A stretch of 45,981 nt of DNA, taken from positions 1-45,981 of the forward strand of contig JAUNJF010000026.1 in assembly GCA_030533405.1 (NCBI GenBank), written 5' to 3'. A program made the translations under genes and the position numbers. The DNA is from Eubacteriales bacterium (GTDB taxonomy: Bacteria; Bacillota; Clostridia; Lachnospirales; Lachnospiraceae). Of the stretch, positions 1-45,981 are shown piece after piece. A model generated the notes under the pieces. That model was not told the DNA's origin, did not search any database, and worked only from the letters and a program-made list of their open reading frames with translations. Numbering within the stretch: the first letter of the stretch is position 1; every line of letters begins with the position of its first letter.

Positions 1-1529
1 TTAGGTTTATCTGCTATTTTCCCCAACTTGACATCTTTTATTTCATCTATTCTTTCAGTAACTCTAGCAACGTCACTTATTACATCGACACCTTTGGCGG
101 CATCTGATACATTATCGGCTACTTTGCTAGCATCACTTACGTTGTCAACATTTTTGGCAGCATCACTCACATCATCAGCAATTTTCGAAACATCCGAAAC
201 AGAGTCTGCTATTTTACCTGTTTTCTTTGCATACTTAATATATTTTACAGTTCCAACCACTGGCAAAAGTGCAACCGTATCGACAGCAAGCCACACCAGC
301 CAATCATCCTCTTCTCCAATATGTTGAACATCGTATGAAAGGTCTCTTATATCCAATGGAACATCAACACCAATTATTGATAATAATCCACTTCCTGTTA
401 CAGAAAGCAAACTCACATCTTTTTTCGAATAATCGCCTAATATTATCTTTTCGCCACTTCTATATATGTATGCCACTCCACCTTCTTGCTTAACATTAGT
501 CACATCTTTTTTGAAATAATCAATTATTGATTTTGTCTTATCCACAACAGTGGTTTTAAATCTATACCACGGACTGCTAATTGTTTTCACATGGTCATGA
601 AGAGTATCTAAGTCTTCACAAGAATACACATTTTGAGCTTCTTCAATCAAAGAAAGCGCTTCCTTGTATTCCTTATTTTCTAAATATTTGTTTACACTTT
701 CGCCAACGTAAAATATCAAATAGCTTTGACAATCTTCCAACGCCAAGGACAAATGTTTTTCATTTGGATAATCCTTTGTAGGATTATTTAAAACTTTCAC
801 TGCATTGATAAAATCACCTTTATCAATATATGATTCCGCATCTTCGATATATCCTACTACATTTTTAAAATCAACAAGTTCATTTTCCAGTTCTTTTTTT
901 CTATCAACAAGCTGTTTATCTGAGCATATTGCAATGCATTCATCAGATAATGAAATATACTTTTCATATTCTTCAACCGAATTTGGATTACTTATTGAAT
1001 ATAACACTTCAGATATACAATCATTTTTAAGTTCATCAACAGAGTCGGTCAGTGAAAAGTCGTCTGAAATATCTGTTATTATTTTTAAGCATTCAACATA
1101 TTTTTCCTTTTGATACTCTGTTTCAGCCTCAATTAGTTTTATTCTTCCCTTATATTCTTTATCAACCAATTCACGTAAATCCATAGCTAATTGGGAAATA
1201 TATTGGTTTTTAATCGAGCTTAAAACTACAAGTTTATCAATAGTATTATTATATTTGTTATCATAATCATTCAAAAAATTCTCCTCTGACAAATCATCAT
1301 CTACAAAGAAATCTGTATTGATATTATTAATCTGTTCGTTAAACAATTGTTCACATTCATCATTCCAAAGGCCACGATAAATCTGATTATTATAAATCAA
1401 TACTGCCATATCATAATTGCCAGATATAATAAAGTGTTTTATTATCCATTTTGAACTAACTGTATATGTAACACATAGCAGCAAAAGAATAGCAAGAACT
1501 ATCCCCAGTCTCTTTAGTATTTTTCTCAT
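1..1529 (-). CDS. Membrane-anchored protein with pre-toxin-like segment (3' end outside window)
   Basis: The frame stays open from an ATG at 1529 to the window edge (509 codons), so the C-terminus is missing. An AGGA ribosome site lies about 8 nt upstream. Residues about 9-24 form one hydrophobic membrane segment after a basic start (MRKILKRLG). A long charged helical region resembling degenerate TPR units follows. Near residues 410-430 is a hydrophobic stretch with LLPVVGTVKYIKY, which resembles the pre-toxin linkers of polymorphic toxins. After it comes a roughly 12-residue repeat built on VSDAAKNVDN, VSDASKVADN and VSDAAKGVD. In such proteins a toxin or nuclease domain usually sits at the C-terminus, which would be outside the window. 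The membrane anchor and repeats are seen directly; the toxin role is inference. Confidence 0.65.
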   Translation of the reverse strand, partial: MRKILKRLGIVLAILLLLCVTYTVSSKWIIKHFIISGNYDMAVLIYNNQIYRGLWNDECEQLFNEQINNINTDFFVDDDLSEENFLNDYDNKYNNTIDKLVVLSSIKNQYISQLAMDLRELVDKEYKGRIKLIEAETEYQKEKYVECLKIITDISDDFSLTDSVDELKNDCISEVLYSISNPNSVEEYEKYISLSDECIAICSDKQLVDRKKELENELVDFKNVVGYIEDAESYIDKGDFINAVKVLNNPTKDYPNEKHLSLALEDCQSYLIFYVGESVNKYLENKEYKEALSLIEEAQNVYSCEDLDTLHDHVKTISSPWYRFKTTVVDKTKSIIDYFKKDVTNVKQEGGVAYIYRSGEKIILGDYSKKDVSLLSVTGSGLLSIIGVDVPLDIRDLSYDVQHIGEEDDWLVWLAVDTVALLPVVGTVKYIKYAKKTGKIADSVSDVSKIADDVSDAAKNVDNVSDASKVADNVSDAAKGVDVISDVARVTERIDEIKDVKLGKIADKP

Positions 1530-1576
1530 TATTGAATCCTATCTCATTTATTTATAACTGCTTTCACGATTTCCCT

Positions 1577-1869
1577 TTATACATTCTCCGTGTATCTACA
1601 ATCAGGAAATCCTAAACATCCCCAAAACTCACCATATATAGAACTCACCTTCCTCTTTTGTTGCATTTACTGCAAATTCTTTAAGGCAGTATTCATATAC
1701 ATAACCTATTAAATCTTTTTCCTCACCAATAAATCAAAAAAACAACGTCGGCATCATATCTCTTTTTTCAAAAAAATCCCGAATTTCGTGCTGCTCGTAA
1801 ATAATCACGACAATTAAACAATATATTATCTATGTTCAATTTCTTTTCTTCTTTTTGCTTTTTAGCCAT
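1577..1869 (-). pseudogene. hsdM: Decayed type I restriction methyltransferase (HsdM) remnant joined to a topoisomerase-type zinc-finger fragment
   Basis: An intact GGAGGG ribosome site and ATG at 1869 open a frame beginning MAKKQKEEKK, with NILFNCRDYLRAARNSG, which matches the start of HsdM-type N6-adenine methyltransferases. The frame stops after 33 codons at a poly-T run. Homology resumes in other frames as FFEKRDMM, FIGEEKDLIGYVYEY and KEFAVNATKEEGEFY; the last is the segment just before the usual TP motif. The middle of the gene and the SAM and catalytic motifs are deleted. In a further frame, residues YGEFWGCLGFPDCRYTENV end at the stop at 1577; this is a C4 topoisomerase-type zinc finger. 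It lies only 16 bp downstream of the WYL gene, so the two were probably once one operon. Confidence 0.75.
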
Positions 1870-1885
1870 ATTTTCCCTCCGTACA

Positions 1886-2866
1886 CTAATTGTTCAAATA
1901 GTTTCTAAGCAACTCATCCATCTCCTCAACCACACTCTCCGGACCAACAATCTTCACTCCGCCAATCCCGATTATCCAACCAAGGAAATTTCCGCTTACT
2001 GCAACCTCAACCTTTACTTCAAAATGTTCATCATCTACAGGTCGCATATGAACATTCTTTCCAAAACGATCCACAATGACATTTGCCATGTGGTTCTCAC
2101 ATCGTAATGTTACGATTTCTTCTTTTCCATCATACATTCCAAATAACTTCTTAGAATATACTGCCTTATCCTTATTCTTAAATGCAGTAGAACCTTTTCT
2201 TGTTTGTTCTACAACACAAATATCCTGCATCTTATCAACACGGTACGTTTTCAGACGCTTTTCCTCTGCATCGTATGCCTCAAGGTAATAATTCTCATCA
2301 TCATAAACCAATGCCCAAGGACTCACTTGGTATAACTTTCCATCATGCTTTAGCTCAGCTTCACCATTCAAGTTCCAACTGAAATAATGAAATGATATCT
2401 GTTGGTTATTGCTAATTGCTGTATGAATACTATCCACACTATAAAGAATAGTTTCATTCATGCTCTTAATACGATCAGCAACATATACCTCTCGTTTTAG
2501 TAGTTTTCCATCATAATTACTCACCAATGAAATCAATTTTTCAATAAGCTTTTTGCTCTTTTTCTCTGTTACAAACTTTGAGCTTTGAACCATATCCACC
2601 AAGAACTTCAGCTCAGCAATCTCAAAATCACGATTGCCAGCATAATAATACATTTTATTACCAACCTGTTCTTTGAGAATCTCTATTCCAAAATCATTTA
2701 ATGCATCCAAATCATCATATAAGCTCTTACGTTGTGCTTCTATTCCATAAGCATCTAAACGCTCTATTAATTGTGGCATTGTAAGTCGATGTAAATCATC
2801 GGTTTCTTCTTGCATAATCTTTGCCAAATATAACAATTTGAGTTTTTGATTCTTACCTCTTGCCAT
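1886..2866 (-). CDS. WYL-domain transcriptional regulator
   Basis: This is a 326-residue DNA-binding regulator. The N-terminal part (about residues 8-70) is a winged helix with LTMPQLIERL and RKSLYDDLDAL. It is followed by a WYL domain (about 130-230) containing SFHYFSWN and a YQVSPWALVYDDENYYLEAY core, then the WYL C-terminal extension. The start at 2866 is chosen because GGAGG lies 7 nt upstream; the frame extends 8 codons further, but those codons overlap the ribosome site. WYL proteins usually sense nucleic-acid ligands and often repress defence operons. Here the gene sits directly before the remains of a type I methyltransferase and 111 bp after an unknown coiled-coil gene, consistent with such a role. 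Confidence 0.88.
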   Translation of the reverse strand: MARGKNQKLKLLYLAKIMQEETDDLHRLTMPQLIERLDAYGIEAQRKSLYDDLDALNDFGIEILKEQVGNKMYYYAGNRDFEIAELKFLVDMVQSSKFVTEKKSKKLIEKLISLVSNYDGKLLKREVYVADRIKSMNETILYSVDSIHTAISNNQQISFHYFSWNLNGEAELKHDGKLYQVSPWALVYDDENYYLEAYDAEEKRLKTYRVDKMQDICVVEQTRKGSTAFKNKDKAVYSKKLFGMYDGKEEIVTLRCENHMANVIVDRFGKNVHMRPVDDEHFEVKVEVAVSGNFLGWIIGIGGVKIVGPESVVEEMDELLRNYLNN

Positions 2867-2977
2867 TACGTCCTCCATATAAACAGACATTGAGTTCTAG
2901 GTACACAAACCCAAATTTAATTATACCACAAATATCTGTATCTATAAAGGGACAGTTTAATTTTGCTTTTACATATT

Positions 2978-4225
2978 TTACACCGCTTCATCCACGATAT
3001 CTTCTAGCTCTTCAATTTCCTCTTCGCTCACCTCTTCGAACTCTTCATTTTCGGTTACTTCTAAGATTTCCTCAATATCTTTCACTGCATAATATGCCTG
3101 ATCCGAAACCGTTCCAATAGAAAGACCATTTGTGAGCGCACTGATACAATCGTATTCTTTTTGTTTCTCTTTCTTAAGATTACGCAACTCCTTTAACTGC
3201 TTAAACACCTTATAGCCCTGTGTCACATTAAAGTTGGCATCCTCAATCATAATCATGGTATCTTCAATTTGAGCATCAATCTCATCCATATCAATCTGAA
3301 GATTAATCATATACTGCTTTGCATTGTCATAGAATTCACTCTGCTGCTTTGCAAATGCAAGCCAATCGTGTTCTCTTCCATCTAATACTGTTTCTTTTCT
3401 TACATACTCCATAACTTCTTCCTCCTCGCATGTATTAAGCTCTTCGACCATACCCTTTTGTCTATGAAAATATTCTCTATTATTTGTCTCTCTACCTTTC
3501 ATGCCATCAAAGATATCATCAATCTGTCTTGGATGATAAACACGATGGTCAAGTTTTCTCATCTGACCAATAACAGAATTAGCCTTAATCACATTTGCAT
3601 TAGTTGCAAATTCTTTTTTGAACCATTCAACTTTGGTATATTCATCCTTAATCACTCTTCTACGAAGGCGTGTATCCTTAATGCGTTCTGTTACATCGAT
3701 CATCTCCTCTTCGGATAAATCATAAAGCTCAATATAATGGAGCAAATCACACATTTCTTTATCAACATCAGAAAGCTTTGAACTTAGCTTTTCGATATAA
3801 TCAGTTGATGATTTTGCGAGAAAAGTAAAATGCTGCATATAAGATAACCAATCAATATTTTCAATGTCATATTCGCTAATATTCTTATTGTCATCATATG
3901 AAACCATTGGTATCTCGACCTCCTTTTTCTCTGGATGAATAGAAACAATTGTTGCACTTTTTTCTGTAACAGCATCCTCCAAATTGTCCTCTATCTCCGC
4001 AGCACCACTAAGCATTTCACTTTCTGTTTTCTCCATATCATCCACTGGAATCGTATAATAAAATCTAGCTTTCTTTCCTGTTCCGATACGCTCATTAGCA
4101 GTTCGCAAATCAAACCACTCAGCTTCATCACGTTCTCCAGCAGCTACCAACTGATTCTTATCATTGATCCTGTAATAATTACCATTGCCATCCATAATAT
4201 AGTACATATCTGTATTCATCTTCAT
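2978..4225 (-). CDS. Uncharacterised coiled-coil protein
   Basis: I do not recognise the family. The product is 415 residues with no signal peptide or membrane segment. The N-terminus (YYIMDGNGNYYRIN, then a GTGKKARFYYTIP stretch) looks like a small beta-rich domain. From about residue 130 the sequence is heptad-like and strongly helical, and the last 30 residues are very acidic (runs of Glu). The ATG at 4225 has an AGGGGG ribosome site 8 nt upstream. A GTG 9 nt further up is in frame but too close to that site. It follows a 40-codon cysteine-rich ORF whose stop codon overlaps this ribosome site, and it precedes the WYL gene by 111 bp. Possible scaffold or sensor protein; function unknown. 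Confidence 0.8.
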   Translation of the reverse strand: MKMNTDMYYIMDGNGNYYRINDKNQLVAAGERDEAEWFDLRTANERIGTGKKARFYYTIPVDDMEKTESEMLSGAAEIEDNLEDAVTEKSATIVSIHPEKKEVEIPMVSYDDNKNISEYDIENIDWLSYMQHFTFLAKSSTDYIEKLSSKLSDVDKEMCDLLHYIELYDLSEEEMIDVTERIKDTRLRRRVIKDEYTKVEWFKKEFATNANVIKANSVIGQMRKLDHRVYHPRQIDDIFDGMKGRETNNREYFHRQKGMVEELNTCEEEEVMEYVRKETVLDGREHDWLAFAKQQSEFYDNAKQYMINLQIDMDEIDAQIEDTMIMIEDANFNVTQGYKVFKQLKELRNLKKEKQKEYDCISALTNGLSIGTVSDQAYYAVKDIEEILEVTENEEFEEVSEEEIEELEDIVDEAV

Positions 4226-4237
4226 CGCAAGCACCCC

Positions 4238-4360
4238 CTACTCAATATGATCCCCATCATTTCTACACTCTTTATAAAAGTTACAAAACAAACAACACTT
4301 ATTGCATCGTCTTTTCTTATATCGTTCTCGCCTTTTCAACCAAAACAACAATCTATTCAT
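4238..4360 (-). CDS. Small cysteine-rich protein (40 aa)
   Basis: This frame is too short for usual gene callers: 40 codons from ATG at 4360 to TAG at 4238. The product starts MNRLLFWLKRRERYKKRR, is very basic, and carries five cysteines spaced C-x2-CC-x2-C-x5-C near its C-terminus (CNKCCLFCNFYKEC). This suggests a small metal-binding knuckle. A GGGTGTTGAG stretch just upstream can serve as a weak ribosome site. The stop codon overlaps the AGGGGG ribosome site of the following coiled-coil gene, so the two would be translationally coupled. I infer a real peptide from the coupling and the cysteine pattern. It could also be a leader peptide for the gene below. Confidence 0.5.
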   Translation of the reverse strand: MNRLLFWLKRRERYKKRRCNKCCLFCNFYKECRNDGDHIE

Positions 4361-4459
4361 CTCAACACCCACTTTCTGTTTTTCAAATTTAAAGTCCTTA
4401 TTTTTCCTTACCTAAAGTCTATCAAAAAGAGTGTGTCATAAAAATGCCAGTTCACAAAT

Positions 4460-4497
4460 AAAAAGAACGCCTTGCAAATCATTGATTTACAAGACGC
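4460..4497 (-). terminator. Rho-independent terminator after the nitrilase-fusion gene
   Basis: On the minus strand a 15-bp stem with a few G-U pairs (arms at 4483-4497 and 4467-4481) is followed by a TTCTTTTT tract. It lies 19 bp after the stop of the nitrilase-fusion gene and separates it from the 40-codon/coiled-coil operon. Confidence 0.8.
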
Positions 4498-4515
4498 TAT
4501 ATTTGTTATTCTTAT

Positions 4516-6780
4516 TTATTGTTCATAAATACTTGTTGCATTTTCAACTAGCCACTCATAGCCTTTTCGTCTTAATGCTTGATTTCTCCATATAGCTTCA
4601 GGACCAGTTGTACGCTCCAGGTCAATTCCAAAGCTACCATCTATCGCCTTAACAACCTGAGCAGTTTTATTCTTTCCTGTTTGGTAGCATTTATTATAAT
4701 TAGCTGACTCCAAGATAACTGCACAATAATTTTCCATAGCTCTTACCTTTAGCACAACCGATAATTTTTCTTCAAAATATTGTTTATCAATCTCTCCCTC
4801 ATGCTTATTGATAATAACATACTTTCGATTACCATACTTTTTCAGTTCCTTGGCATAAAGAAGCTTTTGCACTATCTCTGGTTTCATGATGTCCATGCCA
4901 TCAACACACAAAAACATGACATTATATTTATCAACCTTTTTAAGATAAATGCAATCCGCAATCTGCTCTGAACCTGCCAAAACTTCATCTACTCCGCCAA
5001 TAGGAATACTCAAATGACTATATTTGTTTTCCGTTTCAAATGGGTTGCTCTTATCTGCTTCTCCAATTCCATCCTCTTTGCTAACTTCATAAAGATAAAG
5101 ACAACCTGGCTCGTTTAATTGCTCTGTCTTTCCATTCAAATTTTTAGGAAGAATGATTCCACCATTTTTATTAAATCCATATACATAATTTGGTCCATTT
5201 ACAATTCTTCCATCGCCACCCATGGTTACAAGAGTGTAACAATTGTTTTCAATGGCTCTTGCCTTATTATACTTGAACCACTTATCGTATTTCACATTTC
5301 CACCAGTGCTATTGATAATCAAATCAATTCCATAGTAGCCATACATTCTGCTAAACAAAGCATGATTACAGTCATAGCATATGGTTAATCCAATGAGAAA
5401 TCCTTTATATACAATCGGATCAAAATTATCTGCAACAAACTGATCATAAAAATCAAATTCAAGGCAGGAACGACCTGTCATAGTATGCTTAATATACATT
5501 GTTGTTTGTGTCTCATTTTCACTCGCAAATGCATTGGCATATACGCTAAAAATAGTCTCATAAGAATCACATGAACTTACTACAACAGCTTTTCCCAATT
5601 CCTTACTAAAATCTAAGCATAATTCTTGCACTTTATTCACATCATCAATATATGCCAAGTCAAGTTTTGTCATATCTCTAACAAATGGGACATAGCAAAA
5701 CTCTGGAAAAACGATAATATCTGCATCCGATTCCTTCATAATAGTTAAAATTCTGTCAAAAGACTTTTTATTTTTCTTTTCATCTGTTTGAAGATACATT
5801 CCAACTTTGATTGTATCTTTTTCCATAGATTTTTTATTAGTCTCTTGCTCAATATATTTTCTTAACTGTTCTGCAGCATCAGGATTTTCAAAATCAATTT
5901 GACCATGCATAATACGAATGAGCTTATAACCATTTTCATAGCACGCAATATCTCTCGTACTATCATAATAAGCTCGTACCTCATCACGATTAGCTGGAGC
6001 ATTATCTTTTGCACCAATATCTTTACATGCCTTTATCCAAAGTTCTCTATCGAACATTACTGGAATATCTCTATAAGATTCAAGTGATACTCTTCTCGCT
6101 TCTGAAAAATGTTGTCTTTCATCATACTCAATAATAAGCTTTTGTCCTTCACAAACAAAATCACATCTGAGTGTAACATTCTTTTTAGCAAAGGTTGTAT
6201 CGCCTCGATATGCTGAAAGTGCATCATATAATTTCTTATATGGTCCTGTAATATCGTTTGGTGTCTTTAGCCACTCATATGTTTTTTCACATACAATGTC
6301 TCCGTCAAACATTCGATTCAAGATAAGTTGCAATGCGTTCTTTTGCTCGATTACCTTTTTTGAAGGAATAACAATTTTTTCCTTCAAGACTTCTTTCTCA
6401 CAAACTTCGATTTTTGGCTTAGTAACCTCAACCATTTTTTCAACTACTAGTTCTTTCTTTTCAATTGGTTCTTGTTTTTTCTCGACTTTCTTTGGTTCTG
6501 ATTTCTTTATGGTCGTAGCTCCATGATATTCCATATCAAATCCCAAGCGTTCAAAAAATCGAACCGTTTCGCTTCCACCGCCAAATTCACTTTTCGCAAT
6601 CTCAACACCATAATGCTCTTGATACGCCATTCCACGAATATGTTTCGCAGGTAACTTTTTCCCTTCATATACCAAAAATGTTGAACGTGGCTCTGGATAC
6701 TCTGGATTATCATTTAAGAAATTTTCAATAGCCATCACAACATCATCTTTTGTAATTTCAACCCAATTAAGTTTTGCCAT
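4516..6780 (-). CDS. Fusion protein: N-terminal head domain, PD-(D/E)xK-like nuclease, nitrilase (carbon-nitrogen hydrolase)
   Basis: A 754-residue protein with three parts. Residues 1-90 (KLPAKHIRGMAYQ, FGGGSETVRFFERLGF) resemble the head domain seen in some McrA-like restriction proteins. A Lys/Glu-rich linker follows. Residues about 140-320 resemble DUF559/Vsr-type PD-(D/E)xK nucleases, with Asp207 in CDFVCEGQ and Glu218, Asp220, Gln223 and His224 in IIEYDERQHF. Residues about 335-610 are a nitrilase-superfamily domain with the complete triad Glu360 (VFPEF), Lys431 (MYIKHTMTG) and Cys468 (LTICYDCNH). The ATG at 6780 has GGGGGA 7 nt upstream. It is monocistronic with its own terminator and lies beside a defence operon. 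The domain calls come from motifs; the combination suggests an antiviral role but this is inference. Confidence 0.85.
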   Translation of the reverse strand: MAKLNWVEITKDDVVMAIENFLNDNPEYPEPRSTFLVYEGKKLPAKHIRGMAYQEHYGVEIAKSEFGGGSETVRFFERLGFDMEYHGATTIKKSEPKKVEKKQEPIEKKELVVEKMVEVTKPKIEVCEKEVLKEKIVIPSKKVIEQKNALQLILNRMFDGDIVCEKTYEWLKTPNDITGPYKKLYDALSAYRGDTTFAKKNVTLRCDFVCEGQKLIIEYDERQHFSEARRVSLESYRDIPVMFDRELWIKACKDIGAKDNAPANRDEVRAYYDSTRDIACYENGYKLIRIMHGQIDFENPDAAEQLRKYIEQETNKKSMEKDTIKVGMYLQTDEKKNKKSFDRILTIMKESDADIIVFPEFCYVPFVRDMTKLDLAYIDDVNKVQELCLDFSKELGKAVVVSSCDSYETIFSVYANAFASENETQTTMYIKHTMTGRSCLEFDFYDQFVADNFDPIVYKGFLIGLTICYDCNHALFSRMYGYYGIDLIINSTGGNVKYDKWFKYNKARAIENNCYTLVTMGGDGRIVNGPNYVYGFNKNGGIILPKNLNGKTEQLNEPGCLYLYEVSKEDGIGEADKSNPFETENKYSHLSIPIGGVDEVLAGSEQIADCIYLKKVDKYNVMFLCVDGMDIMKPEIVQKLLYAKELKKYGNRKYVIINKHEGEIDKQYFEEKLSVVLKVRAMENYCAVILESANYNKCYQTGKNKTAQVVKAIDGSFGIDLERTTGPEAIWRNQALRRKGYEWLVENATSIYEQ

Positions 6781-6874
6781 TTGTATTCCCCCAATTGTTC
6801 TACACTTCAAATTAAAATTATTATAACATAGCTATTTCCCATAATAAAGTTTAGCATTTCTCCTATCAGTAAAA

Positions 6875-6911
6875 TAAAAAAGGGGAATGCCAAACCAAAA
6901 AGACATCCCCC
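6875..6911 (-). terminator. Rho-independent terminator after the PH-domain fragment
   Basis: On the minus strand a 10-bp stem (GGGGGATGTC pairing with GGCATTCCCC, with two G-U pairs) and an 11-nt loop are followed by TTTTTTATTTT. It lies just after the stop at 6934. Confidence 0.75.
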
Positions 6912-6933
6912 TGTAGCAAAGAAACGGACAAAT

Positions 6934-7113
6934 TTATAGAACATACTCAGACAACATTCTTCCAATCTTTCCGATATCCGTTGCACCCTTAAATTCAAAC
7001 TTTGCTGTAAAGCCATTGCTAAACATAATAAATAACTCTGAATCAGGGAACAACTCTAAAAAACCTGGTGTCTGAATTGCGAAATACTGTACTTTTGAAT
7101 AAGGCATTGACAT
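6934..7113 (-). pseudogene. C-terminal fragment of a bacterial PH-domain protein
   Basis: A 59-codon frame (ATG at 7113 to TAA at 6934) encodes MSMPYSKVQYFAIQTPG, then ELFPDSELFIMFSNGF and GKIGRMLSEYVL. This matches the second half of the small bacterial PH-domain proteins (usually about 120-130 residues) that follow a FTNKR-type first half. In-frame stops lie a few codons upstream of the ATG, so the first half of the domain is missing. The break coincides with an IS21-like end at 7143-7190. A different frame here runs longer but shows no family features. Probably not functional. Confidence 0.65.
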
Positions 7114-7142
7114 AAACTTATACAGGTTTTATCGGAGGTTGA

Positions 7143-7190
7143 TTGTACATTTTTTGAGCGTGATTTTTGTACATTTTATCACCGTGATTA
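7143..7190. mobile_element. IS21-like terminal repeat remnant
   Basis: Two tandem 24-bp units, each starting TTGTACATTTT and containing CGTGATT, match at 20 of 24 positions. IS21-family ends typically carry such tandem TGTACA-type repeats, which are transposase-binding sites. No istA or istB gene remains. The truncated PH-domain gene ends about 30 bp away, which suggests the element landed in it and was later mostly lost. Family assignment is from memory of the end pattern. Confidence 0.5.
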
Positions 7191-7229
7191 ACAGCAAGAT
7201 ATGGTGGATTAAGACGAGTAAATAATTCA

Positions 7230-7460
7230 ATGGGCATATATACAAATGACTTACACAAACATATTAAATCGTTAGATTCAGGTACAAAACCTTCCTATCC
7301 ATCAAATTACATTACAACATTAAGATCAATTGATAGAGATGCTCAGAATTGGAAATTCCAATATAATGAAGCTGTCAAGAACTATAAGATTTTGAAAGAA
7401 GCTTACTTCCTATCTCTCCATAAAGAAGACGGAACATTTGAAATAACAAAATGGTTATAA
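7230..7460 (+). CDS. Small hypothetical protein (76 aa), doubtful
   Basis: The only plus-strand frame of note between the IS21-like end and the AIPR gene. It encodes a hydrophilic, mostly helical product starting MGIYTNDLHKHIKSLD and containing DRDAQNWKFQYNEAVKNYK. I do not recognise it. There is no clear Shine-Dalgarno sequence; the best candidate (GGTGGA) is too far upstream. A good bidirectional terminator follows its stop by 8 bp. It may be a real small gene, the tail of a larger gene cut by the IS21-like insertion, or a chance frame. Confidence 0.35.
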   Translation: MGIYTNDLHKHIKSLDSGTKPSYPSNYITTLRSIDRDAQNWKFQYNEAVKNYKILKEAYFLSLHKEDGTFEITKWL

Positions 7461-7468
7461 TATAACAT

Positions 7469-7500
7469 AAAGGAGCTTCCCCTATAAGGGAAACTCCTTT
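7469..7500. terminator. Bidirectional rho-independent terminator
   Basis: AAAGGAG-x-TTCCC pairs with GGGAA-x-CTCCTTT around a short loop, with A and T runs on the two sides. It can end the plus-strand 76-codon frame and the minus-strand AIPR operon, whose last stop is at 7505. Confidence 0.85.
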
Positions 7501-7504
7501 ATAT

Positions 7505-9643
7505 CTACTCACTCATAACGCTTTTAATAATTTCAATAATATCCTCACCATAGAGTGATATTTGCGCTTCATCCAAACATCTAAGTTCAGTAAGTTCTTC
7601 TACAGTCTCTGGTGCAAACTTAGCTATTCTATCAGCTGCGACATTTTTGAATACTTCATATGCTTTAACACGATTTAGCTTATATGCCTTTGTCCTGTAT
7701 TCAATAAGTGCCTCTTTGATTTCTGCAACCTTCTCATCCGGAATACTTGATTCAGCATTTAGATCAACAAAAACTACATTAACATACTTATCTAAAAGCA
7801 TTCGATCTCTATCTATTTCCTCTGTTGATGCCTGGTAGAACACCGAATCAAGAAACTCCTTATCCGTTCCGCTTATTCCATTTCTGAATTCAAAAGCTAT
7901 TTGCTTAAACACATATGATGCATAGTTACTATTCACTTTTGTAAAATTTGAGTAATTGTTATATTTCTCTTTGAATGTTTTTAGGAACTCATATCCCTGT
8001 CTATAGAATCTTACATAGCAAAATTCAAATAACTCAAATATTTTTTTCTTTTCATCCATTTCTGGATTTAGAAAGCCATGATCAATGTCATGTTGAGATA
8101 TTATTTCCATCTTCTGTTCAGTCATCACTGAATTAGCAATACTTTTAGCATAATCTTCATGATAATAAATCTTACATACAGCACCTATGATAGATGTCAT
8201 ATAGAGCATACCATTATTAATTAACCCCATACGGTATGGATCGCTAGCATCATCATTTTTCTTTTCCTGATTTAGCCAAAGTTTATAGTATGCTTTTATC
8301 TTAAGTAAATCCCTCAGAAAAGCACTATCATACTTTTTTCCATACAGCAGAGTATATCTCTCCTTATTACCACATATTGATGCCTTATTACTTCTTGCCG
8401 TACCTGGCTTCTGATACACATAAGAAAGCAAAAACTGTCCTAGTTCTTCATTTGTCGTATTCTGCCATGGCATAGGATATAACTTTTTATTAACTTTTTC
8501 GCCTCGCTTTATCTGGCAATATATACCTGCGTCCGCTAACTGCTTCTTGAGAAGTCTTTGTTCAGTTTTGTTGGCAATCAAATCTTTGTCTTTTATTGGT
8601 TTCTGTGTATTACTTGCCTCCGCAACTGCAGCAATAAAATCTAGTCGTTCTTCTTGCTCGACATATTTATTCTTAACTAATTTACATTGAACATAAAAAT
8701 CTGTATCAAAATCTGTCTCACCTATTAGCTTTGTTGTCTGACCACCATTAATAATAGAAAATTTCTTTATTCTTAATTCTTGTCCATCAAAATCGTATGC
8801 ATCACATATGATAATTATGCCATTATTGTAATACCAGAAATTATCCGGTTTTTCCTGCATTGATAAAATTATATTATCATCTACCTTTGCATTTTTAACA
8901 TAGTATCTAAGATTTTGTGAAAACAGTCCTCTATAGCTATACAGCTCATAAAGAGCCTTCACCGATTTTGCAGATACATTCACAATAATGGATTTTTCAT
9001 CCCCATATGTAAGGACATTTCCTGGTGAATCAATTGCCAACATCCCATCTTCTACATATTCCCTCGGATTCTCAACCTCAAGTATTTCGTGCTCAATATC
9101 ATATCCAAATACGATAGAATATGACAGGTTTTCTCTTTCCGGTTTTAATGCCGTAAATGCATTCAGAATCGATCTCTTATTGGCAGCACTTTTAGGATTA
9201 TAGTCCGTAATAAGTACAATCTTAATCTTCCTTGTAGATGTAATTTTATATTCGTCCTCTGAAATGATGTCTTTAATTTTTTGCCTTGGAATGATTTTGG
9301 AATCTACATAACTATTCACGATGTTTTCGGCATCTTTTATCTTCTTTAATTCTTTTGCCAATTCAAAGTTTCCATCTTCGCAACCTACCGCAACAACAAA
9401 ATCAAGATCAAGATTATCCGAATCAGTATCAATATAAACACCAGAAATACAATCCGATGCTTCTGTATCAGCTACAATTCCTCTAATCACCTCATCTGTT
9501 TTACTTACATCCGCAAAATAATAATGATAATAAGCATATAAAGATGTCATTATCGCTTCTTTCGAAAATCCTTCTGGTACTTCATATGAGTTATTTGCAA
9601 ACTCAATTGACATGTTTTCAACATATTTTTCTAATTCCCTCAT
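7505..9643 (-). CDS. AIPR-family (abortive infection phage resistance) protein
   Basis: A 712-residue protein with the AIPR hallmark region: SQNLRYYVKNAKVDDNI, then a NFWYYNNGIIIICD block and IINGGQTT (about residues 240-300). AIPR proteins are associated with abortive infection and occur in several defence gene clusters; their biochemical activity is poorly defined. The ATG at 9643 is preferred because it overlaps the upstream stop as ATGA and has GGAAG just before it. An earlier in-frame ATG at 9658 lacks a ribosome site. This is the last gene of a seven-gene operon and ends just before a strong terminator. It is probably an effector or regulatory subunit of that system. Confidence 0.9.
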   Translation of the reverse strand: MRELEKYVENMSIEFANNSYEVPEGFSKEAIMTSLYAYYHYYFADVSKTDEVIRGIVADTEASDCISGVYIDTDSDNLDLDFVVAVGCEDGNFELAKELKKIKDAENIVNSYVDSKIIPRQKIKDIISEDEYKITSTRKIKIVLITDYNPKSAANKRSILNAFTALKPERENLSYSIVFGYDIEHEILEVENPREYVEDGMLAIDSPGNVLTYGDEKSIIVNVSAKSVKALYELYSYRGLFSQNLRYYVKNAKVDDNIILSMQEKPDNFWYYNNGIIIICDAYDFDGQELRIKKFSIINGGQTTKLIGETDFDTDFYVQCKLVKNKYVEQEERLDFIAAVAEASNTQKPIKDKDLIANKTEQRLLKKQLADAGIYCQIKRGEKVNKKLYPMPWQNTTNEELGQFLLSYVYQKPGTARSNKASICGNKERYTLLYGKKYDSAFLRDLLKIKAYYKLWLNQEKKNDDASDPYRMGLINNGMLYMTSIIGAVCKIYYHEDYAKSIANSVMTEQKMEIISQHDIDHGFLNPEMDEKKKIFELFEFCYVRFYRQGYEFLKTFKEKYNNYSNFTKVNSNYASYVFKQIAFEFRNGISGTDKEFLDSVFYQASTEEIDRDRMLLDKYVNVVFVDLNAESSIPDEKVAEIKEALIEYRTKAYKLNRVKAYEVFKNVAADRIAKFAPETVEELTELRCLDEAQISLYGEDIIEIIKSVMSE

Positions 9644-10512
9644 ATGCTTCCACTCCATTCAGTAAATTTATCTATAAAACTCTTAAAGGGGATTTTTACG
9701 CTTTCCCATTCGCCACTTTCCTTATTTTCAGGCATATGTGAACTCATCTCTTTTGGCTTGACTATTGCCAATTTTTTCTTGCCTCCGCACAAATTCCACA
9801 AGTAAAAGGCATACTCCGTCACATGCGTTGCTACACGCCATTCATTTGACGAAATATGAAAATATGCATGCTCCATATCATCAGCAGAAGTCTTCACCTC
9901 AATAAGTAATGGCGTATTATCTGTTTGGGATGCTACAGACATTATGTCATATCCAAGCATATTACTATCTATAGACCTCCACAAAGGTTTCTTATCAACT
10001 CTTTCAGTTTCAAACGCAATTGTGCATTTTTCTCCACTTCTACCAGTTTCGTTTTTCAATGCATCCACACGCTTTCTAATGATCTCTGATAGATTATCCC
10101 ACCATAAAACCACTCCATAATCAGGATATTCATCTAACAATCCTGCTTCATAAAAACATGACTTTTCATCCTTGGTCATGAATGTAGTAGCTTCGCATCT
10201 ACCATATGGGATTCTTTTCGACCATATTGGTTCAGTATGTAGAACATATTCCCTTAAGATAACTCGAATACCTTTATCATAATTATCACTTGCATCAAGC
10301 AATACCTTTGTCCCAGTATCAGATAATATTAAATTTTCACTATGCTTAACAATTAGTCGGCAAACTGTAAGCATCTCTAATAGATCATCTACATCAATAT
10401 CAGATATCCTATATAGCGAGTGAACTTCCGCATAAGGAGTTTCATCTTCTGATCCAACTATTCTTAACAATGATAATGATGCAGAAATAACATTCATTGA
10501 TAGTCTGATCAT
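9640..10512 (-). CDS. DUF3883-domain (nuclease-like) protein
   Basis: A 290-residue protein. Residues about 1-75 look like a winged-helix domain (SLYRISDIDVDDLLEML, then LILSDTGTKVLLD). Residues about 150-270 match the DUF3883 pattern: GYDIMSVASQ, then PLLIEVKTSADD, which gives the D-x(n)-E-x-K signature of PD-(D/E)xK nucleases, and YAFYLWNL. DUF3883 modules recur in restriction and defence proteins next to helicases. The ATG overlaps the helicase stop as ATGA, so translation is coupled. It may be the DNA-cleaving subunit of this operon, because the BglII-like partner lacks its expected catalytic acids. The nuclease assignment is inferred from the motif. Confidence 0.8.
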   Translation of the reverse strand: MIRLSMNVISASLSLLRIVGSEDETPYAEVHSLYRISDIDVDDLLEMLTVCRLIVKHSENLILSDTGTKVLLDASDNYDKGIRVILREYVLHTEPIWSKRIPYGRCEATTFMTKDEKSCFYEAGLLDEYPDYGVVLWWDNLSEIIRKRVDALKNETGRSGEKCTIAFETERVDKKPLWRSIDSNMLGYDIMSVASQTDNTPLLIEVKTSADDMEHAYFHISSNEWRVATHVTEYAFYLWNLCGGKKKLAIVKPKEMSSHMPENKESGEWESVKIPFKSFIDKFTEWSGSI

Positions 10513-12311
10513 TCTTCACTATAGCCAAAGAAATAATCTATTATTGCCTTAGCATCTCCTTCGGAAATATTTTCATCATCTTCGTTTTCATCATCATATT
10601 CATATTCAGCTGGATTTACGCGTAATGATGAATCGTTAAGTGCATCTGCCATTATATTGACTTTATATGCTAAGCGTTCTCTTATTACCTGGTCAATGCT
10701 GTTTTCACATTCAACATACTCTACAACAGGTTTAGCGTCTGGAGCCAATCCTAATCTATGGATTCTATCTTCTGATTGTAGATAATGCGCTGCATTAAAC
10801 GATCTATCAAGATAGATTGCATTCTGACACACTTTGTGTAAACTAATTCCTTCAGAACAAGCAGCAGGATTAGCAACCATAATCATACAGTTTGGATCAT
10901 CATGAAATTTTTTTATTTTGCCTTCACGAGTATCTTCCTCATTCTCATCACCAGCATCAACTTTTCCATGTATGTAAACTGCCCCCAAATCACTCAGTCT
11001 TAGCGCTATCAGCTCAACATTCTGTACAAAAGAAGACCATATCAACACCTTCTTCCCTTCATACGCTAATTCTCTAGCTCTTTTACATACATATTCTATT
11101 TTAGGTCCATCTGATTCAAGTAATGCTTCTCCAACTCTACGATCAAAAGCATAATCCATATCAAACGCCAACAAAGAAGGATTCGAAACAAACTGCATAA
11201 CCTTCATTATGCATTTGCCTATTCTTCTTAACTCATATCGTGATGAATCAGTAAGCATAGGATTCATCTGTCTCTTAGCTTCTGACTTTAATGTATTATA
11301 TATATTTCTTTGAAGCTCTGTCATTTTAACAGTAACTACTTTATGAGTAATCTCTGGTATACCCAATTGTCCTTTGGTTGTTCTTACATATAACGGCTGA
11401 ATCAGATCAATTACTGTATTTTCGTCCACATCCTTAGCTGGATATAAAAATCTAAACTGTGGCACCAAATCTTTCGGACTTTGAGGCATAGGAGTACCAC
11501 TCATTATTAATTTTCTTTGTGGTAAATGTGCTATTTCTAATACTGCTTCTGCTCTTGTCTTTCCACCTTTAATTCGATGACTTTCATCCAGGAAAACAAA
11601 GTAGTTCCCCGATGTAAGCATCTCAACAATAGTAGCCTTTACGCGAGGAAGTTGATCGTATGTAATAATAGAAAATCGTGGTCTTTTCTCTACTAAGCTT
11701 TTAATTGCAGCTTCGCCACCTCTTAATCTTACTATTTCATCAGAACAATTAGGTTCACATACTTCAAGCTGTTCATCCCATGCACCAAACGCATTTTTAG
11801 GAGCAACTATTAATAATCTATCCTCAGGCTTTGCATTTATGAAGAAATATGCTAGAGCCTCCGTTGTTTTTCCGGCTCCTGGTACAGAGAATGTTGCAGC
11901 ACCTGGCAATTGCGAAATCTTCATTAAATTATTGACCTGGTTGTTTGTAAGCTTTCTTTCAAATCCGCTATCAATGAGCGTATTCTCTATCTCGAATTCG
12001 GTTCGTCCAGATAACTTAATTGCAGAAGCATACGAAGTTTCATTATTTGCTGTTATCATTCTTTTTGCAGCATCTGTTAACTCCATTTTAATTTCGCTTC
12101 TGTGAGACTTTACAAAGGAAACGATATATCCTTTTATTCTGATAAAATAGCCCCAAGACAGACTCATGCTAATATCAGAATATTCAATAATACTCTGTGG
12201 AACATAATCACACATAACTGTATACATAGAACGCCACAGCTTATTATTATCACCACTATTTGAAATGTACGCTTTTTCACTATAGCAAATATAGTCTATC
12301 TTAATGTCCAT
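10509..12311 (-). CDS. SNF2-family DEAD/DEAH-like helicase/translocase
   Basis: A 600-residue superfamily 2 ATPase. Visible motifs are Walker A SVPGAGKT (about residue 143), motif II LDESHRIKGG (about 245), motif III MSGTPMPQSP, and motif VI SEDRIHRLG near residue 510. The motif VI form is typical of the SNF2 branch. About 130 residues precede the helicase core and may form an accessory domain; a very acidic tail follows it. It starts 3 bp after the ParB-like gene. In defence operons SNF2 translocases move along DNA and license restriction. Here it probably drives DNA tracking for the methyltransferase/nuclease complex. Role inferred from context; the enzyme class is clear. Confidence 0.93.
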   Translation of the reverse strand: MDIKIDYICYSEKAYISNSGDNNKLWRSMYTVMCDYVPQSIIEYSDISMSLSWGYFIRIKGYIVSFVKSHRSEIKMELTDAAKRMITANNETSYASAIKLSGRTEFEIENTLIDSGFERKLTNNQVNNLMKISQLPGAATFSVPGAGKTTEALAYFFINAKPEDRLLIVAPKNAFGAWDEQLEVCEPNCSDEIVRLRGGEAAIKSLVEKRPRFSIITYDQLPRVKATIVEMLTSGNYFVFLDESHRIKGGKTRAEAVLEIAHLPQRKLIMSGTPMPQSPKDLVPQFRFLYPAKDVDENTVIDLIQPLYVRTTKGQLGIPEITHKVVTVKMTELQRNIYNTLKSEAKRQMNPMLTDSSRYELRRIGKCIMKVMQFVSNPSLLAFDMDYAFDRRVGEALLESDGPKIEYVCKRARELAYEGKKVLIWSSFVQNVELIALRLSDLGAVYIHGKVDAGDENEEDTREGKIKKFHDDPNCMIMVANPAACSEGISLHKVCQNAIYLDRSFNAAHYLQSEDRIHRLGLAPDAKPVVEYVECENSIDQVIRERLAYKVNIMADALNDSSLRVNPAEYEYDDENEDDENISEGDAKAIIDYFFGYSEE

Positions 12312-12314
12312 ACT

Positions 12315-13601
12315 TTACTTAATCCAATCCTTCAAAACTACCAAAGCAGCTTCGATATTTTCAATCTGTCGAGCTACACCTTCTTTATTCATATCATCGC
12401 TTAAGTTTGATACTGCATTATTAAGTGCTGTAGCTGATTTTACTACTTGTTCAAAAATGAAGCCTTTTTTCTTCTTTTCCTTTTCCATCTCATCTTTGGA
12501 TTCGATCACAATTCTAACCGTATCGACTACCTTTGCAGGATCTTCAGCAGTACGTATTTTTTCTGCGATCCTTGCATTTTTCATATCGATATCACTTTGA
12601 TCTCCTCCACCTAAGATGTCCAAATCATCTTCCACTTCAGTCTCGGCTTCAATATCTATTCCAAATACCTCTGTAAGTTTTGGAGATATGTCCCCCAAAT
12701 TTGCAACAATTTTAGGAATTTGATTATAGAGTCGATCTCCCTTTGCTGGAGTCTGCAATATAGATTTTGATATCTCCTGAAACAGCTCTTTATCTCCAGG
12801 GTTTTTCAGGTTTTTTCTTCCCTTAACAATCTCTCTAAATGCATAAAATTGTTTATCTACTAATGACCATTCATCCGGATGTCCTATTGATTCAAGGTAT
12901 TCCGAAGCATAATCATAACACTCAATCAGTGTACCTATTTCATTCGGAGATTTACCAGATTTCTTTGCAATGATATCAATGCCCGTTCCTGACTCTGAAC
13001 GTTCTTTTGCATCTGCTGCAGTAGAATGCCAATCATATTCTGCCTTCATGGGTGATTGTATCTGTAGCTCGTATTCTAAATCTGCCATTCCGACTTTATC
13101 GTGATTAGGCAAGACAGCAACTCTTATCATTTCAAAATGCTTATATTTCTCTTTATCTGAATAGTAAAGTTCTCTCCATGCGCAGAGTCTTCTATTACCA
13201 TTTACTACTATCCCATTATCTGAACAAATAATAGGATCCTTTTGTTGCATACCCTCTTTCTTACCGTCTTTTTTGAAAGCGGATAAGAGATTTTCCTTAT
13301 CTACAACTTTTTTAAGCAGCTCATGCTGTGTCTCTTGAGCTTCAATAGAAAATGGATCTCTCGTAAATAAATCTTTCGCACATTCCGGATGTCTTGCAAG
13401 CCATTCTTTCTGTATATTCTTTGTTCGAATATTTTCCATTCTATATACAAGAGCTTCGATTCTTATCTCAATGACAGGTAACGGTCTATATTTACCTTGA
13501 TAATTTTCATAATGGTTTTCTTTTGAAGAACTTAAAGCTTCTTCAATTGCCATTTTTCTTTTTGTCTCTGGATATCCAAATTGATACTGTTCTATCATCA
13601 T
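12315..13601 (-). CDS. ParB/Srx-like nuclease-fold protein
   Basis: A 428-residue protein with a ParB/sulfiredoxin-like core. After a VIEIRIEALVYR strand region comes DPIICSDNGIVVNGNRRLCAWREL (GNRR-x-x-A-x-x-x-L signature, about residues 125-145), then MADLEYELQIQ. A KSGKSPNEIGTLIECYDY segment resembles the ParB helix-turn-helix. The C-terminal third is helical and acidic. ParB-like folds bind CTP or DNA, and some have nuclease activity. The start ATG at 13601 overlaps the upstream stop and has AGGGGG 5 nt before it. In this operon it could load the helicase or recognise DNA state. Fold assignment is fairly strong; function is inferred. Confidence 0.8.
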   Translation of the reverse strand: MMIEQYQFGYPETKRKMAIEEALSSSKENHYENYQGKYRPLPVIEIRIEALVYRMENIRTKNIQKEWLARHPECAKDLFTRDPFSIEAQETQHELLKKVVDKENLLSAFKKDGKKEGMQQKDPIICSDNGIVVNGNRRLCAWRELYYSDKEKYKHFEMIRVAVLPNHDKVGMADLEYELQIQSPMKAEYDWHSTAADAKERSESGTGIDIIAKKSGKSPNEIGTLIECYDYASEYLESIGHPDEWSLVDKQFYAFREIVKGRKNLKNPGDKELFQEISKSILQTPAKGDRLYNQIPKIVANLGDISPKLTEVFGIDIEAETEVEDDLDILGGGDQSDIDMKNARIAEKIRTAEDPAKVVDTVRIVIESKDEMEKEKKKKGFIFEQVVKSATALNNAVSNLSDDMNKEGVARQIENIEAALVVLKDWIK

Positions 13602-14065
13602 TTATCCCCCTCAGCAAATCCAACTACTACAAGTGGCATAGTAATAACTTGTTCAAATATAGGCAATTCCTTTACTACCCTTTCAAAATTAGCACTATTT
13701 GATCCGAACACAGTAACCATGCTTTTCATGGGAACAATCAATACCCCTGCAATAATGTTTCCCTTCACAAATAATGTTTGAAGTTTTAATAAATCGGCAT
13801 ACACTCGTCCAACATTTCCAGTTTGAAAACAGAGCCCGATATTTTGTTGAAATGATGTAATGGTAATCTTAGAATCTACGTCTAACCTATATTCGTCTGA
13901 CCAACCTTCATGCATTAATTTCTCTTTTAAGTCAGGCTTTACTATAGCAACATTACTCTTTTGCACCTTATTTTGATAGTCGGCGAACACCGAAATAGTC
14001 TTCTCTAGAACATCATGAGGAACAACCTTACTTCCACATCTATGATCATATTTTTCAATTATCAT
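13598..14065 (-). CDS. BglII/BstYI-like restriction-fold protein with altered active site
   Basis: A 155-residue protein. KLMHEGWSDEYRLDVDSK is followed by IGLCFQTGNVGRVYADLLKLQ and GNIIAGVLIVPMKS. This matches the core of BglII/BstYI-type endonucleases, where the expected motif is D-x(8)-E-x-Q followed by a G(N/K) and a DLLK helix. The Gln and the helix are present, but the catalytic Glu is replaced by Cys and the Asp position by Thr/Ser. It is also shorter than BglII-type enzymes (about 200 residues). It sits directly after the methyltransferase with a TAATG overlap and a good GGAGG site. I infer a catalytically altered or inactive DNA-recognition subunit. Confidence 0.65.
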   Translation of the reverse strand: MIIEKYDHRCGSKVVPHDVLEKTISVFADYQNKVQKSNVAIVKPDLKEKLMHEGWSDEYRLDVDSKITITSFQQNIGLCFQTGNVGRVYADLLKLQTLFVKGNIIAGVLIVPMKSMVTVFGSNSANFERVVKELPIFEQVITMPLVVVGFAEGDK

Positions 14066-14982
14066 TAGTTATCTCCCTCCTTTGTCCTTTTAGGTGCTAT
14101 TGCATTCTTATCCTTTGCAGAAGGCTTATATATCTCTTGATAAATTGGTCTTGTTTGCAAGGTTCCTTCTTTTAATCTCTTGATTCTATCTTCACCTATT
14201 TTTACATATTTTTTCTCTAATTCAGTTCCATATGCTATTCGGTTATTTTTCAACGCTGCTATTATTGAGCTACCGACTCCACAAAAAGGATCATAAACTA
14301 TATCACCTTCATCTGTTAGTGCTAGAACGCACCTCTCAACCAGCTCAACTGGGTACTGACATGGATGTTCAACCTTTTCGACATGATTTGACTTAACATT
14401 GGGAATATCCCATATCATTGCGTCCCAATCATCAATTAAGCGTTCCTGTGTCATTTCCCACACATCTTCTGGATTTTTCCCTAACGAATTGCATGAGTAC
14501 TGTCCCTTTTTCTCACCTTTATAATATTTCTTTCCCGGATACTTTGCAGGAACTCTTACTGAATCAAGATTAAAAGTATAATCACTACTTTTCGTAAACC
14601 AAAGGATCGTTTCATACCTACCACTAAATCTATTCTTACAGTGCAATCCATGTCCAAAGTGCCATATAATTCTATTCCTCAGTTTCAATCCAAGTTCCTT
14701 AAAAATGGGATAAAAATACATATCCAGTGGATACACTTCACCATCATCTATATAATTTCCTGTTTGCCAGCATAAACTCCCACCATCAGCAAGAATTCTT
14801 ACAAGTTCAGAAAGAATTGGTTTCAAGTTATTAAGGTATTCTTCTATGCTTTTTTTTGATTCGTACTCTTTACCAATATTGTAAGGTGGTGATGTTATAA
14901 CCAGCTTGACCGTCCCATCTGGTATCTTTTTCATAAATTTTAATGCATCTTGGCATTTATACTTATATTCCATTAACTCCAT
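14065..14982 (-). CDS. Beta-class DNA methyltransferase (N4-cytosine or N6-adenine)
   Basis: A roughly 305-residue amino-methyltransferase. Motif IV TSPPYNIGK comes first (about residue 33), and motif I DPFCGVGSSIIAAL with the following LEKKY comes near the C-terminus. That order defines the beta class, which acts on exocyclic amino groups of A or C. VEHPCQYPVELVERCV precedes motif I, as is usual. Two ATGs are possible, at 14982 and 14973; both overlap the upstream HTH gene by up to 20 bp, and neither has an ideal ribosome site. It probably provides self-protection for this operon. Whether the product is m4C or m6A cannot be told from the sequence. Confidence 0.92.
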   Translation of the reverse strand: MELMEYKYKCQDALKFMKKIPDGTVKLVITSPPYNIGKEYESKKSIEEYLNNLKPILSELVRILADGGSLCWQTGNYIDDGEVYPLDMYFYPIFKELGLKLRNRIIWHFGHGLHCKNRFSGRYETILWFTKSSDYTFNLDSVRVPAKYPGKKYYKGEKKGQYSCNSLGKNPEDVWEMTQERLIDDWDAMIWDIPNVKSNHVEKVEHPCQYPVELVERCVLALTDEGDIVYDPFCGVGSSIIAALKNNRIAYGTELEKKYVKIGEDRIKRLKEGTLQTRPIYQEIYKPSAKDKNAIAPKRTKEGDN

Positions 14983-15166
14983 TGTTATTCTCAGCCTTCT
15001 TTCTACCTCTTTTTTGACAGATAGGTTTTTCTGCATTATCAGGAATAAGCCATGTATTACCCTTTAACACAGCTCCTTCTATCCTTCCTTCATTGCATAA
15101 GGTTGTAATTCTACGAGTAGAAATGTCCCATTTTTCAGATATTTCTGATGTTGTTAATAATTCCAT
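14963..15166 (-). CDS. Small helix-turn-helix protein heading the defence operon
   Basis: A 67-residue protein with one helix-turn-helix of the MerR/excisionase type: LLTTSEISEKWDISTRRIT, then EGRIEGAVLKGNTWLIPD. The ATG at 15166 is preferred because GGAGG lies 8 nt upstream; a TTG codon 15 nt earlier overlaps that site. It overlaps the start of the methyltransferase gene and is preceded by a near-consensus promoter. Small HTH proteins of this kind often control restriction-modification operons or help subunit DNA contact. Probably an autoregulator. Confidence 0.85.
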   Translation of the reverse strand: MELLTTSEISEKWDISTRRITTLCNEGRIEGAVLKGNTWLIPDNAEKPICQKRGRKKAENNNGVNGI

Positions 15167-15186
15167 TTCATAATCCTCCAAGAATA

Positions 15187-15215
15187 ATTATATTCTTTTT
15201 GCGGAACAAATTCAA
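15187..15215 (-). promoter_or_regulatory. Sigma-A promoter of the seven-gene defence operon
   Basis: On the minus strand TTGAAT (15210-15215) and TATAAT (15187-15192) are separated by exactly 17 bp. The expected start of transcription near 15180 leaves a very short leader before the GGAGG site and the ATG at 15166. Confidence 0.75.
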
Positions 15216-15236
15216 TCATTATATGCATAAATCTGA

Positions 15237-15270
15237 CAAAAAAGACCAATAGCAAATAATACTATTGGTC
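15237..15270 (-). terminator. Rho-independent terminator between integrase and defence operon
   Basis: On the minus strand GACCAATAG and CTATTGGTC form a perfect 9-bp stem around a 9-nt loop and are followed by TTTTTTG. It insulates the defence operon from integrase transcription. Confidence 0.85.
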
Positions 15271-15502
15271 AAAAAGTCAACTTTCTGTCAGTTTTTAATT
15301 ATTGGGTTTAATTTGGGTTTATAATCCCTCTTTGTATTGCCCACAACCCTAGTAAAATCAACATTTTATTTGTCTAATGACTTCATCGTTGGGAACAACA
15401 ATACATCTCAACGACTATTCGGTAAAACTTACAATATTCAAGCCTTTTTTGTCTATATTTACCTTGTTCTTAGGTACATTTAGTACCACAGAAACTATGC
15501 AA

Positions 15503-15543
15503 TTGTGTTAGTGCTGTGTTACCACAACATTGTTTGTGTTAGT
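15503..15543. repeat. Paired 10-bp direct repeats, possible integrase arm sites
   Basis: TTGTGTTAGT occurs at 15503-15512 and 15534-15543, with a partial copy (TGTGTTA) between them. They lie just past the 3' end of the integrase gene, where a terminal attachment region would be expected. The rest of the gene-free stretch 15271-15578 shows a short GGTAC/GTACC inverted repeat near 15473 and nothing coding. Confidence 0.35.
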
Positions 15544-15578
15544 AATCAGAAAGCTCATACCTGGGACTCTTCCTCGAT

Positions 15579-16814
15579 TTATAAAAAATTAATCTTCTTG
15601 GATAAATCTTCCATTGCAGCTTTCTTCTTTGCGAAGTTGACTTCAGTATAAATATCAAGTGTAGTCTCAACATTCGCATGACCCATAACTTCCTGGATCA
15701 CTTTAATATTTGTCTCATTCTCACACAACCTACTGCAGAACGTGTGTCTTAAATGGTGGCATGAAAAATGAGGAATAATAACAGGTTCCCTATGCTCTCT
15801 CTTTGCATCTATAACTTCCTTGGCATTGTAAGTTTCACTGATTCTCTCAATTGCCTTATTGATGCAGTGTGGATTATGAAGTGTTCCATTTCTATTACTG
15901 AAAATAAATCCACTTAATCCTTCAAGTTCATATGTGCAGAACCCATCTCTCTTCTGGCGCTCATACTCTTTTTCTAAAACATCATGCACAGCATCCATCA
16001 TTGGAATCTGACGAACACCTGCTTCAGTTTTGGGAAGCGATACACCAAAAGAACTCTTGCGATTTTCTCTTACATAATAGGATACGCTATGATTAACACT
16101 AATACTTCTTTCCTTCAGATCAATATCAGACCATCTAAGTCCAACCACTTCTCCTACTCGACATCCGGTTCCTAATAAACAGGTAAATAATGGAAGCCAG
16201 TGTTCAAATTCTGGAAACGCTGTAATTGCATTCATAAACGCGCCCTGCTGTTCCACTGTAAGAGCATGTCTGATGCCCTTATTCTTCCATCCTGATTTTT
16301 TGATTTCTGCCATAACTCCATCCGTTGGATTCTTTCGAATCACATCATCACGAACTGCCATAGCAAATGTCGGATGCAACACTGTATGCACAGTGTCCAA
16401 TGTGTTAATCTGTAATCCTTTGTCATTCAACAGACTGTAATAAAATGTCTTGATATCAGAATACTTTATATCAGCAATTCTTCTTGGTCCGATATCTTTT
16501 CTTACAAACTGGTCATACATATAAGTGTAATTTGACCTTGTTGATTGACGCAGATTATACTTTGTGGACATATATCTATCGAATGTCATATTTAATGTAG
16601 CATTGCCGGCGGCATATACATCAAGCCCATCCAGCTGGTCCTTCATCAGTTGCTTCTCTTTGACTCTAAGTTCAGTGAGATCTCCTGCATATACGGACTG
16701 CCACTTTCCTAAAATATCACGGTAACGATATACATATACTCCATCGCAGCTTCTTTGATATTCTCCCTTTTGTAAGACTCTGCCTTTGTCATCTTTGCGT
16801 GACTTTTTTGCCAT
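15579..16814 (-). CDS. int: Tyrosine recombinase / integrase of a mobilizable element
   Basis: A 411-residue phage/ICE-type integrase. The N-terminus (about residues 10-60, YVYRYRDILGKWQSVYAG) is an AP2-like arm-binding domain. A SAM-like core-binding domain follows (about 70-170). The catalytic domain shows Arg in GTGCRVGEVVGLRW, His and Arg in HHLRHTFCSR, and the nucleophile Tyr in LDIYTEV near residue 389. The ATG at 16814 has AGGA 8 nt upstream. It lies at one end of a unit that also carries an RHH protein, mobC and a relaxase, so it most likely integrates that unit by site-specific recombination. The att sites could not be identified with confidence. Confidence 0.95.
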   Translation of the reverse strand: MAKKSRKDDKGRVLQKGEYQRSCDGVYVYRYRDILGKWQSVYAGDLTELRVKEKQLMKDQLDGLDVYAAGNATLNMTFDRYMSTKYNLRQSTRSNYTYMYDQFVRKDIGPRRIADIKYSDIKTFYYSLLNDKGLQINTLDTVHTVLHPTFAMAVRDDVIRKNPTDGVMAEIKKSGWKNKGIRHALTVEQQGAFMNAITAFPEFEHWLPLFTCLLGTGCRVGEVVGLRWSDIDLKERSISVNHSVSYYVRENRKSSFGVSLPKTEAGVRQIPMMDAVHDVLEKEYERQKRDGFCTYELEGLSGFIFSNRNGTLHNPHCINKAIERISETYNAKEVIDAKREHREPVIIPHFSCHHLRHTFCSRLCENETNIKVIQEVMGHANVETTLDIYTEVNFAKKKAAMEDLSKKINFL

Positions 16815-16855
16815 CTCTCATTCCTTTCTACGAGGATGAGATCTGTACCGATTGT

Positions 16856-17032
16856 CTACTGATTTCCGTCCTTCTCATATAGAAGACTCAGAGCATCAGA
16901 AACAACCTGTGTTATGGTCTGATCATGTTTATCTGTGTAAGCCATGAGTTCCTCACGCTCTTCTTTTGTTAATCTGATTGTGATTTTCTGATCCCTCGGA
17001 TTTTCTTCCTTAGGTCTTCCTGCACGGCCCAT
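16856..17032 (-). CDS. Ribbon-helix-helix protein upstream of integrase
   Basis: A 58-codon frame too short for many gene callers, with ATG at 17032 and an excellent GGAGG site. The product begins MGRAGRPKEENPRDQ; the segment KITIRLTKEERDELMAY is a ribbon-helix-helix strand plus first helix, and TITQVVSDALSLLYE is the second helix. It lies 41 bp before the integrase start, on the same strand. Proteins of this type next to integrases often act as regulators or recombination accessory factors. Role inferred from position. Confidence 0.8.
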   Translation of the reverse strand: MGRAGRPKEENPRDQKITIRLTKEEREELMAYTDKHDQTITQVVSDALSLLYEKDGNQ

Positions 17033-17131
17033 GTGAACACCTCCTTACATGACCTAAAACCATTATAATTGTTGTCTTACATAATTGCAAGCAATTTTTG
17101 TCTGACAACATTAAGATCTCGTTTCCCCATG

Positions 17132-17362
17132 CTATCTGATTTCAAATAGCTCCAAATATTCTTCAAAAATTTTTGCATCAACAAGAACCATCTGCTTAGG
17201 TTTAAACAAACATGGCTTAAAGTGTTCATGACAATCCTTAGCAAGTCTTTCAAACTCTTTTTGGCTCATTTCATATAAAAAAGCACCCGTCTTATAACGG
17301 ATGAATCTCTTCGGCCAACCTGTCTGATTTTCCAGATTAAGAATATCAAGATATCTGCCCAT
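17132..17362 (-). CDS. DUF6462-like small protein (excisionase-like)
   Basis: A 76-residue protein: FIRYKTGAFLYEMSQKEFERLAKDC, then MVLVDAKIFEEYLELFEI. This pattern matches small winged-helix proteins (DUF6462) that occur next to integrases in clostridial mobile elements. Some resemble excisionases, which bias recombination toward excision. The ATG at 17362 has AGGGG 9 nt upstream. It lies 99 bp before the RHH gene. Family assignment is from memory of the pattern; the excisionase role is inference. Confidence 0.65.
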   Translation of the reverse strand: MGRYLDILNLENQTGWPKRFIRYKTGAFLYEMSQKEFERLAKDCHEHFKPCLFKPKQMVLVDAKIFEEYLELFEIR

Positions 17363-17703
17363 AACGCTGTACCCCTTTCTATAATAATTGGCTTATCTGC
17401 CGATGACAAAGCAGCTGCTACTGCACTCTCATCGTAAGATAAACCTGGGGATCTTTTATTAAAAAAAGTACACACAAGTGGCTGGCTCATTACACCGCCC
17501 ACATCGGTCTTGCACCGTCTCTTCCTATTGGACCGGATTACTCCGGAAGTATCATTATCACAAACACAGATCTTCGCCCCTGCTAATTCACAATTTCGGT
17601 TAATGTCTACCGCTCCTAACCTTAACTTCAATATGACTAATTCATATTCCTTCGCATTCACTTCTACATATATAAAAGCAGATTCATCTTCGCGCATCAC
17701 CAA
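17266..17703 (-). other. Doubtful 145-codon frame in a 515-bp region without a clear gene
   Basis: Between the DUF6462-like gene and the XRE gene, a minus-strand frame runs from an ATG at 17703 with a GGGAG upstream and continues through the first 97 bp of the DUF6462 gene in another frame. The N-terminal part (FIYVEVNAKEYELVILKLR) looks protein-like; the rest (many Cys, Arg and Ser) does not resemble a known family. The DNA here is richer in G and C than its neighbours. It may be a small real gene, a frameshifted relic or chance. 17704-17877 shows nothing definite. Confidence 0.25.
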
Positions 17704-17877
17704 TCAGGCTCCCTGCATTCTCACGTTCCTGCATGTACAAACCAATATTCAATTTTCAAGGTACACTTTCTGATTTCTCAGACATTGGATAAAATAATGT
17801 GACTCACCTAAATCGTCAGTCAGTAAAATGCACAACACAAACTGTTAAAGAGTTATGCACTTTATTTGAATGACGAT

Positions 17878-18270
17878 CTATTTTTGTAATGACATCATTA
17901 GTTCCTGCAATCCCTGTTGAATTTCAATCATATAATCAATTCTTTCTTCTTCCGGAATGATTAATAACTCTCTCATCTGTTTGGAAATACTTGCAGCACA
18001 ATTTCGGATCATTTTCTCCTGCGTTGGCGTATCGTCCCAAAAGATTCCATTTTCTTCATTTCCATAGAATATATAGTCCATGCGGAGATTCCATTTTCTA
18101 CAAAGTTTTATCAAATACTCCTCTGCTATTGGTCTTCGTCCATGCACCATATCACGATATGAAGAAACCTCCACACCTAAAATAGATGCAACATCTTTAT
18201 CTATATATCCCAGCATTCTTTGGGCACATCTTATTCGTAATCCAATTTCTTCATAATCGTGTTTATCCAT
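17878..18270 (-). CDS. XRE-family regulator
   Basis: A 130-residue protein with one Cro/CI-type helix-turn-helix in its first half: IGLRIRCAQRMLGYIDKDVASIL, then VEVSSYRDMVHGRRPIAEEYL, followed by a helical tail. The start at 18270 is preferred because GGAGG lies about 11 nt upstream; an ATG 9 nt earlier is only 2 nt from that site. It is in the regulatory section of the mobilizable element, opposite the conjugation genes, and is a candidate repressor of integration or transfer genes. Confidence 0.85.
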   Translation of the reverse strand: MDKHDYEEIGLRIRCAQRMLGYIDKDVASILGVEVSSYRDMVHGRRPIAEEYLIKLCRKWNLRMDYIFYGNEENGIFWDDTPTQEKMIRNCAASISKQMRELLIIPEEERIDYMIEIQQGLQELMMSLQK

Positions 18271-18377
18271 ATTCTTCATCACCTCCTTGATTGTACCAAC
18301 AAACACGCTCATATCTGGTCTGTCAGCTACCTCTTAAAAGTGTGGTTATTTCACTTATTACCCTTAAAGGGAATAGC

Positions 18378-18416
18378 AAAAAAATAGAGTACCCAGATGT
18401 TATTCCTGGATACTCT
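18378..18416 (-). terminator. Rho-independent terminator
   Basis: On the minus strand AGAGTATCCAG pairs with CTGGGTACTCT (one G-U pair) around a 9-nt loop and is followed by ATTTTTTT. It lies between the candidate small RNA and the XRE gene and acts as a second stop for transcription coming from the right. Confidence 0.75.
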
Positions 18417-18480
18417 ATCATTACTTCTATCATTATTCTTATAACTACCTTAATAGTAAACACCACCCTATTTTATATAA

Positions 18481-18634
18481 TAAAAAAGCCAACCAAGTAT
18501 GGAAATTTCCATACCTAGTTGGCTCTGCGTCATTGCGTCTGGCTCTGCAATATAAAAGTGGACAACCCAAAATGCTGCCCACTGGTTCTGCGTCTATGAT
18601 GAAAATCCATCTGCGTCTGACTCTCTTTATATCT
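18481..18634 (-). ncRNA. Candidate small structured RNA (about 155 nt) with repeated GACGCAGA motif
   Basis: The unit has a near-consensus promoter (18641-18669), a strong terminator with an 18-bp stem (18488-18523) followed by TTTTTTATT, and no convincing reading frame. Within the RNA, GACGCAGA occurs three times exactly (18610-18617, 18587-18594, 18524-18531) and once partly (18534-18539). The copies fall between predicted hairpins: GATG/CATC, GTGGGCA/TGTCCAC and the terminator stem. Regular single-stranded repeats between hairpins suggest a protein- or RNA-binding regulatory RNA. I know of no family with this layout. Located between the XRE gene and the oriT-like region. Confidence 0.5.
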
Positions 18635-18640
18635 ATATTC

Positions 18641-18669
18641 ATTATATGTTCTGACACCAGATATCGCAA
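18641..18669 (-). promoter_or_regulatory. Promoter of the candidate small RNA
   Basis: On the minus strand TTGCGA (18664-18669) and TATAAT (18641-18646) are 17 bp apart. The predicted start near 18634 lies just before the first GACGCAGA motif. Confidence 0.6.
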
Positions 18670-18748
18670 TTCCACAATAAGGGAACACCTTGACGATACC
18701 TCTCTTTTTCCATAATATAATCTTGGATAAAATAAACTGCTCAGAAAA

Positions 18749-18790
18749 CTGTTATAGGACAATTTATGTCTTATAGCAGCTTTTTTTATT
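18749..18790 (+). terminator. Plus-strand rho-independent terminator
   Basis: CTGTTATAGGACA pairs with TGTCTTATAGCAG (two G-U pairs) around a short loop and is followed by CTTTTTTTATTT. No plus-strand gene precedes it, so it may end an untranslated transcript. Confidence 0.65.
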
Positions 18791-18845
18791 TGGTCCTGAA
18801 AAGGACATAAGCATTCAAAGATGCTCACCTAAGTTCGCTGAATGC

Positions 18846-19004
18846 GCAAATCTACCGAAGTAGATTTGCAAAGGAATAGCAAGCACTGCCTGTGGTCCCC
18901 CACAGGCTAGATTTCGCAGCTATATATAATAAGAAGAAACTGCTTCAATCTGCTTGCTGGGGATATCCCCCGACCCCTTATAAAAAAACGTGCCAGATAT
19001 GGCA
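18846..19004. other. oriT: Candidate origin of transfer (oriT) region
   Basis: The stretch just before mobC carries four inverted repeats in 160 bp: a perfect 10-bp stem with CGAA loop (18846-18869), a perfect 8-bp stem GCCTGTGG/CCACAGGC (18888-18907), a 12-bp palindrome GGGGATATCCCC (18959-18970) followed by a C-rich run, and TGCCA/TGGCA (18991-19004). Clustered inverted repeats upstream of a MobC-relaxase pair are typical of an oriT. The nick site cannot be assigned. Confidence 0.5.
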
Positions 19005-19053
19005 ATTTTAATCATTACACTAATCTAAATCATTAGAACAGGAGTGATATTTT

Positions 19054-19398
19054 ATGAAAAAAAACAGAACCAGAACCATAGAATTTAAGTTAAGACTTTC
19101 CGAAGATGAATCAATTATTTTAACAGAAAAATGGAAAAGATCTGGAATGAAAAGTAGAAATGCTTTTTTGCGACACCTGATAATTTATGGCTTTGTTTTT
19201 GACGTTGATTACTCAGAGCTACGAGAATATAATTCACAGCTCGCTCATATTGGAAACAACCTGAATCAGATTGCAAAACGAGCAAATGAAAATGGTTTAG
19301 CTACTAATTCTGACCTAAAAGAAGCAAAGGAGTTGATGGATAAAATATGGCATACACAAAAATCCATGCTATCAAAGCAACCATTAATAAAGCAGTAG
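19054..19398 (+). CDS. mobC: MobC-like relaxosome accessory protein
   Basis: A 114-residue protein of the bacterial mobilization MobC type: TIEFKLRLSEDE as ribbon strand, RSGMKSRNAFLRHLI as helix, then AHIGNNLNQIAKRANENG, the family's most characteristic motif. MobC binds oriT and helps the relaxase open the DNA. AGGAG lies upstream of the ATG. It overlaps the relaxase gene by 52 bp and lies directly after the oriT-like hairpins, which fits a mobilization operon read on the plus strand. Confidence 0.92.
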   Translation: MKKNRTRTIEFKLRLSEDESIILTEKWKRSGMKSRNAFLRHLIIYGFVFDVDYSELREYNSQLAHIGNNLNQIAKRANENGLATNSDLKEAKELMDKIWHTQKSMLSKQPLIKQ

Positions 19399-20846
19399 CA
19401 TATATATGTAATCCAGACAAAACTGATGAAAAAATCCTCATAGATTCATTTGGTACAGGACCAGAAACTGCTTCCTTTGACTTTAAAGCCACATTATCAA
19501 AAACGAGTGCATCCGACCCCAATCTAGGATTTCATTTAATACAATCATTTGCTCCAGGAGAGGTATCCTATGATGAAGCTCACGCAATCGGAATTGAACT
19601 TGCAGATAGACTTCTTGAAAATAAATATTCCTATGTGATTGCAACACATATTGATCATGATCATATACATAATCACATCATTTTTTGTGCTGCAGATAAC
19701 ATTGAGCATAAAAAATATCATGATTGTAAGTCTAGTTATTACCATATTCGTCAGCTATCGGACCAACTTTGTTCTGAACATAATCTCTCTGTTATTCAGC
19801 CTTCAAATAAAAGAGGTATGAAATATAACGAATGGGCCGAGAATAAAAATAACAACTCGCTGAAATCACAGTTAAAACGAGATATTGACGAATGTATAAA
19901 ACTATCCCAAAGCTACAACACTTTCCTTGAACTAATCATTGCAAAAGGTTATGAAATAAAAGGTTCCGAAACTGGTTTAGATGCTCCAAAATATATCGCA
20001 TTCCGACCACCTGAAAGCAAACAATTCATACGTGGTTCTGAGCGTTCTCTTGGACAAGAATATACCAAAGAAAATATACAAAAAAGGATTAAGGAACAAC
20101 TTGAAAATAGTAAAAAGAAAGTCCCATTTCCTAAAAAAGATATTCTTAGTTCAGAAATAAAAACGCCTGAAGAACTATTAAAAAGAAAGCCAAAAGATCC
20201 TTTACGTGGTACTCGAAAAACACTAATTGATACAACAAAAGATGATATACAAGGTTCTACTGGATTACTAAGATGGGCCAATATTCAAAACCTAAAGATT
20301 GCCGCTCACGCATATGCTGTTGCTGAAGATATCAGTACTATAGAAAATCAACTAGCAGAAAAAGAAGCTGTTGCCAAAACTGCCCGCCATTCGCTTGTAG
20401 CCCTTGAAAAAAAGATGAAGCCGTCTGCTGAAATTTTACATTATGCAGAGATTTATACTACAAATCTTAGGTACCATAATGCTATGCTGCGTTCAAAAGA
20501 CCCTGACAGATATTATAGAGAACATGCTACTGAAATAAATCTATTTAATGCTGCAGAGCATGTGCTTAACTCGACTTATAATATTAATCCTAATAATATG
20601 AATTTACACCATATGCAGGATTCATTTTCGCTTATGGAAGAGAAAAAGAAATACCTCTCTTCAACTTACAAAACTGCTGAAAAAGAGGTTACTGAGCTCC
20701 GCTTACAACTATCAAATCTCCAAAAATATCTAAAAAATAGCAACATTGAGTCCGCCCAATATCATAATCAAGAAGAACATCGTGACACAGAACCCGAACC
20801 AGAATCTCTCAACCAAGCTAATTTCAAAAATAAACCTCATATATAA
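19347..20846 (+). CDS. Relaxase / mobilization nuclease (MOBP-type)
   Basis: A 499-residue protein with a relaxase domain in its first half. The three-histidine metal motif is THIDHDHIHNHIIF (about residues 100-113). The upstream catalytic tyrosine is probably in the KAVAYICN segment near residue 18. ELADRLLENKYSYVIATH precedes the His motif, as in MobA/VirD2 proteins. The C-terminal half is helical and charged. It nicks oriT and pilots the strand into a recipient, using another element's transfer machinery, since no conjugation-channel genes are seen here. It is followed by a terminator. Confidence 0.95.
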   Translation: MAYTKIHAIKATINKAVAYICNPDKTDEKILIDSFGTGPETASFDFKATLSKTSASDPNLGFHLIQSFAPGEVSYDEAHAIGIELADRLLENKYSYVIATHIDHDHIHNHIIFCAADNIEHKKYHDCKSSYYHIRQLSDQLCSEHNLSVIQPSNKRGMKYNEWAENKNNNSLKSQLKRDIDECIKLSQSYNTFLELIIAKGYEIKGSETGLDAPKYIAFRPPESKQFIRGSERSLGQEYTKENIQKRIKEQLENSKKKVPFPKKDILSSEIKTPEELLKRKPKDPLRGTRKTLIDTTKDDIQGSTGLLRWANIQNLKIAAHAYAVAEDISTIENQLAEKEAVAKTARHSLVALEKKMKPSAEILHYAEIYTTNLRYHNAMLRSKDPDRYYREHATEINLFNAAEHVLNSTYNINPNNMNLHHMQDSFSLMEEKKKYLSSTYKTAEKEVTELRLQLSNLQKYLKNSNIESAQYHNQEEHRDTEPEPESLNQANFKNKPHI

Positions 20847-20848
20847 AA

Positions 20849-20878
20849 ACAAGGACAGTTAACATACTGTCCTTACCT
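20849..20878 (+). terminator. Rho-independent terminator after relaxase
   Basis: AAGGACAG and CTGTCCTT form a perfect 8-bp stem around an 8-nt loop, followed by ACCTTTT. It ends the mobC-relaxase operon and faces the converging cargo operon. Confidence 0.8.
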
Positions 20879-20891
20879 TTTAGATAGATTT

Positions 20892-21632
20892 TCAAATATT
20901 AATATTATTTAGTCTCTTTTTTATTTCTGTCAGTTTAGCTTGCACCCTATTTTTATCATTCTCGTCTAAGGCAAGATTCATTATTTGCGAAAACATAAAG
21001 TTCCATAAATCTATCATCACAGCAGTAATATTATGAACTCGATAGACATCCACCCCATAAACATTTTTTGAAGACTTTATATTATTACTATTTGAACATA
21101 ACTTTTCCGTAATTACGCTAGCTGTTTCTAGGTAATGCACTGACTCTAAAAAATACAATGTTTTCTCATCACCATTGGTAGTTGACCCAAACATATTTTT
21201 GTATTCTATAGAAACAATTATACTATCGCAAGCAATGTTATCAAATTCCTTTATATAATCTATAGTATCAATACCCTCAGGACCTCTATTTCTTTTCCTT
21301 CTTTTTATACTAATCAATATTTTATTTATCTGCACCGATATAACCAGCAATATAATAAAACTTAAAATAGCTGCTATAATACTAAGCACAGAAGCAGATA
21401 ACGATTTTTGAAAAATGCTATGATATAGAAATTGAAGAAAATCTTTCAATGATTCAAAAGTTGCCTGAGTGAAAAACAAAGCTGCAAGTGAAGACGCAAC
21501 AGCCGAAAAACATTCGTCAAAAAACATGATTCGTTGTTCATCAGTATTTTCTTTTATATCTGCACAAATCATCAATAAATCTTTATTGATTCTGTATCTT
21601 AATCTCTCGATATTTTTATATGAATCAATCAT
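20892..21632 (-). CDS. Uncharacterised membrane protein, second gene of a two-gene cargo
   Basis: I do not recognise the family. The 246-residue product has a soluble N-terminus, a weakly hydrophobic stretch near residues 47-60, one clear membrane segment (VLSIIAAILSFIILLVISV, about residues 81-99), a basic patch KRRKRNRG and a soluble C-terminal domain of about 130 residues. It starts 1 bp after the stop of its partner gene, so the two are co-translated. A membrane protein paired with a soluble partner as cargo of a mobile element is a common layout for toxin-immunity or anti-phage pairs, but nothing in the sequence proves it. Confidence 0.75.
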   Translation of the reverse strand: MIDSYKNIERLRYRINKDLLMICADIKENTDEQRIMFFDECFSAVASSLAALFFTQATFESLKDFLQFLYHSIFQKSLSASVLSIIAAILSFIILLVISVQINKILISIKRRKRNRGPEGIDTIDYIKEFDNIACDSIIVSIEYKNMFGSTTNGDEKTLYFLESVHYLETASVITEKLCSNSNNIKSSKNVYGVDVYRVHNITAVMIDLWNFMFSQIMNLALDENDKNRVQAKLTEIKKRLNNINI

Positions 21633-21633
21633 T

Positions 21634-22185
21634 TTAAACCCGCTTTCCTAAAGTACAATCTTCTGAACATAAATCATTAAGTAAGTCTCTTCTAATGTCG
21701 CGCAAATCCTCTCTATCATTTAATAAATTATGAGTATATTTATATTCATACTGACTACTTTGTATACCGTAAAATACATCTCGTCTGACTTGACCATATA
21801 TATTCATAATCTCAGGTGGAATAGATACTACCGGATTATTTCTATAGCCATCAAATATTTCAAAAATTGCTCTAAAAATATAATCACTCGCATAAGGAAT
21901 CTTTATACTAGATGCATATTCTCCTCCTTTCGCTCTAATAAGTGCAGCTACTTGTCTCTTAGAAATAATATATTTCCTACTTCCAGCAAAAGTTCTTGCT
22001 TTTTTCAAAATAGCACGAAAGGCATTTCCATCATTGTTTGAACAATTACCCGGTGAATTCCTACCAATGAATTCATATAAGCATTTTAAATTAGCTAGCA
22101 TCGGACCTGAAAGTATACCTTCATCCAATGCTAAATCTACATATCTCTCATTAAATGGAATTTCTTTAATTTTAACATGTGACAT
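21634..22185 (-). CDS. Uncharacterised soluble protein, first gene of a two-gene cargo
   Basis: An unrecognised 183-residue protein. Distinct segments are EIPFNERYVDLALDEGILSG, then a Gly/Asn-rich turn (SPGNCSNNDGNAF) and KYIISKRQVAALIRAKGG, which might be a DNA-binding helix pair. The ATG at 22185 is chosen for the GGAG site 9 nt upstream; an earlier ATG at 22221 has none. It is translated with the membrane protein gene that begins 1 bp after its stop. No membrane segment is present. It may sense a signal and control the membrane partner; this is speculation from layout only. Confidence 0.75.
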   Translation of the reverse strand: MSHVKIKEIPFNERYVDLALDEGILSGPMLANLKCLYEFIGRNSPGNCSNNDGNAFRAILKKARTFAGSRKYIISKRQVAALIRAKGGEYASSIKIPYASDYIFRAIFEIFDGYRNNPVVSIPPEIMNIYGQVRRDVFYGIQSSQYEYKYTHNLLNDREDLRDIRRDLLNDLCSEDCTLGKRV

Positions 22186-22417
22186 ACTTTTTATCTCCTT
22201 TGTAACTTTATTTATGTACATAATTGTATCCTACATCCAGAATATCTTATATCTATACATATGTAGAGAAACTAATGTAATATTTATCAGTTCTATCACA
22301 TTCTGACACATTTACATTTAAATAACCACATCATGTCATTGCTATGAAAAAACTAATACAGCATCTGCTACATTACCATATCCACTATGCTTTACAAAAC
22401 GAAAAATTGTCATTTAA

Positions 22418-22756
22418 TTATTTCTTACTCATGTCTGCAATTGCTCTTGCATATCCCAAAACAGAGGCTCTCTGTTCCGAATTTAGCGTTCTCTGAATTT
22501 CTATTAGTTCTCGTTCTTGTGTTGTATATTCAACATGTGGTTCAAATTCTTTTTCTGGCGAAAAAAAATCCTTTACGGATATTCCAAATCCATCACATAT
22601 CATTTGTAAAATATCAACTCCCGGAACAGATTCACCTGCTATTGTCTTGTATAATGTAGTCTTTGCTACCCCACTTTGCTTCATTAATTCGTAGCGGCTC
22701 CAGTCCTTTTGTACCATCAACTGCTTGATTCTCTCTGGTATATCTGCAGTAGTCAT
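22418..22756 (-). CDS. XRE-family regulator
   Basis: A 112-residue protein with a typical N-terminal XRE helix-turn-helix: IPERIKQLMVQKDWSRYELM, KQSGVAKTTLYKTIAG, then DILQMICDGFGISVKDFF. The C-terminal tail (ERELIEIQRTLNSEQRASVL) is helical and common in this family. The ATG at 22756 has GGAGG 9 nt upstream; the frame extends further up without a good site. It is about 230 bp before the cargo pair in the same direction and may repress it. Residues between suggest no further gene in 22186-22417. Confidence 0.88.
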   Translation of the reverse strand: MTTADIPERIKQLMVQKDWSRYELMKQSGVAKTTLYKTIAGESVPGVDILQMICDGFGISVKDFFSPEKEFEPHVEYTTQERELIEIQRTLNSEQRASVLGYARAIADMSKK

Positions 22757-22857
22757 CACAACATACCTCCCTTCTAAGGGAACATTTCGTATGTCATAAT
22801 TGTAAAATATACCATAATTTGGCAAAACGACTTATTTAGGTAACATAAACTATTCCA

Positions 22858-23040
22858 TTATTCGGTAATATCATTTATTTCCAGTTTACCTTTTTTTACA
22901 TTTATAACGGTCTCTCTTTTACATTTTGGGCAGAACAAAGGCAGTTTTAAAATCTCTGTATCTGAATAAATCTTAATTCTTGTTTTGTTATTACAAACCG
23001 GACACAAAATCCAATCTGCAGAATTATTTCCTTCTCTCAT
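22858..23040 (-). CDS. Cysteine-rich KTR protein
   Basis: A 60-residue protein with two zinc-knuckle pairs: WILCPVCNNKTRIKIYSDTE, then LPLFCPKCKRETVINVKKGK. This matches the Cys-rich KTR family, small proteins widely carried by Tn916-like and other integrative elements of Firmicutes. Function is unknown; the four cysteines probably bind zinc. There is no strong ribosome site. It probably marks the right part of the mobilizable element, though the actual right boundary was not found. Confidence 0.85.
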   Translation of the reverse strand: MREGNNSADWILCPVCNNKTRIKIYSDTEILKLPLFCPKCKRETVINVKKGKLEINDITE

Positions 23041-23179
23041 GTAACATGATAGTAGAATTATGACATTAGCATTTTTGCAAATACTTACTAAATTTTGAAT
23101 TTTTCTACTATATCCTCCTCTTTTTCATAGTAGTATCGAAAATAATAACCACTTATACAACAATACTTAGGAAAAAGAA

Positions 23180-23222
23180 ATGAGCAGCAACAACGGTGCT
23201 ATTTTACCAATGCAGCTGCTCA
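23180..23222 (-). terminator. Terminator after agrB
   Basis: On the minus strand GAGCAGC and GCTGCTC pair across a 26-nt interval and are followed by ATTTCTTTTT. It overlaps the last codon of agrB. The long loop makes it a weaker prediction. The stretch 23041-23179 shows no gene. Confidence 0.55.
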
Positions 23223-23813
23223 TCTTTTGCGACGCTTTTTCCATATTAATTTTGCTTTATTAGAAACCTCTACTAATTTTGAAATCATTATTGCAGTAAA
23301 TGTATATACACAAATATTCTGTATTGTCTTACTACTGATGAAATAAGCTATAACAGAAGCAATTCCCCAGAAAGATAATACTATATAGGCTCCCTTGTTG
23401 CTTTCACGTATCTCAGGTTCTAGACAATTGCAAAATCTGTTATCCAGTAAACACAGGTACCCAATCACAGTGATTACAATTATGCCCAACACTATAGTAC
23501 TTTTACCATCGATAATAGTACATTTACTCAACAACAATACGATCATATAAACCAAGTAAGATACAGTAAAACAATTACCATACTTTTTTAGATGGACTCC
23601 GCCAACATAAGATCTCGTTGTTATGAATATAGCCATAAATATTAACGCTTCCTTAACAAGATTCATGCATACTGCGGTCAACATGCTTACCAAAAACCAT
23701 AATGTCATTTCGAACCCAGAAATCAAGCCATATTTATATATATCGTATTCTTCTTTTGATAGTTCCTTCTCTTTACCAATAAAGCGTATTATATGCTGTA
23801 CAAGGTTTTCCAT
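23220..23813 (-). CDS. agrB: AgrB-family peptide-processing membrane protease
   Basis: A 197-residue membrane protein with five or six hydrophobic segments. The AgrB catalytic region is present: TRSYVGGVHLKKYGNCFTVS, with the conserved His in GGVH and Cys in GNCFTVS. AgrB is a cysteine endopeptidase that trims the AgrD precursor and helps form the thiolactone ring. The ATG follows the agrD stop without a gap. It is the last gene of the agr-type cassette and is followed by a terminator. Confidence 0.95.
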   Translation of the reverse strand: MENLVQHIIRFIGKEKELSKEEYDIYKYGLISGFEMTLWFLVSMLTAVCMNLVKEALIFMAIFITTRSYVGGVHLKKYGNCFTVSYLVYMIVLLLSKCTIIDGKSTIVLGIIVITVIGYLCLLDNRFCNCLEPEIRESNKGAYIVLSFWGIASVIAYFISSKTIQNICVYTFTAIMISKLVEVSNKAKLIWKKRRKR

Positions 23814-23960
23814 TTACTTCTTCTTTAATTTTTTTAATGCTTCTGGTTTATCTAAGTCATGATAAATACACATGCATCTAGAATTCGCAGCTACTACACT
23901 GAACATCAATGCATAAGAACATATGATTTTTACCAAATTTGTCTTTAGAAAATTCTTCAT
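23814..23960 (-). CDS. agrD: AgrD-like cyclic-lactone autoinducer precursor
   Basis: A 48-residue peptide with ATG at 23960 and a GGGG-AG ribosome site just upstream. It begins with an amphipathic, hydrophobic leader (MKNFLKTNLVKII, then SYALMFSVV), continues with the core region ANSRCMCIYHDLDKPE and ends in a basic tail LKKLKKK, the standard AgrD plan. By analogy, the ring would be Cys-Met-Cys-Ile-Tyr, with cleavage after Tyr. A second Cys inside the ring is unusual. The gene abuts agrB directly. Function is well supported by position and architecture; exact ring is inference. Confidence 0.9.
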   Translation of the reverse strand: MKNFLKTNLVKIICSYALMFSVVAANSRCMCIYHDLDKPEALKKLKKK

Positions 23961-24051
23961 AGTCTTTTCTCCCCTCATTTTTTATTTAAGTGTACCGCTT
24001 AATATCAGTATTTCATTCACTATGTAATAATTACGAGGTTATTCGTATTTT

Positions 24052-25350
24052 TTACCTTTGAATGTCCATGAGAAACATTTTCAAAATAAATTCCTTATCA
24101 TTATTGTCTATTATCATCGTTCCTTTATACTTTGAAACTATATTATTAATTGAATTGATTCCAAATCCATGTGCATCCTTGTTTTCTTTTCTTGAAATAA
24201 GTTTTCCATTTTTATCTTTTGTCAAAATACCATCATACGAATTGATTACCGTAATAATCAGAATATTTTTATCGTAATTCATATAAATCTTTACGTATTT
24301 ATCTGTAATATCGGCATAGTTTGCTTCAATAGCATTATCTAGTACATTTCCGATTAATACACTTAAGTCCGTTGCATCAATATTCATCTCAAACGGAATA
24401 TGAATTTCTGAAAAACATTCAATTCCCGCTTGTTTCATAACATAGTATTTTGTATTTATAATAGAATCAATAATTACATTTCCTGTTTTTGAAAAAGAGC
24501 TCTTTTCCAAATGATAATTTAATAGTTCCGCCAAATAGTCATCTGCCATTTTATATTCCTCTTTGCTAATCATTCCACGAAGAGATATATAATGCTGCTT
24601 TAAATCATGCTTCATATTTCTAATTTCTTCGATATTTAATTCTTTTTCGTGCAGGGCTTTGCTATATATTTGTAATTGTTGTTCATATACTGCATTGTCT
24701 CGACTCTTAACCAGTTCATTCGCCAATAGTAAATATAATCTGAAGACCAATAAATTAACAAACAGCATTATAAGCAAGCAAAAAAGAGATTCCTTGATTA
24801 CAAAATCTCTTTTCAAAGCACAGCTGTATTCAAAAATTTTATATATTATAAACAAACTTCCAATCGGTAAAAATAACATCATAACATAATGTTTCACAGG
24901 AAGATTCTTCATATTTTCCAGTTTGAAGAAATTATTAATACAAATTACAAATGCCAAAATTAGCATCTCAGAAATCAAGGCACCTAAAGCTTTAGGAATC
25001 GTATAATCAATTCCCAGTGTCATAAAAACTGAACCAACAAAAAATTCTGAAATAGTCCATAAAGCACTCAACATAGCTGCTAATGCAATTTTAAGCCACA
25101 TATTTCCCTTAAAACACACTCCACCCAATATACAATTTAATACAAAACTTATCACCAAATTAATATATATCGGCCAAGATCCGTCTAAAAGCAAAAACAT
25201 TTGCCATATTCCATATATAGAAAATATAATAATATTTGCCCAACATTTCTTTTTTTCAAAGAAGCTTTGGAAAAAAATAAACAAAATACCTATACATATA
25301 ACAGTAGTTAAGATATATAAAAAGAAATTGTCCATATACTCAAATAACAA
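24052..25350 (-). CDS. agrC: AgrC-like sensor histidine kinase (GHKL type)
   Basis: A 432-residue kinase with about six membrane segments in the first 220 residues. The phospho-acceptor region is RNMKHDLKQHYISLRG. The ATP-binding domain has the N-box GNVLDNAIEAN and a glycine segment HGFGINSINNIV. This is the HPK10/AgrC family, which detects cyclic peptide pheromones outside the cell. Start codon TTG at 25350 is supported by AAGGAG 6 nt upstream; an ATG 15 nt later is possible. It overlaps the response-regulator gene by 11 bp. The 91 bp before agrD hold no gene and may carry a separate promoter for agrDB. Confidence 0.93.
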   Translation of the reverse strand: MLFEYMDNFFLYILTTVICIGILFIFFQSFFEKKKCWANIIIFSIYGIWQMFLLLDGSWPIYINLVISFVLNCILGGVCFKGNMWLKIALAAMLSALWTISEFFVGSVFMTLGIDYTIPKALGALISEMLILAFVICINNFFKLENMKNLPVKHYVMMLFLPIGSLFIIYKIFEYSCALKRDFVIKESLFCLLIMLFVNLLVFRLYLLLANELVKSRDNAVYEQQLQIYSKALHEKELNIEEIRNMKHDLKQHYISLRGMISKEEYKMADDYLAELLNYHLEKSSFSKTGNVIIDSIINTKYYVMKQAGIECFSEIHIPFEMNIDATDLSVLIGNVLDNAIEANYADITDKYVKIYMNYDKNILIITVINSYDGILTKDKNGKLISRKENKDAHGFGINSINNIVSKYKGTMIIDNNDKEFILKMFLMDIQR

Positions 25351-26068
25351 TTGATTCTCCTTTTAATTGACAAAATAGTTCGCTGACATTTTTTCTACGA
25401 TTTTCACTGATACTTAATATAGTTCCATCCTGAAGACGCATTGTGTCATACATATACATGTCAACATACTTGGGATTTACTAGAAACGATTGATGAGTTC
25501 TGTAAAAAAATATACCTTTACTCTGCAAAGTTTTTTCTATCGAATTCAGTTTTTCATAACATTTACGCATGTCATTACACATATTTATATATGTGAGCCT
25601 TTTATCACTTTGGAAATAAATGATATCATCTATTGAAATTCGATATTGCACTTTATTGAATTGATAATGGAAATACTTTGGTGTGCTTTTAATTTCATTA
25701 ATTGCTGAACAGAAATACTTTTCAAACAAATTCTCATCTACTGGCTTTGTTAAGAATCTATATGCAGAGACTTCAAAAACCTCTTTTGCAAAGCATTCAT
25801 AATTTGTTACGTATATTAATAACACATTCTTGTCAAATTTTCTTATATCCCTAGCTGTATCAACTCCATTTTGTCCTTCCATCTCTATATCAATATAAAT
25901 AATGTCATACAAAATGTTTTGATTAATCATGTACTCTACAAATGTTTTACCATCAAAAAAAACATCTACTTCAACACTTACATTTAATTTCGTACTAACA
26001 GAATAAATCTTCTCTTCAATTTCAGATGTCACATTCTTTTCATCGTCACAAACTGCAATCTTTAGCAT
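25340..26068 (-). CDS. agrA: AgrA-like response regulator (REC-LytTR)
   Basis: A 242-residue regulator. The receiver domain has the acidic pair in VCDDEKN, phospho-acceptor Asp in YIDIEMEGQNGVD and Lys in RFLTKPVD. The C-terminal LytTR DNA-binding domain has YFQSDKRLTYI and the FFYRTHQSFLVNP core. It is the partner of the overlapping AgrC-like kinase. A possible target would be LytTR-type direct repeats in front of agrD or the XRE gene, but I could not assign them. Confidence 0.94.
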   Translation of the reverse strand: MLKIAVCDDEKNVTSEIEEKIYSVSTKLNVSVEVDVFFDGKTFVEYMINQNILYDIIYIDIEMEGQNGVDTARDIRKFDKNVLLIYVTNYECFAKEVFEVSAYRFLTKPVDENLFEKYFCSAINEIKSTPKYFHYQFNKVQYRISIDDIIYFQSDKRLTYINMCNDMRKCYEKLNSIEKTLQSKGIFFYRTHQSFLVNPKYVDMYMYDTMRLQDGTILSISENRRKNVSELFCQLKGESIVI

Positions 26069-26080
26069 TCATATCAGCCC

Positions 26081-26470
26081 TTACTTATTATCCTCATTAT
26101 TGTCTTTTACCAATTTCGTTGCATACCTAATTAATTGTTCTAAATCGTATCTTTTACCAATAGGACATTCAATTAATATTTGATCCATCGATAATGCATT
26201 ATTCTCGATTCCTGTAATCAAATAAGTTATATCTATACCAAGCTTGTCATGTAGAATCTTTAACCTTTTTATTGATAGCGAATTAATACCCCTTTCTATC
26301 TTTCCATAATAGGCAGGGCTTATTCCCAGAATCTCCGCCATTTTCTCCTGTGTATAATCCTTTTCTCTACGAAATTTACGTAATCGAAGTCCCATTTGTA
26401 TATACAATTCAGTAGACTGTTCCTCTTCTACATCATATTGGCTAAACTTATCTATTATTCTTTTAGGCAT
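26081..26470 (-). CDS. XRE-family regulator leading the agr cassette
   Basis: A 129-residue protein with an XRE helix-turn-helix at residues about 27-85: MGLRLRKFRREKDYTQEKMA, then LGISPAYYGKIERG and KRLKILHDKLGIDITYL. AAAGGAG lies 8 nt before the ATG. It ends 12 bp before the response-regulator gene, so it is the first gene of the agr operon. An XRE gene in this position is not part of the classical agr locus and suggests extra control of the cassette. Confidence 0.9.
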   Translation of the reverse strand: MPKRIIDKFSQYDVEEEQSTELYIQMGLRLRKFRREKDYTQEKMAEILGISPAYYGKIERGINSLSIKRLKILHDKLGIDITYLITGIENNALSMDQILIECPIGKRYDLEQLIRYATKLVKDNNEDNK

Positions 26471-26738
26471 CTATACAACTCCTTTCAGTATGTATATATA
26501 GATAATACAATCTTCATACTATCTTTTTAATACATATATATTGCCTAAAACGAGTTCTTTTTATGCACTTTTTATATAATACACTCAATACAAGGTCAAA
26601 ATAAAAAGCAAAATAACAAAGTAGCAAGAATATAATCTGTATGGTTGAATCAAAATTCAAAAAACATAAAGTATAAGGTAAATAACTCGCCTTACATCAA
26701 AAATATCGCCACCCCATAGGAGTGGCGGTTAAAAACCA

Positions 26739-27007
26739 CTATTTTGTTTTCTTTCGATAATTATCCGGTAAACTTTTTGACCATGGAAGGGCGGACTCTA
26801 ATACATCCTCTGGAATTTTTCCTCTTGGATATTCTTTAACTACGGTCAGATAATGGCAGAAATAATTGTATGGAGCCAAACCGTTTGCTTTCAGAGTCTC
26901 AGCTATGGAATAAAGCATAGCGCTTGCTTTTGCACCCTTAACTAAATCGATGATGTGCCAGCTATGTTTGCCCACGCAAAATTTCTTGATGCTGCGTTCA
27001 CTTAGTT
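26739..27007 (-). pseudogene. IS66-family transposase, C-terminal fragment
   Basis: The frame reads ERSIKKFCVGKHSWHI, GAKASAMLYSIAETLKANGL, then LPWSKSLPDNY, the C-terminal end of IS66 transposase (TnpC). The upstream catalytic part is missing. A shared stop-side sequence with CGCCACTCC follows. It forms an inverted pair with the fragment at 27062-27292. Confidence 0.85.
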
Positions 27008-27032
27008 ATCCTTATATTAGAATAACTAAGTG
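26999..27032. repeat. Inverted repeat at the junction of two IS66 remnants
   Basis: CACTTAGTTAT (26999-27009) and ATAACTAAGTG (27022-27032) are perfect 11-bp inverted arms around 12 bp. Each arm is the same codon region (N-N-L-S) of one IS66 copy, so this is the point where the two inverted fragments meet. Confidence 0.7.
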
Positions 27033-27061
27033 AAATAAATATAAAGAGCTACTGCGTAGCT

Positions 27062-27292
27062 AAACACGCCTGGCATATCAAAGATACTGCTGAAGGTGCT
27101 ACTAATGATGCCATAATGCATAGCATAATAGAAACACTAAAATCTAATCATATCAACTGTTTTGAATATATAAAATGTTATATAACGAAGTGTCATGAAC
27201 AGGGAGAAGATAATCTTCTAACTACAGAATTCATAGAAAGTGTCTCCCCATGGTCAAAGTTGTTGCCAGCAAACTGTTATATAAATAAATGA
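27062..27292 (+). pseudogene. IS66-family transposase, second C-terminal fragment
   Basis: The plus-strand frame reads KHAWHIKDTAEGATNDAI, HSIIETLKSNHINCFEYIK, then SPWSKLLPANCY before TGA at 27292. It is homologous to the minus-strand fragment but clearly diverged. The start and catalytic domain are missing. CGCCCATAGGGGTGGC follows the stop and resembles the sequence after the other copy. Confidence 0.8.
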
Positions 27293-27781
27293 AAAAATGA
27301 TGTCGCCCATAGGGGTGGCTAAAATTATGTCGTCAAGGCACAGATGTTTTACCTCATACAAAACTTCTGACTGATTGTGGACAAAACCGACCGTTAACAA
27401 CAATCTTCATTCAGAGAAGATGATTATAGTTTCTGAGGTTGTTAAACAAATCAACCCACATGTGGATGTGGAACAATTAACAAATACTCACAAGAACTAC
27501 CACATTCTCTTTTGTTTCTGTAATCCTTTAATTTTGTGGTTACAATAAATTCTTAAAATCTCCTATCAAGAAAAGTATACTCACTTTTTTATGTGAAGTA
27601 TCCTTTTTGCCCTATCAACACATTGTGAACAACAATGATGCAGCTCTAATCGTGGATTGTACAACAATAATTATTCTTGATTAGCTGTCCACAAAACATC
27701 TTAATTAATCCCTTCATCTTCCATTTTCTTTACTTATTTCTTCTACTAATTCGAAGTCTCACCCTGATACCACTTGCGCAT
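27293..27781. other. Gene-free stretch
   Basis: About 490 bp after the IS66 remnants. The first part is probably leftover IS66 end sequence. A short plus-strand frame near 27420 (42 codons) has no recognisable family. No promoter or strong hairpin was convincing. Confidence 0.5.
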
Positions 27782-28438
27782 TTATTTATACAACAATACT
27801 GAATTTGTTTTATAAATGCCTATATCATGATCAAGATATTCAAATGTTTTTTTTGGCACTGTAATAGAGTAAAATGTACTTCTATCTTCTACTATTTCTG
27901 CATCTAAATAAAAGTCTATTACACATACTTGGTTCTCTCGAGTTACATGCTGTACAGACATTTCAGAATTCACTTTGATAGGCTCATGATCAATAAAAAA
28001 AGTAGTCTCATACTCTACACCTGGTTTCCCAAAAAATTCGTGCGTAATATGAATTTGATCTTCCAATATATTATAGTTGTCGTACACCAACATTTCATCA
28101 ATATATGATGCAAAGTATACTCCTTCCGTCGTAAAATTTTCATTTGCAATTTCATCAATCCCAAAATTATTTAATTCAATATCCGAAATTGGTTTATAAG
28201 AGCATACACTTGAAATCGATGCTTGACTATTAGATTTTTCTACATAATCAGTTTCTTTTGTCTGACAGATGATACTATAATTACTTGCCAAGGCAGAGTG
28301 ACAAATTCCGTATGACTCATCTTTCATCATATCCGGCTCATAAGATGGATAATAAATAGATACTATATCCAAACTGTATTCTTTTCCATCATCTAAATAA
28401 AGGCAATTATACAGAAATTTCTGACTTTTCCTATTCAT
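27782..28438 (-). CDS. Truncated paralogue of the ABC-operon lipoprotein
   Basis: A 218-residue protein related to the C-terminal two-thirds of the 349-residue lipoprotein at 33803-34852. Shared segments include DGKEYSLDIVSIYYPSYEPDM (compare LTIVSITNPKFQPDM), GVEYETTFFIDHEPIKV (compare GVDYKISFFLNHKPVAF) and the ending IGIYKTNSVLLYK (compare IGVNKRESILIYK). It lacks a signal peptide and lipobox. It is the last gene of the ABC operon, 12 bp after the second permease. It is either a cytoplasmic variant or a 5'-truncated relic; the frame is otherwise intact. Confidence 0.75.
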   Translation of the reverse strand: MNRKSQKFLYNCLYLDDGKEYSLDIVSIYYPSYEPDMMKDESYGICHSALASNYSIICQTKETDYVEKSNSQASISSVCSYKPISDIELNNFGIDEIANENFTTEGVYFASYIDEMLVYDNYNILEDQIHITHEFFGKPGVEYETTFFIDHEPIKVNSEMSVQHVTRENQVCVIDFYLDAEIVEDRSTFYSITVPKKTFEYLDHDIGIYKTNSVLLYK

Positions 28439-28450
28439 TCCTCGTTCCTT

Positions 28451-30469
28451 CTATCTTCTTATAATTGTTATTTCCTCCCCATTCTCTTTCAGCACCACTT
28501 TGAGATTTTCTCCTGAAATCTTGACTGCCAGTACGGGTTTTTTATAAATTGGCTGTATGTTATTGCCTTCCCAATCACAACTATAGACAAAATAAGAATC
28601 TGTTCTTGAAACATAATAGATACCTTTCTCATGGATACAAAAATCACTAGCAATCAATTCTTCATATACAGATATTTCCCCACTTAACGTATTATACTTT
28701 GTCAAGACAGATTTCTCATTGATATAAAAAATGTTTTCTCCATCAAAGGAAAGACTTCCGCTGGTTGGAATCGTAAGGATTTTCAAATCCTTTGTAAGAC
28801 GGTTCACTTCCATAATTCCATTGTTACCCACAAAAAAGATACTTTCCTCATTCAAAAAGAATTCCTTATGATACTGCAAAAACTCCCACTGATCCCCTGT
28901 GTCATACTTGATTCCCAAAAGAGTCCTTTCGGAATCCGATACCTGCTCGAATATAACCTTTTCCTCCATAGTCTCCAGATTCAGTTCCATAACGGATACC
29001 TTTGTTGAACTCTCGCTATATCTTCCAACTCGGTCAATATAATTTTCAGTGTCCAGCGTACTGTAATAAAGAAAAGGACTATTATAAAAATAGTTTCGCA
29101 CCATCTCTTCTTCTGAAAAAACCCCAAACAATGGAGAACGTGATACTGCTATCAATTCTCCTGTACTTTTCTCCTTTAAGTAAAGCTTTTGTGTTACTTC
29201 ATCCCGTATCACCTCATACTCCAAACACACCTCGTCACCTTCTGAATTATAGACAACAGACTCTTTCTGCCTCTGATTGGCACAACCAGTCAAACTAATC
29301 ACTACAACAATAAACAGAATCGTATGGAAAAAATGTTTTTTTCCTAACAGTTTCTGTCTCCTCCTCATATTCCACTGATTGGAACTGCATCGTAAAATCC
29401 ATACAAGCGCTAACATACATAGAACAACCGATATCACAACCATAACCGCAATTGAGTAAACGTCTACTTCTTCAAATAGTATCATTTTTTCTCCGGTCAG
29501 GCTTCCATTCCTAGTAACTGTTCCTGTCAGAAAATCCGTTCCCAATAAAAAAGGAAGTGGTATGGGCAACCGATAGATGACTGTTTTTTCCAGTCCTATG
29601 TAGGGAATCAAAATTGACACCGCCCCCACTAATACTGTCAGGGCATACCTTTTGACCATTACAGAAACAAGCAGTATCAATACTGAAAGAAAGATTCCAC
29701 CAAAACAGCGAAATATCGTAACCGCTACATATCCCTGAAAAAGTGTCAAATTTTTCGTACTTTGAGCAAAGTAATGAATACTTTGTATAGGGAAATCCCC
29801 ATCTGGCAATCCATATCTGATACTGTAAAATCCATATTCCATCAAGGACGTTCCCAGACATAAAAGTGCCACAGTCAAAAGGAGCAAAAGTATCTTATAC
29901 TGGGAGCTTTTTCTTCCCTCTTTTGATGTCAGGATTAAAACATCCATCTGACAAATATACTCCGAACAGAATCCAGGTGTTACAAAAAGCAGAATACCTA
30001 GAAAAAGGAAAATGTGAAGCGTACCACTGCCAAACAATCCTGCCCACCCATTTGTCTGTAAAAAATAACGGTTTTCCATATTTTCACAAATAAAGAGATA
30101 CTGCTGGTAAATTACTTCAAAGCCTTTCTGATGCTCTAAAATTCTGTTATTTTCTGTGACAGCTTTTTCATACACCTCCTCTGATAATCTTCCATCATAA
30201 TAATCCTCTAAAAGACGCAGCTGGTTTTCCTTGGCATCCGTGATTTTTTGTGCTTCCTGTTCCAGAAAGAGAGAACTCTCCTCCGTGCATTTTCCACTTA
30301 GTTGTTCCAAGTACCACTCATATTCATATCTATACTGTTCCATTGCACTATTTTCCGGCTTATTGTCCACAACAAGCCAAAATGCACTAAATAAAAAAAC
30401 AATGGCTACAAAAATTGCTCCTCTATGATACAGCATCATTTTTTTTAATTCGTATGTAAAAACAGACAT
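28451..30469 (-). CDS. ABC-2-type permease fused to a lipoprotein-like domain
   Basis: A 672-residue protein. Residues about 1-390 form an ABC-2 permease: a membrane segment near 14-32, a large extracellular helical loop, then about five membrane segments. At residues 368-396 comes a complete lipoprotein signal: basic start RRRQKLLGKKHFFH, hydrophobic core and lipobox SLTGC, with Cys396. The last 275 residues are a beta-rich, propeller-like domain with repeated strands. GGGAGG lies 5 nt before the ATG at 30469. It overlaps the first permease by 47 bp. Either a true fusion or two genes merged by loss of a stop; an internal start at the basic segment is possible. Confidence 0.75.
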   Translation of the reverse strand: MSVFTYELKKMMLYHRGAIFVAIVFLFSAFWLVVDNKPENSAMEQYRYEYEWYLEQLSGKCTEESSLFLEQEAQKITDAKENQLRLLEDYYDGRLSEEVYEKAVTENNRILEHQKGFEVIYQQYLFICENMENRYFLQTNGWAGLFGSGTLHIFLFLGILLFVTPGFCSEYICQMDVLILTSKEGRKSSQYKILLLLLTVALLCLGTSLMEYGFYSIRYGLPDGDFPIQSIHYFAQSTKNLTLFQGYVAVTIFRCFGGIFLSVLILLVSVMVKRYALTVLVGAVSILIPYIGLEKTVIYRLPIPLPFLLGTDFLTGTVTRNGSLTGEKMILFEEVDVYSIAVMVVISVVLCMLALVWILRCSSNQWNMRRRQKLLGKKHFFHTILFIVVVISLTGCANQRQKESVVYNSEGDEVCLEYEVIRDEVTQKLYLKEKSTGELIAVSRSPLFGVFSEEEMVRNYFYNSPFLYYSTLDTENYIDRVGRYSESSTKVSVMELNLETMEEKVIFEQVSDSERTLLGIKYDTGDQWEFLQYHKEFFLNEESIFFVGNNGIMEVNRLTKDLKILTIPTSGSLSFDGENIFYINEKSVLTKYNTLSGEISVYEELIASDFCIHEKGIYYVSRTDSYFVYSCDWEGNNIQPIYKKPVLAVKISGENLKVVLKENGEEITIIRR

Positions 30470-31694
30470 TTTTCCTCCCATTCCCGATAGCATGGCAGTA
30501 AACATTCTTTGCTGAAAGAAACACAATCACCATCATAATAGCCCCCCCTGCAAGAACTGCAAAAAATACTGCCCCTATGTAGCTTAAAACCGGATACCCT
30601 GCCACATTAATAAACTCCGTTCTTCCAAACAAAATACGGTTTGTCAAGAGGGAATAAGGATTGATCACCTTCATCCACACATTGCTTAGGGAACTGCAAG
30701 AGGCTCCTGCAAGAATAATACATAAGCCTAATCCAAATCCAGACACGAAAGGAATTAGGGCATTACGCCAAAACATGGAAATCAGCAAAAGCAACATTCC
30801 CATATACCACGCTCCCAATGCCCGTACCAGTGCTGAAACAGTCGTATGCCAACACAGACTCCACGAAACAGATGAAGTGCAAAAATTTTGTATTGCGTAT
30901 ATTGGCAGATTATACCCTTCTGTAGTTCCAAAGAACAGGGTAAATCCTATATAGTCTAGTACGGAAAACCACAAGGATACTGCCACCACAAACAGGCTTG
31001 CAGCAATGATTTTGGAAAACACTGTCTTCTTCCCACCCTTTGGATTTGACAAAATCAGCATATCCATCTGCGTTTCCTTTTCACTGACAAAAGTTCCCAC
31101 AATCCCATACATACAGAGAAGTAGGATTAAAACCGTAGAAAAATCATAATTCAAATAATAGTTATACATCTCCCTGTAGGAAAAGGAAGAAATCTCCCGT
31201 CCAGAATAAAGATTATAAATAACACTGTTTTTACGTACCTCATATTCCTGTCCCTTTTCCTCATAAATAGAAACATTTTCCCTTGCTTTTTCAGCCACTT
31301 CTCTTGCAAGAGATTCATAATTATAAAACTGTTCCATCGGTTCTACATAGTATTTATCCAGCAGGTTTCTGTCACTGTATATATTTCCGGTCATGGTATC
31401 TGGGTTATCCATAGCGGTGTTTGCTGTCATATCTACAGTAGCTTCCTTTAGTGGCTGATAAAGGGCTAGCAGCTTATCTATCTTCTCCATAGTAATCTCA
31501 CCGCTGTATTCCTCATAAAGTTTCCAATACACACTGCTCCAGCTCTTATTCTCTCCATTGTCTGCCAGATAGGAATAAGACTTGAATTCATTCTGTATCT
31601 TGAACAGATTTATCACACTAAATACAAGCAGGACAACAAAAATTGACCGCTTACAGAATAACTTGTAAAATTCAAACCATATTAAGCGTATCAT
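30423..31694 (-). CDS. ABC-2-type transporter permease
   Basis: A 423-residue membrane protein. One membrane segment near residues 17-35 is followed by a roughly 170-residue extracellular region (ESLAREVAEKARENVSIYEE), then about five segments at 190-410. TQMDMLILSNPKGGKKT, a cytoplasmic loop between segments, also occurs in the second permease in similar form (CQMDVLILTSKEGRKSS), so the two are paralogues. The ATG at 31694 has GGAG 6 nt upstream and overlaps the ATPase gene by 23 bp. Together with the ATPase and second permease it forms an exporter of unknown substrate, perhaps for peptide resistance. Confidence 0.9.
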   Translation of the reverse strand: MIRLIWFEFYKLFCKRSIFVVLLVFSVINLFKIQNEFKSYSYLADNGENKSWSSVYWKLYEEYSGEITMEKIDKLLALYQPLKEATVDMTANTAMDNPDTMTGNIYSDRNLLDKYYVEPMEQFYNYESLAREVAEKARENVSIYEEKGQEYEVRKNSVIYNLYSGREISSFSYREMYNYYLNYDFSTVLILLLCMYGIVGTFVSEKETQMDMLILSNPKGGKKTVFSKIIAASLFVVAVSLWFSVLDYIGFTLFFGTTEGYNLPIYAIQNFCTSSVSWSLCWHTTVSALVRALGAWYMGMLLLLISMFWRNALIPFVSGFGLGLCIILAGASCSSLSNVWMKVINPYSLLTNRILFGRTEFINVAGYPVLSYIGAVFFAVLAGGAIMMVIVFLSAKNVYCHAIGNGRKNVCFYIRIKKNDAVS

Positions 31695-32556
31695 TGTTTT
31701 CTCCAAAATAATACAGGAACACATCCTCCAAATTCGGTAGTATTCTTTTTGCTTCCTTCATTGGCTGCGTGTCACTTACGATACGCAAAAGATAAGATTC
31801 TTCCTGTTGTTTCATGTTACTGACATAGTAATGATTGCTGATTTTTGCCGCCTCGTTTGCACTGGCGGTAACTTCCCACACTTTTCCATAAATACTCTGT
31901 TCTAGGCTGTCCGTAGTTCCCCGTGCAATCAAAATACCCTCTTTTAAAATTATAATCTCTTTAGCAATACACTCCACATCGGAAACTATATGGGTAGCAA
32001 GCAAAATTGTTCGTCCTTGTGCAAACTGTGAAATGAGGTTTCGGAATCGTATGCGTTCACCGGGATCAAGCCCTGCTGTGGGCTCATCCAAAATCAGGAT
32101 TTTAGGATTTCCAAGCATTGCCTGAACGATTCCTACTCTCTGACGCATACCCCCTGAAAGGGCACCTATCTTTTTATCCTTTGCATCTAGAAGATTTACA
32201 ATTTTCAAAAGTTCTAGTGCTCGCTTTTTACCTTCTCCTGCCGGTATACCTTTTAACGCACTCATATACATTAAAAAGTCAATTACCGTAAAATCCCTGT
32301 AAAAAATAGGATATTGTGGCATATATCCAATCTGCGAAAGAAAATCACTCCCCAGTTCTTTTGCATCCTTTCCATCAATCAGCACCCTTCCTCCATCACT
32401 TGGAAGAATTCCTACAAACAGATTAATTAGTGTTGTCTTGCCTGCTCCATTCGCCCCTAAAAGTCCATACACACCTTCCCCAAACTCCGTGGAAAAATCT
32501 TTGAGTGCGTACCTACCCTTATACTGCTTAGATAGATTCTGAAATGATACCTTCAT
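31672..32556 (-). CDS. ABC transporter ATP-binding protein
   Basis: A 294-residue ATPase: Walker A GANGAGKTTL (about residue 34), Q-loop IGYMPQYP, signature LSGGMRQRV (about 135), Walker B ILILDEPTAGLDP and switch His in LATHIVSD. The C-terminal 80 residues are the extra domain of the CcmA/BcrA-type ATPases that energise ABC-2 permeases. It lies 5 bp after a lipoprotein gene and overlaps the first permease gene. Energises the exporter encoded by the following two genes. Confidence 0.96.
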   Translation of the reverse strand: MKVSFQNLSKQYKGRYALKDFSTEFGEGVYGLLGANGAGKTTLINLFVGILPSDGGRVLIDGKDAKELGSDFLSQIGYMPQYPIFYRDFTVIDFLMYMSALKGIPAGEGKKRALELLKIVNLLDAKDKKIGALSGGMRQRVGIVQAMLGNPKILILDEPTAGLDPGERIRFRNLISQFAQGRTILLATHIVSDVECIAKEIIILKEGILIARGTTDSLEQSIYGKVWEVTASANEAAKISNHYYVSNMKQQEESYLLRIVSDTQPMKEAKRILPNLEDVFLYYFGENNDTLNMV

Positions 32557-32561
32557 ACTCC

Positions 32562-33806
32562 CTACACCTCAAACGTAAAGGAATACATCCATGTACTTAC
32601 TTCATCCATTCCCCGTCCCATCAGCACAATGCAGGTCTTATACTCATCCAATATCAGAATCTGCGGAATACGATTAAAATATAAATTATTACTGTCCTCT
32701 ATAGTTTCCGTATGGATTTTTTCCCCAGAAACGGTATTGTAAATATAGATGGTCATGCTCCCATCACCAAGCACTGCTGTGGCAATGTATTTTCCCTTTT
32801 CAGAGCAGAATACACCATCCTCTCCCTCACTGTCGCTTTCGAACTCTAACCTTGTTTTGTTACCGGTTTCTGTATCTAGAAACAGACAGGTCCCATCGTT
32901 TTTATTCATACTCTGCGTCAGAACAATAATATTGCCGCCTTTTTTAACTTCATCTACAGCATAGGTTGCATTTTTTGTAATACTTAAATTGGAACCATCC
33001 ACCGCAAATGTTCCATAAATGGAAATCCCATCCTGCCCATCACCTTCGGTGGCAGATACTCCCTGCCCTACATAAAGAAGAGTTTTGTCCTGCTCCAGAA
33101 ACAGAAGGGAATCCATAGTTAAAATTCTCATATTGTTTGCTGTAGCATTTTCGGAATAATTCAAAACCTGTTTCATCTCGCCCGTTTTCATATCGTACAG
33201 ATACAGTCCATGCAACCCACCAATGGCAAGCTGTTCCCCATTATCCGAAAGTGCTATACTGGCTGGTGAGAGAGCAAAATCATTGTCTAACAGTTCAGAG
33301 AAAAATATGGTTTTTACGATAGAAAAATCTTCATTCAGTACATATCCTGTCATTCCCCCACTATTTTTCGCTGTTAAAAAAGAGCCGGAGCTGCTTCGTA
33401 TCATCTGACCACATATAAACCATCCCTCAGAAAATGACTGCACATTCATATCGTCCAAAGAAATATCTGCACTTACCCTGATTTCCTCTTTCTGCATATC
33501 ATAAAGATACAGCTTCTCAGCCGCTACAATCACATTTTGCTTATCTGCATAATAGCAACCTGTCACTTTTCCAGAAAACATGGAACTGCTGATTGTACCA
33601 AGTATATCCGTTGCACTCTCAGATGCTTCATTATTTTCCCTTTCAGACACTGAATCCGTTCCTGCTTCTGTATTCTGTTCTCCTTGTTTTTCCTGCTCTG
33701 TTGAAAATGATAAGTTCTGCTCTTCCTCCAACTCTTTCTCGCAAGCAGATAAAGAAAATACCATCATTGCTGCAAGTATCATTAATAAAGATTTAGTTTT
33801 CATCAT
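32562..33806 (-). CDS. Lipoprotein with beta-propeller-like domain
   Basis: A 414-residue secreted lipoprotein. The signal peptide MMKTKSLLMILAAMMVFS is followed by lipobox LSAC (Cys22). A low-complexity Glu/Ser/Thr linker leads to a beta-rich domain (about 75-414) with repeated Trp/Tyr-Asp blade motifs, such as KLYLYDMQKEE and GLYLYDMKTGEMKQ, and AVLGDGSMTIYIYNT. It probably folds as a WD40/YVTN-like propeller. Its ATG overlaps the stop of the upstream lipoprotein (ATGA). It resembles the C-terminal domain of the second permease in type. Role may be binding of the exported or sensed compound. Confidence 0.85.
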   Translation of the reverse strand: MMKTKSLLMILAAMMVFSLSACEKELEEEQNLSFSTEQEKQGEQNTEAGTDSVSERENNEASESATDILGTISSSMFSGKVTGCYYADKQNVIVAAEKLYLYDMQKEEIRVSADISLDDMNVQSFSEGWFICGQMIRSSSGSFLTAKNSGGMTGYVLNEDFSIVKTIFFSELLDNDFALSPASIALSDNGEQLAIGGLHGLYLYDMKTGEMKQVLNYSENATANNMRILTMDSLLFLEQDKTLLYVGQGVSATEGDGQDGISIYGTFAVDGSNLSITKNATYAVDEVKKGGNIIVLTQSMNKNDGTCLFLDTETGNKTRLEFESDSEGEDGVFCSEKGKYIATAVLGDGSMTIYIYNTVSGEKIHTETIEDSNNLYFNRIPQILILDEYKTCIVLMGRGMDEVSTWMYSFTFEV

Positions 33807-34852
33807 TCATTTGTCTCCTTGTATATCAGAATCGATTCTCTCTTATTTACTCCTATGTCATAATTATCACCGGCAGCCACCGCTACCACATAAAAGGTAT
33901 TTAATTCACCTAATCTTGACGTATCTATAGTTGCTTCCACCACCCAAACATTTCCTTTATGAAGAGTAACATCGTAACTCATTCCATCCTCAAATGCCAC
34001 AGGCTTATGATTTAAGAAAAAGGATATTTTATAATCCACACCAGCCATCCCGCATAATGAATATCGAACAGTAAGGGTATCTTTATCTGTAATATTAACA
34101 TTATCATAGACCAGTTCCCCATCATAGAGAAGTGTGGAATAGATAGCATCATCCAAATTTTCCATGCTGACGTTCCCGCATCCGTCTTTTCCAAGCTCGC
34201 TTTCCAGATAGTCTGAAGTCACCTTTTCTTCCTCTACACTGACTTTTGAAAAAATAGTTTCCACAGCAGGATAAATACTGTCATCACTTATGGTATCTTC
34301 ATTAAAATGCAGTTCCAGCATACGTTCAAGATGTTTGTGATACCAGCCATAGCTTGAAGTTTCTTTCATATCCGGTTGAAACTTCGGATTGGTAATACTG
34401 ACAATGGTCAGATTTAAGGTATCTCCTTTGTTTCCCGTATGCGGAGTAAAAAGAAATTTAATCGTTTCCTCTTTTCCATCTTCCGTTTCAAAATAGTGAC
34501 AGTATTCATATTCTGCATCTGTGCTGTTTACTTTGTACGCCTGTGGCTCCCCGTCTAAAAATAGTAAAAAACCCACATTATCCAAGTTTCCTTCTGTCAG
34601 AAAATAATACTCGAATGAAAACTCTCCGCCATTATACTCATAAGGAAGTACATTCTGGTTCTCATCCCTGTTCGGATTACTTTCTCCATGTCTGAGTGTC
34701 GCCAGAGAACCTTCCTCTTTCTCCTCAAACGGATTCTCCATTGATACAGATTGTGCATTGGAATTGTCATCTTCTATGACATAGTTCCCGCAGCCTGCCA
34801 TGGAAATCAGCAATGCACAGGTAAGTGACAACAATTTTATTCTTTTTTTCAT
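33803..34852 (-). CDS. Lipoprotein, first gene of the ABC operon
   Basis: A 349-residue lipoprotein: KKRIKLLSLTCALLIS signal and lipobox MAGC (Cys21), then an acidic linker and a beta-rich domain of about 290 residues with paired blocks. A related but truncated copy ends the operon (27782-28438). AGGAGG lies before the ATG at 34852. The promoter 30-65 bp upstream shares a 32-bp element with the response-regulator promoter. No known family was recognised. An extracytoplasmic binding or accessory role for the transporter is likely from context. Confidence 0.85.
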   Translation of the reverse strand: MKKRIKLLSLTCALLISMAGCGNYVIEDDNSNAQSVSMENPFEEKEEGSLATLRHGESNPNRDENQNVLPYEYNGGEFSFEYYFLTEGNLDNVGFLLFLDGEPQAYKVNSTDAEYEYCHYFETEDGKEETIKFLFTPHTGNKGDTLNLTIVSITNPKFQPDMKETSSYGWYHKHLERMLELHFNEDTISDDSIYPAVETIFSKVSVEEEKVTSDYLESELGKDGCGNVSMENLDDAIYSTLLYDGELVYDNVNITDKDTLTVRYSLCGMAGVDYKISFFLNHKPVAFEDGMSYDVTLHKGNVWVVEATIDTSRLGELNTFYVVAVAAGDNYDIGVNKRESILIYKETNE

Positions 34853-34884
34853 TATGGTCAGCCTCCTACTTAAATCTTAAACTA

Positions 34885-34916
34885 AGTATAAAATAGAAAA
34901 GTCAAAATATAGTCAA
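34885..34916 (-). promoter_or_regulatory. Shared promoter/operator in front of the lipoprotein-ABC operon
   Basis: On the minus strand TTGAC, then TTTTGAC 10 bp on, then TATTTTATACT. It matches the element at 36935-36966 at about 27 of 32 positions. The two TTGAC-type repeats one helical turn apart look like an OmpR-family binding site next to the -10 box TATACT. The -35-like TTGACT is 20 bp from that box, too far for unaided use, consistent with activation. Confidence 0.65.
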
Positions 34917-34922
34917 TAAATC

Positions 34923-34955
34923 AAAAATGCATTGCCAATTATTTTGACAACGCAC
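34923..34955 (-). terminator. Rho-independent terminator after the kinase gene
   Basis: On the minus strand GTGCGTTGTCA pairs with TGGCAATGCAT (three G-U pairs) around a short loop and is followed by a T-rich tract. It lies between the kinase stop and the ABC-operon promoter, so that operon has its own start. Confidence 0.7.
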
Positions 34956-34966
34956 TTTATCCTCCT

Positions 34967-36250
34967 TTATTCTGTTAAAACCAATAATTTAATTACTACA
35001 CAAGCTCCATTTGGTACAGCATTGGACAATTCTATGCTTCCTCCATGCTTCTGGCTAAGAATCCGGCTGGTAGCCAGTCCCAGTCCCAAATGCTGTTCTG
35101 TTGTATCTTCTGAATAGAAAAGTGTATCCTGTTTACGAAGCATTTTTTTGGAAAATCCTTTTCCATCATCCTTAATACAAACGGATAACACTTTATCTGC
35201 CAACGAAAATTCAAAAGACACCTGACTTTTTGCATATCTTAATGCATTGGAAAAAATATTCTCAATTATGCGATAAAAAATTTCTTCGTCCAACTTAATC
35301 TGGCACTCTGGGATATCAGCAACATATACCACCTGACAATGATGCTGTTCTGCCATTACATCCAAGCTGTCTGTTGCGTTTTTTAAAAAATCTGGCAATT
35401 TGACAGAAGAATAATTCATATCCGTTTCCTCAATAGTGCTTAAGTCTCTGATATAATCTGTATATCGTTCCATCCGCTTTGCTGTTATGGCAAGCGTGGA
35501 CAAAATGTGTTCCAGCTTCTCTCTGTCAAGATTTCCATTATTAAGACTCTGCTGTAAATATTCTACATATCCCGCAATAATTGAAATGGGATTTCTTAGG
35601 TCATGTGCAACTGAAGCCTGTAATATTCTGCGTTCCTCCATCATATTCCAAATTCTGCGGTTATTATCATAAAGAGTCCGCCGCATTTTTTCAAATGCTA
35701 CACAAAGCTGCCCAAGCTCATCCTCATTATGACAGTCGACTATAAAATCAAGGTTTTGTTCACTGATATAGTTTGTTGCATCCGACAAAATCCGAATCGG
35801 AGGCAGAAGTTTTTTTCGATAAAACCACCAGGCACATATCCCAATTCCAAAAACAGAGTAGAACAAAGGAAGTGCAAACATGCATACGCTCACTGAGCGA
35901 TATAGTACCTTCTTTTTCGGTGTCAGCGTGGAAAAACTGGATTCTATTTTCTCAATTGTATACTGTGTTTCCGAAGATACCGAAGTATCTTCCTTTCCTG
36001 CTGGGACAAGCATTGCCATTTGTGCTGGTTCGTCAAGAACAAATCTCTGCTTTGCTTCTGATACTGTTCCATCAGGCTTAGTTGTCTGTATATGCAGCCA
36101 TATTTCCTGGGAATCTGGAAGTATAAGTTTCTGAGTATAATAACAACCTAACACTGTAATGGCAGCGATTAAGAAAACAATCAGCATTGTAACAGAAACT
36201 CCCATGATAAAGCTCTGCCTAATTGAATGTGACTTCTTCATTTTTTCCAT
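34967..36250 (-). CDS. Sensor histidine kinase (HAMP, HisKA, HATPase_c)
   Basis: A 427-residue kinase. Membrane segments lie at about residues 13-35 and 118-142, with an extracellular sensor domain between. A HAMP linker follows. H-box SVAHDLRNPISIIAG gives the phospho-acceptor His; N-box is IIENIFSNALRYAKS, then G1 KDDGKGFS and G2 HLGLGLATSRIL. The start at 36250 overlaps the response-regulator gene by 13 bp; a second ATG 9 nt later is possible. It is the partner of the OmpR-type regulator and probably controls the adjacent ABC operon. Confidence 0.95.
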   Translation of the reverse strand: MEKMKKSHSIRQSFIMGVSVTMLIVFLIAAITVLGCYYTQKLILPDSQEIWLHIQTTKPDGTVSEAKQRFVLDEPAQMAMLVPAGKEDTSVSSETQYTIEKIESSFSTLTPKKKVLYRSVSVCMFALPLFYSVFGIGICAWWFYRKKLLPPIRILSDATNYISEQNLDFIVDCHNEDELGQLCVAFEKMRRTLYDNNRRIWNMMEERRILQASVAHDLRNPISIIAGYVEYLQQSLNNGNLDREKLEHILSTLAITAKRMERYTDYIRDLSTIEETDMNYSSVKLPDFLKNATDSLDVMAEQHHCQVVYVADIPECQIKLDEEIFYRIIENIFSNALRYAKSQVSFEFSLADKVLSVCIKDDGKGFSKKMLRKQDTLFYSEDTTEQHLGLGLATSRILSQKHGGSIELSNAVPNGACVVIKLLVLTE

Positions 36251-36912
36251 CGGTATCCCATCCCCCAGACTGTTTCTATGTATTCTTTTCCCGTAATTTC
36301 TGCTAGTTTGTTTCTGATTTTACGGATATGTTCTTTGATTACCCCACTATCTCCTTCTGCATCAAACCCCCATACAGCTTCATATATCCGCTCTCTGTCA
36401 AATATCTGGTTTGCATTACCTACCAAATATTCTACGATGTCAAATTCCCTGTTGGACAGACGAATCTCGTTTTCTCCATAAAATATTTTTCTTTCCGCAC
36501 AGTTCACAATCAAACCTTGCGTAGCCATAATCCTCGGCACAGCCTTACTTCTTTCCTCTCTTCTCAAATGAGCTTCCACCCTTGCAGTTAGTTCCTGTAA
36601 ACTGAATGGTTTAGTAATATAATCATCTCCTCCTGCCTGCAATCCGTTGATTTTATCCTGTTCTGTAATTCTTGCTGTTAAAAACAAAATTGGGCATGCT
36701 ACATTATGGCGGATCATTTTACACAACTCCAAACCATCCATTTCTGGCATATTAATATCAAGTAAAATCAAATCCGGGTATGTGTTCAGCATGGCTATCG
36801 CCTGTTCTCCATCATCAGCTATAAAGGTTGTATATCCACAATCTTGCAGGTGGACTGATAATAATTCTGTAAGGGCTACTTCGTCGTCAATTATCAGTAT
36901 TTTATAAGCCAT
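36238..36912 (-). CDS. OmpR-family response regulator
   Basis: A 224-residue regulator. The receiver has the acidic pair IIDDEVALTE, phospho-acceptor Asp in LILLDINMPEMDG and Lys in DYITKPFSL. The C-terminal winged helix ends EYIETVWGMGYRWKK, typical of OmpR/PhoB. GGAGG lies before the ATG. Its promoter carries the same 32-bp element as the lipoprotein-ABC operon, so it probably activates both itself and that operon. Confidence 0.97.
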   Translation of the reverse strand: MAYKILIIDDEVALTELLSVHLQDCGYTTFIADDGEQAIAMLNTYPDLILLDINMPEMDGLELCKMIRHNVACPILFLTARITEQDKINGLQAGGDDYITKPFSLQELTARVEAHLRREERSKAVPRIMATQGLIVNCAERKIFYGENEIRLSNREFDIVEYLVGNANQIFDRERIYEAVWGFDAEGDSGVIKEHIRKIRNKLAEITGKEYIETVWGMGYRWKK

Positions 36913-36934
36913 TGCATATTCCTCCTTCTAAAAT

Positions 36935-36966
36935 ATTATAAAATACAAAAATCAAAAATTGGTCAA
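36935..36966 (-). promoter_or_regulatory. Shared promoter/operator of the two-component operon
   Basis: On the minus strand TTGACC, TTTTTGAT, then TATTTTATAAT; the -10 box is TATAAT (36935-36940). It is the counterpart of the element at 34885-34916, with the same spacing of 20 bp between TTGAC and the -10 box. This suggests autoregulation. Confidence 0.65.
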
Positions 36967-37382
36967 TTTGCTGATTTTGTTTCCGATTACTAACAAAATA
37001 TTTGCTCCTCTTTGTTATATCCTCAATCTGTTTTCCTTCCGTTTCCTTGCTTTTAAAATATTCTTTGCCTACTCACTTATTAACGGTATCTTCCAAACAT
37101 GCTATACCTTTTTGCTTCATTTGATTAATCTTTTAATCACCGACCGCTGTGTAAACTTAATCTCAATAGCAAACTGTCCTCCCACCACTCAACATATATA
37201 GGTGGTCTTGCTTCACTGAAACGAACAAAAAATCTACTATTCGTTCATTTACATCCTCCATAATAATAGTCTCTTCCTGCAATATTAGCCTCGTTAACAC
37301 AAAATGAAATTATTTAATCCACACCTCTGATATATATCATTAATTATTTCTTTAAAATCTTTTTTCTACTTCCCATGATTTC
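36967..37382. other. Gene-free stretch
   Basis: About 415 bp between the PD-(D/E)xK gene's stop and the response-regulator promoter. Plus-strand frames here are Leu/Phe/Cys-rich and not credible. On the minus strand a short frame near 37256 follows a GGAGG-like run but stops after about 32 codons. It may be a relic. No hairpin of note. Confidence 0.45.
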
Positions 37383-38879
37383 TCAATCACAAGTTACTTT
37401 AAAGTACATTTCCAATTTCTGAAGTATTTTACTGAAATAATCTCTCTCCCCTATAAAATGTAAATTGCCAATGGCACCATGCTTGTTTAGTAAATACAAA
37501 AAGCATTTTCTATTCTCGTCCAAATCGTTCTCAAGTAAATCATTGATTACACTTTGAACCTTCTGTCTCTCATATTTATACGAAGCCAAAAACATCTCTA
37601 AATCCGAGATTGTAAGTATATATGCATCTTTATCTTTTTCAAATATCTCTGGCAATGAAGACATCATAATCTGCGTATTATTTGTAAACTCATACAACAA
37701 AAAGATCTTTATGATCCGCTTTCCCTTCGTCTGATAAACCTTTTCCGACGCTTTTAATTGCTCATATGCTTCCCTTATGTTCCTTGAATAAAACTTTTCA
37801 ATCAGTTCCAACTCTGGAACCTGTTGTTTTGCACCTATACCCATGGTGCCAGACTTTAATTCAAATAGAAATATCACATCTTCAAATTCTATATAAAAAT
37901 CCGCACTCTTTTCTTTTCCTTCTGGAATTTTATGCCACATATCCTGCTGCAAATACAATTGCGCCAATTCCTTAAAATACTCCTCAAACATATTACCAAA
38001 TGCATTTAAAAATTTCTGTCCTTTGTGTTTATCTAAATAATAATCTCTCTCTAGCCAATATAATCCATCCGCAAAAGACATTTGCAAAAGATGCATACTT
38101 GCCAACAAAGTCTGCTTATTCTTTTTTGTTTTCACAAATGGTTTTGAATAAAATATTTGCTTTTTTATTTTGCAATTGCGGATCTGCTCATAGTCAACAG
38201 AATAATACTCTATAATTTTTTCGATTTTCGCTCTTGTTACACTTTGTGAAACTTTTCCTTGATACATATATTCTGGTGCCGTCAACGGATCAGAATGTTG
38301 ACCACACAACCATAATATAATCAATTCAGTCATTAACAATTCATCGAGTCCAAATCCAAATTGTTCCCTAACGATTGCATTGATGTCAATAATCTCTTTT
38401 CTGCAAATTTTATCAGATGCAACCAGGATATGATAATTTCTATTGAAATTTTGCAAAGTCCAAGCTAAATTCTGAAACTCAAACTGCTCATATGTCATTC
38501 CCATAAGATAAGTAAAAACTCCAGCTAACGATGCTTTCTCCAAATAATGTATCTTAGATTTATCGTTTTCAAATCCTCTATACAGATTTGTCACATAGCC
38601 TGCCATATCTTCTGTCATATGTCCGTTCCGGTAATCATTACTTTCACAAATTGATGTATATATCATGTCCGGAATATCCCACGCCGAGAGCATTACCTCT
38701 ACATTTCGTTGAAGAAATCCATATTGGTGTATTTTTAAAGGGAAATTAATCGTTGCCTTTATTTCATTTTCATCAGCACTTTTTAACTGCTTCTGATATA
38801 TTTTGATAGACATTTCTCCCCAAAATTTAATAAATTCTTCTGTTGAAGTATTTTTTACAAATGAAATAAAATCCTTCAC
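37383..38879 (-). CDS. PD-(D/E)xK nuclease-like protein
   Basis: A 498-residue protein, mostly helical in its first 280 residues. A nuclease core lies at about residues 290-400: GNMFEEYFKEL gives the helix Glu, KSADFYIEFEDV the Asp and FLFELKSGTMG the E-x-K pair. This fits the PD-(D/E)xK order. The start is GTG at 38879 with GGAG 8 nt upstream. It is 160 bp downstream of the AlbA-TIR gene on the same strand and likely belongs to the same defence block. The nuclease call is from motif and spacing. Confidence 0.75.
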   Translation of the reverse strand: MKDFISFVKNTSTEEFIKFWGEMSIKIYQKQLKSADENEIKATINFPLKIHQYGFLQRNVEVMLSAWDIPDMIYTSICESNDYRNGHMTEDMAGYVTNLYRGFENDKSKIHYLEKASLAGVFTYLMGMTYEQFEFQNLAWTLQNFNRNYHILVASDKICRKEIIDINAIVREQFGFGLDELLMTELIILWLCGQHSDPLTAPEYMYQGKVSQSVTRAKIEKIIEYYSVDYEQIRNCKIKKQIFYSKPFVKTKKNKQTLLASMHLLQMSFADGLYWLERDYYLDKHKGQKFLNAFGNMFEEYFKELAQLYLQQDMWHKIPEGKEKSADFYIEFEDVIFLFELKSGTMGIGAKQQVPELELIEKFYSRNIREAYEQLKASEKVYQTKGKRIIKIFLLYEFTNNTQIMMSSLPEIFEKDKDAYILTISDLEMFLASYKYERQKVQSVINDLLENDLDENRKCFLYLLNKHGAIGNLHFIGERDYFSKILQKLEMYFKVTCD

Positions 38880-39038
38880 TTTCCGTTCTCCTATACACTT
38901 CGAACTTTACCTGTTTCCTAATCCAGACTAAAGAACTACTGTGCATCTTCTTTTTTTACTATATTATCAAATTCTTCAAGAACATTTTGGCTATATACTC
39001 CCTTATATGCTCCGTCTCTTCCCATCAGTACTTGCAAA

Positions 39039-40034
39039 TTATTTCAGCCATGCTATCACTTCATCAAAATCATTTGCAAACAACTTTTCAAAACTCTTTC
39101 CATTTTCGTCAGCCAAGAAATCAAGAAATTCTCCCATATCTTTACGAAATATCTGTCCCATTATTTTTAAATCTTCCGAAGCTTTACTGACCGCCTCAAA
39201 ATCATTAATTTCCCTCATTTTCTTTTCCAAATTTTCATATTGTCGCTTCCAATAGTCAACATATTCCAGACGTTCTCCAGCACCTTTGTATATATCTGGA
39301 CCTATCTTTTCAGGTGCTGCCGCACCATAATACTTACGTTCCTTTTCACTAAGTACAACAAATAACAACCTGTCTTTATAGTGGTGATTCTTAATAATCT
39401 CTCCAACCTCATACATACATGCCTGACGTCTCAAATATGTATCACTCACAACAGTCAATACAAAATCATGGTCCTGTATTGTATTCATAAAGGCTTTGAA
39501 ACTATCCTTATACTGCAATTGAATATATCTGGATATCTTTATTCTGTCTTTCAGTCTTTCCTTTATCTTTTCTTCAATAATATCAACAATTGTTGTATCA
39601 CATTCCGTATAGGAAATGAATAGTGTCATAGGTTCATCGTTCTTATTCACAACCTTTTCCACCACATCATTATTTTCATATACAAAATACTTTCCATCCA
39701 ACCATATCTTTTTATCACTCTGAGGGACTTCAATAACAAATATATCCACACCAACCACCGATACAAATCCATACCCCATGGGTATTTCATCATCTAACTG
39801 AACCTTTACCATATCCATTACGCCATTCAAATTAAATGTTTTTTGGCAACCTAATTTCTTCATGTGCCCATTTTGTTTTTCAACACCCAAAAATATGTAT
39901 CCGCCAATGCTATTTGTTAAACCACAAATATATTTCGCAATTTCTGTTGGACGAAGCTCCAAAGCTCTACATATTACATTATCCAATACATTATTCTCAA
40001 TTATATAGGTCACTTTATCTTTATTAACACCCAT
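39039..40034 (-). CDS. AlbA (Schlafen-like) plus TIR-domain protein
   Basis: A 331-residue protein. Residues about 15-125 match the AlbA_2/Schlafen-like domain: EIAKYICGLTNSIGGYIFLGV. Residues about 135-240 are a TIR domain: MTLFISYTECD, then DHDFVLTVVSDTYL and RRQACMYEVGEI, with Glu at the place of the TIR NADase catalytic residue. The C-terminal 90 residues are helical. The ATG at 40034 is preferred (AAAGGA about 11 nt upstream); a GTG at 40043 overlaps the preceding stop. TIR domains often degrade NAD+ after infection. Likely the effector of this block. Confidence 0.85.
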   Translation of the reverse strand: MGVNKDKVTYIIENNVLDNVICRALELRPTEIAKYICGLTNSIGGYIFLGVEKQNGHMKKLGCQKTFNLNGVMDMVKVQLDDEIPMGYGFVSVVGVDIFVIEVPQSDKKIWLDGKYFVYENNDVVEKVVNKNDEPMTLFISYTECDTTIVDIIEEKIKERLKDRIKISRYIQLQYKDSFKAFMNTIQDHDFVLTVVSDTYLRRQACMYEVGEIIKNHHYKDRLLFVVLSEKERKYYGAAAPEKIGPDIYKGAGERLEYVDYWKRQYENLEKKMREINDFEAVSKASEDLKIMGQIFRKDMGEFLDFLADENGKSFEKLFANDFDEVIAWLK

Positions 40035-40039
40035 ATTTA

Positions 40040-43000
40040 TCACATTCCTTTCAAAGGTATTCTATTAAGACCAGTTAATTTAATCATTTTACCGAAAGTA
40101 ATCTTTTGTGGTTCTCTTTTTCCATCTTCCACCCAAAGTTCCCAATCCATGGAATAATCTAAAATATCCATTTCTGTTCGATAATAAATTCTCACTTCTC
40201 CGCCATCAGATGGTCTTGCTAACACATATATCTGTTTTCCATTTTTTCTAACAACAAATATAGTGTCTGCTATCCTTTGTTTATCTGAAAGATCATATTC
40301 GTCCTGCTCATCTAGGAATGAGAGTACATTTTTCTGTGCTCTCTCTAGAATTTGTTTTACATACTCATATGTGCTTATTTCATGCTTAGATTCCCTAATG
40401 AATTGGCTTGCAAAATCTAAATTAGAAAATGCCATATCTAATGCTTCTTTCGAATCAATACCATACTGCAAAAGAATTTCCTCTGTGACTGCTTCCTTTG
40501 GCAAAGTCGTGTCAATCGCACTACCTCTTGTTCCTTGCCGAATAATTGCTTCTAATTGTTCAGGGGAACCTATATCATACTTACTCATTATATTTGTAAA
40601 GGTTTCTGCTTGCCTAATATTATTGGCAATATCGTCATCATCATACAAATAGTGTTTATTCGCATAAAGAATTGGCAAAATATCTTCTGCCTCACTTTGA
40701 TTATCCTTTATCCATAGCAAAAGTTTATTAAAAGCATTTCGGATTTCTGTTTCCTTCGTATTTCTATTATCTTGCACAAACTCAGTAATATAGCCTGCAA
40801 TATCTTTATTTGTTTTCTGACGATTCTCTGGAAGTTCCAAATATACTTCTTTCATCAGCAATTCTTCTCTAATATCATGCCCTGCAATACAAACTATCTC
40901 CTTTAAAGTTTCATCCATTTCATTATCAAGAAAAATATTTTCTTTAATAGTAAAATTACCATTCTGATTTGGAAGTATTGGTTTCGTGATCTTATTAATT
41001 AGGTTATCCCATCCCTGCTTGACTACAAATTCTATAAAATCAGCTAAATACTCAGTTGCCTCTTCTTTGGTGGTTTCCAAATGTTCAGCTAGTCCTTCCA
41101 GAGATCTACATTCGCTTATTCTATCTGCAACCATTGTTGTCATATATTTTAAAGATTCCCGTAACAACTTCTCTGATATCGCTTTAACCTCATGCAGCTC
41201 CAACCCTAATTCCAATACACTATTCACATACTGACATATCTTTTTCTGCGAATCTATATCATCAAAAGAATCTATACACATAAACGTTATTTTTTGATAA
41301 ACAGTTTCTTTTTCTTCTTTTTCTGCCTGTTCTAACTGCTTTTCAATCATTTCTAGGATTTGCCCATTATTAATCTTCTCGCAACAAAACCATTCACTAC
41401 GTTCAAAATCCAAATGTAATAAACTTGCTTTAATATCATTTCCTAAATCCGTTAGAATCTCTTTATATTCTTCCATAATGTCAATGTCATAATACAGACT
41501 ATCTACACAGCAGAATTCTCCTCTTTGATTTGGTAAGATATTCAGCAGATTATGTTTTACAAATGTCTGCCATTTTTCGTTTTCATCTATAATTTCATAA
41601 TATTCATTTAGCCAGTCCCTCCAGTCAATCTGATCCAACTTGGCATCTAACGTATCTACAGTTACAAAACTGTTTACTTTTTCCGATAACCTTTCAAATG
41701 TATAACTGTTGCAACCAGACCATAAAGAATGATACCATTCATGCAAATCTTCTACCTGTGGAATCATGTCTGGAGTCATGTGACTTAATAACGTCCATAT
41801 TTTTTCACGTATAGCTGCATTTCTATCGGAAATAATATACAACTGTTCATCATCCCAATCATCTAACAATGCTTTCATATCTCCACATGCGTTGCGAACA
41901 ATCGGCGTATGCAATATCACATCTTTACACTTGGCAATTATTTCTTCCAACCATTCTTCGTCGTACCATTCTTTCTTACCATAAGCATTCACTTTGGTAA
42001 TATTATAAATGCCATCCCACTTTTTCTTTGCTACATATTCCAACAGTTGTTCATATAATCCACATGCCTTTTCTATAATACTTCGATTGACTTCTATTTC
42101 TTCATCAATTCTCGCCGTATTTTTACATGTCAAAAACACTCCATCCCTTGGTTCCGTTGGATTAAAATTTGGAGAACTAATTAATACAGGAAATGGGAAA
42201 TCCTCCGTCCCAATCAAAGGAAAATCGCAAAACAATTTGGATTGATTTTGAGAAAATGGGATTATCTTCATATTATCATCCATACGTTCCAATGCTATAT
42301 AAATAGAAACATTGTCCTCTGTCATTCCCAATACATATTTCTTACAAGGATGAGGATGACCTAACTGCTCCACTTCAATTTCAGATACAGTTGCATTTTC
42401 TAATCCACATTTCACTTCTCTCTTATACCGAAACTTCTCTCCTGTATTTTCAACAGTAATCTCCTCAATGTCAGAAAGCATAGCAAGAACAAATGGTGCT
42501 GATACTCTCAAATTCTCCAAGCCAGCTCGTGCTGTCCTCATCCCATAGTCATCTAGCTCATATTCGAATACAGTATTATATTCATCTTCATCAAAATCTA
42601 AGAAATCAATAGATGTACAACTTCTCAAATCACTAACAGCCTTATCCATAGCTGCTATAATTTCATTTCTTTCTTTTCCTGTTCGGTCTAAAGAAATACT
42701 AAACCTGGAATATTCGTCGTTAGCTTCTAGAAGTCCGGAAATACTAACTACTTCTGATAACAGATGTGTAGTAATAAATCCCGTTCCAAACTTTCCGCTT
42801 TTTCTCTCACTACCATCGCTACGATCTTTAGAAGATGACTGATTGATAAGCGATAATATATTTTCCATTGAAAAAGCCTTACCATTGTGTCGAAAAAACA
42901 CTTTTCTTTGCATTTCATCATAATTAATACTTATTTTTACTTTTCCTGTAGAGTTACAGACATCTTTTGCATTCTGACATAACTCCCATATCCATCTTTT

Positions 43001-43126
43001 CGCACTATTCTCATTATTACTGTAGCGAAGTTTCTGTAAGAGTTGTACAATTCTGTTTGCAGCACCGATTCTCAAAGAATTATTATCTGCTGCTTGTATA
43101 TCCATATCAAATTGTTGCTTATTCAT
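40040..43126 (-). CDS. Large sacsin/Hsp90-like (GHKL) ATPase
   Basis: A 1028-residue protein. The N-terminal GHKL ATPase has the N-box RWIWELCQNAKDV, the motif VFFRHNGKAFSMENI in place of the DxGxG box, as in sacsin/MORC-like ATPases, and the lid GKFGTGFITTHLLSE. The rest (about 300-1028) is a long helical and beta array with no obvious family. Proteins of this type appear in bacterial defence clusters, where an ATPase senses infection and signals to an effector. It starts 42 bp after the FRG gene's stop and its stop overlaps the next gene's start region. A probable sensor for the TIR partner. Confidence 0.85.
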   Translation of the reverse strand: MNKQQFDMDIQAADNNSLRIGAANRIVQLLQKLRYSNNENSAKRWIWELCQNAKDVCNSTGKVKISINYDEMQRKVFFRHNGKAFSMENILSLINQSSSKDRSDGSERKSGKFGTGFITTHLLSEVVSISGLLEANDEYSRFSISLDRTGKERNEIIAAMDKAVSDLRSCTSIDFLDFDEDEYNTVFEYELDDYGMRTARAGLENLRVSAPFVLAMLSDIEEITVENTGEKFRYKREVKCGLENATVSEIEVEQLGHPHPCKKYVLGMTEDNVSIYIALERMDDNMKIIPFSQNQSKLFCDFPLIGTEDFPFPVLISSPNFNPTEPRDGVFLTCKNTARIDEEIEVNRSIIEKACGLYEQLLEYVAKKKWDGIYNITKVNAYGKKEWYDEEWLEEIIAKCKDVILHTPIVRNACGDMKALLDDWDDEQLYIISDRNAAIREKIWTLLSHMTPDMIPQVEDLHEWYHSLWSGCNSYTFERLSEKVNSFVTVDTLDAKLDQIDWRDWLNEYYEIIDENEKWQTFVKHNLLNILPNQRGEFCCVDSLYYDIDIMEEYKEILTDLGNDIKASLLHLDFERSEWFCCEKINNGQILEMIEKQLEQAEKEEKETVYQKITFMCIDSFDDIDSQKKICQYVNSVLELGLELHEVKAISEKLLRESLKYMTTMVADRISECRSLEGLAEHLETTKEEATEYLADFIEFVVKQGWDNLINKITKPILPNQNGNFTIKENIFLDNEMDETLKEIVCIAGHDIREELLMKEVYLELPENRQKTNKDIAGYITEFVQDNRNTKETEIRNAFNKLLLWIKDNQSEAEDILPILYANKHYLYDDDDIANNIRQAETFTNIMSKYDIGSPEQLEAIIRQGTRGSAIDTTLPKEAVTEEILLQYGIDSKEALDMAFSNLDFASQFIRESKHEISTYEYVKQILERAQKNVLSFLDEQDEYDLSDKQRIADTIFVVRKNGKQIYVLARPSDGGEVRIYYRTEMDILDYSMDWELWVEDGKREPQKITFGKMIKLTGLNRIPLKGM

Positions 43127-43168
43127 CCGTATCCTCTCCCCTCGTTTTTTTAGAAATTCTTTCTGTGA

Positions 43169-44491
43169 TTATGTCGGTATATTAACATGTGTTTTTATAT
43201 AATCAGCAACATCGTCTATTTCCGGGTAAATCTTTGCCTTATTTATACCCAAATTTTCCAACTCATTTAGTAACTCGATTTTTTTATCAATAATACAGAT
43301 TGTGGTCTTTTTATTATCCTGCTTTAATCGCATATTTGATAATGTATTATATTTTTTATCACCATATATTTCCTCAAGTAGTCCACAAACAATAAATGCA
43401 CCTTCTTGATTTTCAATTCTTCTGTTCTTTCTTGCTGGAATACAAACAACAGCGTCTCGTATATCCTCTGCTCTTATTTCTGATTTGAAACCCGGGCGTT
43501 CCATTCTCACCTCATGAACAAGTCGTTCAACCTTATCATTAAAATCTTCCCCTTGTGGAGACTTCATAAAACTTGACTGATAAAATTGCAATTGCTCACC
43601 TTTAGTAAACAACGGTAGTGATGCCAACATTGCAACAGTATCGCTTTGAAAATACTTTATAGAATCCAAATTTTGCGAAAATATAATTATTTCGCCATAG
43701 TATGAATACTGGGATTCACAAGCAAAATAGAGAGCAACTAGCGGATTCTGCGTAACATCTAACAATCTTGTTGGCAATCCATAGTGTTGCATTTCTGCCA
43801 GTTTTTCTATATGTGATTCTAACCGTTCAAATTCATAAGGACATTTCGACATTAACTCTAAATACATTTTTCTTTCATTTGATAACCACTCTTCTTTACG
43901 AAATAAAGATGGTTTCAAATCATAAGAAACTTTGCTATGTCCCCGAAAAAACAGTTTACTATCTTTTTTCCTTATTTGTCCTAAGAAGTCCACATACTGA
44001 TTGATTGAAGATATAAAGTTTACCTCAACCGTAGCATAATCAAAAACAATTCCGTTAGACATTCTAATATCATACTCACATTCATGCTCATTCCAGGTTC
44101 TGTATAATTCTTTTGCACAATCCAGTTTCTTATCAACAGATTTGTACATTTGAAAAATATAATATACAATTGCGAAATAAATGTATTCATCGAAAGTATT
44201 TATCTTTTCTGATGTTTTTTCTTCCATTTCTTTTAAAACTGGTAGCATTATCTCTTCTAGTTCTTCCGTATTTGTAGCATACTTTCCAGCAAACACCTTA
44301 GCCAATGGAGAGTTTAATTTCTTTAAATTATTCTCTATTTCAGATTTGGAAGTTCTTGGTCGTCCTATTAATGGATTAATATCGCAATATCCTTCCGATT
44401 GCAATTTTTCGAACATCATCTTTTCAAAAGCCATTTTAACGATGGCATTGTACTCCAAATCTCCAATTTCACTATAAATAAAGAAAAACAT
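43169..44491 (-). CDS. FRG-domain protein
   Basis: A 440-residue protein. The central part (about 180-260) is an FRG domain: KLFFRGHSKVSYDLKPSLFR gives the Phe-Arg-Gly signature, and MQHYGLPTRLLDVTQNPLVALYF is its second conserved block. A C-terminal stretch has AVVCIPARKNRR and GAFIVCGL. FRG domains are common in phage-defence loci, but their activity is not well defined. The ATG at 44491 has an AAAGGAGG site 8 nt upstream. First gene of the sacsin-TIR block. Confidence 0.9.
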   Translation of the reverse strand: MFFFIYSEIGDLEYNAIVKMAFEKMMFEKLQSEGYCDINPLIGRPRTSKSEIENNLKKLNSPLAKVFAGKYATNTEELEEIMLPVLKEMEEKTSEKINTFDEYIYFAIVYYIFQMYKSVDKKLDCAKELYRTWNEHECEYDIRMSNGIVFDYATVEVNFISSINQYVDFLGQIRKKDSKLFFRGHSKVSYDLKPSLFRKEEWLSNERKMYLELMSKCPYEFERLESHIEKLAEMQHYGLPTRLLDVTQNPLVALYFACESQYSYYGEIIIFSQNLDSIKYFQSDTVAMLASLPLFTKGEQLQFYQSSFMKSPQGEDFNDKVERLVHEVRMERPGFKSEIRAEDIRDAVVCIPARKNRRIENQEGAFIVCGLLEEIYGDKKYNTLSNMRLKQDNKKTTICIIDKKIELLNELENLGINKAKIYPEIDDVADYIKTHVNIPT

Positions 44492-44526
44492 TTTCCATTC
44501 CTCCTTTGTATTTTCTATATAAACAC

Positions 44527-44550
44527 AAAAGCAGGTCTCACGACCTGCTT
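44527..44550 (-). terminator. Rho-independent terminator before the FRG gene
   Basis: On the minus strand GCAGGTC and GACCTGC form a perfect 7-bp stem around GTGA and are followed by TTTTGTGTTT. It ends transcription from the DUF5677-like gene and separates it from the FRG operon. Confidence 0.85.
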
Positions 44551-44672
44551 CTTCTAAGTAGGGAAACTTCTCCCATAAAATCCTTTGTTAGAGCATATCG
44601 CTCCTTTCCCAATTAAATACTACCATAATTAATTAATAATCACAATAAAAACTATACTTCATAATAAAAAAT

Positions 44673-45617
44673 CTATATAATCATATCCAAATTATGACTT
44701 GCAATATCTCTTTTGTTTTGGAAATCAACAAAAAAATCTTGAAATTCTGTCTTTTCCATTTCTCCATCACCAACATACTCATATATCGATTTCAAAAGAC
44801 TCACCGAAAAAGTGCAAGCTAATGAAAAAATCGAGCCTCCACCGACTGGATTTCTAATAGGTTTTAATGCCATTCCACCCTCATTAAAATGAATATCCAT
44901 TGTTGAATTATATGCGTGTGCTTCATACGAAAGCCCTCCATAAATGCTATCATAGTACTTTTCGTAACCATTTTCCTTCATCATGCCTTTAAACGATGTC
45001 ACATTGCTGCAAACTTCATACCATTTTATATACTTTTTATTTTCTCTTTTTCTATTCATTTTTCTTTTTCGTTCTCTATCAATTTCCTGAAATACTGGCT
45101 TAGATTTAACAATTCGTTCAAATGCTTCTTTCTTTTTCAGGAACATATTCATATCATCATCAAAAGACTCATGACCTTTGTGTGCAATAATTTGCTTTCT
45201 AAGGTCAGATTCAGTTCCAAATAGTCTCTCTCCCAGCTCTATTTCTTCATAATGATGTTCTAGCCAATATGCTGCTGCTCTTTTTTCTGTATCTTCTTTC
45301 AATATAAACTGCAAACTAACAATATTCTCCACTAAAGATCTCAGAATAATTTGAGTTTGAGCAAATGAACCTATTGAAAATAATATATTAATTGCATCAA
45401 TTTGTTCCATAACCTTTCTGATAAATAAACACAATACTGTATCAACGAAATCATCTTTTCTTGAAGTTCCAAAACACAATTCATTCTCTAATTCACCAAA
45501 CTTTATTATTAATGATGCCAACACATGGCTCGCTTGTTCTATTGTATTTTTAACATCGCTATTGCTATTAATATCATAGAAAAGGTTATCAAAGATTTTT
45601 AAGTAACTATCATTCAT
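44673..45617 (-). CDS. DUF5677-like protein
   Basis: A 314-residue helical protein. FIRKVMEQIDAINILFSIGS, then QIILRSLVENIVSLQFIL and AYWLEHHYEEIELGERL are the pattern of the DUF5677 family (helical, conserved Arg and Glu). Its second half has YDSIYGGLSYEAHAYNS, a conserved His/Tyr part. AAGGAG lies 9 nt before the ATG. Function is unknown; relatives are scattered in accessory regions. It is transcribed separately from the FRG block. Confidence 0.75.
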   Translation of the reverse strand: MNDSYLKIFDNLFYDINSNSDVKNTIEQASHVLASLIIKFGELENELCFGTSRKDDFVDTVLCLFIRKVMEQIDAINILFSIGSFAQTQIILRSLVENIVSLQFILKEDTEKRAAAYWLEHHYEEIELGERLFGTESDLRKQIIAHKGHESFDDDMNMFLKKKEAFERIVKSKPVFQEIDRERKRKMNRKRENKKYIKWYEVCSNVTSFKGMMKENGYEKYYDSIYGGLSYEAHAYNSTMDIHFNEGGMALKPIRNPVGGGSIFSLACTFSVSLLKSIYEYVGDGEMEKTEFQDFFVDFQNKRDIASHNLDMII

Positions 45618-45781
45618 ATGTAGTGCTCCTTATCTCACAAATATTTATCTATAATATACTCCGTCAGCATATATTATAAAATCCCCAAACTATTGTTTTG
45701 TTAAAATAGCCCGTCAAAAAAATAACAATTATATATTATATAAGTTATATGTCAAAATATACAATAATTTGCAATTTCTCT

Positions 45782-45811
45782 AAAAATAGAGATGGTCAAT
45801 ACGACCATCTC
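45782..45811 (-). terminator. Rho-independent terminator
   Basis: On the minus strand GAGATGGTC pairs with GACCATCTC around a 5-nt loop, followed by TATTTTT. It ends the gene entering from the right edge. 45618-45781 is AT-rich and holds the promoter of the DUF5677-like gene; no gene is seen. Confidence 0.85.
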
Positions 45812-45824
45812 CAATTCCAAAAAT

Positions 45825-45981
45825 CTAATTTATTCTTTTATTAATAATCTCCTTTATCACTTTACCTGGAACATTATCAACTTGATAATCAGTTGCATCA
45901 ATCCCTGCTACAATCCCTTTTAATTTTCCAATATGTTCTACACTAATTGGAACATCTGAATACTTCTCTTTTAATACCTTG
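45825..45981 (-). CDS. C-terminal end of an unidentified gene (5' end outside window)
   Basis: An open minus-strand frame enters from the right edge and stops with TAG at 45825. It encodes 52 residues ending VEHIGKLKGIVAGIDATDYQ, then VPGKVIKEIINKRIN. The product is soluble and not recognised. A strong terminator follows the stop, which supports a real gene. Confidence 0.65.
   Translation of the reverse strand, partial: KVLKEKYSDVPISVEHIGKLKGIVAGIDATDYQVDNVPGKVIKEIINKRIN

What the first reader, a model, noticed from the sequence alone, without database searches (positions are those of the whole stretch)
7505..15166. Seven-gene coupled operon: HTH, methyltransferase, BglII-like protein, ParB-like protein, SNF2 helicase, DUF3883, AIPR
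Seen: seven frames on one strand, joined by overlaps (ATGA, TAATG) or 3-bp gaps, behind one near-consensus promoter and closed by one terminator. Known: each family occurs in restriction or defence loci. Inference: they form one multi-subunit anti-phage machine in which methylation marks self, a DNA-tracking helicase and ParB-like loader license attack, and DUF3883/AIPR provide effector functions. I do not know this exact combination as a described system (it differs from DISARM and BREX in content).
Basis: partly seen in the sequence, partly recalled or inferred. Interest (0 to 1): 0.82.

Follow-up and report, generated by a model that had tools for sequence, protein, structure and literature searches.

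The report
Restriction system with dead enzyme sensor
A set of five neighbouring bacterial genes, found in very different bacteria, looks like an unnamed DNA-defence machine in which a once-active restriction enzyme has lost its cutting site and probably only recognises foreign DNA, while a motor and a separate nuclease do the work.

Summary
The operon is real. Its conserved unit is five genes, not seven: MTase, BglII-like protein, ParB-like protein, SNF2 motor, NOV_C/DUF3883 protein. Of the 80 ParB-like loci kept (best of 126 confirmed) from a scan of species genomes, 43 carry all five in this order, over seven phyla; two carry AIPR, one intact.

The new point: the BglII-like protein has lost the catalytic glutamate position of BstYI/BglII/BamHI in 52 of 52 rows, and the aspartate too in the BstYI register. 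All 12 stand-alone relatives fetched are acidic there (10 Glu, 2 Asp); three sit beside the same MTase family. The gene is under strong purifying selection. NOV_C keeps its E/D/ExK residues in 69 of 69-70 rows.

Most likely this is an ATP-dependent restriction-modification system: the MTase marks self, the dead enzyme reads unmodified (R)GATC(Y)-like sites, ParB-like and SNF2 proteins assemble or track, NOV_C cuts. Function is inferred; no structure could be computed; some relatives show no BglII-like reader. My PADLOC, NCBIfam and paper searches returned no such combination. I rate it a new variant of a known kind.

The parts
14963..15166 (-). Small HTH_17-type DNA-binding protein (67 aa), probable regulator; accessory
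   Evidence: Pfam HTH_17 E 1.4e-4, PADLOC mad1 3.8e-4; homologue beside the ParB-like gene in 1 of 80 loci, L015
14065..14982 (-). Beta-class amino-MTase (TSPPY motif; predicted N4-cytosine or N6-adenine), core gene 1; alternative ATG at 15036
   Evidence: Pfam N6_N4_Mtase 1.7e-52; motif SPPY 57 of 57 rows; 54% identical to the MTase beside the BstYI-like enzyme in L124
13598..14065 (-). BglII/BstYI/BamHI-family protein without the catalytic glutamate: predicted site reader, core gene 2
   Evidence: Pfam BglII 3.9e-11; family profile against PDB: BstYI 5.2e-8, OkrAI 6e-4, BamHI 8.1e-4; columns C79 and T70 acidic in 0 of 52 rows, Q81 52 of 52; the alternative first acid D62 is Asp in 39 and Glu in 1 of 52
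12315..13601 (-). ParB-superfamily-like protein with NGNRR box, a likely HTH and an acidic C-terminal part; predicted loader or adaptor, core gene 3
   Evidence: ddrB-ParB in 20 of 29 homologues, best 9.2e-5; G135, N136, R138, E176 each 95 of 95, N57 92, R59 94, Q180 94 of 95
10509..12311 (-). SNF2-type SF2 ATPase (600 aa), predicted translocase, core gene 4
   Evidence: SNF2-rel_dom 9.3e-17, Helicase_C 8.3e-7; in GAGKT G145, G147, K148 and T149 are 73 of 73 and A146 69 of 73; D242 72 of 72, E243 73 of 73, H245 72 of 73
9640..10512 (-). NOV_C/DUF3883 protein with intact E/D/ExK residues, predicted effector nuclease, core gene 5
   Evidence: NOV_C 2.6e-10; E161 69/70, D189 69/69, E205 69/70, K207 69/70
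7505..9658 (-). AIPR-family protein with C-terminal HRDC domain; accessory
   Evidence: AIPR 1.1e-30, HRDC 9e-6; AbiU 1.3e-24, MzaE 2.3e-9; in 2 of 80 loci, L013 intact and L014 broken
15187..15215 (-). Promoter-like TTGAAT-17-TATAAT upstream of the HTH gene
   Evidence: not above chance as a pattern, place is apt
7477..7493 (-). Terminator-like hairpin after the AIPR gene
   Evidence: weak T tail

Best explanation
An ATP-dependent restriction-modification system derived from a BstYI/BglII-type R-M pair. Shown by sequence: a five-gene unit (MTase, BglII-like, ParB-like, SNF2, NOV_C) inherited together across seven phyla, in which the BglII-like protein has lost the catalytic glutamate (and, in the BstYI register, the aspartate) but is strongly constrained, and NOV_C keeps a complete PD-(D/E)XK-type set. 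Inferred: the MTase methylates GATC-core sites (RGATCY-like, probably N4-methylcytosine) on self DNA. The dead enzyme binds the same site when unmethylated. The ParB-like protein joins or loads the complex. The SNF2 motor then moves or remodels DNA, and NOV_C cuts. HTH and AIPR are lineage-specific additions, for control and perhaps a back-up effector.
For: 43 of 80 loci have all five genes in order, most with 4-nt overlaps for SNF2/NOV_C and many for MTase/BglII-like. Distance matrices of all five genes correlate at r 0.81-0.97 over 41 of the 44 complete sets (43 loci plus window; L016, L023 and L042 dropped as cut or split) against shuffled maxima of at most 0.47. The Glu column is acidic in 0 of 52 cassette readers but in 12 of 12 stand-alone relatives (10 Glu, 2 Asp); profile alignment, probability 99.1, puts the columns in register. 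The stand-alone L124 enzyme matches BstYI over its whole length (E 4.7e-92) and sits beside an MTase 54% identical to the window's. A second loss in L062 (D to N, E to N), which groups with acid-keeping L124, its motor lying outside the other BglII-type motors. A second slot family, BanI/DpnII-like, has D to S in 2 of 2. NOV_C residues intact; DUF3883 was called a novel REase domain in PMC3710099 (passage).
Against: No experiment and no structure (structure prediction was busy at every try). The loss of the first acid depends on the register: the ungapped BamHI alignment pairs window D62 with BamHI residue 94, and D62 is Asp in 39 and Glu in 1 of 52 rows; OkrAI's and the profile alignment give T70 instead. 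In the BanI/DpnII-like pair the Glu is replaced by Asp, still an acid. Cassettes without a BglII-like gene exist: L131 and L031 (MTase then ParB directly), and a proteobacterial group with MTase after NOV_C (L038, L040, L047, L069, L072), so the MTase may recognise sites itself. L078 has an apparently intact RecB/Cas4-like PD-(D/E)XK protein in the slot. Of 80 loci, 11 have the ParB-like gene with none of the others. No PDB sequence match for NOV_C, and no ParB chain in the PDB profile searches. The CTPase boxes are only partly like canonical ParB (recalled), so loading is a guess.
Confidence: 0.57

Rival explanations
1. An ordinary Type II R-M pair (MTase plus BglII-like endonuclease) that happens to sit in a defence operon; the enzyme cuts by an unusual active site.
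For: Same families and gene order as stand-alone BstYI-like R-M pairs. D62 (Asp 39, Glu 1 of 52) could be the first acid in a BamHI-like register. Several REases have atypical active sites (general knowledge).
Against: The Glu column is non-acidic in 52 of 52 rows but acidic in 12 of 12 stand-alone relatives; co-inheritance with three further genes. D91 and E133, 52 of 52 in the cassette rows, lie outside the catalytic strand; D91 aligns with the DL or NL seen in BglII-type acid-keeping relatives.
Confidence: 0.13
2. The MTase itself is the recognition subunit (as Mod is in Type III systems); the dead enzyme is an accessory that guards or exposes sites or tethers the MTase, and ParB-SNF2-NOV_C are recruited through the MTase.
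For: Cassettes of the same motor family with this MTase but no BglII-like gene found: L131, L031 and the L038/L040/L047/L069/L072 group. C5-MTases directly before ParB in L133 and L141 (Pfam) and, by alike sequence, L142.
Confidence: 0.2
3. A DNA-methylation-dependent gene-control or chromosome-handling device, with a RapA-like SNF2 and ParB-like protein, not a defence system.
For: ParB and SNF2 relatives have such roles (general knowledge); no phage test exists.
Against: Patchy spread over phyla, plasmids and 5 IMG/VR contigs, 3 of them with all five genes (two of these identical); conserved nuclease residues in NOV_C; DNA-modification genes near relatives in 3 of the 5 plasmid loci, with Vsr in 2 (L005 has no annotation there and L007 shows none).
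Confidence: 0.1

Closest known systems
BstYI / BglII Type II restriction-modification systems
   Same: MTase of the same family (54-56% identity to the L124, L126, L127 MTases) and a homologous endonuclease fold (BstYI 5.2e-8); MTase and enzyme genes adjacent
   Different: Catalytic Glu position lost; three extra conserved genes (ParB-like, SNF2, NOV_C)
CglI / NgoAVII ATP-dependent R-M systems (PMC4267653, abstract and outline seen)
   Same: MTase, separate recognition protein and separate helicase-like ATPase; in those, cleavage by the R-protein needs ATP hydrolysis by the N-protein
   Different: There the R protein recognises and cuts; its PLD and B3 domains (recalled) are not matched by any window protein.
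BREX-related (BR) systems with Swi2/Snf2 helicase and N6-MTase (PMC12839542, passages seen)
   Same: SNF2 motor plus endonuclease as effector and MTase for self; inactive REase-like fold inside the helicase
   Different: DUF499 ATPase-centred with BREX-type parts; none matched in the window operon
MZA (MzaE) and AbiU
   Same: AIPR family protein (MzaE 2.3e-9, AbiU 1.3e-24)
   Different: No other Mza protein matched; AIPR is accessory here
DISARM, Dpd, Zorya helicases
   Same: SNF2/SF2 helicase core (DpdE 4.3e-19, ZorD 6.4e-18, DrmA 4.4e-5)
   Different: No other component of those systems matched, apart from a weak shared-domain hit (DpdF 6.2e-5 on the HRDC part of AIPR); of the MTase's 72 matches only 25 were shown

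Membership tests
Type II R-M (BglII/BstYI/BamHI family) | Endonuclease fold related to BstYI/BglII | tested here: met
   By sequence only: Pfam 3.9e-11; BstYI 5.2e-8 by profile; hhalign probability 99.1 to 7 stand-alone members
Type II R-M (BglII/BstYI/BamHI family) | Catalytic acids retained in the endonuclease | tested here: not met
   Glu column acidic in 0 of 52 rows against 12 of 12 stand-alone members; Asp column T70 acidic in 0 of 52 against 10 of 12 (the two BamHI-type rows do not align there); D62 is a possible other first acid in 40 of 52
Type II R-M (BglII/BstYI/BamHI family) | Cognate MTase adjacent | tested here: met
   MTase upstream with BglII-like, SNF2 and NOV_C in 43 of 80 loci; same MTase family in L124, L126, L127
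Type II R-M (BglII/BstYI/BamHI family) | Cleaves at its site without ATP | not testable with these tools
   needs biochemistry
CglI/NgoAVII-type R-M | R protein with PLD nuclease and B3 recognition domain (recalled) | tested here: not met
   no such Pfam match in any operon protein at E 0.1
BREX / BREX-related | PglZ, BrxC/DUF499-type proteins | tested here: not met
   no Pfam or PADLOC match in the operon
DISARM | DrmA helicase with DrmB | tested here: not met
   only weak helicase matches (DrmA 4.4e-5, DrmD 1.2e-4); no DrmB match shown
MZA | MzaA-D beside AIPR protein MzaE | tested here: not met
   only the AIPR domain matches, 42.7 bits against a cut-off of 1050; no other Mza model shown
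MADS | Mad proteins beyond the small HTH | tested here: inconclusive
   only mad1 at 3.8e-4 shown; of the 72 families matched by the MTase only the best 25 were shown, so a Mad MTase model could be among the rest
ParB superfamily (ParB-like protein) | ParB N-terminal domain | tested here: inconclusive
   ddrB-ParB in 20 of 29 members, best 9.2e-5, window 0.0086, below cut-off; no ParB chain in the PDB by profile; no fold computed
PD-(D/E)XK nuclease (NOV_C) | D ... ExK catalytic residues | tested here: met
   D189 69/69, E205 69/70, K207 69/70, E161 69/70; the fold itself was not tested

The most novel reading that the evidence does not exclude
A class of restriction systems in which Type II endonucleases have repeatedly been turned into catalytically dead site readers that license a common ParB-SNF2-NOV_C effector: a swappable recognition slot on one ATP-driven nuclease module, with MTase and dead enzyme forming a matched pair.
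Probability: 0.43. Interest if true: 0.86.

Novelty: new variant of a known kind. Interest (0 to 1): 0.73.

Why it matters
If true, bacteria have reused some of the best-studied sequence-specific proteins (BamHI/BglII-fold enzymes) as dead DNA sensors for a separate motor-nuclease. That would be a new solution to how recognition is coupled to ATP-dependent cutting, and a natural source of modular recognition parts. It makes sharp predictions: GATC-core methylation, a dead enzyme that binds but does not cut, and NOV_C as the cutter. It would also put NOV_C/DUF3883, a domain that recurs in defence loci, directly to the test.

Tried and rejected
Rejected: a seven-gene unit (AIPR 2 of 80, HTH 1 of 80; with the contig-end caution). 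Rejected as homologues: L003, L004 and their wider regions L011 and L012, coiled-coil look-alikes in topoisomerase-like and ABC-protein-like genes (labels from the sequence).

Led nowhere: NOV_C against PDB sequences gave nothing; the ParB profiles found no ParB chain; the L002/L010 slot protein found no REase chain by single sequence; the phage collection held no relative of the ParB-like protein. The 280-aa slot family of 14 loci (Actinomycetota and Pseudomonadota, beside Dcm/Vsr in L008 and L009 and near a cytosine MTase in L006) has no Pfam match in the 4 members scanned (L006, L080, L090, L092). It carries an invariant IQKG followed by a near-invariant CPDG, but I could not say whether it is a dead enzyme. 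L078's slot protein looks like an intact RecB/Cas4-type nuclease, against a simple rule that the slot is always dead. L126 has a SNF2 gene near its R-M pair, but it is a DUF3670-type SNF2 with a SWIM partner and matches this motor's profile only at 101 bits.

Mended on checking: the stand-alone enzymes are Glu in 10 and Asp in 2 of 12, not Glu in all; loss of the first acid depends on the register (D62); two of the five IMG/VR contigs are identical. For this I lowered the main reading from 0.60 to 0.57 and the novel case from 0.45 to 0.43, and raised the ordinary-enzyme rival from 0.10 to 0.13.

Papers: searches (open-licence PMC only) gave no description of this combination that I saw in the listings or passages. 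PMC12839542, PMC10853773, PMC3710099, PMC2890505 and PMC4081073 were seen in passages only; PMC4267653 by abstract and outline. That is not proof of novelty: preprints and most subscription papers are not held, and PADLOC-DB here is of 2023.

The machine was busy, so no fold search was made.
Full report
Observation. Pfam confirms the MTase, BglII-like, SNF2, NOV_C/DUF3883 and AIPR labels, and the HTH and ParB labels weakly. The promoter-like and terminator-like sites are in apt places but are not statistically remarkable.

Conservation. In the own family 4 of 299 genomes gave any match to the ParB-like protein: the window itself, one distant relative (G166) and two coiled-coil look-alikes. In the phylum 9 of 398 matched, the own genome included. 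One pattern scan of the species-genome collection confirmed 126 relatives, of which the best 80 were kept. By profile, 43 of the 80 have MTase, BglII-like, ParB-like, SNF2 and NOV_C in that order on one strand. A further 15 have ParB, SNF2 and NOV_C with no MTase or BglII-like gene found in the upstream place (one, L066, begins at the contig end). Eleven have the ParB-like gene with none of the others, and the remaining 11 are partial or mixed. The 43, many of them MAGs, include Bacillota, Bacteroidota, Pseudomonadota, Planctomycetota, Spirochaetota, Nitrospinota and Verrucomicrobiota (labels). Four of five IMG/VR hits also carry MTase, BglII-like, ParB and SNF2, three of them with NOV_C; two of these three are identical sequences. 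Distances among the five genes correlate strongly (r 0.81-0.97, 41 rows). One exception concerns the window itself: by BLAST its MTase is nearer to most proteobacterial cassettes (best 58-59%) than to L013, L014 and L016 (52-54%), while the other four genes are nearest to L013/L014. That suggests an MTase swap, but on the MTase tree the window sits at an unresolved fork, so this is a lead only.

The dead enzyme. Single-sequence search links the 155-aa protein to BamHI (2.3e-4), and the family profile to BstYI (5.2e-8), OkrAI and BamHI. In PD-(D/E)XK enzymes two acids bind the metal, and the third position may be K, E (BamHI) or Q (BglII) (PMC4081073, passages). The residue numbers BglII D84/E93/Q95, BstYI D119/E128/Q130 and BamHI D94/E111/E113 are recalled; the BstYI and BamHI letters are visible. 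In the cassette family the third position is Q in 52 of 52. The Glu position (C79) is Q 34, C 12, H 4, A 1, N 1; the Asp position as placed by the alignments (T70) is F 27, T 18, S 4, N 2, Y 1. So no acid is left at either place in 52 rows (51 distinct, two of them fragments). A caution: the ungapped BamHI alignment pairs D62 with BamHI residue 94, and D62 is Asp in 39 and Glu in 1 of 52; so the loss of the Glu is firm, that of the Asp rests on the BstYI/BglII register. In the phylum, PF09195 matched 11 of 348 genomes (12 places, two of them cassettes) and PF02923 4 of 348 (2 over cut-off). The 12 stand-alone enzymes fetched (10 BglII-type, 2 BamHI-type) are all acidic at the Glu column (10 Glu, 2 Asp), and 10 of 12 at the Asp column, the two BamHI-type rows not aligning there. 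Three of them (L124, L126, L127) sit beside an MTase of the cassette family, with no ParB-like gene in the fetched stretch; L124 matches BstYI over its full length (4.7e-92). BstYI cuts RGATCY (recalled), and M.BstYI is described as possibly an N4mC enzyme (PMC2890505, passage). This is the basis for the site prediction.

Loss more than once. On the enzyme tree the cassette label needs two changes: L062 lies with the acid-keeping L124 (97/83 and 99/93), with both acid positions replaced by N. The tool flags L062 as a long branch. The motor tree puts L062 with L078, apart from the two main BglII-type groups. A second slot family, in L010 and L132, is BanI/DpnII-like (L132 below the curated cut-offs). 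Against an acid-keeping BanI (L135) and DpnII (L136), the Asp is Ser in 2 of 2, and the Glu is Asp, still an acid. Purifying selection on the BglII-like gene is strong (omega 0.010-0.062 in the 7 of 10 pairs where dS was finite; lowest dN of the five genes in 7 of 10, tied in 1), so it is not a decaying relic.

Effector. NOV_C keeps E161, D189, E205 and K207 in 69 of 69-70 rows. DUF3883 was called a novel REase domain fused to SNF2 in an R-M operon (PMC3710099, passage). The SNF2 ATPase motifs are intact. The ParB-like protein has an invariant NGNRR-type box (G135, N136 and R138 in 95 of 95 rows) and a likely HTH; whether it binds CTP is unknown.

Mechanism. I commit to an ATP-dependent R-M reading: MTase marks self, the dead BstYI-like protein reads unmodified sites, ParB-like and SNF2 proteins assemble and move or remodel, NOV_C cuts (0.57 for the whole). 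The steps from reader onward are inference. Results against it: cassettes with no BglII-like gene found (L131, L031 and the L038/L040/L047/L069/L072 group), C5-MTases directly before ParB (L133, L141, and by alike sequence L142), an apparently intact nuclease in the L078 slot, the undefined 280-aa slot family in 14 loci, and the D62 register. They show that the recognition side is swappable, and perhaps that the MTase can do the job alone.

Known systems. No PADLOC or NCBIfam model fits the operon as a system; helicase, AIPR and MTase matches are shared-domain matches (for the MTase 25 of 72 PADLOC matches were shown). The nearest functional precedent is CglI/NgoAVII, an MTase, recognition/nuclease protein and helicase needing ATP (PMC4267653, abstract). 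Paper searches found no description of this combination in the open-licence library. I therefore call it a new variant of a known kind (ATP-dependent R-M) and leave open that the dead-reader principle is a class of its own.

Noticed in passing
window 37383-44491: A second defence-like cluster: TmtA-like protein (PADLOC 1.3e-147), SLFN_AlbA_2 plus TIR protein, and FRG-domain PDC-S15 protein.
   Followed up: partly
window 4516-6810: Carbon-nitrogen hydrolase fused to a DUF559/DUF7255-like N-terminal part; a WYL-domain regulator lies further on at 1886-2890.
   Followed up: no
window 15579-20846: Tn916-type integrase, DUF6462 protein and MobA-type relaxase: probably an integrative mobilizable element abutting the start of the operon.
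   Followed up: partly
L015 1274-3222: HTH gene directly before ParB-like and SNF2 genes, with MTase and reader absent; a short MAG contig.
   Followed up: partly
L014 13961-15004: AIPR gene ends after 64 codons and is followed by fragments that look integrase-like (from the sequence).
   Followed up: no
L006-L009, L077, L080, L084, L086-L092: A 280-aa slot family with invariant IQKG and near-invariant CPDG before ParB-SNF2-NOV_C, near cytosine MTase (and in two cases Vsr) genes in three plasmids; fold unknown.
   Followed up: partly
L133, L141, L142: C5-cytosine MTase of about 540 aa with an extra C-terminal part directly before ParB-SNF2-NOV_C (L142 by alike sequence).
   Followed up: partly
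window 12315-15036 against L013-L092: The window MTase is nearer to proteobacterial cassettes than to its Clostridia neighbours, unlike the other four genes: a possible MTase swap.
   Followed up: partly
window 23220-26068: AgrB-like protein, histidine kinase and LytTR-type regulator, resembling an agr quorum-sensing set (from the translations; labels recalled, not searched).
   Followed up: no
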